Shown in pieces: positions 1 through 64,000 of a stretch of 64,000 bases of DNA; the stretch's first letter is position 1; the number at the start of each line of letters is the position of its first letter. This DNA comes from Heligmosomoides polygyrus polygyrus. Taxonomy: Eukaryota > Nematoda > Chromadorea > Rhabditida > Heligmosomidae. A program made the translations under genes and the position numbers. A model generated the notes under the pieces. The model saw nothing but the letters and a program-made list of their open reading frames with translations, searched no databases and was not told the DNA's origin. The stretch covers positions 21,700,001 to 21,764,000 of the forward strand of contig OX377202.1 of assembly GCA_947396885.1 (NCBI GenBank), given 5' to 3'.

Positions 1-839
1 TTGGCGTCACCACCTTTTCAGAGCACGGGAAAAATCAAAAAGTGTTGGAGAAACTGGTCGCACAAAAACCATTTCAAGTAAAAGACGGTAGTAGACAGCT
101 GAGAAGGGAAGGCAGACCAACTTCATCTAACCTTATGGGCTCAGCTAATCTTCCTCATTTGGAGGCAGCAGGTTGAGGGGGGGGGGGGAGTTGGAGTACT
201 TCACAGTCTTTGCAACAACAACGGCAAAATGGAAAGTGTACTGTTTTGCAAAGAAGAAACCTGAAGAGACCTAAAGAACATCGTTTTGTTTGATTAGCTG
301 GGATGGATCACCACGCTTGTGTGTGTTCCACCTTTGTAGCGGTGTTCCCCCTACTACGATAGATCCCAGGACCAGTATGCGTATAGCGCGCTGAGCAATG
401 TATCAGGATTCTAGCACCCTTCGTCGTTTGCTCTGTCTAAAAGCGCGCTGTTCAAATGATGAGGATGCACGTTATCTTTATCATTTGATCGTAAGCAACC
501 CCTTCTGAAGTACATCCCTTCATTCTCACATCCTTCGCCATCATAAGCGGGCGGGTGATATTTCGGACATTCCAACTACAGGGTGAGTATGTCTTTCACT
601 GAAAGAGGTCAGAAGCACAGCAACGAAAGCAAGATTGTTAAGAAGAGTATATCCGGCTTGCATTTTGGCGTCACCACCTTTTCAGAGCCGGGAAAAATCA
701 AAAAGTGTTGGAGAAACTAGTCGCACAAAAACCATTTCAAGTAAAAGACGGTAGTAGACAGCTGAGAAGGGAAGGCAGACCAACTTCATCTAACCTTATG
801 GGCTCAGCTAATCTTCCTCATTTGGAGGCAGCAGGGTGA

Positions 840-3800
840 GGGGGGGGGGTTGGGGTACTTCACAGTCTTTGCAACAACAACGGCAAAATGGAAAGTGTAC
901 TGTTTTGCAAAGACGAAACCTGAAGAGACCTAAAGAACATCGTTTTGTTTGATTAGCTGGGATGGATCACCACGCTTGTGTGTGTTTCACCTTTGTAGCG
1001 GTGTTCCCCCTACTACGATAGATCCCAGGACCAGTATGCGTATAGAGCGCTGAGCAATGTAACAGGATTCTAGCACCCTTCGTTGTTTGCTCTGTCTAAA
1101 AGCGCGCTGTTCAAATGAAAAAGATGCACGTTATCTTCATCATTTGAGCGTAAGCAACCCCTTCTGAAGTACATCGCTTCTTTCTCACATCCTTCGCCAT
1201 CATAAGCGGGCGGGTGATATTTCGGACATTCCAACTACAGGGTGAGTATGTTTTCACTGAAAGGGGTCAGAAGCACAGCAACGAAAGCAAGATTGCTAAG
1301 AAGAGTATATCCGGCTTGCATTTTGGCGTCACCACCTTTTCAGAGCCGGGAAAAATCAAAAAGTGTTGGAGAAACTAGTCGCACAAAAACCATTTCAAGT
1401 AAAAGACGGTAGTAGACAGCTGAGAAGGGAAGGCAGACCAACTTCATCTAACCTTATGGGCTCAGCTAATCTTCCTCATTTGGAGGCAGCAGGGTGAGGG
1501 GGGGGGGTTGGAGTATTTCACAGTCTTTGCAACAACAACGGCAAAATGGAAAGTGTACTGTTTTTCAAAGACGAAACCTGAAGAGACCTAAAGAACATCG
1601 TTTTGTTTGATTAGCTGGGATGGATCACCACGCTTGTGTGTGTTTCACCTTTGTAGCGGTGTTCCCCCTACTACGATAGATCCCAGGACCAGTATGCGTA
1701 TAGAGCGCTGAGCAATGTAACAGGATTCTAGCACCCTTCGTTGTTTGCTCTGTCTAAAAGCGCGCTGTTCAAATGAAAAAGATGCACGTTATCTTCATCA
1801 TTTGAGCGTAAGCAACCCCTTCTGAAGTACATCGCTTCTTTCTCACATCCTTCGCCATCATAAGCGGGCGGGTGATATTTCGGACATTCCAACTACAGGG
1901 TGAGTATGTCTTTCACTGAAAGGGGTCAGAAGCACAGCAACGAAAGCAAGATTGCTAAGAAGAGTATATCCGGCTTGCATTTTGGCGTCACCACCTTTTC
2001 AGAGCACGGGAAAAATCAAAAAGTGTTGGAGAAACTGGTCGCACAAAAACCATTTCAAGTAAAAGACGGTAGTAGACAGCTGAGAAGGGAAGGCAGACCA
2101 ACTTCATCTAACCTTATGGGCTCAGCTAATCTTCCTCATTTGGAGGCAGCAGGGTGAGGGGGGGGGTTGGAGTATTTCACAGTCTTTGCAACAACAACGG
2201 CAAAATGGAAAGTGTACTGTTTTTCAAAGACGAAACCTGAAGAGACCTAAAGAACATCGTTTTGTTTGATTAGCTGGGATGGATCACCACGCTTGTGTGT
2301 GTTTCACCTTTGTAGCGGTGTTCCCCCTACTACGATAGATCCCAGGACCAGTATGCGTATAGAGCGCTGAGCAATGTAACAGGATTCTAGCACCCTTCGT
2401 TGTTTGCTCTGTCTAAAAGCGCGCTGTTCAAATGAAAAAGATGCACGTTATCTTCATCATTTGAGCGTAAGCAACCCCTTCTGAAGTACATCGCTTCTTT
2501 CTCACATCCTTCGCCATCATAAGCGGGCGGGTGATATTTCGGACATTCCAACTACAGGGTGAGTATGTCTTTCACTGAAAGGGGTCAGAAGCACAGCAAC
2601 GAAAGCAAGATTGCTAAGAAGAGTATATCCGGCTTGCATTTTGGCGTCACCACCTTTTCAGAGCACGGGAAAAATCAAAAAGTGTTGGAGAAACTGGTCG
2701 CACAAAAACCATTTCAAGTAAAAGACGGTAGTAGACAGCTGAGAAGGGAAGGCAGACCAACTTCATCTAACCTTATGGGCTCAGCTAATCTTCCTCATTT
2801 GGAGGCAGCAGGGTGAGGGGGGGGGGTTGGAGTATTTCACAGTCTTTGCAACAACAACGGCAAAATGGAAAGTGTACTGTTTTTCAAAGACGAAACCTGA
2901 AGAGACCTAAAGAACATCGTTTTGTTTGATTAGCTGGGATGGATCACCACGCTTGTGTGTGTTTCACCTTTGTAGCGGTGTTCCCCCTACTACGATAGAT
3001 CCCAGGACCAGTATGCGTATAGCGCGCTGAGCAATGTAACAGGATTCTAGCACCCTTTGTAGTTTGCTCTGTCTAAAAGCGCGCTGTTCAAATGATAAAG
3101 ATGCACGTTATCTTTATCATTTGATCGTAAGCAACCCCTTCTGAAGTACATCCCTTCATTCTCACATCCTTCGCCATCATAAGCGGGCGGGTGATATTTC
3201 GGACATTCCAACTACAGGGTGAGTATGTTTTCACTGAAAGGGGTCAGAAGCACAGCAACGAAAGCAAGATTGCTAAGAAGAGTATATCCGGCTTGCATTT
3301 TGGCGTCACCACCTTTTCAGAGCACGGGAAAAATCAAAAAGTTTTGGAGAAACTGGTCGCACAAAAACCATTTCAAGTAAAAGACGGTAGTAGACAGCTG
3401 AGAAGGGAAGGCAGACCAACTTCATCTAACCTTATGGGCTCAGCTAATCTTCCTCATTTGGAGGCAGCAGGGTGAGGGGGGGGGGGTTGGGGTACTTCAC
3501 AGTCTTTGCAACAACAACGGCAAAATGGAAAGTGTACTGTTTTGCAAAGACGAAACCTGAAGAGACCTAAAGAACATCGTTTTGTTTGATTAGCTGGGAT
3601 GGATCACCACGCTTGTGTGTGTTTCACCTTTGTAGCGGTGTTCCCCCTACTACGATAGATCCCAGGACCAGTATGCGTATAGAGCGCTGAGCAATGTATC
3701 AGGATTCTAGCACCCTTCGTCGTTTGCTCTGTCTAAAAGCGCGCTGTTCAAATGATGAGGATGCACGTTATCTTTATCATTTGATCGTAAGCAACCCCTT

Positions 3801-6762
3801 CTGAAGTACATCCCTTCATTCTCACATCCTTCGCCATCATAAGCGGGCGGGTGATATTCGGACATTCCAACTACAGGGTGAGTATGTCTTTCACTGAAAG
3901 GGGTCAGAAGCACAGCAACGAAAGCAAGTTTGTTAAGAAGAGTATATCCGGCTTGCATTTTGGCGTCACCACCTTTTCAGAGCCGGGAAAAATCAAAAAG
4001 TGTTGGAGAAACTAGTCGCACAAAAACCATTTCAAGTAAAAGACGGTAGTAGACAGCTGAGAAGGGAAGGCAGACCAACTTCATCTAACCTTATGGGCTC
4101 AGCTAATCTTCCTCATTTGGAGGCAGCAGGGTGAGGGGGGGGTTGGAGTACTTCACAGTCTTTGCAACAACAACGGCAAAATGGAAAGTGTACTGTTTTG
4201 CAAAGACGAAACCTGAAGAGACCTAAAGAACATCGTTTTGTTTGATTAGCTGGGATGGATCACCACGCTTGTGTGTGTTCCACCTTTGTAGCGGTGTTCC
4301 CCCTACTACGATAGATCCCAGGACCAGTATGCGTATAGCGCGCTGAGCAATGTATCAGGATTCTAGCACCCTTCGTCGTTTGCTCTGTCTAAAAGCGCGC
4401 TGTTCAAATGATGAGGATGCACGTTATCTTTATCATTTGATCGTAAGCAACCCCTTCTGAAGTACATCCCTTCATTCTCACATCCTTCGCCATCATAAGC
4501 GGGCGGGTGATATTTCGGACATTCCAACTACAGGGTGAGTATGTCTTTCACTGAAAGAGGTCAGAAGCACAGCAACGAAAGCAAGATTGTTAAGAAGAGT
4601 ATATCCGGCTTGCATTTTGGCGTCACCACCTTTTCAGAGCCGGGAAAAATCAAAAAGTGTTGGAGAAACTAGTCGCACAAAAACCATTTCAAGTAAAAGA
4701 CGGTAGTAGACAGCTGAGAAGGGAAGGCAGACCAACTTCATCTAACCTTATGGGCTCAGCTAATCTTCCTCATTTGGAGGCAGCAGGGTGAGGGGGGGGG
4801 TTTGGGTACTTCACAGTCTTTGCAACAACAACGGCAAAATGGAAAGTGTACTGTTTTGCAAAGACGAAACCTTAAGAGACCTAAAGAACATCGTTTTGTT
4901 TGATTAGCTGGGATGGATCACCACGCTTGTGTGTGTTTCACCTTTGTAGCGGTGTTCCCCCTACTACGATAGATCCCAGGACCAGTATGCGTATAGAGCG
5001 CTGAGCAATGTAACAGGATTCTAGCACCCTTCGTTGTTTGCTCTGTCTAAAAGCGCGCTGTTCAAATGAAAAAGATGCACGTTATCTTCATCATTTGAGC
5101 GTAAGCAACCCCTTCTGAAGTACATCGCTTCTTTCTCACATCCTTCGCCATCATAAGCGGGCGGGTGATATTTCGGACATTCCAACTACAGGGTGAGTAT
5201 GTTTTCACTGAAAGGGGTCAGAAGCACAGCAACGAAAGCAAGATTGCTAAGAAGAGTATATCCGGCTTGCATTTTGGCGTCACCACCTTTTCAGAGCCGG
5301 GAAAAATCAAAAAGTGTTGGAGAAACTAGTCGCACAAAAACCATTTCAAGTAAAAGACGGTAGTAGACAGCTGAGAAGGGAAGGCAGACCAACTTCATCT
5401 AACCTTATGGGCTCAGCTAATCTTCCTCATTTGGAGGCAGCAGGGTGAGGGGGGGGGGTTTGGGTACTTCACAGTCTTTGCAACAACAACGGCAAAATGG
5501 AAAGTGTACTGTTTTGCAAAGACGAAACCTGAAGAGACCTAAAGAACATCGTTTTGTTTGATTAGCTGGGATGGATCACCACGCTTGTGTGTGTTTCACC
5601 TTTGTAGCGGTGTTCCCCCTACTACGATAGATCCCAGGACCAGTATGCGTATAGAGCGCTGAGCAATGTAACAGGATTCTAGCACCCTTCGTTGTTTGCT
5701 CTGTCTAAAAGCGCGCTGTTCAAATGAAAAAGATGCACGTTATCTTCATCATTTGAGCGTAAGCAACCCCTTCTGAAGTACATCGCTTCTTTCTCACATC
5801 CTTCGCCATCATAAGCGGGCGGGTGATATTTCGGACATTCCAACTACAGGGTGAGTATGTTTTCACTGAAAGGGGTCAGAAGCACAGCAACGAAAGCAAG
5901 ATTGCTAAGAAGAGTATATCCGGCTTGCATTTTGGCGTCACCACCTTTTCAGAGCCGGGAAAAATCAAAAAGTGTTGGAGAAACTAGTCGCACAAAAACC
6001 ATTTCAAGTAAAAGACGGTAGTAGACAGCTGAGAAGGGAAGGCAGACCAACTTCATCTAACCTTATGGGCTCAGCTAATCTTCCTCATTTGGAGGCAGCA
6101 GGGTGAGGGGGGGGGTTTGGGTACTTCACAGTCTTTGCAACAACAACGGCAAAATGGAAAGTGTACTGTTTTGCAAAGACGAAACCTGAAGAGACCTAAA
6201 GAACATCGTTTTGTTTGATTAGCTGGGATGGATCACCACGCTTGTGTGTGTTTCACCTTTGTAGCGGTGTTCCCCCTACTACGATAGATCCCAGGACCAG
6301 TATGCGTATAGCGCGCTGAGCAATGTAACAGGATTCTAGCACCCTTTGTAGTTTGCTCTGTCTAAAAGCGCGCTGTTCAAATGATAAAGATGCACGTTAT
6401 CTTTATCATTTGATCGTAAGCAACCCCTTCTGAAGTACATCCCTTCATTCTCACATCCTTCGCCATCATAAGCGGGCGGGTGATATTTCGGACATTCCAA
6501 CTACAGGGTGAGTATGTTTTCACTGAAAGGGGTCAGAAGCACAGCAACGAAAGCAAGATTGCTAAGAAGAGTATATCCGGCTTGCATTTTGGCGTCACCA
6601 CCTTTTCAGAGCCGGGAAAAATCAAAAAGTGTTGGAGAAACTAGTCGCACAAAAACCATTTCAAGTAAAAGACGGTAGTAGACAGCTGAGAAGGGAAGGC
6701 AGACCAACTTCATCTAACCTTATGGGCTCAGCTAATCTTCCTCATTTGGAGGCAGCAGGGTG
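840..6762. repeat. Nine-monomer higher-order repeat, unit 1
   Basis: Nine consecutive monomers with class order b-b-b-g-a-a-b-b-g. Corresponding points recur 5,923 bp downstream (1900/7823, 2559/8482, 3191/9114, 3707/9630). Private variants are shared as well, for example a one-base deletion in the GATATTCGG segment near 3855 and 9779. Unit boundaries are set at the G-run and are approximate. Confidence 0.85.
3090..3122. repeat. Monomer hairpin (representative gamma monomer)
   Basis: Perfect 13-bp inverted repeat, AAATGATAAAGAT at 3090-3102 and ATCTTTATCATTT at 3110-3122, around the 7-nt loop GCACGTT. It recurs in every gamma monomer. Alpha and beta monomers keep the loop and most of the stem, with two stem mismatches each. 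Confidence 0.8.
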
Positions 6763-9700
6763 AGGGGGGGGGTTTGGGTACTTCACAGTCTTTGCAACAA
6801 CAACGGCAAAATGGAAAGTGTACTGTTTTGCAAAGACGAAACCTGAAGAGACCTAAAGAACATCGTTTTGTTTGATTAGCTGGGATGGATCACCACGCTT
6901 GTGTGTGTTTCACCTTTGTAGCGGTGTTCCCCCTACTACGATAGATCCCAGGACCAGTATGCGTATAGAGCGCTGAGCAATGTAACAGGATTCTAGCACC
7001 CTTCGTTGTTTGCTCTGTCTAAAAGCGCGCTGTTCAAATGAAAAAGATGCACGTTATCTTCATCATTTGAGCGTAAGCAACCCCTTCTGAAGTACATCGC
7101 TTCTTTCTCACATCCTTCGCCATCATAAGCGGGCGGGTGATATTTCGGACATTCCAACTACAGGGTGAGTATGTTTTCACTGAAAGGGGTCAGAAGCACA
7201 GCAACGAAAGCAAGATTGCTAAGAAGAGTATATCCGGCTTGCATTTTGGCGTCACCACCTTTTCAGAGCCGGGAAAAATCAAAAAGTGTTGGAGAAACTA
7301 GTCGCACAAAAACCATTTCAAGTAAAAGACGGTAGTAGACAGCTGAGAAGGGAAGGCAGACCAACTTCATCTAACCTTATGGGCTCAGCTAATCTTCCTC
7401 ATTTGGAGGCAGCAGGGTGAGGGGGGGGGGTTGGAGTATTTCACAGTCTTTGCAACAACAACGGCAAAATGGAAAGTGTACTGTTTTTCAAAGACGAAAC
7501 CTGAAGAGACCTAAAGAACATCGTTTTGTTTGATTAGCTGGGATGGATCACCACGCTTGTGTGTGTTTCACCTTTGTAGCGGTGTTCCCCCTACTACGAT
7601 AGATCCCAGGACCAGTATGCGTATAGAGCGCTGAGCAATGTAACAGGATTCTAGCACCCTTCGTTGTTTGCTCTGTCTAAAAGCGCGCTGTTCAAATGAA
7701 AAAGATGCACGTTATCTTCATCATTTGAGCGTAAGCAACCCCTTCTGAAGTACATCGCTTCTTTCTCACATCCTTCGCCATCATAAGCGGGCGGGTGATA
7801 TTTCGGACATTCCAACTACAGGGTGAGTATGTCTTTCACTGAAAGGGGTCAGAAGCACAGCAACGAAAGCAAGATTGCTAAGAAGAGTATATCCGGCTTG
7901 CATTTTGGCGTCACCACCTTTTCAGAGCACGGGAAAAATCAAAAAGTGTTGGAGAAACTGGTCGCACAAAAACCATTTCAAGTAAAAGACGGTAGTAGAC
8001 AGCTGAGAAGGGAAGGCAGACCAACTTCATCTAACCTTATGGGCTCAGCTAATCTTCCTCATTTGGAGGCAGCAGGGTGAGGGGGGGGGTTGGAGTATTT
8101 CACAGTCTTTGCAACAACAACGGCAAAATGGAAAGTGTACTGTTTTTCAAAGACGAAACCTGAAGAGACCTAAAGAACATCGTTTTGTTTGATTAGCTGG
8201 GATGGATCACCACGCTTGTGTGTGTTTCACCTTTGTAGCGGTGTTCCCCCTACTACGATAGATCCCAGGACCAGTATGCGTATAGAGCGCTGAGCAATGT
8301 AACAGGATTCTAGCACCCTTCGTTGTTTGCTCTGTCTAAAAGCGCGCTGTTCAAATGAAAAAGATGCACGTTATCTTCATCATTTGAGCGTAAGCAACCC
8401 CTTCTGAAGTACATCGCTTCTTTCTCACATCCTTCGCCATCATAAGCGGGCGGGTGATATTTCGGACATTCCAACTACAGGGTGAGTATGTCTTTCACTG
8501 AAAGGGGTCAGAAGCACAGCAACGAAAGCAAGATTGCTAAGAAGAGTATATCCGGCTTGCATTTTGGCGTCACCACCTTTTCAGAGCACGGGAAAAATCA
8601 AAAAGTGTTGGAGAAACTGGTCGCACAAAAACCATTTCAAGTAAAAGACGGTAGTAGACAGCTGAGAAGGGAAGGCAGACCAACTTCATCTAACCTTATG
8701 GGCTCAGCTAATCTTCCTCATTTGGAGGCATCAGGGTGAGGGGGGGGGGTTGGAGTATTTCACAGTCTTTGCAACAACAACGGCAAAATGGAAAGTGTAC
8801 TGTTTTTCAAAGACGAAACCTGAAGAGACCTAAAGAACATCGTTTTGTTTGATTAGCTGGGATGGATCACCACGCTTGTGTGTGTTTCACCTTTGTAGCG
8901 GTGTTCCCCCTACTACGATAGATCCCAGGACCAGTATGCGTATAGCGCGCTGAGCAATGTAACAGGATTCTAGCACCCTTTGTAGTTTGCTCTGTCTAAA
9001 AGCGCGCTGTTCAAATGATAAAGATGCACGTTATCTTTATCATTTGATCGTAAGCAACCCCTTCTGAAGTACATCCCTTCATTCTCACATCCTTCGCCAT
9101 CATAAGCGGGCGGGTGATATTTCGGACATTCCAACTACAGGGTGAGTATGTTTTCACTGAAAGGGGTCAGAAGCACAGCAACGAAAGCAAGATTGCTAAG
9201 AAGAGTATATCCGGCTTGCATTTTGGCGTCACCACCTTTTCAGAGCACGGGAAAAATCAAAAAGTTTTGGAGAAACTGGTCGCACAAAAACCATTTCAAG
9301 TAAAAGACGGTAGTAGACAGCTGAGAAGGGAAGGCAGACCAACTTCATCTAACCTTATGGGCTCAGCTAATCTTCCTCATTTGGAGGCAGCAGGGTGAGG
9401 GGGGGGGGGTTGGGGTACTTCACAGTCTTTGCAACAACAACGGCAAAATGGAAAGTGTACTGTTTTGCAAAGACGAAACCTGAAGAGACCTAAAGAACAT
9501 CGTTTTGTTTGATTAGCTGGGATGGATCACCACGCTTGTGTGTGTTTCACCTTTGTAGCGGTGTTCCCCCTACTACGATAGATCCCAGGACCAGTATGCG
9601 TATAGAGCGCTGAGCAATGTATCAGGATTCTAGCACCCTTCGTCGTTTGCTCTGTCTAAAAGCGCGCTGTTCAAATGATGAGGATGCACGTTATCTTTAT

Positions 9701-12690
9701 CATTTGATCGTAAGCAACCCCTTCTGAAGTACATCCCTTCATTCTCACATCCTTCGCCATCATAAGCGGGCGGGTGATATTCGGACATTCCAACTACAGG
9801 GTGAGTATGTCTTTCACTGAAAGGGGTCAGAAGCACAGCAACGAAAGCAAGTTTGTTAAGAAGAGTATATCCGGCTTGCATTTTGGCGTCACCACCTTTT
9901 CAGAGCCGGGAAAAATCAAAAAGTGTTGGAGAAACTAGTCGCACAAAAACCATTTCAAGTAAAAGACGGTAGTAGACAGCTGAGAAGGGAAGGCAGACCA
10001 CCTTCATCTAACCTTATGGGCTCAGCTAATCTTCCTCATTTGGAGGCAGCAGGGTGAGGGGGGGGTTGGAGTACTTCACAGTCTTTGCAACAACAACGGC
10101 AAAATGGAAAGTGTACTGTTTTGCAAAGACGAAACCTGAAGAGACCTAAAGAACATCGTTTTGTTTGATTAGCTGGGATGGATCACCACGCTTGTGTGTG
10201 TTCCACCTTTGTAGCGGTGTTCCCCCTACTACGATAGATCCCAGGACCAGTATGCGTATAGCGCGCTGAGCAATGTATCAGGATTCTAGCACCCTTCGTC
10301 GTTTGCTCTGTCTAAAAGCGCGCTGTTCAAATGATGAGGATGCACGTTATCTTTATCATTTGATCGTAAGCAACCCCTTCTGAAGTACATCCCTTCATTC
10401 TCACATCCTTCGCCATCATAAGCGGGCGGGTGATATTTCGGACATTCCAACTACAGGGTGAGTATGTTTTCACTGAAAGGGGTCAGAAGCACAGCAACGA
10501 AAGCAAGATTGCTAAGAAGAGTATATCCGGCTTGCATTTTGGCGTCACCACCTTTTCAGAGCCGGGAAAAATCAAAAAGTGTTGGAGAAACTAGTCGCAC
10601 AAAAACCATTTCAAGTAAAAGACGGTAGTAGACAGCTGAGAAGGGAAGGCAGACCAACTTCATCTAACCTTATGGGCTCAGCTAATCTTCCTCATTTGGA
10701 GGCAGCAGGGTGAGGGGGGGGGGGTTGGAGTATTTCACAGTCTTTGCAACAACAACGGCAAAATGGAAAGTGTACTGTTTTTCAAAGACGAAACCTGAAG
10801 AGACCTAAAGAACATCGTTTTGTTTGATTAGCTGGGATGGATCACCACGCTTGTGTGTGTTTCACCTTTGTAGCGGTGTTCCCCCTACTACGATAGATCC
10901 CAGGACCAGTATGCGTATAGAGCGCTGAGCAATGTAACAGGATTCTAGCACCCTTCGTTGTTTGCTCTGTCTAAAAGCGCGCTGTTCAAATGAAAAAGAT
11001 GCACGTTATCTTCATCATTTGAGCGTAAGCAACCCCTTCTGAAGTACATCGCTTCTTTCTCACATCCTTCGCCATCATAAGCGGGCGGGTGATATTTCGG
11101 ACATTCCAACTACAGGGTGAGTATGTCTTTCACTGAAAGGGGTCAGAAGCACAGCAACGAAAGCAAGATTGCTAAGAAGAGTATATCCGGCTTGCATTTT
11201 GGCGTCACCACCTTTTCAGAGCACGGGAAAAATCAAAAAGTGTTGGAGAAACTGGTCGCACAAAAACCATTTCAAGTAAAAGACGGTAGTAGACAGCTGA
11301 GAAGGGAAGGCAGACCAACTTCATCTAACCTTATGGGCTCAGCTAATCTTCCTCATTTGGAGGCAGCAGGGTGAGGGGGGGGGTTGGAGTATTTCACAGT
11401 CTTTGCAACAACAACGGCAAAATGGAAAGTGTACTGTTTTTCAAAGACGAAACCTGAAGAGACCTAAAGAACATCGTTTTGTTTGATTAGCTGGGATGGA
11501 TCACCACGCTTGTGTGTGTTTCACCTTTGTAGCGGTGTTCCCCCTACTACGATAGATCCCAGGACCAGTATGCGTATAGAGCGCTGAGCAATGTAACAGG
11601 ATTCTAGCACCCTTCGTTGTTTGCTCTGTCTAAAAGCGCGCTGTTCAAATGAAAAAGATGCACGTTATCTTCATCATTTGAGCGTAAGCAACCCCTTCTG
11701 AAGTACATCGCTTCTTTCTCACATCCTTCGCCATCATAAGCGGGCGGGTGATATTTCGGACATTCCAACTACAGGGTGAGTATGTCTTTCACTGAAAGGG
11801 GTCAGAAGCACAGCAACGAAAGCAAGATTGCTAAGAAGAGTATATCCGGCTTGCATTTTGGCGTCACCACCTTTTCAGAGCACGGGAAAAATCAAAAAGT
11901 GTTGGAGAAACTGGTCGCACAAAAACCATTTCAAGTAAAAGACGGTAGTAGACAGCTGAGAAGGGAAGGCAGACCAACTTCATCTAACCTTATGGGCTCA
12001 GCTAATCTTCCTCATTTGGAGGCAGCAGGGTGAGGGGGGGGGTTGGAGTATTTCACAGTCTTTGCAACAACAACGGCAAAATGGAAAGTGTACTGTTTTT
12101 CAAAGACGAAACCTGAAGAGACCTAAAGAACATCGTTTTGTTTGATTAGCTGGGATGGATCACCACGCTTGTGTGTGTTTCACCTTTGTAGCGGTGTTCC
12201 CCCTACTACGATAGATCCCAGGACCAGTATGCGTATAGCGCGCTGAGCAATGTAACAGGATTCTAGCACCCTTTGTAGTTTGCTCTGTCTAAAAGCGCGC
12301 TGTTCAAATGATAAAGATGCACGTTATCTTTATCATTTGATCGTAAGCAACCCCTTCTGAAGTACATCCCTTCATTCTCACATCCTTCGCCATCATAAGC
12401 GGGCGGGTGATATTTCGGACATTCCAACTACAGGGTGAGTATGTTTTCACTGAAAGGGGTCAGAAGCACAGCAACGAAAGCAAGATTGCTAAGAAGAGTA
12501 TATCCGGCTTGCATTTTGGCGTCACCACCTTTTCAGAGCACGGGAAAAATCAAAAAGTTTTGGAGAAACTGGTCGCACAAAAACCATTTCAAGTAAAAGA
12601 CGGTAGTAGACAGCTGAGAAGGGAAGGCAGACCAACTTCATCTAACCTTATGGGCTCAGCTAATCTTCCTCATTTGGAGGCAGCAGGGTG
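6763..12690. repeat. Nine-monomer higher-order repeat, unit 2
   Basis: Second copy of the 5.9-kb block with the same class order b-b-b-g-a-a-b-b-g. A further partial shift of about 3,294 bp (five monomers: 7823/11117, 9630/12923) shows a nested second round of amplification that continues to the right of this unit. Confidence 0.85.
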
Positions 12691-13999
12691 AGGGGGGGGG
12701 GGTTGGGGTACTTCACAGTCTTTGCAACAACAACGGCAAAATGGAAAGTGTACTGTTTTGCAAAGACGAAACCTGAAGAGACCTAAAGAACATCGTTTTG
12801 TTTGATTAGCTGGGATGGATCACCACGCTTGTGTGTGTTTCACCTTTGTAGCTGTGTTCCCCCTACTACGATAGATCCCAGGACCAGTATGCGTATAGAG
12901 CGCTGAGCAATGTATCAGGATTCTAGCACCCTTCGTCGTTTGCTCTGTCTAAAAGCGCGCTGTTCAAATGATGAGGATGCACGTTATCTTTATCATTTGA
13001 TCGTAAGCAACCCCTTCTGAAGTACATCCCTTCATTCTCACATCCTTCGCCATCATAAGCGGGCGGGTGATATTCGGACATTCCAACTACAGGGTGAGTA
13101 TGTCTTTCACTGAAAGGGGTCAGAAGCACAGCAACGAAAGCAAGTTTGTTAAGAAGAGTATATCCGGCTTGCATTTTGGCGTCACCACCTTTTCAGAGCC
13201 GGGAAAAATCAAAAAGTGTTGGAGAAACTAGTCGCACAAAAACCATTTCAAGTAAAAGACGGTAGTAGACAGCTGAGAAGGGAAGGCAGACCAACTTCAT
13301 CTAACCTTATGGGCTCAGCTAATCTTCCTCATTTGGAGGCAGCAGGGTGAGGGGGGGGTTGGAGTACTTCACAGTCTTTGCAACAACAACGGCAAAATGG
13401 AAAGTGTACTGTTTTGCAAAGACGAAACCTGAAGAGACCTAAAGAACATCGTTTTGTTTGATTAGCTGGGATGGATCACCACGCTTGTGTGTGTTCCACC
13501 TTTGTAGCGGTGTTCCCCCTACTACGATAGATCCCAGGACCAGTATGCGTATAGCGCGCTGAGCAATGTATCAGGATTCTAGCACCCTTCGTCGTTTGCT
13601 CTGTCTAAAAGCGCGCTGTTCAAATGATGAGGATGCACGTTATCTTTATCATTTGATCGTAAGCAACCCCTTCTGAAGTACATCCCTTCATTCTCACATC
13701 CTTCGCCATCATAAGCGGGCGGGTGATATTTCGGACATTCCAACTACAGGGTGAGTATGTCTTTCACTGAAAGAGGTCAGAAGCACAGCAACGAAAGCAA
13801 GATTGTTAAGAAGAGTATATCCGGCTTGCATTTTGGCGTCACCACCTTTTCAGAGCCGGGAAAAATCAAAAAGTGTTGGAGAAACTAGTCGCACAAAAAC
13901 CATTTCAAGTAAAAGACGGTAGTAGACAGCTGAGAAGGGAAGGCAGACCAACTTCATCTAACCTTATGGGCTCAGCTAATCTTCCTCATTTGGAGGCAG

Positions 14000-16900
14000 C
14001 AGGGTGAGGGGGGGGGTTTGGGTACTTCACAGTCTTTGCAACAACAACGGCAAAATGGAAAGTGTACTGTTTTGCAAAGACGAAACCTTAAGAGACCTAA
14101 AGAACATCGTTTTGTTTGATTAGCTGGGATGGATCACCACGCTTGTGTGTGTTTCACCTTTGTAGCGGTGTTCCCCCTACTACGATAGATCCCAGGACCA
14201 GTATGCGTATAGAGCGCTGAGCAATGTAACAGGATTCTAGCACCCTTCGTTGTTTGCTCTGTCTAAAAGCGCGCTGTTCAAATGAAAAAGATGCACGTTA
14301 TCTTCATCATTTGAGCGTAAGCAACCCCTTCTGAAGTACATCGCTTCTTTCTCACATCCTTCGCCATCATAAGCGGGCGGGTGATATTTCGGACATTCCA
14401 ACTACAGGGTGAGTATGTTTTCACTGAAAGGGGTCAGAAGCACAGCAACGAAAGCAAGATTGCTAAGAAGAGTATATCCGGCTTGCATTTTGGCGTCACC
14501 ACCTTTTCAGAGCCGGGAAAAATCAAAAAGTGTTGGAGAAACTAGTCGCACAAAAACCATTTCAAGTAAAAGACGGTAGTAGACAGCTGAGAAGGGAAGG
14601 CAGACCAACTTCATCTAACCTTATGGGCTCAGCTAATCTTCCTCATTTGGAGGCAGCAGGGTGAGGGGGGGGGGTTTGGGTACTTCACAGTCTTTGCAAC
14701 AACAACGGCAAAATGGAAAGTGTACTGTTTTGCAAAGACGAAACCTGAAGAGACCTAAAGAACATCGTTTTGTTTGATTAGCTGGGATGGATCACCACGC
14801 TTGTGTGTGTTTCACCTTTGTAGCGGTGTTCCCCCTACTACGATAGATCCCAGGACCAGTATGCGTATAGCGCGCTGAGCAATGTAACAGGATTCTAGCA
14901 CCCTTTGTAGTTTGCTCTGTCTAAAAGCGCGCTGTTCAAATGATAAAGATGCACGTTATCTTTATCATTTGATCGTAAGCAACCCCTTCTGAAGTACATC
15001 CCTTCATTCTCACATCCTTCGCCATCATAAGCGGGCGGGTGATATTTCGGACATTCCAACTACAGGGTGAGTATGTTTTCACTGAAAGGGGTCAGAAGCA
15101 CAGCAACGAAAGCAAGATTGCTAAGAAGAGTATATCCGGCTTGCATTTTGGCGTCACCACCTTTTCAGAGCCGGGAAAAATCAAAAAGTGTTGGAGAAAC
15201 TAGTCGCACAAAAACCATTTCAAGTAAAAGACGGTAGTAGACAGCTGAGAAGGGAAGGCAGACCAACTTCATCTAACCTTATGGGCTCAGCTAATCTTCC
15301 TCATTTGGAGGCAGCAGGGTGAGGGGGGGGGGTTTGGGTACTTCACAGTCTTTGCAACAACAACGGCAAAATGGAAAGTGTACTGTTTTGCAAAGACGAA
15401 ACCTGAAGAGACCTAAAGAACATCGTTTTGTTTGATTAGCTGGGATGGATCACCACGCTTGTGTGTGTTTCACCTTTGTAGCGGTGTTCCCCCTACTACG
15501 ATAGATCCCAGGACCAGTATGCGTATAGAGCGCTGAGCAATGTAACAGGATTCTAGCACCCTTCGTTGTTTGCTCTGTCTAAAAGCGCGCTGTTCAAATG
15601 AAAAAGATGCACGTTATCTTCATCATTTGAGCGTAAGCAACCCCTTCTGAAGTACATCGCTTCTTTCTCACATCCTTCGCCATCATAAGCGGGCGGGTGA
15701 TATTTCGGACATTCCAACTACAGGGTGAGTATGTTTTCACTGAAAGGGGTCAGAAGCACAGCAACGAAAGCAAGATTGCTAAGAAGAGTATATCCGGCTT
15801 GCATTTTGGCGTCACCACCTTTTCAGAGCACGGGAAAAATCAAAAAGTGTTGGAGAAACTGGTCGCACAAAAACCATTTCAAGTAAAAGACGGTAGTAGA
15901 CAGCTGAGAAGGGAAGGCAGACCAACTTCATCTAACCTTATGGGCTCAGCTAATCTTCCTCATTTGGAGGCAGCAGGTTGAGGGGGGGGGGAGTTGGAGT
16001 ACTTCACAGTCTTTGCAACAACAACGGCAAAATGGAAAGTGTACTGTTTTGCAAAGAAGAAACTTGAAGAGACCTAAAGAACATCGTTTTGTTTGATTAG
16101 CTGGGATGGATCACCACGCTTGTGTGTGTTTCACCTTTGTAGCGGTGTTCCCCCTACTACGATAGATCCCAGGACCAGTATGCGTATAGCGCGCTGAGCA
16201 ATGTAACAGGATTCTAGCACCCTTTGTAGTTTGCTCTGTCTAAAAGCGCGCTGTTCAAATGATAAAGATGCACGTTATCTTTATCATTTGATCGTAAGCA
16301 ACCCCTTCTGAAGTACATCCCTTCATTCTCACATCCTTCGCCATCATAAGCGGGCGGGTGATATTTCGGACATTCCAACTACAGGGTGAGTATGTTTTCA
16401 CTGAAAGGGGTCAGAAGCACAGCAACGAAAGCAAGATTGCTAAGAAGAGTATATCCGGCTTGCATTTTGGCGTCACCACCTTTTCAGAGCCGGGAAAAAT
16501 CAAAAAGTGTTGGAGAAACTAGTCGCACAAAAACCATTTCAAGTAAAAGACGGTAGTAGACAGCTGAGAAGGGAAGGCAGACCAACTTCATCTAACCTTA
16601 TGGGCTCAGCTAATCTTCCTCATTTGGAGGCAGCAGGGTGAGGGGGGGGGTTTGGGTACTTCACAGTCTTTGCAACAACAACGGCAAAATGGAAAGTGTA
16701 CTGTTTTGCAAAGACGAAACCTGAAGAGACCTAAAGAACATCGTTTTGTTTGATTAGCTGGGATGGATCACCACGCTTGTGTGTGTTTCACCTTTGTAGC
16801 GGTGTTCCCCCTACTACGATAGATCCCAGGACCAGTATGCGTATAGAGCGCTGAGCAATGTAACAGGATTCTAGCACCCTTCGTTGTTTGCTCTGTCTAA

Positions 16901-17950
16901 AAGCGCGCTGTTCAAATGAAAAAGATGCACGTTATCTTCATCATTTGAGCGTAAGCAACCCCTTCTGAAGTACATCGCTTCTTTCTCACATCCTTCGCCA
17001 TCATAAGCGGGCGGGTGATATTTCGGACATTCCAACTACAGGGTGAGTATGTTTTCACTGAAAGGGGTCAGAAGCACAGCAACGAAAGCAAGATTGCTAA
17101 GAAGAGTATATCCGGCTTGCATTTTGGCGTCACCACCTTTTCAGAGCACGGGAAAAATCAAAAAGTGTTGGAGAAACTGGTCGCACAAAAACCATTTCAA
17201 GTAAAAGACGGTAGTAGACAGCTGAGAAGGGAAGGCAGACCAACTTCATCTAACCTTATGGGCTCAGCTAATCTTCCTCATTTGGAGGCAGCAGGTTGAG
17301 GGGGGGGGGAGTTGGAGTACTTCACAGTCTTTGCAACAACAACGGCAAAATGGAAAGTGTACTGTTTTGCAAAGAAGAAACTTGAAGAGACCTAAAGAAC
17401 ATCGTTTTGTTTGATTAGCTGGGATGGATCACCACGCTTGTGTGTGTTTCACCTTTGTAGCGGTGTTCCCCCTACTACGATAGATCCCAGGACCAGTATG
17501 CGTATAGCGCGCTGAGCAATGTAACAGGATTCTAGCACCCTTTGTAGTTTGCTCTGTCTAAAAGCGCGCTGTTCAAATGATAAAGATGCACGTTATCTTT
17601 ATCATTTGATCGTAAGCAACCCCTTCTGAAGTACATCCCTTCATTCTCACATCCTTCGCCATCATAAGCGGGCGGGTGATATTTCGGACATTCCAACTAC
17701 AGGGTGAGTATGTCTTTCACTGAAAGAGGTCAGAAGCACAGCAGCGAAAGCAAGATTGTTAAGAAGAGTATATCCGGCTTGCATTTTGGCGTCACCACCT
17801 TTTCAGAGCCGGGAAAAATCAAAAAGTGTTGGAGAAACTAGTCGCACAAAAACCATTTCAAGTAAAAGACGGTAGTAGACAGCTGAGAAGGGAAGGCAGA
17901 CCAACTTCATCTAACCTTATGGGCTCAGCTAATCTTCCTCATTTGGAGGC
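14000..17950. repeat. Beta-gamma dimer block in array A
   Basis: Three successive beta-gamma pairs. The open frames at 15697 and 17015 are 1,318 bp apart, exactly two monomers, and share private variants (GTTGAGG before the G-run, GAAGAAACTTGAAG after it). The HOR period changes here from nine or five monomers to two. The partial monomer at the left edge of the window carries the same GTTGAGG variant. Boundaries are approximate. Confidence 0.7.
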
Positions 17951-20159
17951 AGCAGGGTGAGGGGGGGGGTTGGAGTACTTCACAGTCTTTGCAACAACAA
18001 CGGCAAAATGGAAAGTGTACTGTTTTGCAAAGACGAAACCTGAAGAGACCTAAAGAACATCGTTTTGTTTGATTAGCTGGGATGGATCACCACGCTTGTG
18101 TGTGTTCCACCTTTGTAGCGGTGTTCCCCCTACTACGATAGATCCCAGGACCAGTATGCGTATAGAGCGCTGAGCAATGTATCAGGATTCTAGCACCCTT
18201 CGTCGTTTGCTCTGTCTAAAAGCGCGCTGTTCAAATGATGAGGATGCACGTTATCTTTATCATTTGATCGTAAGCAACCCCTTCTGAAGTACATCCCTTC
18301 ATTCTCACATCCTTCGCCATCATAAGCGGGCGGGTGATATTTCGGACATTCCAACTACAGGGTGAGTATGTCTTTCACTGAAAGAGGTCAGAAGCACAGC
18401 AACGAAAGCAAGATTGTTAAGAAGAGTATATCCGGCTTGCATTTTGGCGTCACCACCTTTTCAGAGCCGGGAAAAATCAAAAAGTGTTGGAGAAACTAGT
18501 CGCACAAAAACCATTTCAAGTAAAAGACGGTAGTAGACAGCTGAGAAGGGAAGGCAGACCAACTTCATCTAACCTTATGGGCTCAGCTAATCTTCCTCAT
18601 TTGGAGGCAGCAGGGTGAGGGGGGGGGGTTGGAGTACTTCACAGTCTTTGCAACAACAACGGCAAAATGGAAAGTGTACTGTTTTGCAAAGACGAAACCT
18701 GAAGAGACCTAAAGAACATCGTTTTGTTTGATTAGCTGGGATGGATCACCACGCTTGTGTGTGTTCCACCTTTGTAGCGGTGTTCCCCCTACTACGATAG
18801 ATCCCAGGACCAGTATGCGTATAGCGCGCTGAGCAATGTATCAGGATTCTAGCACCCTTCGTCGTTTGCTCTGTCTAAAAGCGCGCTGTTCAAATGATGA
18901 GGATGCACGTTATCTTCATCATTTGAGCGTAAGCAACCCCTTCTGAAGTACATCGCTTCTTTCTCACATCCTTCGCCATCATAAGCGGGCGGGTGATATT
19001 TCGGACATTCCAACTACAGGGTGAGTATGTCTTTCACTGAAAGGGGTCAGAAGCACAGCAACGAAAGCAAGATTGCTAAGAAGAGTATATCCGGCTTGCA
19101 TTTTGGCGTCACCACCTTTTCAGAGCACGGGAAAAATCAAAAAGTGTTGGAGAAACTGGTCGCACAAAAACCATTTCAAGTAAAAGACGGTAGTAGACAG
19201 CTGAGAAGGGAAGGCAGACCAACTTCATCTAACCTTATGGGCTCAGCTAATCTTCCTCATTTGGAGGCAGCAGGGTGAGGGGGGGGGTTGGAGTATTTCA
19301 CAGTCTTTGCAACAACAACGGCAAAATGGAAAGTGTACTGTTTTTCAAAGACGAAACCTGAAGAGACCTAAAGAACATCGTTTTGTTTGATTAGCTGGGA
19401 TGGATCACCACGCTTGTGTGTGTTTCACCTTTGTAGCGGTGTTCCCCCTACTACGATAGATCCCAGGACCAGTATGCGTATAGAGCGCTGAGCAATGTAA
19501 CAGGATTCTAGCACCCTTCGTTGTTTGCTCTGTCTAAAAGCGCGCTGTTCAAATGAAAAAGATGCACGTTATCTTCATCATTTGAGCGTAAGCAACCCCT
19601 TCTGAAGTACATCGCTTCTTTCTCACATTCTTCGCCATCATAAGCGGGCGGGTGATATTTCGGACATTCCAACTACAGGGTGAGTATGTCTTTCACTGAA
19701 AGGGGTCAGAAGCACAGCAACGAAAGCAAGATTGTTAAGAAGAGTATATCCGGCTTGCATTTTGGCGTCACCACCTTTTCAGAGCCGGGAAAAATCAAAA
19801 AGTGTTGGAGAAACTAGTCGCACAAAAACCATTTCAAGTAAAAGACGGTAGTAGACAGCTGAGAAGGGAAGGCAGACCAACTTCATCTAACCTTATGGGC
19901 TCAGCTAATCTTCCTCATTTGGAGGCAGCAGGGTGAGGGGGGGGGGGTTGGGGTACTTCACAGTCTTTGCAACAACAACGGCAAAATGGAAAGTGTACTG
20001 TTTTGCAAAGACGAAACCTGAAGAGACCTAAAGAACATCGTTTTGTTTGATTAGCTGGGATGGATCACCACGCTTGTGTGTGTTTCACCTTTGTAGCGGT
20101 GTTCCCCCTACTACGATAGATCCCAGGACCAATATGCGTATAGCGCGCTGAGCAATGTA

Positions 20160-20720
20160 ACAGGATTGGAGCACCCTTCGTAGTTTGCTCTGTCTGAAAG
20201 CGCGTTGTTCAAATGATAAAGATGCACGTTATCTTTATCATTTGAGCGTTTGCAACCCCTTCTGAAGTACATCCCTTCATTCTCACGTCCTTCGCCATCA
20301 TAAGCGGGCGGGTGATATTTCGGACATTCCAACCACAGGGTGAGCACGTCTTTTACTGAAAGAGGTCAGAAGCACAGCAATGAAAGCATGATTATTAAGA
20401 AGAGTATATCCGGCTTGCTTTTTGGCATCACCTCATTTTCAGAGCCGGGAAAAATCAACAAGTGTTGGAGAAATTGGTCGCACAAAAACCATTTCAAGTA
20501 AAAGACGGTAGTAGACAGCTGAGAAGGGAAGGCAGACCAACTTCATCTAACCTTATGGGCTCAGCTAATCTTCCTCATTTGGAGGCAGCAGGGTGAGGGG
20601 GGGGTTGGAGTACTTCACAGTCTTTGCAACAACAACGGCAAAATGGAAAGTGTACTGTTTTGCAAAGACGAAACCTGAAGAGACCTAAAGAACATCGTTT
20701 TGTTTGATTAGCTGGGATGG
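20160..20720. repeat. Mosaic edge monomer of array A
   Basis: The left part (20,160-20,460) carries array-B variants: GAGCGTTTGCAACC, CCACAGGGTGAGCACG and TTTGGCATCACCTCATTTTC, all found again near 46,135-46,330. The right part returns to array-A consensus up to about 20,715, then switches abruptly to the diverged edge sequence GGGGCACCACGTTTGCGCG. The matching position of copy 2 (56,000-56,210) is diverged throughout, so array-A consensus seems to have spread into the copy-1 edge by conversion or unequal exchange. Confidence 0.75.
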
Positions 20721-20928
20721 GGCACCACGTTTGCGCGTGTTTTACGCTTCTAGCCAGTCTCCCCCCACTAGTATAGAGAAACCAATATGCGTACTTCCCG
20801 CTGAGCAATGCAACAGGATTGGTGCAGCCTTTGCAGTTTGCTCTGTCCAAAAGCGCGCAGTTCAAATAATAGAAATCCACGCTACATTTATCATTTATAA
20901 TACAACGTAAGCAACCCCTTCTAAAGTA

Positions 20929-22183
20929 TTAGGTTGTATCGAAATAAATGGCAGTGAACCACTGTAAATTTAAACAGTTAATATCTCGGCTTGTAGGAAA
21001 GTTTATTAATCGAAATAGAAACCTTCTGGTTCTACGCATCTTTTTCAATGTGACACAAGCTTTTTATCCCAGTAGCATAAAAATCAGAAGTTCTGGAATT
21101 GACGAAATCTTCGAAGGTGCTTTCGGCATCCTGTTGGTATTTGAATATTGTCCCTACCAAGAAGTCGGCAAGATGCTTGAAGAAATAGTAGTCTGTTGGG
21201 GAGATGTCGGGGAAAACGGAGGATGGGGTTGAGTTTCAATGCTCAGCTCATTCAATTTCTGCAACGTCATTCGTGCTACATGGGGGCGAGCATTGTCCTG
21301 CAGAAGGAGAACTCGCCTTCGGTTTACCAAGGCCGGCCGGATATCCTTCAACTTCTTCATCATTTCTTTAACTTCAATGCAGTACTTCTCTGCCGTGATG
21401 GATTCACCGTGAGGGAGGAAGCTGTGGTGAATAATTCCCAGCGAACACCACCATAGTGTCACCATTACTTTCTTTTGGTGCAATTCCGGCTTCGCAAAAA
21501 CCTTGGGGTTCTCAACGCTGTCCACCCACTGTGCCGATCGTCGCCTGTTGTCGTACATTATCCATTTCTCGCCACAGGTTACGATGCGATCAAGGAATGG
21601 TCAGTTTCGTTCCGTAGAAGCAGTGCGGACGAGATCTCATATCGTCGGTTTCTTTGCTCCTCAGACAGCTCGTGAGGCACCCATCTTTCCAGCTTTTTCG
21701 TCTTTCCAATTTCCTTCAGATGCCGGGCAGCTATGTTGTGACTGACGCCAAGAACCTTCGCTATCTCCCCCTACCACATCTCTCAGCTTGTCCTCATCAA
21801 CATCACTATGCCTCCCACGACCTTCATGTTCTTCCAAGCTCTCATCTCCATTCCGGAACATCTGATACCAGCGATACGCCGTCCAAATTGTGGAACATCC
21901 TTGACCGAATGCGGCGTTGATTTTCTCGTCCGCCTCCTTAGCTGTAGTGCCCAGCTTGAATTCATACAAGTAAATGCCTCGGATTACCCTTTTGTCCATC
22001 TGCAAAAAAGTCAGTAAAACTCTAAAGTTTTCCCACTTTTACATAGAAAATTTGGTACTTTCCGGTAGAACAAAGTTTGCGCTTCTAAATGATATGCCAC
22101 ATGTTACGGTTTGTTCTTGATCGAACGCATAAAGACGCGCCAAAATGGCGCGAGCTAGTGCCATTTAATTCGTTACAACCAAA
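20929..22183 (-). mobile_element. mariner transposon, copy 1 (decayed)
   Basis: A 1,255-bp element with inverted ends (TTAGGTTGTA at the left; reverse complement TTTGGTTGTA at the right), flanked by TA at 20927-20928 and 22184-22185. The target is a satellite monomer: CCCCTTCTAAAG stands to the left and ACATCCCCTTATTCTC to the right, and these are contiguous in intact monomers. Length, TA target and encoded protein fit the Tc1/mariner DD34D class. The same junctions appear in copy 2, so insertion preceded the segmental duplication. Confidence 0.95.
21007..21999 (-). pseudogene. mariner transposase pseudogene, copy 1
   Basis: DD34D mariner transposase in pieces, read from an ATG at 21,999 to a TAA at 21,007-21,009. 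The N-terminal part (21,999-21,661) carries the helix-turn-helix region with YLYEFKLGTTAKEADEKI and WYQMFRNGDESLEE. The catalytic part (21,558-21,154) has WVDSVENPKVFAKPELHQKK and the second aspartate in LLLQDNARPH. A frameshift follows at HPPFSP; the third aspartate motif (SPD...PTDYYFF) is in another frame. A second frameshift lies between the N-terminal and catalytic parts, and a third near the C-terminus (about 21,045). The first catalytic aspartate is replaced: the motif reads TCGEKW where the family has a GDEKW-type motif. The protein should be inactive. Family length is about 345 residues. Confidence 0.92.
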
Positions 22184-22290
22184 TACATCCCCTTATTCTC
22201 ACATCCTTCGCCGTCAGGGCGGGTGATATTTCGGACACTCCAACTACAGGGTGAGCATGTCTTCTCCTGAAAGGGGGCAGAAGCAGAGCT
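22184..22290. repeat. Satellite remnant to the right of the mariner
   Basis: TACATCCCCTTATTCTCACA, followed by GGGCGGGTGATATTTCGGAC and a segment ending near CAGAAGCAGAGC, is the continuation of the monomer split by the mariner. Similarity ends near 22,290, which is the true right edge of array A in copy 1. Confidence 0.85.
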
Positions 22291-22575
22291 AAGGGAGTTC
22301 AGGGTAAGAAAAAATGTTTGGCTTTCTTTGACGTAGTTACCTCCAACTCCACTATTTCACTGGAATCCCTCTAACCAGCATACGCCGCAGTTAATTCCGA
22401 CAAACGATCGAATGTGCATCTGGATTTAGAAGACGTGCCACAGATGGGACTTTGATCAGCATCCTTGAGACTTTCAGATGACTTTTTAAAGGCTTCGTGC
22501 AACAGCGAGTGTGGGCGTACCTGATTCTCACTTTCGTTCTTTGCCGGCACATGGGTAAGAGGGTATTGGTGGAGT

Positions 22576-22595
22576 GGGTGGGGTGAGGGTAGGGG
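22576..22595 (+). other. G-quadruplex-capable tract, copy 1
   Basis: GGGTGGGGTGAGGGTAGGGG has four G-runs of at least three bases with loops of 1, 3 and 2 nt, the pattern expected for a parallel quadruplex. It is kept in copy 2 with one G fewer in the last run. No gene context is visible. Confidence 0.5.
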
Positions 22596-23014
22596 AGAAT
22601 GAGTAAGTGTAATGTTAATGTAGAGTGTAATCGGAGTAATGTTATTCCCGTCGGCTGTGAACCGTATCGAGCAATCTACCAATATCAATTGATTTCGTTT
22701 GTGTTTCCCCAGAATAAGCACTTCGGATTAAGACTCTCTATCTGTTGCTCGCCATGTATAAAACGAGTACATTCAGAGAATGAATCGCGTACGTCATTCA
22801 AAGGGTGGGTAGACCCCATAGGTGTAGCTTTAAGACTTAAAGAGGACAAGAAGACGGTAGGGGTGTTTTGTTCTCCGGGTTTGGGGCAAAGCCCCCAACC
22901 AGACGTTTGGCGCCAGTAGGCCGATGAACTCTGGTATAAACATAATGCCTCTTTTCGTAAGTGAACTATACTTACGTACTTGTGTGGAGTTCCGTATCTC
23001 GGCACATATCCACA

Positions 23015-23306
23015 AAGGATAAGGATAAAGGACGGCGTTACTCAATCCCTTCTGGGATGCGCCAGCGCACTCTACTTCTACAGGATGTCGTGGAGGCGAT
23101 ATGAATGCGTATTTGGCCATACAATGACTTGCGGTGGCTAGCCGATGAACAAGTCAGCGCTCTATCCTTCCCAGACGAGTCTGGTAGCAATTCACCGACC
23201 CCAGAGGGATGGAAGGCTTGGTTGGCCTGGGCGGGAAATCCGAACCAGGAACCTGGTATCGGGTGCACGCGACAGTCGCGCCTCCTCTGACTGCGCCACA
23301 CGCGCC
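23015..23306 (-). mobile_element. tRNA-derived SINE, copy 1
   Basis: A 292-bp element flanked by perfect 12-bp direct repeats CACATATCCACA at 23003-23014 and 23307-23318. Read on the minus strand, its head is tRNA-like: an A-box-like TGGCGCAGTCAGAGG (plus 23284-23298) and a B-box-like GGTTCGGATTT (plus 23236-23246). Its tail is a short simple repeat ending in TTATCCTTATCCTT. tRNA-like head, simple-repeat tail and target-site duplication together define a SINE mobilised by a LINE. A tRNA pseudogene alone would not explain the length or the tail. It is also present, with the same junctions, in copy 2. Confidence 0.75.
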
Positions 23307-23318
23307 CACATATCCACA

Positions 23319-24647
23319 TAAGGTGCACCAATTAGGCTTTGTAAAGCAATATTCCGACACCACCTGCTTCTTCTTTTATCAAAATCGTAATCTAAAAATT
23401 GACTGGATAGTTTTGAAAAATTGTTCATTCGAATACAAAAAGCTGAAAATATGAAAAACTAAAAATTCCATTAACTTGGCACCCACCGTTGTGATGAAAT
23501 GGGACTTCGGTGGGTTCTCCTAATACGATATCGTGGTTTTGAGCATTTCATTAAAACATTTTACTATTTCTTGTGAGCCACCCTTTTCGCACCTGAATAT
23601 CATTTCTAAAGTCTTCTTTGGTCCTTATGTGCTCCGTAAATAGCCTGCATAAAGGTGTTCATACCAGTTCTGCAGCGAACATCTTATTGTCCGCAATTAT
23701 CAGTATCGCCACGCGATGATGATATTGCTCCTCATTGCTGAGCGATTTGCTCATCGCTCGGTGATTAGCTACTATGCCATCGTTTCGAACGCATGGTGCA
23801 AGCACCAACACTCTTGCAGAAAAGCGCGACGATCGCGTTGCACCGATAGTGGGCTTCGCGTCGCCACGCGAACGCTCTGAATGCCCCATCACACGAGCAG
23901 TGAAATAACCGGTTGTGGACCGCTCACCGGACCTTCGTCCTAAAATAGCCCCTACAAGTCACCTGTTACGTAAAAAACGTCATTTTCACCTGCAGGTGAA
24001 CTCTCCCAGTGTCTGAGGGGGCCTTGACCAAAGGAAGGAGGCAATCCAGACGGGTATGAACTCGTTCCAAACGTGTAAAATGCCGGCCGCGTCACCACGT
24101 ACCTGTGTTTGAGCACTGACAGGCTGCCCCGTCTTCCTTGCATTGCATCGCTAGAGGGCGGTAAGCGGTTGATAAATCTGGCCCTGGTTTGCGCACTTCT
24201 TTGATAAAAAGGACCGCACAATCTCGCTAGTGTTATTTGTGCATGCATCCCAAAATCAGTCCACAGTTGGCCCCTAGTTAGACACCGTGGGGCTAAGCGG
24301 CTTGGAGGGAGGGGGTCACCGTGAAAGGCAGCTCTATACGTTCTGTATTGCACGAAATTAAAAATTTCTGTGATGATTGAGCTAGGCCATTTCTGCTGTA
24401 ATTCAACATTGATGTGCGCTTTTTCCAAGGCGGAACCACATAGTACAAGGTGACGCCTTGCGCCGACACCGCACTCTCCTCTCGTAAGGGCCTAATGGAA
24501 ATGTGGCATTGGCCACAAGAGTTAGTGTAGAGCTTTGTTCGTTTTGTTTTGTTCCTTTTCCCGAACTGAGGAGTCCCAGATTTTGTATTCAATTTAAGTG
24601 ACCACCTTTAATCGGTAATCACTTTTGACAAGACCATAACAACAGCC
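23319..24647. other. Unassigned intergenic stretch, copy 1
   Basis: No recognised gene. Minus-strand frames of 158 codons (23,952-24,428) and 99 codons (24,293-24,592) stay open in both duplicate copies, but they overlap each other, lack domains and show no splice or start context that I trust. A G-rich segment near 24,296 (GCGGCTTGGAGGGAGGGGGT) resembles the arm of the inverted repeat at 30,268, so part of this may be repeat-derived. Confidence 0.5.
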
Positions 24648-24654
24648 TTTTCAG
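24648..24654 (+). promoter_or_regulatory. Putative trans-splice acceptor (TTTTCAG)
   Basis: TTTTCAG matches the nematode acceptor consensus and ends 7 nt before the ATG at 24,662, the usual spacing for SL1 addition. An identical site precedes the paralogue at 60,149-60,155. Confidence 0.55.
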
Positions 24655-24661
24655 GACGACA

Positions 24662-24880
24662 ATGTCGATCAAAATTGCATCGCTCGTCCTTCTTCTTTGC
24701 GTAGCTGCTGCATCAGCTGAGCCGGTTTGCTGTTTAAAAACTTCAATTAAAACATTGGAAACATTACGTGTTAGGGAAATACAAGTGCTCCGACACGCCT
24801 ATCTGGGTGTTTCGTACTTGCACGCCACGCGCGATCTTAGAACGTCACTCGCTACGGAAACAAATTTTTATAGAACATAA
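24662..24880 (+). CDS. Candidate secreted peptide, first exon (copy 1)
   Basis: The ATG lies 7 nt behind a TTTTCAG acceptor. The first ~19 residues (MSIKIASLVLLLCVAAASA) form a textbook signal peptide: basic n-region, leucine-rich core and A-S-A cleavage site. The frame continues to residue 72, but the part after the signal looks less protein-like. One alternative is that exon 1 ends after codon 21 (..AEP) at a GTTTGC donor near 24,725 and joins an acceptor (CACGCAG) at 24,900 in phase 0. The mature product is not recognised. The sequence is identical in copy 2, which implies a recent duplication, constraint, or both. The signal peptide and acceptor are seen; the gene model is inference. Confidence 0.5.
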   Translation: MSIKIASLVLLLCVAAASAEPVCCLKTSIKTLETLRVREIQVLRHAYLGVSYLHATRDLRTSLATETNFYRT

Positions 24881-24900
24881 AGTCCGCTAACATCACGCAG

Positions 24901-25218
24901 GAGATCCGCCTTCTGAATTCGGACTCTCAGAAACGCGTGCAGTTGCCAGTGTCAAGCAGAAGGAGGCTGAGCTTCCTCTGCTGCAGAGTTCCTCCTACTG
25001 ACCCCCATCCTGATTCCCCTCCATGTCCGTCCTTCCTGCTCGCTTTCGGTCCCCCACCTTCAAAGTCACCTTACTCCTCTTACCCCTTTAGTGGTCCTCC
25101 CATCGGCACAAAGTCGGCGACTTTGCTTCTGAATCTGGACGCTCAGAAACGGGCGCATTATCCGTTGTGTCAAGCAGTAAAAGGTTGGGCTTCCCCTGCT
25201 GGCAACATCCCACGTTGA
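24901..25218 (+). CDS. Possible second exon of the secreted-peptide gene
   Basis: An open frame of about 105 codons starts directly behind the possible acceptor CATCACGCAG and ends at TGA 25,216-25,218. It joins the upstream signal-peptide frame in phase 0 if the donor near 24,725 is used. It contains two related segments in the same frame, LLNSDSQKR and LLNLDAQKR, about 70 codons apart, each with a dibasic KR, separated by a proline-rich linker. This could be a precursor with two related peptides, or chance in a duplicated DNA segment. No family is recognised. Confidence 0.3.
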   Translation, partial: EIRLLNSDSQKRVQLPVSSRRRLSFLCCRVPPTDPHPDSPPCPSFLLAFGPPPSKSPYSSYPFSGPPIGTKSATLLLNLDAQKRAHYPLCQAVKGWASPAGNIPR

Positions 25219-27426
25219 ATAGAGAATTTTGCCAGAGCGGTGGATGACGGGGCGTATCTCGCGTAGGTTAGAATACTCAAACGTCATCGACCGCTAACAC
25301 TTCAATATTTAGGTGGTAGTTTCAATTTTTTAATCTTAAAGTAGAGGTGGACCACGGTGTAGAAGATACAACACGCTGCGCATCGAATAAATTCACGCAT
25401 AGGAGAGAGTGCACCCTAAGCCGCATAGCGCGAATTTTCTTATATAAGAAGCATGTGAAAAGCTAGAAGTTGTGTGAATGGCTAAATCACATTTATTTGT
25501 GTTATGAGATTGATTAACGCATAACTTTTTCTTAACAGAATTTTCAATCAATCAAATGAAAACTGCGATGTACAAGAAGGTATATTGGTACGATTTGTTT
25601 ATGCGACAAAAAGTTGCCGCTTTTATGCGTTTAAAACATCATTAGAATCACCTTTGTAACTCGACAGATACAAATTTGCAAAAATTCCAACATTGTGTTC
25701 ACTTTTTTACGACAGGCGAATAATAATTTTTCAAAGAAAGTCAGGGCAAGTTTCTTAAATCGAACTTTTTCTTAACTTCTGTGGAGCTTTAGTTGAATTT
25801 GGAAGCCGCCTTTTGAATTTGAGAAGGTTTATTCTGATTTCAGAGGTAACCAAGATTACGTAAAAGAGGTGCAAATCTTGGATCACCGAAAAAGTCTCGA
25901 CTGAATTTTTTATGGAATAGTAAATAGTTTTCTAGCACTACAAACGTAATCAAACTACATGGTTGCCCGGATTCGGCTAAGAGTCAAAAAGTTGGAAGAC
26001 CCCGGCTTACAGTTCCGACCGTTCATTGAATTTCTTTTCGCGAATATAATGCCTTTGGGAGCTGGTAGTCAGAAAAACTCAGAAAGATAAGCAGCATGTG
26101 GAAGGACATTCCACCAGTTCGGCAATCTTCTAGAGGCTCCGCTTGTCGAACTGTGGAGGGCGTTGTTGTGAAGTAGGCAGACTGTATGGCTCTCCGGATG
26201 CTTCAGTCGAACAGCGTCGGCCGACTCCCGAAGTTGAGCAGCGCACACCTAGACTACCACTGTGGTAGCAGCAGGTGGGGTACCAAAGCAGAACAGTGTG
26301 CAGGAGTCCTACCAACAACACTAGGATCTTCTTCTCCTGGGGCCGTATGCTCGCGTCCCTCGACGTCCTCGGGTTTCACTCGAATTACTCAGTTCATGTA
26401 ACGAACCACTCGAATGAATTTCATAAAGTTCAACATGGTGATGGTAGAATATTTGACGATGGTCTCCCACTTTCACCGGTATAGCCCACCAGCTGTAGAG
26501 CTGGAGTTGATGTTCTCCTTGGACGAAAGGAATATGACAACGGTAGTGGTTGGTGGTCCATGGTCTTGAAAGAACTCGAAGTTGAACAATTGCGGTCATT
26601 ACTGCTTTATAGTGGTAGGCCCGCAATTGTAGGCTCTAGGACACGCTTCTACCACAAGTAAGGCTTTTCTCAACATGTTTTATTGAAAACTGCATATAAC
26701 GAGGAAAAAACGGCCAACGTTTTTCTTCAACTCAACTCACTACTCGATATAACTATACTGTTGACTAAGCAGTCCTTGACTGGTATTGTATGAGTTGTGG
26801 GTTTACTATTCCTGTTTTAATGTTAGAAAGTTTTACCATCACGGTACGCACAGTTGCCTGGCAACATTCTAGCTATGACGGTGTTTCAAATGCACAGGAC
26901 TGCCATCATTAATCAATCAACAATAGAAGCCGGTTTGCTTCCGAAAAATTTGAGGTAATTTTCAACAAAAGAAGGAATCGTCCTTGTAGGATCCTCCAAC
27001 AATCATCACCATCAAAGATTGATCCTCCAGCTATCATCCACTTTCTGTTCGCTTTATAAACGAGTCAAGTTCTCTCCTTCTACCTTTTTCACTGAAGATG
27101 CTACTAAATAACCAGTGTGTGGACGTCGCAATAAGGGCATATTGCGCCGGCAGCCCCCACTGTTCAGAAAAGCATCATTTAAGAAGCGACAAGATCGCAT
27201 CAGTTAAGAGAGGTAAAACGTGTGTGCCTCTCAGTAGAATTCATACCGTAGGACATAAAGAGGTGTATTATAGGTAGCATTCCATGTTAGGTCGCAAAAT
27301 CTACTTCCTCCCTGAAGCCATGGGTACAAAAACATGCGCTTCTTCTAGCGGGATCAATCTCCAGAAGACTTTAAGATGTTTTCGTTAGAATGTAGCTTTG
27401 CTTAAATTACGAAAAAGAATATATAG
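25219..27426. other. Unassigned noncoding stretch, copy 1
   Basis: AT-rich to about 26,050, then a more balanced block (26,100-26,650) with overlapping short frames on both strands, then AT-rich again. No domain, RNA gene or inverted-repeat termini recognised. Nearly identical in copy 2 (60,720-62,927). Confidence 0.4.
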
Positions 27427-27705
27427 TATATATATATACCTTTCAGTTAAAATTCAACGTTTTTCAAATAAAGTTCGAAGTTTTCAAAACGAATTCAACG
27501 TTCATCTGGAATCTTCCCCGTATAACAGCACTGAATTTGCTTTAAAAAACGTTGAATTTGATTAGAAGAACGTTGAATTCGTTTTGAACAATGTTGAATA
27601 CAACGGTTTTCAAATCAGCTTCAACCTTTTTATACGGGGAAGATTACAGAAGAATATTGAAATAGATTTGAAAGCCTTGAACTTCAACTGAAAATGGTAT
27701 ATATA
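27427..27705. mobile_element. MITE-like inverted-repeat element, copy 1
   Basis: About 280 bp with inverted ends: left TATATATACC-TTTCAGTTAAAATTCAA, right end reading inward TATATATACC-ATTTTCAGTTGAAG. The interior has several CAACGTT and GAATTCAACG units in both orientations, so the whole element can fold back. It has no coding capacity. TA-rich ends suggest a TA target. Copy 2 holds an extra block of ~48 bp of the same unit. Confidence 0.6.
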
Positions 27706-27766
27706 GCTGTAACAATGAGAGCAGCCGCAATGTTCATGTTTATGTATTCGGCTTACTAAATTCCAG

Positions 27767-27931
27767 GATCATCAAGGTGTTCAAGATGGACCTGCACCCT
27801 CCGGATTGGCTGAAAAGCTGCAGCGTGACAAAATAAGCAACAAAAAGAACAGCTTTATCTGTTGGATCTATCCGTCTGCCTGTTATACGCCTGAACAGAT
27901 AGCACAAGGACATGGAAATCCATGGAATGAC
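27767..27931 (+). CDS. Predicted internal exon, 55 codons (copy 1)
   Basis: A 165-nt segment open in one frame, bounded by acceptor AAATTCCAG (AG at 27,765-27,766) and donor GTAAGC at 27,932, phase 0 at both ends. The product begins DHQGVQDGPAPSGLAEK and includes a short cysteine-containing stretch, ICWIYPSACYTPEQI. No family is recognised. The paralogous exon at 63,311 has the same length, phase and splice sites, but 14 nucleotide differences, most of them amino-acid replacements. Phase would allow linkage to the signal-peptide exon 3 kb upstream; that is speculation. The opposite-strand frame over the same DNA has no splice context. Confidence 0.45.
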
Positions 27932-29510
27932 GTAAGCTTTTGATGAAGTCATTTTTGCTGCAAATGGAAAGCAGCGTGATTTGAAAAGTTGCGTTAGAAC
28001 CACTGGTGCAATTCAGCCATAATACCGCGTTCTATTGGGACACTTTGTCTACAGGGGCACTTCAGTTGTTCCTAGAGTGAATGGCTTAAGGCATTAGTCG
28101 CGCCAAAAAATGCTGGGTAGGCCAGAACAATGCATCAGAGCTAGAATTTCCACCCCCTCATCTACGCTCCAGCTCGCTTCCTTCCTGAGAGCAAAGTACT
28201 GAAGGTTTCTCTGATCTAGACGACAATGACGGGTTATGCAACCGTCTAATGGCTTGCGAATTTTACTTTACTGATGGTCAAGGTCCTAGTTCCCCTTCGT
28301 AACCTTGGTCTTATTCACGGGAGGAACTAGATGAGCTTTTATATCTGGGCGTCCTCTGTACGGCGCCGCAATCATGCTCGTCGTGGGCATTAATTCAACG
28401 TTCCGCGCATCTTCAGTGAGTCTGCCATTAATTTGTTTGTTCGTCCACGGGGTTGCCGGCGAGGTGGGTCAGCACTACTTGGACCACCGATTGACAGATT
28501 GTCTTGAATGCTCTGCGCTGAAAGGCCAATCCATTTTAAGGATGCGCAACGTATTCTACCTTCCGAGGATATAGTATGCTCTAAACTGAGTTGCAGACAC
28601 AGTGAAGTTTCTTCACAAAGTAAAAGATTGAGGGCCCTAACAATATTCCGTAATGTTTATAAGGAACTGCACAGCAAGGGCGCTAGTTATCAATGAGATC
28701 ATTCTTTTTTCCCAAAGGCAAGGTTTCGCCTCAACTGACAAAACTTAGTGTATTTTCCTTTTTACGAACTGCAGATTTGACGACGAACACCCAATCCAAT
28801 CTTCTCTCTAACTTACCATTTCGTGACTGAGTAAATTATCTCTCATTAACCTAAGCTTTTTAGTTGAACCCAGATCCGTGGTATGATCCGTACACACATA
28901 AACACATTGCCGGATGAATCACGAACGAGCTCCCGTTCCTGAGCATTGAAGGCAATGCATTTTATTTTTATTTTTTGTCAGCCAATAAACAGTTTTGGCT
29001 GCTCTACGAGTTTTTTCAGCTGGCAATCAGCTAAGGATGGAGTATTTCACTACAAATATTCTTTAAAAGCAAATTTTGTAGCTGTACAGGTGAACGCGGG
29101 GAGTAATTTGGATGGACAGTCTCAAGCAGTCAGAGTCAATAAATAAATACACATATCTGCCAACCTGACTTTTATCTTACGACATTGTCCTCAACACCAG
29201 CTTGGCGTTTGGAGCAGGGTGTCATAATAATACAAAACGTTTATTGAAAATCGTAGTGCAACCCGTCGATCACAGACGATTTTGAAGCGGAAACCTATAA
29301 ATCGAGTGGTTCGTTTCATAATGCTCTTCAGACCAATCCTTGTTTTGCTTAGCTGTCGCGCAGTGAAAGCATAGGTCCTGTACTTTGGCATGGCGTACAC
29401 AGGAGGTTTGAACTTCCAAGCATTCTCGAGCTTTCAGTGTGCCGTGCGTGCGTAATCTACTGCTTTTCACTTATACTGGGGCCGGACTCATCAACTTTGA
29501 TTAATCTTAG
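27932..29510. other. Unassigned stretch before the malate dehydrogenase fragment
   Basis: Short frames only, for example 28,374-28,574. Possible acceptors (TTTGTCTACAG near 28,051; TTCCTAG near 28,076) could lead to later exons of the preceding gene, but no coding pattern confirms them. The duplication is visible up to 28,458. No N-terminal malate dehydrogenase exon was found here. Confidence 0.4.
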
Positions 29511-30163
29511 GCGCAAAGCGAGAGCACAAGTTTGCTGCGTTCGCTATTCCTGAAACCAATTTCTCGGCACTGTCTCGTCTCGATCACAATCGCACTGTTG
29601 CACAGCTGGCAATGAAAGCGGGTGTCAAACCTTCTGATGTGGAGAACGTCATCGTGTGGGGGAATCACTCGAACACTCGGTTTCCCGATGTCAGCCACGC
29701 TACCATTAGAAAGGGTCATAGGACTGTTGGTGCTTACACTGCCGTCAACGACATCAAGTATCTGCGTGGACCGTTCATTTCAACGATTCAAAAGCGACGA
29801 GCTGTTATTATCCAGAAACGCAAGTTCTCGTTGGCGATTACAGCGGCGAAAGCAGCTTGTGATCTTATGCACGATTGGCACTTTGGCACCAATCCAGGCG
29901 AGTGGGTGTCGATGGCTGTCCCTTCAGATGGAGCCTACGGCACCTCGTTAGGACTCGTGTTCTCCGTGACTGTTGACCCGAACACAAAAGAATACAGCGT
30001 CGTATGGCATATTCCCGTAGATGACTTCGCGAGAGTTAAGCTCAGTGCCAACTATGAACTGGAGCAAAAGCGATTGAACACTTTACGGATCGTCGGCGCT
30101 TCCGACACCGTGGATTTTCCTGTTCTTGTTCAAGGTCCCGCCATAGTATCCAGTGCTACGTAA
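29511..30163 (+). CDS. Cytosolic malate dehydrogenase, 5'-truncated
   Basis: Cytosolic-type NAD-dependent malate dehydrogenase, which interconverts malate and oxaloacetate. The frame is open from a possible acceptor (TTAATCTTAG, 29,501-29,510) to TAA at 30,161-30,163, about 217 codons; the first internal ATG is at 29,612. Family motifs in order: NFSALSRLDHNR (substrate and proton-relay region), VIVWGNHSNTRFPDV with the catalytic histidine (codon 29,666-29,668), AAKAACDLMHDW, GEWVSMAVPSDGAYGT and the C-terminal VDDFARVKL. The N-terminal NAD-binding half with its glycine-rich loop is absent upstream. Length is roughly 217 of ~330 residues. VFSVTVDP looks shortened against the usual VFSYPVT-type segment, and the last ~25 residues are not family-like. 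It may be the last exon of a gene with distant upstream exons, or a truncated pseudogene; the single-block structure would also fit a 5'-truncated retrocopy. Confidence 0.85.
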
Positions 30164-30245
30164 ATCTCGATCCCCCTTACTGCTGTACCATGTGTAAAGA
30201 AAACGTTCTCAACAGTTTCCTACCATCATTGTCGGCGAAACATGT

Positions 30246-30251
30246 AATAAA
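30246..30251 (+). terminator. Polyadenylation signal AATAAA
   Basis: AATAAA lies 83 nt after the malate dehydrogenase stop and is followed 8 nt later by seven A residues (30,260-30,266). This is either a normal 3' end or the remnant of a retrocopy tail. Confidence 0.5.
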
Positions 30252-30266
30252 ACATGTTTAAAAAAA

Positions 30267-30448
30267 GCGGCTCGGAGGGGGTCACTTTGCACTCAGTGGT
30301 TATCCACCTTTGTGGGAAGATTACAAATTTAATTTATGATGGAAGAAGCTTAGCTTACTTCACCACAGGAAAGCCGTGAATTTTTTTTAATTTAGTGCAA
30401 CATAAAACGTTTAAGTAGGCCTGCCTCATATAGTGATCCCTCCGAGCC
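30267..30448. repeat. Inverted repeat, possible MITE
   Basis: CGGCTCGGAGGGGGTCACT near 30,268 is repeated in inverted, slightly changed form (AGTGATCCCTCCGAGCCG) near 30,431-30,448. The interior has no coding frame. Target duplication is not clear. Confidence 0.4.
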
Positions 30449-30732
30449 GCCTTGGGCCCGATTTTGAGTCAAAGGTGAAGAAGTCCTCGTATGTGGTATG
30501 TAGAGATACATGCGAGGCTCGTCGTTTATCCTCCACCTAGCACCACGTTCCCGCGAGTGCAAGGGTAAGGTCACTTGGAGTCCTTCCATTGTAGGTTTGA
30601 TCAAATTATATAGAATAAGCAATTTTAACAAATATCTTTATAATCTGGCAATATCACCTCACATATAAATTAACATAAACTCTCAACACTTGTTTAAATT
30701 ATCACAGCACATGCGTGACATAAATTATTGAT

Positions 30733-31056
30733 TCAGTGAATTCTGTTCCTTGCCGTCATTACTTTGTTGAGTACAATCCGTCGTTTGCAAACGGAGCTCA
30801 CCTCCCCGATATGCACAACGAGATTTGTGTCCGTTTGCCGACCGACGAACGCCGGATTGTTCAGAATGTGATCCTTCGCACGACCCGGAGCGGCTGCTTC
30901 ATTCAACCCCGACACGATCTCTAGGATCTTCGCCGCTATGAAGATCACTGCAGAAGTGCAGCAGGATTCCGGCGAGCTCAAGTACATGAACTTGGTAACG
31001 CACATCGGCGAGCAGCAGAAAGCAATCTCGCTGTGAAACGCATCATCACCTGTCAT
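30733..31056 (-). other. Exon-like open frame, unidentified
   Basis: 108 codons without a stop on the minus strand, in a GC-richer patch than its surroundings. Possible acceptor GCGTTTCACAG just before 31,035 and donor GTGAGC near 30,801 would give an exon of about 234 nt. The product (..IAAKILEIVSGLNEAAAPGR..) is not recognised. The plus strand is also partly open over the same DNA, so even the coding strand is uncertain. Confidence 0.25.
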
Positions 31057-31411
31057 TTTTTCTGGCTGTATAATGAGCCGCTATGGTAATTTATTCTTAC
31101 AGCCACTTAAACGCCTAAATATCGTGAGCACATCATTATTGTCAGTATTCTTTTATGCAAATGAACGGCAGAGATCTGTCAGTTTTCTCGAGCACTACAC
31201 TCCACGTGCCTTGAAGACCAGAGAAAAGCAAAACTCATAGTGTATCTCGCAATCAGCGGGGAAAGCCCAAATGTGTAACGTCATGTAGGTATGACGAAAA
31301 ACGAACTACGCTGGAAACGACATTGTAAAGAGAGAGGCAACTACTGCTCAATACATATATTAGGTCACACCAATAGTTTTCGCAGCTGTAGCATTCGAAC
31401 GTTATTCTTTT

Positions 31412-31835
31412 TGTTAATGGTATTTATTCGACGGCCGGTGGCGGTCTCGCCTAGAATCGTTCCTAGCATAAAAAAGCACTTTAAAGAACATATCAAATGT
31501 GCGATCGATACCTTAATGGATAACTACCACGTGGATTACCTTTAACTTGGGTAATTAAACGTTTATTGTAATAGAAACAATAAAAATATGCACGAAAATA
31601 CACCAGAAATAAATCGGCCGATGATGAGTAAGACGAGCAAAAAGCTCGAAGCACCGTGCGGTGCCGAGCAGGCGACATATATACACGGTCGCAGCCGCCG
31701 TCTCACACATTCCTGCCTTGTCGGTGTCAACATCTAAAGCCTATGGCAAACACAGCAAGTTCTATGAGAAAATGTTTATAGGGCAAGAATTATCCTAGAT
31801 GAGCTTAAGGAATCCTAAAGAGCTACGGGAGTCCA
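31412..31835 (-). mobile_element. Solo LTR with SL1-like motif
   Basis: A 424-bp TG...CA segment flanked by 5-bp CTTTT at 31,407-31,411 and 31,836-31,840. Read on the minus strand it has a TATA-like GTATATATG (31,676-31,684), AATAAA (31,562-31,567) and, directly behind it, a 19/22 match to spliced leader SL1 (31,540-31,561) followed by GTAATCC. The motif lies 128 bp from the U5 end, against 130 bp in the LTR at 49,974. The target repeat is low complexity, so the exact ends are less sure than the motif order. Confidence 0.6.
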
Positions 31836-31843
31836 CTTTTTCT

Positions 31844-32044
31844 CTACTCGCGTTCGCGATACTCACGGCGTCTTGTGGTCGATGGTCCGTAGTGGTCGTC
31901 GATATTTTCCGGTTCGTTCCGCAACTCATCGTGCTCCATTTCTAAGTCCGTTAGTTGCTCAGGTATGTCGAACAAAGCCGTGGTGGTTGATTGAGTTGTA
32001 GTAGTTGCACGCCTCTCTTTTTCTTCTGCACCAGTTACTTTCAT
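31844..32044 (-). other. Short acidic/arginine-rich open frame
   Basis: 66 codons from an ATG at 32,044 to TAG at 31,844, ending next to the solo LTR. The product is rich in Glu, Thr and Arg, including ATTTTQSTTTALFDIPEQ and STTRRREYRERE. Composition looks protein-like but low complexity. No family, and no convincing splice sites. Confidence 0.25.
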
Positions 32045-32728
32045 GACGTGTATCCAGACAGAAGCGACACTTGATCAAACGTTCAAAATGTTTACGAAAA
32101 CTAGGGAGACTTTAAGCTAATTTTGCGACAGCTTAGAAAGTCTATTTTTGTGCCATGGATTTTCAACTTGAATCTCGGAAGCGGCATGTTATAATTGTAC
32201 CAATGTTTGTGCTACGCAATGGGAGAGAATTGCTTAAAAACTAACGGTGGAGTAATGGTATAGTCTGGAAAATAAAGAATAAAGGCCGTTATTCAAGCCT
32301 AGTTCCAATTCACCTACTCTGGGGAGATGGAATGCATGTTGACTAGCGCAAAGAACTCGATCCAAGAACATGGAATCAGCTGCATTCGACAGCATGCGTC
32401 TCTTCCTAGCCTACTACGTATTATTAATCAATACGCGCCTTGTTCTAGAGATAAAGAACACTAGATGGAAGGAACAGCTTTCATGAAATATAAGACACCG
32501 CATAGGAATAAATGAAGCCAAAGCCAAAATGATCTCCCCTTAGTTTAGCACAAGACTTGTCACATCCAGAGGTACCTTCGTGCAGCGAGGGAAGGATACA
32601 AGTCACAACTTCACTCGGCTCTATCAGCTTCTTCAGAATTTGAAATTGTTGTAAAACCATGCTTATGCTTATGCTTAATTTAATGGCTCAGAAGCAACGC
32701 ACATTTTCAAGTGCTGATTTTTCTCCGT
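32045..32728. other. Noncoding stretch before the LINE
   Basis: No gene, RNA or repeat structure recognised. Confidence 0.4.
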
Positions 32729-32745
32729 AGTTCACTTTATACAAA
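32729..32745 (+). repeat. Target-site duplication of the LINE, left copy
   Basis: AGTTCACTTTATACAAA, identical over 17 bp to 35,872-35,888. Confidence 0.95.
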
Positions 32746-32857
32746 GGTGGCGATGTCCGTTCCTCCACGTGGTGCCACTGGAAACTGTTCGCTATGCGAG
32801 CTAAGCTAAGCACGGACACTCGATTGCAGGCGACAGGCCCTTGTGACAGGCCGGCCT

Positions 32858-33943
32858 ATGGAGATCCCATGTCACATCACATGGTTGATGGCGTTAACTG
32901 TTTGTCGAGATAATGCTACGGCGTCCGCGGGAGCCGACGCGCACTCGCAAAGCCCGGCGAGTGTGAGAAGTATGCGAGGGTCCCTGATGCGAGGACGGCA
33001 TCGGGGGGCAACTGAGCAAGTCCAAAAGTCCCGTAACGTAAGCAGGACCCGCGTTGCTACGCTGAATGTGGGTACGTTGACGGGCCGCTCGTGCGAGTTG
33101 GTAGAAGCACTGGAGCGAAGTCGAATCGACTTATGTGCGGTACAGGAGACGAGGTGGTCCTGTTGCAAGTCGAGGGACATAGGCCGAGGCTTTAAGGCCA
33201 TTCTGTGCGGCAGTCCCAGGACCACCAGCGGTGTTGGTGTGGTCGTCTCCGAACGTTTCCGAGATGCGATTGCAAGCGTGGAACGTTTCAGTGACCGCTT
33301 GATGAAGGTCGTTGTTGCTGCTGAACAGCGTATGTATCATTTCTTCTCTGCATACGCTCCGCAGACAGGCTGCTCCGAGCGAGCGAAGGACGAGTTTTGG
33401 ACCCTGCTTGATGAGAAGACAGCAGAGGTGCCGCCAGAAGACGCTGTCGTTGTCGCAGGTGATCTCAACGGCCACGTTGGGACTGCGAAAGATGGTTACA
33501 GCTGTCATGGCGGTTTCGGTTATGGAGCACGTAACGCTGATGGTGAGCGAATTCTTGAGTATGCGGACTCGCATAATCTCACCATCGCGAACACAATGTT
33601 TCGAAAGCGTGACTCCCATCTCGTGTCTTTCTATAGCGGGAATACCAAGACACAGATTGACTTTATCCTTACCAAGCATCGCGATCGAAGGCTGGTCACA
33701 GATGCGAAGGTTGTGCCATACGAGACTGTCGCCACGCAGCACCGTCCGCTGATCTGCACACTTAAGATCGCCCCTCCGAGGCTGAGGCAGGTCGAGCGAT
33801 GCGGACCATCAAGGATCAAGTGGTGGCGGATGAAAGAGAAGGACGCAGCTGTTGTTGCTCGTATTCGGTTGCCGACGGTTACCAATGTTGAGGAGACATG
33901 GAAACGTGCAACCGATTCGATACACGTTCCGAACTGGGCATGA
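32858..33943 (+). CDS. LINE AP-like endonuclease
   Basis: Apurinic-like endonuclease domain that nicks the target DNA to prime reverse transcription. From the first ATG at 32,858 the frame runs 361 codons. Motifs, numbered from that ATG: RVATLNVGTLTGR (~65-77), the metal-binding glutamate in AVQETRW (~94-100), SAYAPQTG (~164-171), VVAGDLNGHVG (~198-208) and the terminal histidine motif VATQHRPLI (~291-299). These are the expected exonuclease-endonuclease-phosphatase signatures. In RTE elements endonuclease and RT are normally one polypeptide; here the frame ends at 33,943 after a frame break near 33,920-33,940, overlapping the RT frame by 46 bp. Sequencing error, a disabling indel or recoding are all possible. 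Confidence 0.93.
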   Translation: MEIPCHITWLMALTVCRDNATASAGADAHSQSPASVRSMRGSLMRGRHRGATEQVQKSRNVSRTRVATLNVGTLTGRSCELVEALERSRIDLCAVQETRWSCCKSRDIGRGFKAILCGSPRTTSGVGVVVSERFRDAIASVERFSDRLMKVVVAAEQRMYHFFSAYAPQTGCSERAKDEFWTLLDEKTAEVPPEDAVVVAGDLNGHVGTAKDGYSCHGGFGYGARNADGERILEYADSHNLTIANTMFRKRDSHLVSFYSGNTKTQIDFILTKHRDRRLVTDAKVVPYETVATQHRPLICTLKIAPPRLRQVERCGPSRIKWWRMKEKDAAVVARIRLPTVTNVEETWKRATDSIHVPNWA

Positions 33944-35856
33944 CGAAGCCTGGACGGCGTAAGATTGAGAAGCAGACTTGGCTGTGGACTGACGACGTCA
34001 AGGAAAAAGTCAAAGAGAAGAAGAGACTATATCACGCTTTTCTCAGCGACAAGACAGCCGACAATTGGCGTATGTACCAAGAAGCGAAGAGGGCGGCTAA
34101 GAAGGCTGTTGCCGTTGCAAAAGCTTCTCATTACGAGTATGTCAACGAGAAACTCGAGACGCGCGATGGTGAACGACAACTTTATCGGCTTGCCAAAGCA
34201 CGCCATCGCCAGAGCGAGGACATCGAAAAGTTCTTTGGCATCAACGATGAGAATGGCCATCTGCTGATGAACCGCAAAAGGGCTATGGAACGATGGCATG
34301 ACTACTTCGAGAGAATTTCAACAGTAGAGTTTGCCCATCCGCCTATCCCTTGCGTCCCTCCTACGCACGGTCCTGTGCAGAAAATCACTGTGGAGGAGAC
34401 GGAAGCGGCTTTGAAGAAGATGAAGCCAGGCAAAGCAACGGGCCCTGACGACATAGCGGCCGAACTATGGAACTCGGGGTGCTGGAATCCTGCTGAATGG
34501 CTAACGAAGTTTTTCAACCAGGTTGTTGCGGAGAAGAAGGTTCCTGGTAGTAGGCAGCAAAGCACGACGATCCCGATCTGGAAGAAGAAGGGCAGTCCCG
34601 CGGACTGCACAAGTTACCGTCCAATCCGATTGCTCTCGCACAGTATGAAAATATTTGAGCGAATTGTGGATGGACGTATTCGCGAGATCGTCCGGCTTTC
34701 CACCAACCAGTGTGGCTTCGTAGCCGGCTGTGGCACCATCGACGCCATTCATGCTGTTCGTCTTCTTGTGGAAAGACATCGCGAGAAACAAAAACCGCTG
34801 CATCTTGCTTTCCTCGACCTGGAGAAAGCATTTGATCGTGTACCGCGTGAGGTCATATGGTATGCCTTACGACAGCACGGTGTCCCTGAAGAACTGATCG
34901 AGTGGGTGCGCATTCTTTACTCTTGTCCTAAGAGTCAAGTGCGAGCGCCGGCCGGCACATCCACGGAGTTTCCAATCTCCGTCGGTGTTCACCAAGGTTC
35001 CGCGCTTTCCCCACTTCTTTTCATTGTCGTAATGGATGCCATTTCGCGAGACCTTCAGAAGCCTGCTCCTTTGACGCTGCTCTATGCAGATGACGTAATG
35101 CTTGCGAGTGAAGACAAGGCCGAACTTGAGCGACAAGTGCAAGCTTGGTGTGACCGCTTGGCGGCGTTCGGGCTCAAGCTAAACGTCCAAAAATCTGAGT
35201 ACTTGACGACAGACGTAAACGAGACTGGGTCCATTGAGATCAATGGCACTGCGCTCGTACGAGCGACACATTTCAAGTACCTTGGATCTGCAATTGCGTC
35301 TGATGGTAGTCTGACGTGCGAGGTGAACTCACGCGTGAGCGCAGCGTGGTCCAAATGGCGCTCAATGACAGGCGTTCTGTGCGACAGAAAGATACCGGAG
35401 CGCTTAAAATCAAAGATCTACAGAACCGTCGTCCGACCAGTAGCGATGTACGGTGCTGAGTGCTGGCCTGCAACGAAGGAAGTTGAGAGCCGCCTCAGCG
35501 TGATGGAGACGAAAATGCTGCGCTGGACGGCTGGTGTCACGCGTTTGGATCATGTTCGCAATGTCTCCGTACGCCAAAGGTTTGGCGTCGCTCCAATTGC
35601 TGACAAGCTACGTGAAGCTCGCCTACGGTGGTATGGCCATGTTCTTCGTGCGGACGGCGACACCGTTCGGAAGATTGGCCTCAACATAGATGTGCCCGGA
35701 AAACGGCCTAAAGGACGACCTAGGCAACGCTGGCTTGATACGTTGCACGTGGACTTAAAGGAAGCTGGTATCCACCCCGATCAAGCGTTTGATCGTGCGA
35801 AGTGGCGTCATCATACCAGAAGAGCGGACCCCGCTGCTAAGCGGGACAAACGCTGA
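33898..35856 (+). CDS. LINE reverse transcriptase
   Basis: 652 codons in frame -1 relative to the endonuclease, ending at TGA 35,854-35,856. Motifs by residue: MKPGKATGPDDIAAELW (~175-191), TIPIWKKKG and YRPIRLLS (~224-247), catalytic motif A FLDLEKAFDRVP (~305-316), motif B GVHQGSALSPLLF (~363-375), catalytic YADDVM (396-401) and a C-terminal LRWYGHVLR...GRPRQRW segment usual for this family. All catalytic residues are present and no internal stop is seen, so the domain could be active. The first codons before TKPGRRKIEKQTW are probably an artefact of the frame break; the true start is upstream in the endonuclease frame. Confidence 0.95.
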   Translation: METCNRFDTRSELGMTKPGRRKIEKQTWLWTDDVKEKVKEKKRLYHAFLSDKTADNWRMYQEAKRAAKKAVAVAKASHYEYVNEKLETRDGERQLYRLAKARHRQSEDIEKFFGINDENGHLLMNRKRAMERWHDYFERISTVEFAHPPIPCVPPTHGPVQKITVEETEAALKKMKPGKATGPDDIAAELWNSGCWNPAEWLTKFFNQVVAEKKVPGSRQQSTTIPIWKKKGSPADCTSYRPIRLLSHSMKIFERIVDGRIREIVRLSTNQCGFVAGCGTIDAIHAVRLLVERHREKQKPLHLAFLDLEKAFDRVPREVIWYALRQHGVPEELIEWVRILYSCPKSQVRAPAGTSTEFPISVGVHQGSALSPLLFIVVMDAISRDLQKPAPLTLLYADDVMLASEDKAELERQVQAWCDRLAAFGLKLNVQKSEYLTTDVNETGSIEINGTALVRATHFKYLGSAIASDGSLTCEVNSRVSAAWSKWRSMTGVLCDRKIPERLKSKIYRTVVRPVAMYGAECWPATKEVESRLSVMETKMLRWTAGVTRLDHVRNVSVRQRFGVAPIADKLREARLRWYGHVLRADGDTVRKIGLNIDVPGKRPKGRPRQRWLDTLHVDLKEAGIHPDQAFDRAKWRHHTRRADPAAKRDKR

Positions 35857-35871
35857 AGAATAAGAAGAAGA

Positions 35872-35888
35872 AGTTCACTTTATACAAA
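35872..35888 (+). repeat. Target-site duplication of the LINE, right copy
   Basis: AGTTCACTTTATACAAA, the exact partner of 32,729-32,745. Confidence 0.95.
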
Positions 35889-36009
35889 AGTTTGTTTAGA
35901 TATCGACTTCTACCTTACCAGACTTTTGCAGTATAAATAACGCTACCCTGCATTTTGAACACCTAGGAAAAACTTTATGCCTATATTCGAAATAAATTAA
36001 AATTCAATA

Positions 36010-37000
36010 AACAGGTTCTTACTCTTACTGACACGGAAGGCGCTAGGTTTATGGCAGATTCTTCATAGGCTGAGGCTTTAAGTGACTTTTTGCTAGCGTT
36101 TCCTTTAATGATGCCAGCGGAGTTCTACTCCAACAATCCAAGCCTATTATTAGCTCACTGAATGTGGAAACGTTTGTCATCCCTGCAAAAGTTTGCAGTA
36201 TTCTTGAACTTATTAAGCCTTCAACCACTAAACTCATTGACGGAATTCCGCCATTTCTTTTTAAGAAATGTGCTCGTACTCTTTGTAAACCCTTGGCACA
36301 TATCTTCTATGTGTCTCTATTGTTTGGAGAACTGCCGGTGATCTGGAAGGAAGCTTTGGTTGCAGCCATACCTAAGGTTGGCAATCCTAGTTTAATAGGT
36401 GATTACGACATAGGAGTATTACTCCTACTGCAATAAAGGTCATGTAAAGGTTAATAAGGAAAGAGCTCCTTCCATGAATCCGTAGATTTCACCCCGTACC
36501 TCTTGAGCAGCATGAGTTTCTAGCTGGCTCTTACAAACCTGGTTGATAATATAAATGACTGGAGGCCTGCCCATAGCCATAGTAAATTAGCTGATGCCAT
36601 TTTTAATCGTTCGAGAGTATTCGAAAGAGTTAATCGTGTCAAATTCATTCACCAGCTACATTCCTTAGGTTTACCTATCAAACTATTAAACTAGATTGGA
36701 ACTTATTTAAGTGGTAGGTTAATGACGGTTGCCAGTGGTATGCCTCAGGACGGTGTCCTCTCTTCGTCACTTTTCTTAATTTATATTATTGATCTACCTA
36801 CAATTGTTTCACCTTCACAAGATATTAGAGTTCAATTGTACGGTGATGACATTTAAATTTATGGCGTCTACGATAGCAGGAATTCCGATGAGGTGTGTGA
36901 TGCTCTTAAACACTTAAGATCCATTTTCTTTTCTTTCGCCTCTACTCTTCCAAGTCGCTTGTTGACAGTTCCTCCTTTTCCATTAAAAGAAGAAGACTCT
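36010..37000 (+). pseudogene. CR1/Jockey-type LINE reverse transcriptase relic
   Basis: Decayed RT of a second non-LTR class. The open part (36,164-36,436) reads KPSTTKLIDGIPPFLFKKCA and GELPVIWKEALVAAIPKVGN, the palm entry of CR1/Jockey-like RTs. After a break come HSKLADAIFNRSR, SGMPQDGVLSSSLFLIYI (motif B, near 36,733-36,786) and the catalytic motif as LYGDDI at 36,836-36,853, interrupted by in-frame stops. It is truncated at both ends, with no endonuclease, tail or target duplication visible. It is clearly older than the RTE element just upstream. Confidence 0.85.
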
Positions 37001-39400
37001 CACTCAGAAATCCCTTCTAATATACGTCTCTGAGTCTCAGCAAGTCCTGCGGGTCGCACAAAACCTTGTAGAACTAGCAATAATGTTCAGTGGTGAACGA
37101 TTATTACATACAATAGCGCAGCAAATACGTTTCAGAGAGAGGGCTTAGGAAAGAGAAACGTCCCTCCCTTCTCATAGACGGAATAACCAGAATAACCCAG
37201 CAGATTATAGCACAGCAACCTTTCATCATCTCTCAAAGACGTCAACGGCATCCATCAGAAAAAACTTCATCACCATTTTGCACCCATCTCTTACACTGTG
37301 CCGACCGGTCATCCAATTATCGATCCCCAAGTAGCCCATATAAGCACCGCTCAGAGAGAGATTGGCATAAGTTTTTTCTTTCCGGTCGACTTCAAGACAA
37401 AAATTTATAACAAAAATTAGCAATCAACTTTTTTATCAGTCCTGAACTGGTGCGTAAAGGTACTCGCCGCTTATCAGACACTGAAGACTTTGACGCAGTT
37501 ACAGCAAACGCTGAGAAGGAAACCCGAATTCTGTAGCAGGAAAAGATTTGAATTAGTGTACTCTCTTACCTCCCTAATATTACTTGATAAAATGGAAACC
37601 CTCCTGAAGCAAATAAACCACCACGCATCAGTGTCAAACCTGAAGACACCAAGTCACCCCCCCCCCCCCCCTACCCACCACTACGACTAGCCTATAATCA
37701 TCATTTTTCTCAACGGGTAGTAGTTTCGCACGTAAACCTTACGCACAAAGGAGACTCCCAAACGTACGAAGGATACAAATAATATGGTTTCGCAACCAAT
37801 GGAATCCATGCCGCGTCTTTAGGATGAGCCTCCAGTTAATATCCTAAGGGCATCATTACATCACATGCATCAGTCTACTATAATACGCAATCTCATTAAA
37901 ACTCTAGCTACAAAAATGGCTGTGTCGAAACATACATATTGTTGGTGGGCAAGTTAGATAATGCAATAAAGTAGCACAGAAGATGGAATCAGTTTCGTAA
38001 AAAAAAACCAGCTATAGTGTAGTTCTTCACATGCAAATCACTCTCGAGCAACATTCTTGGCTAGTCAACTCCAAAGCGTAAAATTGTAATCCTACCTACT
38101 TAGGTGAGGCAATGCTTCTCTCAGTGATAACCTTAGTCTCTACTATAGCTGCAGCTGGATGGTATAAAAACCGAAATAGCCTGTAGTATGGCAAACATCT
38201 TCGAAACGTTTTTGCTACAACCAGTAACATCCTCAGCATACATCAGGCACATACATGGAGATCCTATTTTTGGCTTACACGTCAGGTGAATGTGACTGAA
38301 AAAACTGGAACTAAAAAGAAAACTCAATAAACTTAGCGCGGCGATTGAAAAAATTGTTGAACATTAAAGAATATTATATTCACCCAGGCGATAGCGATAG
38401 TGAATGTTAAACCTACAGTTACGTACGCTTGTTTGATTAAACCCAATACCAGGAGAGGTCGCTTAATCTTCTCTGCCCATCGTATAGACCTCGACAAGGC
38501 GGACGTTCCATGTCGAGAACGATAAGAATGCGCGCTTTTCACTCTCCAATGCCTCGGAGAAATCTACTGGAATTCTACTAGTAGCGCCGACGAGGATGCG
38601 AACGACGGTGGGATCCGTGTTGACCTCAAGAGCCATGCGCTTTCATAATAGATAGTTTAGCTGCCGATTTCCCGGCTAGTAGTTGCTCTCCTTCGTTGCT
38701 CGTGAACTCCGGCTGGACTGCATGAGATAGACACAAGTGGCCTGAGACTTCGGTGCAATTTTGACCGCCGATAAACCTGATATGGAAAAATCGATTAGAG
38801 TGAAAGGTGACGAAAATTAAGACTGACGGTAAAACAATGAAACAAGCCAAATTTTTAGGAACGAAAGTGTTGAAGAAGATCAGTAGAAATAAACGATTAT
38901 TAAAAAAGCAACGAGACTAAGTACTAAAAGCGAAAACAGGAAAACAAATCAGAATCACAGCCACATGCGGAGCAATTTGCTTGGGAATGGTTAATGTTTT
39001 CTATGATGGTCTGCTCCAGCAGTGGATCACCAAATTCTAAAAATGATCTTTAAAAGACGACATAGAAGATTTTCAATGAATACAGGGGCTCGTTCATGTT
39101 CAAAAACGGCACCTTGTATATCATTTCTACTGTGACGGGAGCTCCTCCCGGTCATGTTCATATGCGTAGGAGACAAAAATGTCCGGAAAAAGTATCGACG
39201 CATTCTAGATTTCTAGCAAAAATCCAGCAATAAACAACATATGAGCTTTTATCCAGAAGAAGTAACATTTTTCTGCTTGTTCCGCTCTGCGTGCTATGAA
39301 AACGAGGAGTGAGGGAAGGTTGAAACGGTACGCTGTTCTCGATATTATGATATATGTAGTGTGTCCTACTCGCTACTGATTTTAGCGCAATCGCACCAGC
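37001..39400. other. Stretch without a recognised gene
   Basis: AT-rich intergenic DNA with a 15-base C-run at 37,657-37,671. A minus-strand frame (38,626-38,850) follows an acceptor-like CCATATCAG near 38,781 and could be an exon, but the product is not recognised. Nothing else supported. Confidence 0.4.
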
Positions 39401-39463
39401 AGTGAAGCACTGTGCGAATTGCTTGACAAAGTTTCGCCTTGTATTTTTAGCTGTGAGTCAGCA

Positions 39464-39625
39464 ATGCCAGTGCGTGTGGAGCGGAAAGAGTACTCCAGTC
39501 CAAAACCTCGAGCTGCCTTTAGCCCTCCGAAGACGACGACAAAGTGGAAACCTCAGGCAGGAATAAAATTTCCACCTAATCGTAAGAACCTCGGTGGCAT
39601 AAAGATACACAGAAGCACATTATGA
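39464..39625 (+). CDS. Candidate small basic protein, 53 aa
   Basis: The ATG lies 13 nt behind an acceptor-like TATTTTTAG (39,442-39,450), and an AATAAA follows about 50 nt after the stop (within GTGAAAAATAAATG near 39,671). The 53-residue product is strongly basic and proline-rich (MPVRVERKEYSSPKPRAAFS and NRKNLGGIKIHR). It could be a complete SL-trans-spliced small gene, or the last exon of a larger gene, since the frame is open back to 39,419. No family is recognised. It converges with the minus-strand exon candidate at 39,746. Confidence 0.4.
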   Translation: MPVRVERKEYSSPKPRAAFSPPKTTTKWKPQAGIKFPPNRKNLGGIKIHRSTL

Positions 39626-39745
39626 GGCTTTAAGATGAGAGAATACGAAGTTCACTGATCACTGTTTTCCGTGAAAAATAAATGTATGATATCCCTTACA
39701 AGGTGCTTGTTTCTTTTTTCTGAAATCCTGGAGCAGATTCTCCAA

Positions 39746-39963
39746 TCACGCGGCGATCCGTTCCCTCATATCATGTGGAAAGAACTTGGACATTTGGACA
39801 ATGTCGGCAGGCACCACCAGCACATATTGTAATCGGTCTTGCTGCTTCATACTTTGTGCCTGTGTACCATTTTGTTGAAAATAGTTCAGAAATGTTTTAA
39901 ATCTCATTATTTCACATATCTGAAGCATTGCTGGTGCATCACGAGGTGCTGACAACGAATATG
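39746..39963 (-). CDS. Candidate terminal exon, unidentified
   Basis: Minus-strand frame entered through a strong nematode acceptor (GTTTTCACAG ending at 39,964) and closed by a stop at 39,746; about 72 codons. The product is protein-like, e.g. EIMRFKTFLNYFQQNG and YVLVVPADIVQMSKFF, but I do not recognise a family. Upstream exons would lie above 40,000 and are not identified. Its orientation, tail to tail with the small ORF at 39,464, suggests two convergent genes. Confidence 0.35.
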
Positions 39964-39988
39964 CTGTGAAAACATCATTCCGCAGCAA

Positions 39989-40780
39989 ATTCAGTAAAAG
40001 CGTGCAGATAGCTTTCCCTATGGAAATACGATACTAGGACAAAAATGCAAAAACCAGACATACCTCAGAAATTGAACCCCTCGACGTCACCGCCTGAGGC
40101 AGCATCCTTACCCCTGCTCCTGCAGGTTACGACGCAACTTCTTTTCGCCACCGTGTAAAGGTCGACATCCTAAACCATACCCTTAATCATTACAAATTTT
40201 GGTGCCTCCTACTCGTTCCTCCCAAGGATTCGGCAAAACAAAACATATATGATAACTATTTGGAGGATGGAGATGCTCAATATGGTATTCATTCTTGGCG
40301 TTTCGTTGAGACAGTCCCCCTAGTAGCTGGGGGTTAGAAATGCTGGCATAGGTGGAACGCTTCGCCGGGTAGAACATTAGTCTAACACATCGAGTCGCTT
40401 TCAGACCTCTGATGATTAAGACAAGTTCCAAACGTAAGACAACGTAATAACATCTACACCTAAAAATCTCGTTGCCGCAAGAACACACAGAAATAACGAG
40501 AATACCGAGGTTGCAAGATTAGAGAACAATGAGTTTACTGCTAAATAATCACGGTTTATCCTTGGAAAATGAAAAAGTTGTATGGACTTCAACTGGTCAC
40601 AGACTGAAGAACATTCCCAACAACATCTCTTTTGCATTTGTCAAGGACTTACGAAATAATAATATAGTGTAAGGAAAATTTCCCGCCACTAACTTTATTA
40701 TTTTTTGAAAAGTGTTCTAGAACCTTCCAAATAATGAATATATAGGCTAACATGTGACCTATATTTACCACTATTGTCGC
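39989..40780. other. Stretch without a recognised gene
   Basis: Short minus-strand frames only. A segment near 40,285-40,330 (GGTATTCATTCTT ... GAGACAGTCCC) resembles one near 43,640-43,683, so it is probably part of a dispersed repeat. Confidence 0.4.
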
Positions 40781-40788
40781 CATATTCC

Positions 40789-41720
40789 GACTATGGCAGA
40801 GAAACTTCTACTCAACTGCAAGCAAGTTCGACTGCTTCTGCTTTACGAATTCAAAAAGCAAAACAGTGCGAGAGCCGCGGTGTATAACAAGTGTGGAACG
40901 GAACGATGGGTCCTACCACTGTCTCCTATGACACAGCGACGCATGGTTCCGGATGTTTAAGAACGGATGCTTTTGCTTAGAGGGCCAACCACGGTCTGGA
41001 AGGCAAGTTACATTGAATGGGGAGCGCTTTCTGGAGCAGTTTGAGGAGGATCCCGCGTTGCACCCGTGAGCTGGCAGAGGAACTCGACTGCAGTCTCACC
41101 TCCATAGATCAACACCTGTGTGGCTTCCGGAAGAGTTATAAATATAGTGTATAGATACCGCATGAACTTAGCGACCACCAGCAAAAGATGTGCAAGGATG
41201 CGATCATGAACTCCTTTGACTTTATGACGGAATTGTTCTTGGCTTGATAACCTTCTCATTGGCGACGAAAGTGGGTAGTCTACGTTAACCACATGCCAAA
41301 GCGTCCGTAGCTCAGTCGCGGCGCAGCAGGAATTCCCACGCCAAAACCGGAACTTCACCCAGAAAGATAATGCTCAGTGTGTTATGGAATTGCAAAAGAG
41401 TCGTACACTGGGAGCTGCTACTTGCAAATGCTACTGTCACTACTGTAATGATTTCTAGTGCAGCCAGTTGGATCGTGTTGAAGCAGCTCCTCTGACATTG
41501 CGCGTTGCAAGGGAAACTCAAAAAAAAACTTCAGTGCTTCAGATGGCGTGTTCTGGCCCATCCGTTGTACTTGCCGGCCATGCGTCAACGGAATACCATC
41601 TGTTTCTTTCGTTGTTGAGCCATTAAGCATTAATCATAGGGAGCAATTTGAAAAGTGCCTCGCTGATTTTTTCGTCAAAACTGAAGAAATTCTATAGAAG
41701 CGGGATCTAAAAATTACCTG
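40789..41720 (+). pseudogene. Second mariner transposase relic
   Basis: Heavily decayed mariner transposase on the plus strand, recoverable only across several frames. The N-terminal helix-turn-helix resembles LLYEFKKQNSARAAVYNK, then FKNGCFCLEGQPRSGR, ELAEELDCSLTSIDQHL, IPHELSDHQQKM, WVVYVNHMPKRP and finally LADFFVKTEEI near the C-terminus. Multiple stops and frameshifts; the catalytic aspartates cannot be placed with confidence. It differs from the mariner at 20,929 and lies in the opposite orientation. Terminal inverted repeats were not found. Confidence 0.85.
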
Positions 41721-44171
41721 ACAAATATGTTGTAGATATAATTCTCTGTGTTCGTTAGTTGTTGTATGTGTGGAACGAAATGAATAAATTTTAAAAAATT
41801 GCTATTGCAAAAAAAGTGATGGGATACTGTTCTTGAACCTAATACCTAAAATACCGAGGCTTTACAAAGGCAGAACTTGGAGAATGTTTCTGTTCTGTAT
41901 AAAAGCCACATCCAAGCGCTTGCATGTGCAAACCCTGTAGCAGCAGGCGCTCGGCTTTTCGTATAATCACAAACTTCACGTATCGCTGCACAAAGTGGTT
42001 TGTTAAGTCACCGATTTAATTCAGCGCTTCATGTTTCACCCTATATAACCAAAAAGCTCTTGTGGTTGTCGTCAATAACGAGGCAGTTTTTTTTCTGTTG
42101 TGCATTGCTTCATGCATGTGTTCATCTTGCTCTCTTCTGCGCACTATAACCGTCTCGCAGCAAAGTGTTGTGAATTTGCTGCCTGTTGTTATATAATGTG
42201 AAGCGCCGGAGACAAATGTAGTTCTAGCGATATACTAGTTCGCTGACTAACCAAACGATAAGCAGGAGCAACAGCTACATGCTTAAGAGTTACTCTGTCA
42301 TTTGTTGGGCCACTTTTTGACAATCTTGGTTACCGTCGCCTCTTCTAAAGACGTTCTTACGAGAAAACACATACCAGGGAACTGTTTCAGAGGTACGTTT
42401 GGGCGGCAAAAATGAATACCACTATGAGAGTTTACACCCTTTACATAGTAGAGAAGTGGGTACCATTTTGGCAAAGTCTTGGAAACCAAGAAGCTAGGGA
42501 CACTCAAAACTTACTATGGGATCGCACGCAGACGTGATAAACTACCGTAATCGGCCGAAATTTTAGAACATGTATCATATTCGTAATCAGCGCCCCTTAA
42601 GCAAAGTCCCCTGACAATCGCATACTCAAGGAAGCATACACTCATGTCACGACGAACCATCGTGATCAACTTCTTGAAAGATATCTCTGCACCCCTATCT
42701 TCAATAACCTTTACGATTATGCTCCGTCATTTTTTTCATAAATCCTGTATCAGTAAACCTTTCCCGCGATTTAAACTACGGAAATGAACCGTTTTTTATG
42801 GCTAAATCAATAGAAGTGCGATAATCGCTAATAAAAATTGTTTTAAATATTTTATCACCATTTTATTTTATAAAGTTCTCTATATTTAACATTTTTTATT
42901 TGGTGGCTCACCAGACGAGTTTCAAGACTAACGCGCCGCCGTGTAGCGATAAGCTAGAATATGACGGTGACCTATATTCGCTGATCTGCTGAGACTGCAG
43001 TAGCTACCTGCGCGCTATCATCAGCGTGTCTAGTTGTACGAGTTCGACGGACAGTAGGGTACAACTGGACTTATGCAACGATCGGCTGTCCTTCTTTGAT
43101 CATGCGGCGCACATGTTAGGTGGGATCGACTGGACACCCGTTCTCGACTTGTGGACTGGTGCCATCATGTCCTTGTAATTGCTTTATTTATGTCTAGTTG
43201 GGAGGGTTCATTCCCCACGTAGCCAAGGGTGCTATGAAGAATCTGCAGAAAGTACAAAGTGTAGAGAGCGCAACTGATGAAAATCTCTTACTGGGCACGC
43301 ACTTGGCAATCTATAGTGGAATATGTGCATAGGAAATTTTGGGAAGGTGATAGATACCAAACAAGGAATGAACATTAAAAATGCAAAGGTCCGGAACCGA
43401 ACATCTAACCCTGCACCTATGAACCACCGCCACTCCTTGCTGAGCTGCCGAGCTGCCTACACCGGTCTCTCTCATCACCTCCCTTACCTCCACGTAAGGT
43501 ACGCACAAACGTGTTAGGTACGTTCTGGCGGTGCAACTCAATACTGGACCCTTAGGGAAGCCTAACTCCTTATGTTTAAGGACTTTGCAAAAATGAAACC
43601 TACAATCCTACTATTTGAGCGGTTGAGATTCTCGTGGTGGTATTCATTTTCACCATTCAGGCATACGCCTGAGACAGTTCCCTGGATAGGTCAATAAAGG
43701 TGCGGAGCGGTAGCCAAGCAGTAACTAGGGAATACCACCATCGTTTTGATTGACTTGTTAGCCATTAAGTGATCATCATCTTAGTAAATCAGGCAATTTA
43801 GAGTATCCACAGAATAAAACTGTTTGTATTACAGGTACAAGTCTTCTCATCATGACTGCCTGAATCACCGATATATTGGTGGTCACCTTAGGAGGGCTTT
43901 GGATAGAGAAAAGTGAGGTAAGAACTTCCTGACCTGAACCAGTAGTGAACTGTCTATTAACTAATGAACTTTCAGACAAATGACCACGATTAGAATAGAT
44001 ATTTTGCTCTAAAACCGATTAAAAAACGATTAGCATTGGTATTTTGCTCTGTTGGCCAAATATACGAAAAATTTACAGTTCTCAGAAAAATCGATTATTC
44101 AGATAAATGTTTTTGCGAATCCCGGATATTTGGATAAAACGACGATTTTGCGACCCTTGAATAATTGGATA

Positions 44172-44172
<1 letters not shown>
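41721..44172. other. Stretch without a recognised gene
   Basis: AT-rich intergenic DNA. A small inverted repeat, GTGGTGGTATTC near 43,633 and GAATACCACCA near 43,730, encloses about 90 bp and may be a short MITE. Several short frames without domain or splice support. Confidence 0.4.

Positions 44173-44248
<76 letters not shown>
44173..44248. repeat. (TA)38 microsatellite
   Basis: Uninterrupted TA dinucleotides for 76 bp. They produce artificial Tyr-Ile open frames on both strands. Confidence 0.98.
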
Positions 44249-44249
<1 letters not shown>

Positions 44250-44753
44250 CAACCACACGCTAAATTTCGGATTCTGATATCCGAATCTTTAGTCTCGCAA
44301 AACATAAAATATTCATGACCATCATAGTTTATTCCCATTACTATTTCCACAACTTTCCAGTATTCATGCAAACATTTTAAACTTCGAAGTAAATGCAGCA
44401 TCAGCATTTGGGTGCCTTATGGGTTCCAAAAACAACGCAAAACTTTCTAGTAGTAGAAGTCAGCAATGACAAGTGTCTATAAGTTACTTAATGTAATTCA
44501 GTTTGATGCTATGAAGAGAATCACGAATTATGTACATAGAGATGCCTCACTACATCGCTTGATAAGCAGCGCTATAATGGGATTTCGGCAGTATTTTCAC
44601 CGTTAGACCGCTGTAAGTCGTTGATGAGGCTAGCCTAGGAACTGTATTTTACTGGCTAACGTTTAGGTGACTGACAGCAAGTTAGGGCTTAATATAGTTG
44701 TAAGAACCAGCTGGCATAGTAGTAAATTTAATTCAAACCCTGAGTTCGTTCAT
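44249..44753. other. Left flank of satellite array B
   Basis: Nothing recognised up to the abrupt start of satellite sequence at GCTCTGTCT (44,754). Confidence 0.4.
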
Positions 44754-47225
44754 GCTCTGTCTAAAAGCGCGCTGTTCAAATGATAAAGATGCACGTTATC
44801 TTTATCATTTGAGCGTAAGCAACCCCTTCTGACGACCCCTTACATACCTTCATTCTCACGTCCTTCGCCATCATAAGCGGGCGGGTGATATTTTGGACAT
44901 TCCAAGTACAGGGTGAGCATGTCTTTCACTGAAAGAGGTCAGAAGCACAGCAGCGAAAGCAATATTATTAAGAAGAGTATATCCGGCTTGCTCTTTGGCA
45001 TCACCACATTTTCAGAGCCGGGAAAAATCAACAAGTGTTGGGGAAATTGGTCGCACAAAAACCATTTCAAGTAAAAGGCGGTAGTAAATAGATGATAACG
45101 GAAGGTAGACCAACTTCATCTAACCTTATGAGTTAAGTTAGTCATCCTCATGTAGAGGCAGCAGGGGGAGGGGGGGGGTTAGAGTACTTCACACTCTTTG
45201 CAACAACGACGCCAAAATTGAAAGTGTACTGCTTTACAAAGACGAAACCTGAAGAGACTTAAAGAACATCGTTTTGCATTGATTAGCTGGGATGATCACC
45301 ACGCTTGTGTGTGTTTCACCTTTGTAGCGATGTTCCCCCTACTAGGATAGATCCCAGGACCAGTTTGCGTATAGCGCGCCGAGCATTGTAACAGGATTCT
45401 AGCACCCATCGTAGTTTGGTCTGTCTAAAAGCGCGCTGTTCAAATGATAAAGATGCACGTTATCTTTATCATTTGAGCGTAAGCAACCCCTTCTGAAGTA
45501 CATTCCTTCATTCTCACGTCCTTCGCCATCATAAGCGGGCGGGTGATATTTTGGACATTCCAACTACAGGCTGAGCATGTCTTTCACTGAAAGAGGTCAA
45601 AAGCACAGCAACGAAAGAAATATTATTAAGAAGAGTATATCCGGCTTGCTCTTTGGCATCACCACATTTTCAGAGCCGGGAAAAATCAACAAGTGTTGGG
45701 GAAATTGGTCGCACAAAAACCATTTCAAGTAAAAGGCGGTAGTAAATAGATGATAACGGAAGGTAGACCAACTTCATCTAACCTTATGAGTTAAGTTAGT
45801 CATCCTCATGTAGAGGCAGCAGGGGGAGGGGGGGGGTTAGAGTACTTCACACTCTTTGCAACAACGACGCCAAAATTGAAAGTGTACTGCTTTACAAAGA
45901 CGAAACCTGAAGAGACTTAAAGAACATCGTTTTGTATTGATTAGCTGGGATGATCACCACGCTTGTGTGTGTTTCACCTTTGTAGCGATGTTCCCCCTAC
46001 TACGATAGATCCCAGGACCAGTTTGCGTATAGCGCGCCGAGAATTGTAACGGGATTCTAGCACCCATCGTAGTTTGCTCTGTCTGAAAGCGCGCTGTTCA
46101 AATGATAAAGATGCACGTTATCTTTATCATTTGAGCGTTTGCAACCCCTTCTGAAGTACATCCCTTCATTCTCACGTCCTTCGCCATCATAAGCGGGCGG
46201 GTGATATTTCGGACATTCCAACCACAGGGTGAGCACGTCTTTTACTGAAAGAGGTCAGAAGCACAGCAATGAAAGCATGATTATTAAGAAGAGTATATCC
46301 GGCTTGCTTTTTGGCATCACCTCATTTTCAGAGCCGGGAAAAATCAACAAGTGTTGGAGAAATTGGTCGCACAAAAACCAGTTCAAGTAAAAGGCGGTAG
46401 TAAATAGATGATAACGGAAGGTAGACCAACTTCATCTATCCTTATGAGTTAAGTTATTTATCCTCATGTAGAGGCAGCAGGGGAAGGAGGGAAGGTTAGA
46501 GTACTTCACAGTCTTTGCAACAACGACGGCAAAATTGAAGGTGTACTGTTTTGCAAAAGCGAAACCTGAAGAGACCTAAAGAACATCGTTTTGTATTGAT
46601 TAGCTGGGATGATCACCACGCTTGTGTGTGTTTCACCTTTGTAGCGATGTTTCCCCTACTACGATAGATCCCAGGACCAGTTTGCGTATAGCGCGCCGAG
46701 CATTGTAACAGGATTCTAGCACCCATCGTAGTTTGGTCTGTCTAAAAGCGCGCTGTTGAAATGATAAAGATGCACGTTATCTTTATCATTTGAGCGTAAG
46801 CAACCCCTTCTGAAGTACATTCCTTCATTCTCACGTCCTTCGCCATCATAAGCGGGCGGGTGATATTTCGGACATTCCAACCACAGGGTGAGCACGTCTT
46901 TTACTGAAAGAGGTCAGAAGCACAGCAATGAAAGCATGATTATTAAGAAGAGTATATCCGGCTTGCGGCGCTATGTGACAACGGAGGGGTTAGTAAAATT
47001 CAAAAAAATATATATGCCTAGGTAGACATTTATGTAAGCAATACAAAACCACTTACCATTTAACCGGAATGGTCCTCCATGTTGCTTGGGGGGGGGGGTC
47101 CTCCGAGTGACCTAAGTAACCTAAGCCTGAGGGTTAGAAATTACCTTAAAAATCATGCCCAAATCTGTGATTTCGTTGATGCGGAGGAGAGCACAGAACA
47201 GATATTCCTCTCCTTAAATTTGCTT

Positions 47226-47326
47226 CCAGATTTTAGGCAAGGGAAGGGACTCCGGGGTGTAGGCAATTTAAACACGGGCGCGTAACTCGGCCACACCCCG
47301 GAGTCCCTTCCCTTGCCGAAATCTGG
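47226..47326. repeat. Hairpin module 1 of the foldback element
   Basis: Inverted arms of about 34 bp (47,226-47,260 and 47,293-47,326) containing CAAGGGAAGGGACTCCGGGG, with a 32-nt loop. Module 3 (48,090-48,185) and a decayed module 2 (47,549-47,645) share the sequence. Confidence 0.8.
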
Positions 47327-47403
47327 ATCCCCCCTCACTCCCATCCCTCTCGGCGCGCCTCCCCCTCCTCCCTCCCTCCCACATCATACACAAGTAAAAA
47401 AAA

Positions 47404-47764
47404 GCGCTATGGTAGTTGGGGGGGTCACCTTGCAAAAAGGGTCACAGACAAAAAAAAAGAAACGGTAACACACTGATAGTAAAGGAAACAACCAAACAAT
47501 GCTATAGCTCTGTTCTGTGCTCTCCTCCGCTGACGCGGAGGAGAGCACAGATTTAGGCAGGGGAAGGGACTCCAGGGTGTGGCCCGAGTGGCGCACCCGT
47601 GCTAGAATTGCCTACATCCTGGAGTTCCCTCCCTTGCCAAATTCGGAACCACGTAAAACACGGATCTGTAATCGAAAAGCGGAGATAAGACTGCATTCAC
47701 ATTCGCTATATGCAGCTGCCCGCCGCGGCAGGCCATGGTGACCCCCCCCAACCACCATAGCGCC
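47404..47764. mobile_element. Nested MITE inside the foldback element
   Basis: About 361 bp with inverted ends GCGCTATGGTAGTTGGGGGG (left) and GGCGCTATGGTGGTTGGGGG (right end read inward), flanked by runs of 8 and 7 A residues that may be the target duplication. The terminal GCGCTATGG is shared with the outer element, suggesting the same transposase family. Confidence 0.6.
47516..47549. repeat. Perfect 15-bp palindrome
   Basis: TGTGCTCTCCTCCGC, loop TGAC, then the exact complement. The same palindrome with the loop complement GTCA is at 48,185-48,218, joined to hairpin module 3. Confidence 0.9.
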
Positions 47765-48089
47765 AAAAAAAGCTCTAAAAGAACTCTAAACAATAAAACC
47801 GCTTGGGATGGTTTTTCGTCGCGCCGTCTCGCGCACTCCACGCCTCCGTTCTCTCTCCTCGTGCAATATCATCCTCGCTCCAGGGCCCACGTCCGATAGT
47901 AGGAGCACGCCCTTTAAATTGCCCGCCGAAGTTCACGGCCGCGGTGTTTTTATGGTTTTTTTGTTAAGAGTTTTTTTTCTTGTGTATGGTGTGGGAACGA
48001 GGGAGGAGGGGTAGGCGTGCCGAGGGAGGTTGGAGCGAGGGGGAGGGGGGTGGATTCGGGAGGAAGGGGAGGCGCGCCGAGGGGGATTC

Positions 48090-48185
48090 AGATTTGGGCA
48101 AGGGAAGGGACTCCGGGGTGTAGGCTATGTAAACACGGGTGCGTAACTCGGCCACACCCCGGAGTCCCTTCCCTTGCCCAAATCT
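48090..48185. repeat. Hairpin module 3 of the foldback element
   Basis: Perfect 32-bp arms (48,090-48,121 and 48,154-48,185) with a 32-nt loop, the best preserved of the three modules. Confidence 0.88.
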
Positions 48186-49973
48186 GTGCTCTCCTCCGCG
48201 TCAGCGGAGGAGAGCACACAACAGATACTCGGACGACCCCCCCCCCCAAGCAACATAGAGGACCATACCGGTTAAATGGTAAGTGGTTTTGTATTGCTTA
48301 CATAAATGCCTACCTAGGCATATATATTTTGTTGAATTTTGCTAACCCCTCCGTTGTCACATAGCGCCCGGCTTGCTTTTTGGCATCACCTCATTTTCAG
48401 AGCCGGGAAAAATCAACAAGTGTTGGAGAAATTGGTCGCACAAAAACCAGTTCAAGTAAAAGGCGGTAGTAAATAGATGATAACGGAAGGTAGACCAACT
48501 TCATCTATCCTTACGAGTTAAGTTATTTATCCTCATGTAGAGGCAGCAGGGGAAGGAGGGAAGGTTAGAGTACTTCACAGTCTTTGCAACAACGACGGCA
48601 AAATTGAAGGTGTACTGTTTTGCAAAAGCGAAACCTGAAGAGACCTAAAGAACATCGTTTTGTATTGATTAGCTGGGATGATCACCACGCTTGTGTGTGT
48701 TTCACCTTTGTAGCGATGTTCCCCCTACTACGATAGATCCCAGGACCAGTTTGCGTATAGCGCGCCGAGCATTGTAACAGGATTCTAGCACCCATCGTAG
48801 TTTGGTCTGTCTAAAAGCGCGCTGTTCAAATGATAAAGATGCACGTTATCTTTATCATTTGAGCGTAAGCAGCCCCTTCTGAAGTACATTCCTTCATTCT
48901 CACGTCCTTCGCCATCATAAGCGGGCGGGTGATATTTCGGACATTCCAACTACAGGGTGAGCATGTCTTTCACTGAAAGAGGTCAAAAGCACAGCAACGA
49001 AAGAAATATTATTAAGAAGAGTATATCCGGCTTGCTCTTTGGCATCACCTCATTTTCAGAGCCGGGAAAAATCAACAAGTGTTGGAGAAATTGGTCGCAC
49101 AAAGACCAGTTCAAGTAAAAGGCGGTAGTAAATAGATGATAATGGAAGGTAGACCAACTTCATCTATCCTTATGAGTTAAGTTATTCATCCTCATGTAGA
49201 GGCAGCAGGGGAAGGAGGGAAGGTTAGAGTACTTCACAGTCTTTGCAACAACGACGGCAAAATTGAAGGTGTACTGTTTTGCAAAGGCGAAACCTGAATA
49301 GACCTAAAGAACATCGTTTTGTATTGATTAGCTGGAATGGATCACCACGCTTGTGTGTGTTTCACCTTTGTAGCGATGTTCCCCCTACTACGATAGATCC
49401 CAGGACCAGTTTGCGTATAGCGCGCCGAGAATTGTAACAGGATTCTAGCACCCATCGTAGTTTGCTCTGTCTGAAAGCGCGCTGTTCAAATGATAAAGAT
49501 GCACGTTATCTTTATCATTTGAGCGTAAGCAGCCCCTTCTGAAGTACATTCCTTCATTCTCACGTCCTTCGCCTTCATAAGCGGGCGGGTGATATTTCGG
49601 ACATTCCAACTACAGGGTGAGCATGTCTTTCACTGAAAGAGGTCAAAAGCACAGCAACGAAAGAAATATTATTAAGAAGAGTATATCCGGCTTGCTCTTT
49701 GGCATCACCACATTTTCAGAGCCGGGAAAAATCAACAAGTGTTGGGGAAATTGGTCGCACAAAGACCAAGTCGCGTAAAAGGCTGTAGTAAATAGATGAT
49801 AACGGAAGGTAGACCAACTTCATCTAACCTTATGAGTTAAGTTAGTCATCCTCATGTAGAGGCAGCAGGGGGAGGGGGGGGGTTAGAGTACTTCACAGTC
49901 TTTGCAACAACGACGGCAAAATTGAAGGTGTACTGTTTTGCAAAGGCGAAACCTGAAGAGACCTAAAGAACAT

Positions 49974-50439
49974 TGAAGCGAGCCAATCCTTCCGAATTTG
50001 CTCTCCAAAACTGCTGCCACGCGGGACGATGTCTCGACTAGGCTCGCTACTTCTCGAACACGACACAACCACGAAATTCGACCACGATACGACACGCAGG
50101 AACCTCAAACTTGGGTAATTAAACCACTTTATTAAAGACAAATAACACTAATCAACGAGAAATCGGGTTTCGCTGCAAAACGACTGAAATCGTGGAGGCG
50201 ACAAGCATGCAAGTGAAACGTCGTCGGCGGCGTAGAATGCCCTCTCGTTGTTTAGGCGGAGCTCTTATACAGAAGCACGCGGCTTCTGATGCGGAGCGCG
50301 ATAAGCCTATGTTTCTTGAGCGCGGCTCGCACATGAGCACATCGATAACATTTCAAATTCTTGAGCTACAGTACGACAGAAAATATGCTAAACAACACTT
50401 TTACATTAAAAAATAGGATCACTTGTCGCTTTTGCGACA
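49974..50439 (-). mobile_element. Solo LTR containing exact SL1, copy 1
   Basis: 466 bp, TG...CA, with the 5-bp duplication AACAT at 49,969-49,973 and 50,440-50,444; intact monomers have a single AACAT there (AAAGAACATCG). These are the hallmarks of an LTR retrotransposon insertion reduced to one LTR. On the minus strand the order is TATAAGAG (50,262-50,269), AATAAA (50,128-50,133), then at 50,104-50,125 a 22/22 match to nematode SL1, followed by GTTCC. No gag or pol is present. The orientation rests on the TATA-AATAAA order. Sequence after the leader does not resemble SL RNA. Confidence 0.9.
50104..50125 (-). promoter_or_regulatory. SL1 spliced-leader sequence inside the LTR
   Basis: All 22 positions match the nematode SL1 leader (GGTTTAATTACC through AAGTTTGAG). 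It starts 2 nt behind AATAAA and is followed by GT, the dinucleotide that follows SL1 in SL RNA. A second exact copy is at 51,895-51,916; a 19/22 version is at 31,540-31,561. Confidence 0.95.
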
Positions 50440-50810
50440 AACATCGTTTTGTATTGATTAGCTGGGATGATCACCAAGCTTGTGTGTGTTTCACCTTTGT
50501 AGCGATGTTCCCCCTACTACGATAGATCCCAGGACCAGTTTGCGTATAGCGCGCCGAGAATTGTAACAGGATTCTAGCACCCATCGTAGTTTGGTCTGTC
50601 TAAAAGCGTGCTGTTCAGATGATAAAGATGCACGTTATCTTTATCATTTGAGCGTAAGCAGCCCCTTCTGAAGTACATTCCTTCATTCTCACGTCCTTCG
50701 CCATCATAAGCGGGCGGGTGATATTTCGGACATTCCAACCACAGGGTGAGCATGTCTTTCACTGAAAGAGGTCAAAAGCACAGCAACGAAAGAAATATTA
50801 TTAAGAAGAG

Positions 50811-52601
50811 TATATCCGGCTTGCTCTTTGGCATCACCACATTTTCAGAGCCGGGAAAAATCAACAAGTGTTGGGGAAATCGGTCGCACAAAAACCATTT
50901 CAAGTAAAAGGCGGTAGTAAATAGATGATAACGGAAGGTAGACCAACTTCATCTATCCTTATGAGTTAAGTTATTCATCCTCATGTAGAGGCAGCAGGGG
51001 AAGGAGGCAAGGTTAGAGTACTTCACAGTCTTTGCAACAACGACGGCAAAATTGAAGGTGTACTGTTTTGCAAAGGCGAAACCTGAATAGACCTAAAGAA
51101 CATCGTTTTGTATTGATTAGCTGGAATGGATCACCACGCTTGTGTGTGTTTCACCTTTGTAGCGATGTTCCCCCTACTACGATAGATCCCAGGACCAGTT
51201 TGCGTATAGCGCGCCGAGAATTGTAACAGGATTCTAGCACCCATCGTAGTTTGCTCTGTCTGAAAGCGCGCTGTTCAAATGATAAAGATGCACGTTATCT
51301 TTATCATTTGAGCGTAAGCAGCCCCTTCTGAAGTACATTCCTTCATTCTCACGTCCTTCGCCATCATAAGCGGGCGGGTGATATTTCCGACATTCCAACT
51401 ACAGGGTGAGCATGTCTTTCACTGAAAGAGGTCAAAAGCACAGCAACGAAAGAAATATTATTAAGAAGAGTATATCCGGCTTGCTCTTTGGCATCACCAC
51501 ATTTTCAGAGCCGGGAAAAATCAACAAGTGTTGGGGAAATTGGTCGCACAAAGACCAAGTCGCGTAAAAGGCTGTAGTAAATAGATGATAACGGAAGGTA
51601 GACCAACTTCATCTAACCTTATGAGTTAAGTTAGTCATCCTCATGTAGAGGCAGCAGGGGGAGGGGGGGGGGGTTAGAGTACTTCACAGTCTTTGCAACA
51701 ACGACGGCAAAATTGAAGGTGTACTGTTTTGCAAAGGCGAAACCTGAAGAGACCTAAAGAACATTGAAGCGAGCCAATCCTTCCGAATTTGCTCTCCAAA
51801 ACTGCTGCCACGCGGGACGATGTCTCGACTAGGCTCGCTACTTCTCGAACACGACACAACCACGAAATTCGACCACGATACGACACGCAGGAACCTCAAA
51901 CTTGGGTAATTAAACCACTTTATTAAAGACAAATAACACTAATCAACGAGAAATCGGGTTTCGCTGCAAAACGACTGAAATCGTGGAGGCGACAAGCATG
52001 CAAGTGAAACGTCGTCGGCGGCGTAGAATGCCCTCTCGTTGTTTAGGCGGAGCTCTTATACAGAAGCACGCGGCTTCTGATGCGGAGCGCGATAAGCCTA
52101 TGTTTCTTGAGCGCGGCTCGCAGATGAGCACATCGATAACATTTCAAATTCTTGAGCTACAGTACGACAGAAAATATGCTAAACAACACTTTTACATTAA
52201 AAAATAGGATCACTTGTCGCTTTTGCGACAAACATCGTTTTGTATTGATTAGCTGGGATGATCACCAAGCTTGTGTGTGTTTCACCTTTGTAGCGATGTT
52301 CCCCCTACTACGATAGATCCCAGGACCAGTTTGCGTATAGCGCGCCGAGAATTGTAACAGGATTCTAGCACCCATCGTAGTTTGGTCTGTCTAAAAGCGT
52401 GCTGTTCAGATGATAAAGATGCACGTTATCTTTATCATTTGAGCGTAAGCAGCCCCTTCTGAAGTACATTCCTTCATTCTCACGTCCTTCGCCATCATAA
52501 GCGGGCGGGTGATATTTCGGACATTCCAACCACAGGGTGAGCATGTCTTTCACTGAAAGAGGTCAAAAGCACAGCAACGAAAGAAATATTATTAAGAAGA
52601 G
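50811..52601. repeat. Array-B HOR with LTR, unit 2 (1,791 bp)
   Basis: Second copy of the LTR-bearing dimer. It shares private satellite variants with unit 1, such as AAGCGTGCTGTTCAGATG at 50,604 and 52,395 and ACCAAGTCGCGT at 49,767 and 51,556. Confidence 0.8.
51765..52230 (-). mobile_element. Solo LTR containing exact SL1, copy 2
   Basis: 466 bp, essentially identical to 49,974-50,439, with the same AACAT flanks (51,760-51,764 and 52,231-52,235) at the same monomer position. The shared site and shared surrounding variants show that it arose by satellite amplification, not by a second insertion. SL1 lies at 51,895-51,916. Confidence 0.92.
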
Positions 52602-52789
52602 TATATCCGGCTTGCTTTTTGGCATCACCACGTTTTCAGAGCCGGGAAAAATCAACAAGTGTTGAAGAAATTGGTCGCACAAAGACCAAGTCGCGTTAAA
52701 GGCTGTAGTAAATAGATGATGAGTGAAGGTAGACCAACTTCACCTATCCTTATGAGTTAAGTTAGTCATCCTCATGTAGAGGCAGCAGG

Positions 52790-55700
52790 GGGAGGGGGGG
52801 GGGGGTTAGAGTACTTCACACTCTTTGCAACAACGACGCCAAAATTGAAAGTGTACTGCTTTACAAAGACGAAACCTGAAGAGACTTAAAGAACATCGTT
52901 TTGTATTGATTAGCTGGGATGATCACCACGCTTGTGTGTGTTTCACCTTTGTAGCGATGTTCCCCCTACTACGATAGATCCCAGGACCAGTTTGCGTATA
53001 GCGCGCCGAGAATTGTAACGGGATCCTAGCACCCATCGTAGTTTGGTCTGTCTAAAAGCGCGCTGTTCAAATGATAAAGATGCACGTTATCTTTATCATT
53101 TGAGCGTGTGCAACCCCTTCTGAAGTACATCCCTTCATTCTCTCGTCCTTCGCCATCATAAGCGGGCGGGTGATATTTCGGATATTCCAGCCACAGGGTG
53201 AGCACGTCTTTTACTGAAAGAGGTCAGAAGCACAGCAATGAAAACATGATTATTAAGAAGAGTACATCCGGCTTGCTTTTTGGCATCACCTCATTTTCAG
53301 AGCCGGGAAAAATCAACAAGTGTTGGAGAAATTGGTCGCACAAAAACCAGTTCAAGTAAAAGGCGGTAGCAAATAGATGATAACGGAAGGTAAACCAACT
53401 TCATCTATCCTTATGAGTTAAGTTAGTCATCCTCATGTAGAGGCAGCAGGGGGAGGGGGGGGGGTTAGAGTACTTCACAGTCTTTGCAACAACGACGGCA
53501 AAATTGAAGGTGTACTGTTTTACAAAGCCGAACCCTGAAGAGACCTTAAGAACATCGTTTTGTATTGATTAGCTGGGATGGATCTCCACGCTTGTGTGTG
53601 TTTCACCTTTGTAGCGGTGTTCCCCCTACTACGATAGATCCCAGGACCAATATGCGTATAGCGCGCTGAGCAATGTAACAGGATTGGAGCACCCTTCGTA
53701 GTTTGCTCTGTCTGAAAGCGCGTTGTTCAAATGATAAAGATGCACGTTATCTTTATCATTTGAGCGTATGCAACCCCTTCTGAAGTGGGAAGGTTAGAGT
53801 ACTTCACAGTCTTTGCAACAACGACGGCAAAATTGAAAGTGTACTGTTTTGCAAAGACGATACCTGAAGAGACCTAAAGAACATCGTTTTGTATTGATTA
53901 GCTGGGATGATCACCACGGTTGTGTGTGTTTCACCTTTGTAGCGATGTTTCCCCTACTACGATAGATCCCAGGACCAGTTTGCATATAGCGCGCCGAGCA
54001 TTGTAACAGGATTCTAGCACCCATCGTAGTTTGCTCTGTCTGAAAGCGCGCTGTTCAGATGATAAAGATGCACGTTACCTTTATCATTTGAGCGTAGCAA
54101 CCCCTTCTGAAGTACATCCCTTCATTCTCACATCCTTCGCCATCATAAGCGGGCGGGTGATATTTCGGACATTCCAACTACAGGGTGAGTATGTCTTTCA
54201 CTGAAAGAGGTCAGAAGCACAACAACGAAAACAAGATTGTTAAGATCAGTATATCCGGCTTGCTTTTTGGCATCACCACCTTTTCAGAGCAGGGAAAGTC
54301 ACTAAGTGTTGAAGAAATTGGTCGCACAAAAACCAGTTCAAGTAAAAGGCGGTAGCAAATAGATGATAACGGAAGGTAAACCAACTTCATCTATCCTTAT
54401 GAGTTAAGTTAGTCATCCTCATGTAGAGGCAGCAGGGGGAGGGGGGGGGGTTAGAGTACTTCACACTCTTTGCAACAACGACGCCAAAATTGAAAGTGTA
54501 CTGCTTTACAAAGACGAAACCTGAAGAGACTTAAAGAACATCGTTTTGTATTGATTAGCTGGGATGATCACCACGCTTGTGTGTGTTTCACCTTTGTAGC
54601 GATGTTCCCCCTACTACGATAGATCCCAGGACCAGTTTGCGTATAGCGCGCCGAGAATTGTAACGGGATCCTAGCACCCATCGTAGTTTGGTCTGTCTAA
54701 AAGCGCGCTGTTCAAATGATAAAGATGCACGTTATCTTTATCATTTGAGCGTGTGCAACCCCTTCTGAAGTACATCCCTTCATTCTCTCGTCCTTCGCCA
54801 TCATAAGCGGGCGGGTGATATTTCGGATATTCCAGCCACAGGGTGAGCACGTCTTTTACTGAAAGAGGTCAGAAGCACAGCAATGAAAACATGATTATTA
54901 AGAAGAGTACATCCGGCTTGCTTTTTGGCATCACCTCATTTTCAGAGCCGGGAAAAATCAACAAGTGTTGGAGAAATTGGTCGCACAAAAACCAGTTCAA
55001 GTAAAAGGCGGTAGCAAATAGATGATAACGGAAGGTAAACCAACTTCATCTATCCTTATGAGTTAAGTTAGTCATCCTCATGTAGAGGCAGCAGGGGGAG
55101 GGGGGGGGTTAGAGTACTTCACAGTCTTTGCAACAACGACGGCAAAATTGAAGGTGTACTGTTTTACAAAGCCGAACCCTGAAGAGACCTTAAGAACATC
55201 GTTTTGTATTGATTAGCTGGGATGGATCTCCACGCTTGTGTGTGTTTCACCTTTGTAGCGGTGTTCCCCCTACTACGATAGATCCCAGGACCAATATGCG
55301 TATAGCGCGCTGAGCAATGTAACAGGATTGGAGCACCCTTCGTAGTTTGCTCTGTCTGAAAGCGCGTTGTTCAAATGATAAAGATGCACGTTATCTTTAT
55401 CATTTGAGCGTATGCAACCCCTTCTGAAGTGGGAAGGTTAGAGTACTTCACAGTCTTTGCAACAACGACGGCAAAATTGAAAGTGTACTGTTTTGCAAAG
55501 ACGATACCTGAAGAGACCTAAAGAACATCGTTTTGTATTGATTAGCTGGGATGATCACCACGGTTGTGTGTGTTTCACCTTTGTAGCGATGTTTCCCCTA
55601 CTACGATAGATCCCAGGACCAGTTTGCATATAGCGCGCCGAGCATTGTAACAGGATTCTAGCACCCATCGTAGTTTGCTCTGTCTGAAAGCGCGCTGTTC

Positions 55701-56000
55701 AGATGATAAAGATGCACGTTACCTTTATCATTTGAGCGTAGCAACCCCTTCTGAAGTACATCCCTTCATTCTCACATCCTTCGCCATCATAAGCGGGCGG
55801 GTGATATTTCGGACATTCCAACTACAGGGTGAGTATGTCTTTCACTGAAAGAGGTCAGAAGCACAACAACGAAAACAAGATTGTTAAGATCAGTATATCC
55901 GGCTTGCTTTTTGGCTTCACCACCTTTTCAGAGCAGGGAAAGTCACTAAGTGTTGAAGAAATTGGTCGCACAAAAACCATTTCAAGTAAAAGACGGTAAT
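52790..56000. repeat. Array-B 1.65-kb HOR, two units, with a half-monomer deletion
   Basis: Blocks offset by about 1,645 bp (53,161/54,806) equal 2.5 monomers. In each unit one monomer lacks about 330 bp: CCCCTTCTGAAG is joined directly to TGGGAAGGTTAGAGTAC (53,776-53,803 and again near 55,420-55,447). The deletion arose once and was then amplified. Confidence 0.8.
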
Positions 56001-56418
56001 AAATAGCTGAGAAGGGAAGGCAGACTAACTTCTTCTAACCTTATGAGTTAAGTTTGTCATCCTCATGTAGAGGCAAGCGGGGGGGGAGGAGAGAGAGAGT
56101 ACTTTGCAATCTTTATATCAATGACGGTAAAATTGAAGGTGAACTATTGTACAAAGTCGAAATATAGAGAGACCTACGAAAAAACCTTTTCGTTTGGTTA
56201 GCTGTTATGGGGCACCACGTTTGCGCGTGTTTTACGCTTCTAGCCAATCTCCCCCCACTAGTATAGAGAAACCAATATTCGTACTTCCCGCTGAGCAATG
56301 CAACAGGATTGGTGCACCCTTTGCAGTTTGCTCTGTCCAAAAGCGCGCAATTCAAATAATAGAAATCCACGCTACATTTATCATTTATAATATAACGTAA
56401 GCAACCCCTTTTAAAGTA

Positions 56419-57678
56419 TTAGGTTGTATCGAATTAAATGGCACTGAACCACTTGTAAATTTAAACAGTTAATATCTTGGCTTGTAGGCAAGTTTATTAA
56501 TCGAAATAGTAACCCTCTGGTTCTACACATCTTTTCCAATGTGACTCAATCTTTTTTATCCCAGTAGCATAAAAATCAGATGTTCTGGAATTGACGAAAT
56601 CCTCGAAGGTACTTTCGGCATCCTGTTGGTATTTGAATATTGTCCCTACCAAGAAGTCGGCAAGATGCTTGAAGAAATGGTAGCCTGTTGGGGAGAGGTC
56701 GGGAAAAAAACGGAGGACGTGGTAGAGTTTCAGTGCTCAGCTCATTCAATTTCTGCAACGTCATTCGTGCTTCATGGGGGCGAGCATTGTCCTGCAGAAG
56801 GAGAACTCGCCTTCGGTTTACCAAGGCCGGCCGGATATCCTTCAACTTTTTCATCATTTCTTCAATTTCAATGCAGTGCTTCTCTGCCGTGATGGATTCA
56901 CCGGGAGGGAGGAAGCTGTGGTGAATAATTCCCAGCGAACACCACCATAGTGTCACCATTACTTTCTTTTGGTGCAATTCCGGCTTCGCAAAAACATTGG
57001 GGCTCTCATCGCTGTCCACCCACTGTGCCGATCGTCGCCTGTTATCGTACACCATCCATTTCTCGTCACAGGTTACGATGCGATCAAGGAATGGTCCCTT
57101 TCGTTCCGTAGAAGCAGTGCGGACGAGATCTCATATCATCTGTTTCTTTGCTCCTCAGACAGCTCGCGAGGCACCCACCTCTCCAGCTTTTTGGTCTTTC
57201 CAATTTCCTTTAGATGCCGGGCAGCTGTGTTGTGACTGACGCCAAGAACCTTCGCTATCTCCCCCTACCACATCTCTCAGCTTGTCCTCATCAACATCAC
57301 TATGCCTCCCACGACCTTCATGTTCTTCCAAGCTCTCATCTCCATTCCGGAACTTCTGATACCAGCGATACGCCGTCCAAATTGTGGAACATCCTTGACC
57401 GAATGCGGCGTTGATTTTCTCGTCCGCCTACTTAGCTGTAGTGCCCAGCTTGAATTCATACAAATAAATGCCTCGGATTACCCTTTTGTCCATCTGCAAA
57501 AAAGTCAATAAAACTCCAAAGTTTTCCCACTTTTACATAGAAAATTTGGTGCACTCCGGTAGAACAAAGTTTGCGCTTCTAAATGATATGCCACATGTTA
57601 CGGTTTGTTCTTGATCAAACGCGTAAATACGCGCCAAAAATGGCGCGAGCCAGTGCCATTTAATTCGTTACAACCTAA
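56419..57678 (-). mobile_element. mariner transposon, copy 2 (decayed)
   Basis: 1,260 bp with TA at 56,417-56,418 and 57,679-57,680. The terminal inverted repeats are better preserved than in copy 1: TTAGGTTGTA(T/A)CGAATTAA continuing to GGCACTG, one mismatch in 28. The satellite junctions are the same as in copy 1. Confidence 0.95.
56497..57493 (-). pseudogene. mariner transposase pseudogene, copy 2
   Basis: Same transposase as copy 1, with a different set of lesions. The first catalytic aspartate is kept (TCDEKW, against TCGEKW in copy 1), as are LLLQDNARPH and the C-terminal EPEGYYFD with its TAA. A nonsense change in the N-terminal helix-turn-helix (GAG to TAG in AKEADE, near 57,427) and at least one frameshift shared with copy 1 inactivate it. 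Private lesions in each copy date part of the decay to after the duplication. Confidence 0.92.
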
Positions 57679-57785
57679 TACATCCCCTTATTCTCACATC
57701 CTTCGCCGTCAAGGCGGGTGATATTTCGGACACGCCAACTACAGGGTGAGCATGTCTTTTCCTGAAAGGGGGCAAAAGCTCAGCT
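57679..57785. repeat. Satellite remnant to the right of mariner copy 2
   Basis: Matches 22,184-22,290 and ends at the same CAGCTAAGGG junction. Confidence 0.85.
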
Positions 57786-58496
57786 AAGGGAGTTCAGGGT
57801 AAGACAAAATGTTTGGCTTTCTTTGACGTAGTCACCTCCAACTCCACTATTTCACTGGAATCCCTCTAACCAGCATACGCCGCAGTTAATTCCGCCAAAC
57901 GATCGAATGTGCATCTGGATTTAGAAGACGTGCCACAGATGGGACTTTGATCAGCATCCTTGAGACTTTCAGATGACTTTTTAAAGGCTTCGTGCAACAG
58001 CGAGTGTGGGCGTACCTGATTCTCACTTTCGTTCTTTGCCGGCACATGGGTAAGAGGGTATTGGTGGAGTGGGTGGGGTGAGGGTAGGGAGAATGAGTAA
58101 GTGTAATGTTAATGTAGAGTGTAATCGGAGTAATGTTATTCCCGTCGGCTGTGAACCGTATCGAGCAATCTACCAATATCAATTGATTTCGTTTGTGTTT
58201 CCCCAGAATAAGCACTTCGGATTAAGACTCTCTATCTGTTGCTCGCCATGCATAAAACGAGTACTTCAGAGAATAAATCGCGTACGTCATACAAAGGGTG
58301 GGTAGACCCCATAGGTGTAGCTTCAAGACTTAAAGAGGACAAGAAGACGGTAGGGGTGTTTTGTTCTCCGGGTTTGGGGCAAAGCCCCCAACCAGACGTT
58401 TGGCGGCCAGCAGGCGGATGAACTCTGGTATAAACATAATGCCTCTTTTCGTAAGTGAACTATACTTACGTACTTGTGTGGAGTTCCGTATCTCGG
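57786..58496. other. Unassigned stretch, copy 2
   Basis: Contains the quadruplex-capable tract GGGTGGGGTGAGGGTAGGG at 58,071-58,089. Otherwise nothing recognised; equivalent to 22,291-23,002. Confidence 0.45.
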
Positions 58497-58508
58497 CACA
58501 TATCCACA

Positions 58509-58800
58509 AAGGATAAGGATAAAGGACGGCGTTACTCAATCCCTTCTGGGATGCGCCAGCGCACTCTACTTCTACAGGATGTTGTGGAGGCGATATGAAT
58601 GCGTATTTGGCCATACTATGACTTGCGGTGGCCAGCCGATGAACAAGTCAGCGCTCTATCCTTCCCAGACGAGTCTGGTAGCAATTCACCGACCCCAGAG
58701 GGATGGAAGGCTTGGTTGGCCTGGGCGGGAAATCCGAACCAGGAACCTGGTATCGGGTGCACGCGACAGTCGCGCCTCCTCTGACTGCGCAACACGCGCC
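58509..58800 (-). mobile_element. tRNA-derived SINE, copy 2
   Basis: 292 bp between CACATATCCACA at 58,497-58,508 and 58,801-58,812. The tRNA-like head and simple-repeat tail are as in copy 1, with few substitutions. Confidence 0.75.
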
Positions 58801-58812
58801 CACATATCCACA

Positions 58813-60148
58813 TAAGGTGCACCAATTAGGCTTTGTAAAGCAATATTCCGACACCACCTGCTTCTTCTTTTATCAAAATCGTAATCTAAAAATTGACTGG
58901 ATAGTTTTGAAAAATTGTTCATTCGAATACAAAAAGTTGAAAATATGAAAAACTAAAAATTCCATTAACTTGGCACGAAGTTCCCACCGTTGTGATGAAA
59001 TGGGACTTCGGTGAGTTCTCCTAATACGATATCGTGGTTTTGAGCATTTCATTAAAACGTTTTACTATTTCTTGTGAGCCACCCTTTTCGCACCTGAATA
59101 TCATTTCTAAAGTCTTCTTTGGTCCTTATGTGCTCCGTAAATAGACTGCATAAAGGCGTTCATACCAGTTCTGCAGCGAACATCTTATTGTCCGCAATTA
59201 TCAGTATCGCCACGCGATGATGATATTGCTCCTCATTGCTGAGCGATTTGCTCATCGCTCGGTGATTGGCTACTATGCCATCGTTTCGAACGCATGGTGC
59301 AAGCACCAACACTCTTGCAGAAAAGCGCGACGATCGCGTTGCACCGATAGTGGGCTTCGCGTCGCCACGCGAACGCTCTGAATGCCCCATCACACGAGCA
59401 GTGAAATAACCGGTTGTGGACCGCTCACCGGACCTTCGTCCTAAAATAGCCCCTACAAGTCACCTGTTAAGTAAAAAACGTCATTTTCACCTGCAGGTGA
59501 ACTCTTCCAGTGTCTGAGGGGGCCTAGACCAAAGGAAGGAGGCAATCCAGACGGGTGTGAACTCGTTCCAAACGTGTAAAATGCCGGCCGCGTCACCACG
59601 TACCTGTGTTTGAGCACTGACAGGCTGCCCCGTCTTCCTTGCATTGCATCGCTAGAGGGCGGTAAGCGGTTGATAAATCTGGCCCTGGTTTGCGCACTTC
59701 TTTGATAAAAAGGACCGCACAATCTCGCTAGTGTTATTTGTGCATGCATCCCAAAATCAGTCCACAGTTGGCCCCTAGTTAGACACCGTGGGGCTAAGCG
59801 GCTTGGAGGGAGGGGGTCACCGTGAAAGGCAGCTCTATACGTTCTGTATTGCACGAAATTAAAAATTTCTGTGATGATTGAGCTAGGCCATTTCTGCTGT
59901 AATTCAACATTGATGTGCGCTCTTTCCAAGGCGGAACCACATAGTACAAGGTGACGCCTTGCGCCGACACCGCACTCTCCTCTCGTAAGTGCCTAATGGA
60001 AATGTGGCATTGGCCACAAGAGTTAGTGTAGAGCTTTGTTCGTTTTGTTTTGTTCCTTTTCCCGAACTGAGGAGTCCCAGATTTTGTATTCAATTTAAGT
60101 GACCACCTTTAATCGGTAATCACTTTTGACAAGACCATAACAACAGCC
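58813..60148. other. Unassigned intergenic stretch, copy 2
   Basis: Equivalent to 23,319-24,647, with a 7-bp insertion near 58,978 and few substitutions. Overlapping minus-strand frames stay open as in copy 1 but have no recognisable domain. Confidence 0.4.
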
Positions 60149-60162
60149 TTTTCAGGACGACA

Positions 60163-60381
60163 ATGTCGATCAAAATTGCATCGCTCGTCCTTCTTCTTTG
60201 CGTAGCTGCTGCATCAGCTGAGCCGGTTTGCTGTTTAAAAACTTCAATTAAAACATTGGAAACATTACGTGTTAGGGAAATACAAGTGCTCCGACACGCC
60301 TATCTGGGTGTTTCGTACTTGCACGCCACGCGCGATCTTAGAACGTCACTCGCTACGGAAACAAATTTTTATAGAACATAA
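60163..60381 (+). CDS. Candidate secreted peptide, first exon (copy 2)
   Basis: Identical over 72 codons to the frame at 24,662, with the same TTTTCAG acceptor (60,149-60,155) and the same signal peptide. No difference in about 220 bp contrasts with the exon at 63,311. The same caveat applies: the coding part may end after the signal peptide at a GTTTGC donor near 60,226. Confidence 0.5.
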   Translation: MSIKIASLVLLLCVAAASAEPVCCLKTSIKTLETLRVREIQVLRHAYLGVSYLHATRDLRTSLATETNFYRT

Positions 60382-60401
60382 AGTCCGCTAACATCACGCA
60401 G

Positions 60402-60719
60402 GAGATCCGCCTTCTGAATTCGGACTCTCAGAAACGCGTGCAGTTGCCAGTGTCAAGCAGAAGGAGGCTGAGCTTCCTCTGCTGCAGAGTTCCTCCTACT
60501 GACCCCCATCCTGATTCCCCTCCATGTCCGTCCTTCCTGCTCGCTTTCGGTCCCCCACCTTCAAAGTCACCTTACTCCTCTTACCCCTTTAGTGGTCCTC
60601 CCATCGGCACAAAGTCGGCGACTTTGCTTCTGAATCTGGACGCTCAGAAACGGGCGCATTATCCGTTGTGTCAAGCAGTAAAAGGTTGGGCTTCCCCTGC
60701 TGGCAACATCCCACGTTGA
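60402..60719 (+). CDS. Possible second exon, copy 2
   Basis: Identical counterpart of 24,901-25,218, with both LLN-D-QKR segments retained in frame. Identity between copies gives no independent evidence for coding. Confidence 0.3.
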   Translation, partial: EIRLLNSDSQKRVQLPVSSRRRLSFLCCRVPPTDPHPDSPPCPSFLLAFGPPPSKSPYSSYPFSGPPIGTKSATLLLNLDAQKRAHYPLCQAVKGWASPAGNIPR

Positions 60720-62927
60720 ATAGAGAATTTTGCCAGAGCGGTGGATGACGGGGCGTATCTCGCGTAGGTTAGAATACTCAAACGTCATCGACCGCTAACA
60801 CTTCAATATTTAGGTGGTAGTTTCAATTTTTTAATCTTAAAGTAGAGGTGGACCACGGTGTAGAAGATACAACACGCTGCGCATCGAATAAATTCACGCA
60901 TAGGAGAGAGTGCACCCTAAGCCGCATAGCGCGAATTTTCTTATATAAGAAGCATGTGAAAAGCTAGAAGTTGTGTGAATGGCTAAATCACATTTATTTG
61001 TGTTATGAGATTGATTAACGCATAACTTTTTCTTAACAGAATTTTCAATCAATCAAATGAAAACTGCGATGTACAAGAAGGTATATTGGTACGATTTGTT
61101 TATGCGACAAAAAGTTGCCGCTTTTATGCGTTTAAAACATCATTAGAATCACCTTTGTAACTCGACAGATACAAATTTGCAAAAATTCCAACATTGTGTT
61201 CACTTTTTTACGACAGGCGAATAATAATTTTTCAAAGAAAGTCAGGGCAAGTTTCTTAAATCGAACTTTTTCTTAACTTCTGTGGAGCTTTAGTTGAATT
61301 TGGAAGCCGCCTTTTGAATTTGAGAAGGTTTATTCTGATTTCAGAGGTAACCAAGATTACGTAAAAGAGGTGCAAATCTTGGATCACCGAAAAAGTCTCG
61401 ACTGAATTTTTTATGGAATAGTAAATAGTTTTCTAGCACTACAAACGTAATCAAACTACATGGTTGCCCGGATTCGGCTAAGAGTCAAAAAGTTGGAAGA
61501 CCCCGGCTTACAGTTCCGACCGTTCATTGAATTTCTTTTCGCGAATATAATGCCTTTGGGAGCTGGTAGTCAGAAAAACTCAGAAAGATAAGCAGCATGT
61601 GGAAGGACATTCCACCAGTTCGGCAATCTTCTAGAGGCTCCGCTTGTCGAACTGTGGAGGGCGTTGTTGTGAAGTAGGCAGACTGTATGGCTCTCCGGAT
61701 GCTTCAGTCGAACAGCGTCGGCCGACTCCCGAAGTTGAGCAGCGCACACCTAGACTACCACTGTGGTAGCAGCAGGTGGGGTACCAAAGCAGAACAGTGT
61801 GCAGGAGTCCTACCAACAACACTAGGATCTTCTTCTCCTGGGGCCGTATGCTCGCGTCCCTCGACGTCCTCGGGTTTCACTCGAATTACTCAGTTCATGT
61901 AACGAACCACTCGAATGAATTTCATAAAGTTCAACATGGTGATGGTAGAATATTTGACGATGGTCTCCCACTTTCACCGGTATAGCCCACCAGCTGTAGA
62001 GCTGGAGTTGATGTTCTCCTTGGACGAAAGGAATATGACAACGGTAGTGGTTGGTGGTCCATGGTCTTGAAAGAACTCGAAGTTGAACAATTGCGGTCAT
62101 TACTGCTTTATAGTGGTAGGCCCGCAATTGTAGGCTCTAGGACACGCTTCTACCACAAGTAAGACTTTTCTCAACATGTTTTATTGAAAACTGCATATAA
62201 CGAGGAAAAAACGGCCAACGTTTTTCTTCAACTCAACTCACTACTCGATATAACTCTACTGTTGACTAAGCAGTCCTTGACTGGTATTGTATGAGTTGTG
62301 GGTTTACTATTCCTGTTTTAATGTTAGAAAGTTTTACCATCACGGTACGCACAGTTGCCTGGCAACATTCTAGCTATGACGGTGTTTCAAATGCACAGGA
62401 CTGCCATCATTAATCAATCAACAATAGAAGCCGGTTTGCTTCCGAAAAATTTGAGGTAATTTTCAACAAAAGAAGGAATCGTCCTTGTAGGATCCTCCAA
62501 CAATCATCACCATCAAAGATTGATCCTCCAGCTATCATCCACTTTCTGTTCGCTTTATAAACGAGTCAAGTTCTCTCCTTCTACCTTTTTCACTGAAGAT
62601 GCTACTAAATAACCAGTGTGTGGACGTCGCAATAAGGGCATATTGCGCCGGCAGCCCCCACTGTTCAGAAAAGCATCATTTAAGAAGCGACAAGATCGCA
62701 TCAGTTAAGAGAGGTAAAACGTGTGTGCCTCTCAGTAGAATTCATACCGTAGGACATAAAGAGGTGTATTATAGGTAGCATTCCATGTTAGGTCGCAAAA
62801 TCTACTTCCTCCCTGAAGCCATGGGTACAAAAACATGCGCTTCTTCTAGCGGGATCAATCTCCAGAAGACTTTAAGATGTTTTCGTTAGAATGTAGCTTT
62901 GCTTAAATTACGAAAAAGAATATATAG
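60720..62927. other. Unassigned noncoding stretch, copy 2
   Basis: Nearly identical to 25,219-27,426. Nothing recognised. Confidence 0.4.
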
Positions 62928-63250
62928 TATATATATATATACCTTTCAGTTAAAATTCAACGTTTTTCAAATAAAGTTCGAAGTTTTCAAAACGAATTCA
63001 ACGTTTTTCAAATCAAAATCTACGTTTTTCAGAACAAATTCAACGTTCTTCTGGAATCTTCCCTGTATAGCAGCATTGAATTTGCTTTAAAAAACGTTTA
63101 ATTTGATTAGAAGAACGTTGAATTCGTTTTGAACAATGTTGAATACAACGGTTTTCAAATCAGCTTCAACCTTTTTATACGGAGAAGATTACAGAAGAAT
63201 ATTGAAATAGATTTGAAAGCCTTGAATTTTAACTGAAAATGGTATATATA
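62928..63250. mobile_element. MITE-like inverted-repeat element, copy 2
   Basis: As 27,427-27,705, but with an extra ~48-bp block near 63,003-63,050 made of another AACGTTTTTCAAATC / ACGTTTTTCAGAAC unit. Either copy 1 lost this unit or copy 2 gained it. Confidence 0.6.
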
Positions 63251-63310
63251 CTATAAGAATGAGAGCAGCCGCAATGTCCATGTTTATGTATTCGGCTTAC
63301 TAAATTCCAG

Positions 63311-63475
63311 GATCATCAAGGTGTTCAAGATCGACCTGCACCCTCCGGATTGGCTGAAAAGCTGCAGCGTGACAGAATAAGCGTCAAAAAGAATAGCTTG
63401 ATCTGTTGGATCTATCCTTCTGCCTGTTATACGCCTGAACAGATAGAACAAGGACATGGAAATCCAGCGGTGGAG
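63311..63475 (+). CDS. Predicted internal exon, 55 codons (copy 2)
   Basis: Same acceptor (AAATTCCAG), donor (GTAAGC at 63,476), length and phase as 27,767-27,931. Against copy 1 there are 14 differences in 165 nt: eight changed codons scattered through the exon plus the last three codons (WND in copy 1, AVE in copy 2). Two codons change silently and nine change the residue. The core ICWIYPSACYTPEQI and both ends are conserved. Family unknown. Confidence 0.45.
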
Positions 63476-64000
63476 GTAAGCTTTTGATGAAGTCATTTTT
63501 GCTGCAAATGGAAAGCAGCACGGTTTGAAAAGTTGCGTTAGAACCACTGGTGCCATTCAGCCATAATACCGCGTTCTACTGGGACACTTTGTCTACAGAG
63601 GCACTTCAGTTGTTCCTAGAGTGAATGGTTTAAGGCATTAGTCGCGCCAAAAAATGCTGGGTAGGCCAGAACAATGCATCAGAGCTAGAATTTCCACCCC
63701 CTCATCTACGCTCCAGCTCGCTTCCTTCCTGAGAGCAAAGTACTGAAGGTTTCTCTGATCTAGACGACAATGACGGGTTATGCAGCCGTCTAATGGCTTG
63801 CGAATTTTACTTTACTGATGGTCAAGGTCCTAGTTCCCCTTCGTAACCTTGGTCTTATTTCCGGGAGGAACTAGATGTGCTTTTTTATCTGGGCGTCCTC
63901 TGTACGGCGCCGCAATCATGCTCGTCGTGGGCATTAATTCAACGTTCCGCGCATCTTCAGTGAGTCTGCCATTAATTTGTTTGTTCGTCCACGGGGTTGC
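63476..64000. other. Right end of window, duplicated flank
   Basis: Equivalent to 27,932-28,458, with scattered substitutions. No gene recognised; the duplication continues past the window. Confidence 0.4.

Follow-up and report, generated by a model that had tools for sequence, protein, structure and literature searches.

Positions 49974 to 50439 of the window (the whole stretch of 64,000 nucleotides analysed here, C13:21700001-21764000) are occupied by a solo LTR of a BEL/Pao retrotransposon, which carries the complete 22-nt spliced leader SL1 of its host two nucleotides behind an AATAAA poly(A) signal. The leader is identical to that of the genome's own SL1 RNA genes. We consider the chances about even that SL1 occupies the start of the R region in this LTR, such that SL1 added by trans-splicing would serve as the terminal redundancy of the element RNA. 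All genome-wide searches cover the 656-Mb assembly.

Anatomy and genomic site of the solo LTR

Coordinates are collected in Table 1.

Table 1. Features of the window, together with the SL1 RNA gene array on contig C13.
Feature	Position	Strand	Basis or remark
Solo LTR, 466 bp, BEL/Pao	49974-50439	-	TG...CA ends, 5-bp target-site duplication (TSD), empty sites, 45 genome match rows, LTR pairs of relatives flanking a Pao coding piece
TSD, left (AACAT)	49969-49973	.	sequence
TSD, right (AACAT)	50440-50444	.	sequence
TATAAGAG, taken as core promoter	50262-50269	-	LTR 171-178; opens the second most conserved block, LTR 171-196
AATAAA poly(A) signal	50128-50133	-	at LTR 307, 2 nt ahead of SL1
Exact 22-nt SL1 leader, proposed start of R	50104-50125	-	LTR 315-336, 22/22
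Second copy of the 466-bp solo LTR, via satellite duplication	51765-52230	-	1 difference in 466, identical flanks
Exact SL1 of the second LTR copy	51895-51916	-	
Satellite of 659-bp period holding the insertion, with ~1.79-kb higher-order repeat containing the LTR	48368-56418	.	
Copy of another dispersed LTR-type family, resembling a solo LTR; uncertain boundaries	31412-31835	-	67 match pieces, some paired 7-10 kb apart
SL1-like segment	31540-31561	-	19/22, directly behind AATAAA (31562-31567)
SL1 RNA gene array	C13:83.95-84.01 Mb		~1117-bp spacing; leader, AATTTTGG Sm-type site, array arrangement

On the minus strand, the LTR presents TATAAGAG, AATAAA, two nucleotides, the exact SL1 and GTTCC in this order. 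Its ends read TGTCGC...CTTCA on the sense strand and belong to the TG...CA type, and the duplicated target site is ATGTT in this orientation. By eye, a perfect 6-bp hairpin opens the LTR (TGTCGC-AAAA-GCGACA, 50424-50439, minus strand).

The host site is one unit of a satellite of approximately 659 bp. A BLAST search with the joined LTR flanks gave 49 matches, 45 of which cross the join, and 44 of these 45 contain a single, uninterrupted AACAT; the lone outlier, at position 56125, is 75% identical. Thus, the segment is an insertion and hence a solo LTR. The first-pass annotation, made from the sequence alone, had described a TG...CA element with 5-bp duplications, holding AATAAA, 2 nt, an exact SL1 and GT in one orientation. 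The ends, the duplication and the empty satellite sites confirm the element, and the whole series was found in the window copy. Its claim that a chance match is very unlikely holds as well: according to an order-3 Markov estimate, about 1e-9 exact SL1 are expected in the window, and 100 shuffles of the window sequence yielded no match at up to three mismatches. SL2 was not found in the window within six mismatches.

The second LTR copy, overlooked in the first-pass annotation, is ascribed to a duplication of the satellite with a period of 1791 bp because a single base sets it apart and its flanks are identical, and two independent insertions in the window are ruled out on the same grounds. From 48651 to 53555, the LTR-bearing satellite is duplicated at a period of about 1790 bp, and the insertion was amplified along with it. 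Satellite of this unit size also covers 1-20928 and 44746-46966, most units being roughly 90-98% identical to each other. An 8.5-kb duplication of 96.6% identity (19946-28456 and 55436-64000) extends beyond the satellite. Elsewhere in the window, a malate dehydrogenase reading frame or fragment (29501-30163) aligns at 90% identity with a Heligmosomoides polygyrus protein, the alignment covering 79% of the query; two overlapping frames at 32810-35856 look by eye like parts of a non-LTR element, namely endonuclease and reverse transcriptase, and a minus-strand frame at 56576-57130 resembles, again by eye, a mariner-type transposase.

The LTR family and the conservation of SL1

The first-pass annotation had left its reading to be judged by further family copies, full-length elements and the conservation of SL1 against drifting flanks, and had named copies without the leader, a later insertion of the segment or a chimeric assembly as what would speak against it. 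At least 45 places in the genome match the 466-bp LTR (40 of 72 candidates scored), with identities of 69-100% to the window LTR. Our family sample comprises all 38 listed matches besides the two window copies and is spread over six large contigs. SL1 is recognisable in all 38 copies: it is exact in 20, has one mismatch in 11, two in five and three in one, and is broken off after 14 nt in the remaining copy, L030. An exact AATAAA lies 0-5 nt upstream of SL1 in 32 copies. Presence of the leader throughout the sample contradicts a later insertion into one LTR or an assembly chimera just as the low expected number contradicts a chance match; nothing was found in favour of any of the three, which we regard as refuted and of next to no probability.

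Three pairs of LTRs lie about 10.5 kb apart, on contigs C52, C1 and C60. SL1 is exact in both members of one pair (L009/L010), carries one shared change in both members of another (L011/L012), and is exact in one member and changed at one position in the other in the third (L024/L025). All three pairs thereby display the feature of the Brugia type, a Pao element with same-strand SL1 at each end. Directly behind the 5' LTRs, TGGTGCATCGG... forms the primer binding site, which we take to fit tRNA-Gly, and GAAGGCGGAG stands directly ahead of the 3' LTRs. Between the C52 pair, a 3-kb piece consists of a single open frame with matches to Peptidase_A17 (126 bits), Integrase_H2C2 and DUF5641, and an rve match below the cut-off; this coding evidence comes from a full-length relative with LTRs matching the window copy, the window solo LTRs themselves having no coding region. 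Target-site duplications of 5 bp were read by eye for the window copy (ATGTT), L013 (AAGTT), L014 (CTCCT) and L015 (CCTCA). An automatic scan of the 38 copies gave two hits, both with unlikely ends, a low yield explained by the many copies that end in TA instead of CA. The window LTR family is BEL/Pao, with which it shares the A17 peptidase, the integrase, the 5-bp duplication and the tRNA-Gly-like primer binding site.

The two bases that follow SL1 in the 38 copies are GA (16), GT (14), AT (4), GC (3) and AA (1). The first base is G in 33 copies and A in five, a preference for G that resembles the one behind a splice acceptor. These counts bear on the two explanations offered by the first-pass annotation, namely that the element captured a host leader, or that it carries its own leader plus GT donor and so provides downstream acceptors with SL1-like 5' ends. 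The former is supported, SL1 being recognisable in all 38 copies. The latter could draw on the GT that the window copies and 12 of 20 group representatives from other AATAAA-SL1 loci (see below) have behind SL1, but it is left unsupported by the 14 of 38 in the family. Furthermore, sequence resembling the SL RNA intron follows SL1 in only one of 70 loci tested (67 distinct places), the SL RNA pseudogene L116, and Rfam gives no SL1 RNA match at the window LTR. On sequence grounds, a donor role of the bases behind SL1 is excluded for most of the window LTR family, and we judge the leader-plus-donor explanation as very unlikely overall.

The genome's SL1 RNA genes read GTACTTTTAAG...AATTTTGG, which is absent from the LTR. 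They reach Rfam scores of up to 46 bits, under the family cut-off of 75; the array on C13 is taken as real SL1 RNA genes because it combines the leader, the Sm-type site AATTTTGG and the array arrangement. Their feature set of GT donor, intron and Sm site was not found at the window LTR. The 200 nt upstream of an SL1 RNA gene show no BLAST similarity to 70 LTR-type upstream stretches and the intron matches L116 only, which rules out that the LTR captured SL RNA gene sequence.

For the conservation analysis, 35 of 39 sequences (the 38 copies and the window copy) spanned a sufficient part of the LTR for alignment, of which 26 were left after removal of those at least 95% alike. Among 445 segments of 22 nt in these non-redundant copies, SL1 ranks first with 0.931 (mean 0.736, sd 0.105); the other top-scoring segments fall into the TATA block, about 140 nt upstream of SL1. 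Changes private to a single copy occupy 14 of 570 cells in SL1 and 279 of 10,800 in the rest (Fisher p=1.0). Variants common to several copies occur at 2 of 22 sites in SL1 versus 195 of 435 elsewhere (p=6.5e-4) or, without the broken L030, at 2 of 22 versus 192 of 435 (p=7e-4, with 12 of 401 other segments equally low), where all p values serve as a guide only, the copies being related and the sites non-independent. Since single-copy changes mostly arose after insertion and shared ones mostly passed through replication, the pattern indicates that SL1 is maintained through replication of the element and, once inserted, decays at the ordinary rate.

Selection on an encoded SL1 predicts the same pattern as renewal from the host. 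SL1 might be a functional element of the LTR without any trans-splicing, with a host factor that reads its DNA or RNA selecting the exact sequence at the RNA start, either for initiation at SL1, in the manner of SL RNA genes, or for leader-dependent translation. SL RNA transcription in Ascaris, which is said to need the leader as internal promoter element, makes such a function conceivable. However, the missing similarity between the upstream regions of SL1 RNA genes and LTRs argues against it, as does the position of the second conserved block, which is the TATA region rather than one adjoining SL1, and the tight link between SL1 and the poly(A) signal would be left unexplained. We consider an encoded function, in these two forms taken together, unlikely but worth keeping in mind.

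SL1 in further LTR families

To date, 50 AATAAA-SL1 loci (L078-L127) were examined, a non-random set composed of the first 30 listed and 20 picked ones, some for an unusual gap. As L089/L121 and L093/L122 denote the same places, they represent 48 distinct places, which form 21 groups once SL1 is masked, one of them being the SL RNA pseudogene L116. LTR pairs could be aligned in two other families, with LTRs of about 817 bp (SL1 at 714) and 425 bp (SL1 at 330); proof by LTR pairs covers these two of the 21 groups beyond the window family. A match resembling a primer binding site lies downstream in 13 of the 50 loci, one of them doubtful, and a Pao peptidase was found between the LTR pairs of three families, i.e., the window family and these two. 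Several LTRs that resist alignment with each other in all other parts share SL1 beside AATAAA. As a general feature, a TATA box some 120 nt upstream is not borne out: TATAWA occurs at -150 to -95 in two of 20 groups, although this search pattern cannot match the TATAAG present in the window family. Downstream of a Pao integrase piece, L129:2236-2856 gives a weak Phlebovirus_G1 match (20.1 bits, cut-off 25), which hints at an envelope-like gene.

The third SL1-bearing site of the window, likewise overlooked in the first-pass annotation, belongs to another LTR-type family. Most family matches end near position 340 of the stretch 31412-31835, and its 424-bp outline, which rested on a target-site duplication unsupported by these matches, was rejected. 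Ten fetched copies match SL1 at 20-21 of 22 positions, and in each of them AATAAA immediately precedes the leader. All ten, like the window copy, begin SL1 with C, and this position is thus inherited there rather than renewed; otherwise, SL1 is exact in seven copies and has one more change each in L138, L143 and L146. The fixed C would fit reverse transcription that stops one base short of the cap, and it also counts against full renewal. In three of the ten copies, the last six nucleotides of SL1 are repeated (exactly in L137 and L144, with a change in L143). Splicing of SL1 to the CAAG that lies within an encoded SL1 would leave such a repeat and is its possible origin; duplication by slippage is a plain alternative.

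Another reading is a single capture in the past, in which a trans-spliced element RNA was reverse transcribed once and SL1 was passively inherited ever since, as proposed for the PAO elements of Brugia malayi. The fixed non-host base at the third site agrees with it, and so do the SL1 copies beside PAO elements in that species, according to the available part of the report (PMC7181701). Yet a single capture predicts that shared variants are equally frequent in SL1 and elsewhere, contrary to the 2 of 22 and 195 of 435 sites found, and exact or near-exact SL1 recurs in LTRs that cannot otherwise be aligned. A one-off capture is therefore disfavoured and in our estimation improbable.

Exact SL1 occurs 2,235 times in the genome, and AATAAA precedes it by 0-6 nt in 322 matches. 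At 7-27 nt upstream there are 30 matches at 25 sites, ten of which also have a downstream signal when the lists are compared by eye; downstream, 47 matches were counted at 0-6 nt and 77 at 7-27 nt. Reversed-pattern controls gave 0 in each case. The AATAAA density of the window (54 in 128 kb on both strands) corresponds to about one chance match per offset position, i.e., about seven over seven positions and 20 over 21. An upstream AATAAA more than 6 nt away from SL1 is near background, and other families carry the signal just downstream. At most about 480 of the 2,235 exact SL1 lie within 27 nt of AATAAA, the rest including SL RNA genes and other repeats.

On C1 and C13, AATAAA-SL1 sites form 11 same-strand neighbour pairs 2.9-11.5 kb apart; opposite-strand neighbours within 13 kb were not found on these contigs, where the site list appears complete. 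One Pao clade (122 match rows genome-wide) has 43 RT-peptidase hits on C1 and C13. Eleven of them have a same-strand AATAAA-SL1 within 9 kb, seven of these on both sides, and none of the 43 has such a site solely on the opposite strand; with positions displaced by 100-500 kb, the count is 0-2. Two further hits of the clade, C1:8504205 and C13:20159011, sit between SL1-AATAAA pairs with the signal downstream. Against a generality of the arrangement among Pao elements counts that one of 55 high scorers for PF05380 on C1 and C13 has an AATAAA(0-6)SL1 site within 12 kb, in a list that holds the best 150 of 1,480 candidates and none of the elements scoring like the SL1-bearing pieces.

Two other repeat groups contain exact SL1. 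One (L048, L051, L052, L057, L058, L065, L074 and L077, near 1501) begins with it; most copies continue with a segment resembling CTGAAGAAGG...CCGAAACG, some being head to head with a second, inverted SL1. By eye, the segment resembles a hammerhead-type core, but the copies scanned gave no Rfam match at threshold. The second group (L050, L053, L063, L064, L067-L072, L076, also L114 and L117) shows GTAAAC or GTGA after SL1, with TATAAAAG upstream, at about 128 nt in both L114 and L117 but closer in L063. One of its loci is a tandem array of units of about 203 bp, and the group is distinct from the SL RNA gene array. In Rfam searches, none of 12 SL1-bearing loci reached the threshold of any family, and one relaxed scan gave nothing convincing. 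In scans of IMG/VR and prokaryote genomes, exact SL1 was not found.

A possible role of SL1 in the replication cycle

Trans-splicing poses a problem for an LTR element because the loss of the 5' RNA end destroys the repeat that is needed for first-strand transfer. Built on the anatomy of the LTR, its family, the conservation pattern, the spacing rule and the recurrence in other LTR families, the following cycle may be envisaged. Transcription would start upstream of SL1, in the window family probably 25-30 nt after TATAAGAG. The host would splice SL1 onto an AG that either terminates the encoded SL1 or lies within it, giving an RNA that starts with SL1-U5, and cleavage shortly after the adjoining AATAAA would place the 3' end of the RNA within the encoded SL1 or immediately behind it. 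Strong-stop cDNA, with anti-SL1 at its end, could then anneal to the 3' SL1 for first-strand transfer, and the new LTRs would copy SL1 from the host leader, by which it would stay identical to the host sequence. The idea of the first-pass annotation that the placement of AATAAA could make SL1 useful for strand transfer through R is upheld as part of this putative cycle.

The spacing rule fits such an R region: signals before SL1 are tolerated within a few bases only, and signals behind it are free to move. Taken as a whole, the sequence data suggest that the element borrows the host SL1 at every copying cycle. The full form of the proposal, to which we incline only tentatively and at somewhat less than even chances, is that R is the host leader itself, trans-added to every genomic RNA and rewritten in each cycle, so that the very processing that would otherwise remove R becomes the means of strand transfer. 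Its weak step is the presumed acceptor TTTGAG, which poorly matches the nematode splice acceptor TTTTCAG.

In usual BEL/Pao elements, R is encoded by the element and free to drift, unlike the proposed start of R in the window family, which is a host leader. Trans-spliced leaders written back into DNA are known as relict leaders of dinoflagellate genes, which arise from mRNA recycling; there, retroposition is passive, no LTR is involved and the leaders decay. Of 120 non-gene SL1 copies in B. malayi, 60 are located no further than 1 kb from PAO elements, and exact SL1 adjoins Pao elements, at times as two same-strand copies flanking one, as is the case here (Foster et al. 2020, PMC7181701, available text). 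This text reads SL1 as a leader added to expressed RNA and then integrated, unlike our proposal, and gives no LTR-internal position, poly(A) signal or role for it. RNA of the Gypsy/Ty3 element Cer1 of C. elegans can gain SL1 by trans-splicing; it is the spliced 2.4-kb RNA that carries SL1, the 8-kb genomic RNA not being trans-spliced at that site, and the part of the article at hand mentions no SL1 in the LTR (PMC3315495). In Hydra, the host leader was found at the 5' end of about 30% of TE Iso-Seq reads, but a leader copy within an element is not mentioned in the accessible portion (PMC12220107). Solo LTRs likewise meet the trans-splicing system in the Echinococcus TRIM element, where splicing joins one LTR transcript to an acceptor that receives the leader in a sister species; in contrast to our case, the LTR supplies a chance donor, and a leader copy goes unmentioned in the excerpt consulted (PMC4558846).

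Apart from PMC7181701, the titles and abstracts surveyed, with the Ascaris Tas literature outside their scope, contained no link of DNA copies of SL1 to LTR elements. The place of SL1 in the LTR beside the poly(A) signal, its replication-linked conservation and its recurrence in unrelated LTRs are new, and so are the case against a donor role and the model of R. Matches to SL1 in genomic DNA are unsafe as evidence for SL genes or trans-splice sites, and elements of the kind described here may account for the scattered SL1 copies reported in Brugia. If the proposal is true, SL1 at the start of R solves the loss of the 5' end in a host in which most mRNAs are trans-spliced, and the R model predicts an element sequence that evolves in lockstep with a small RNA of its host.
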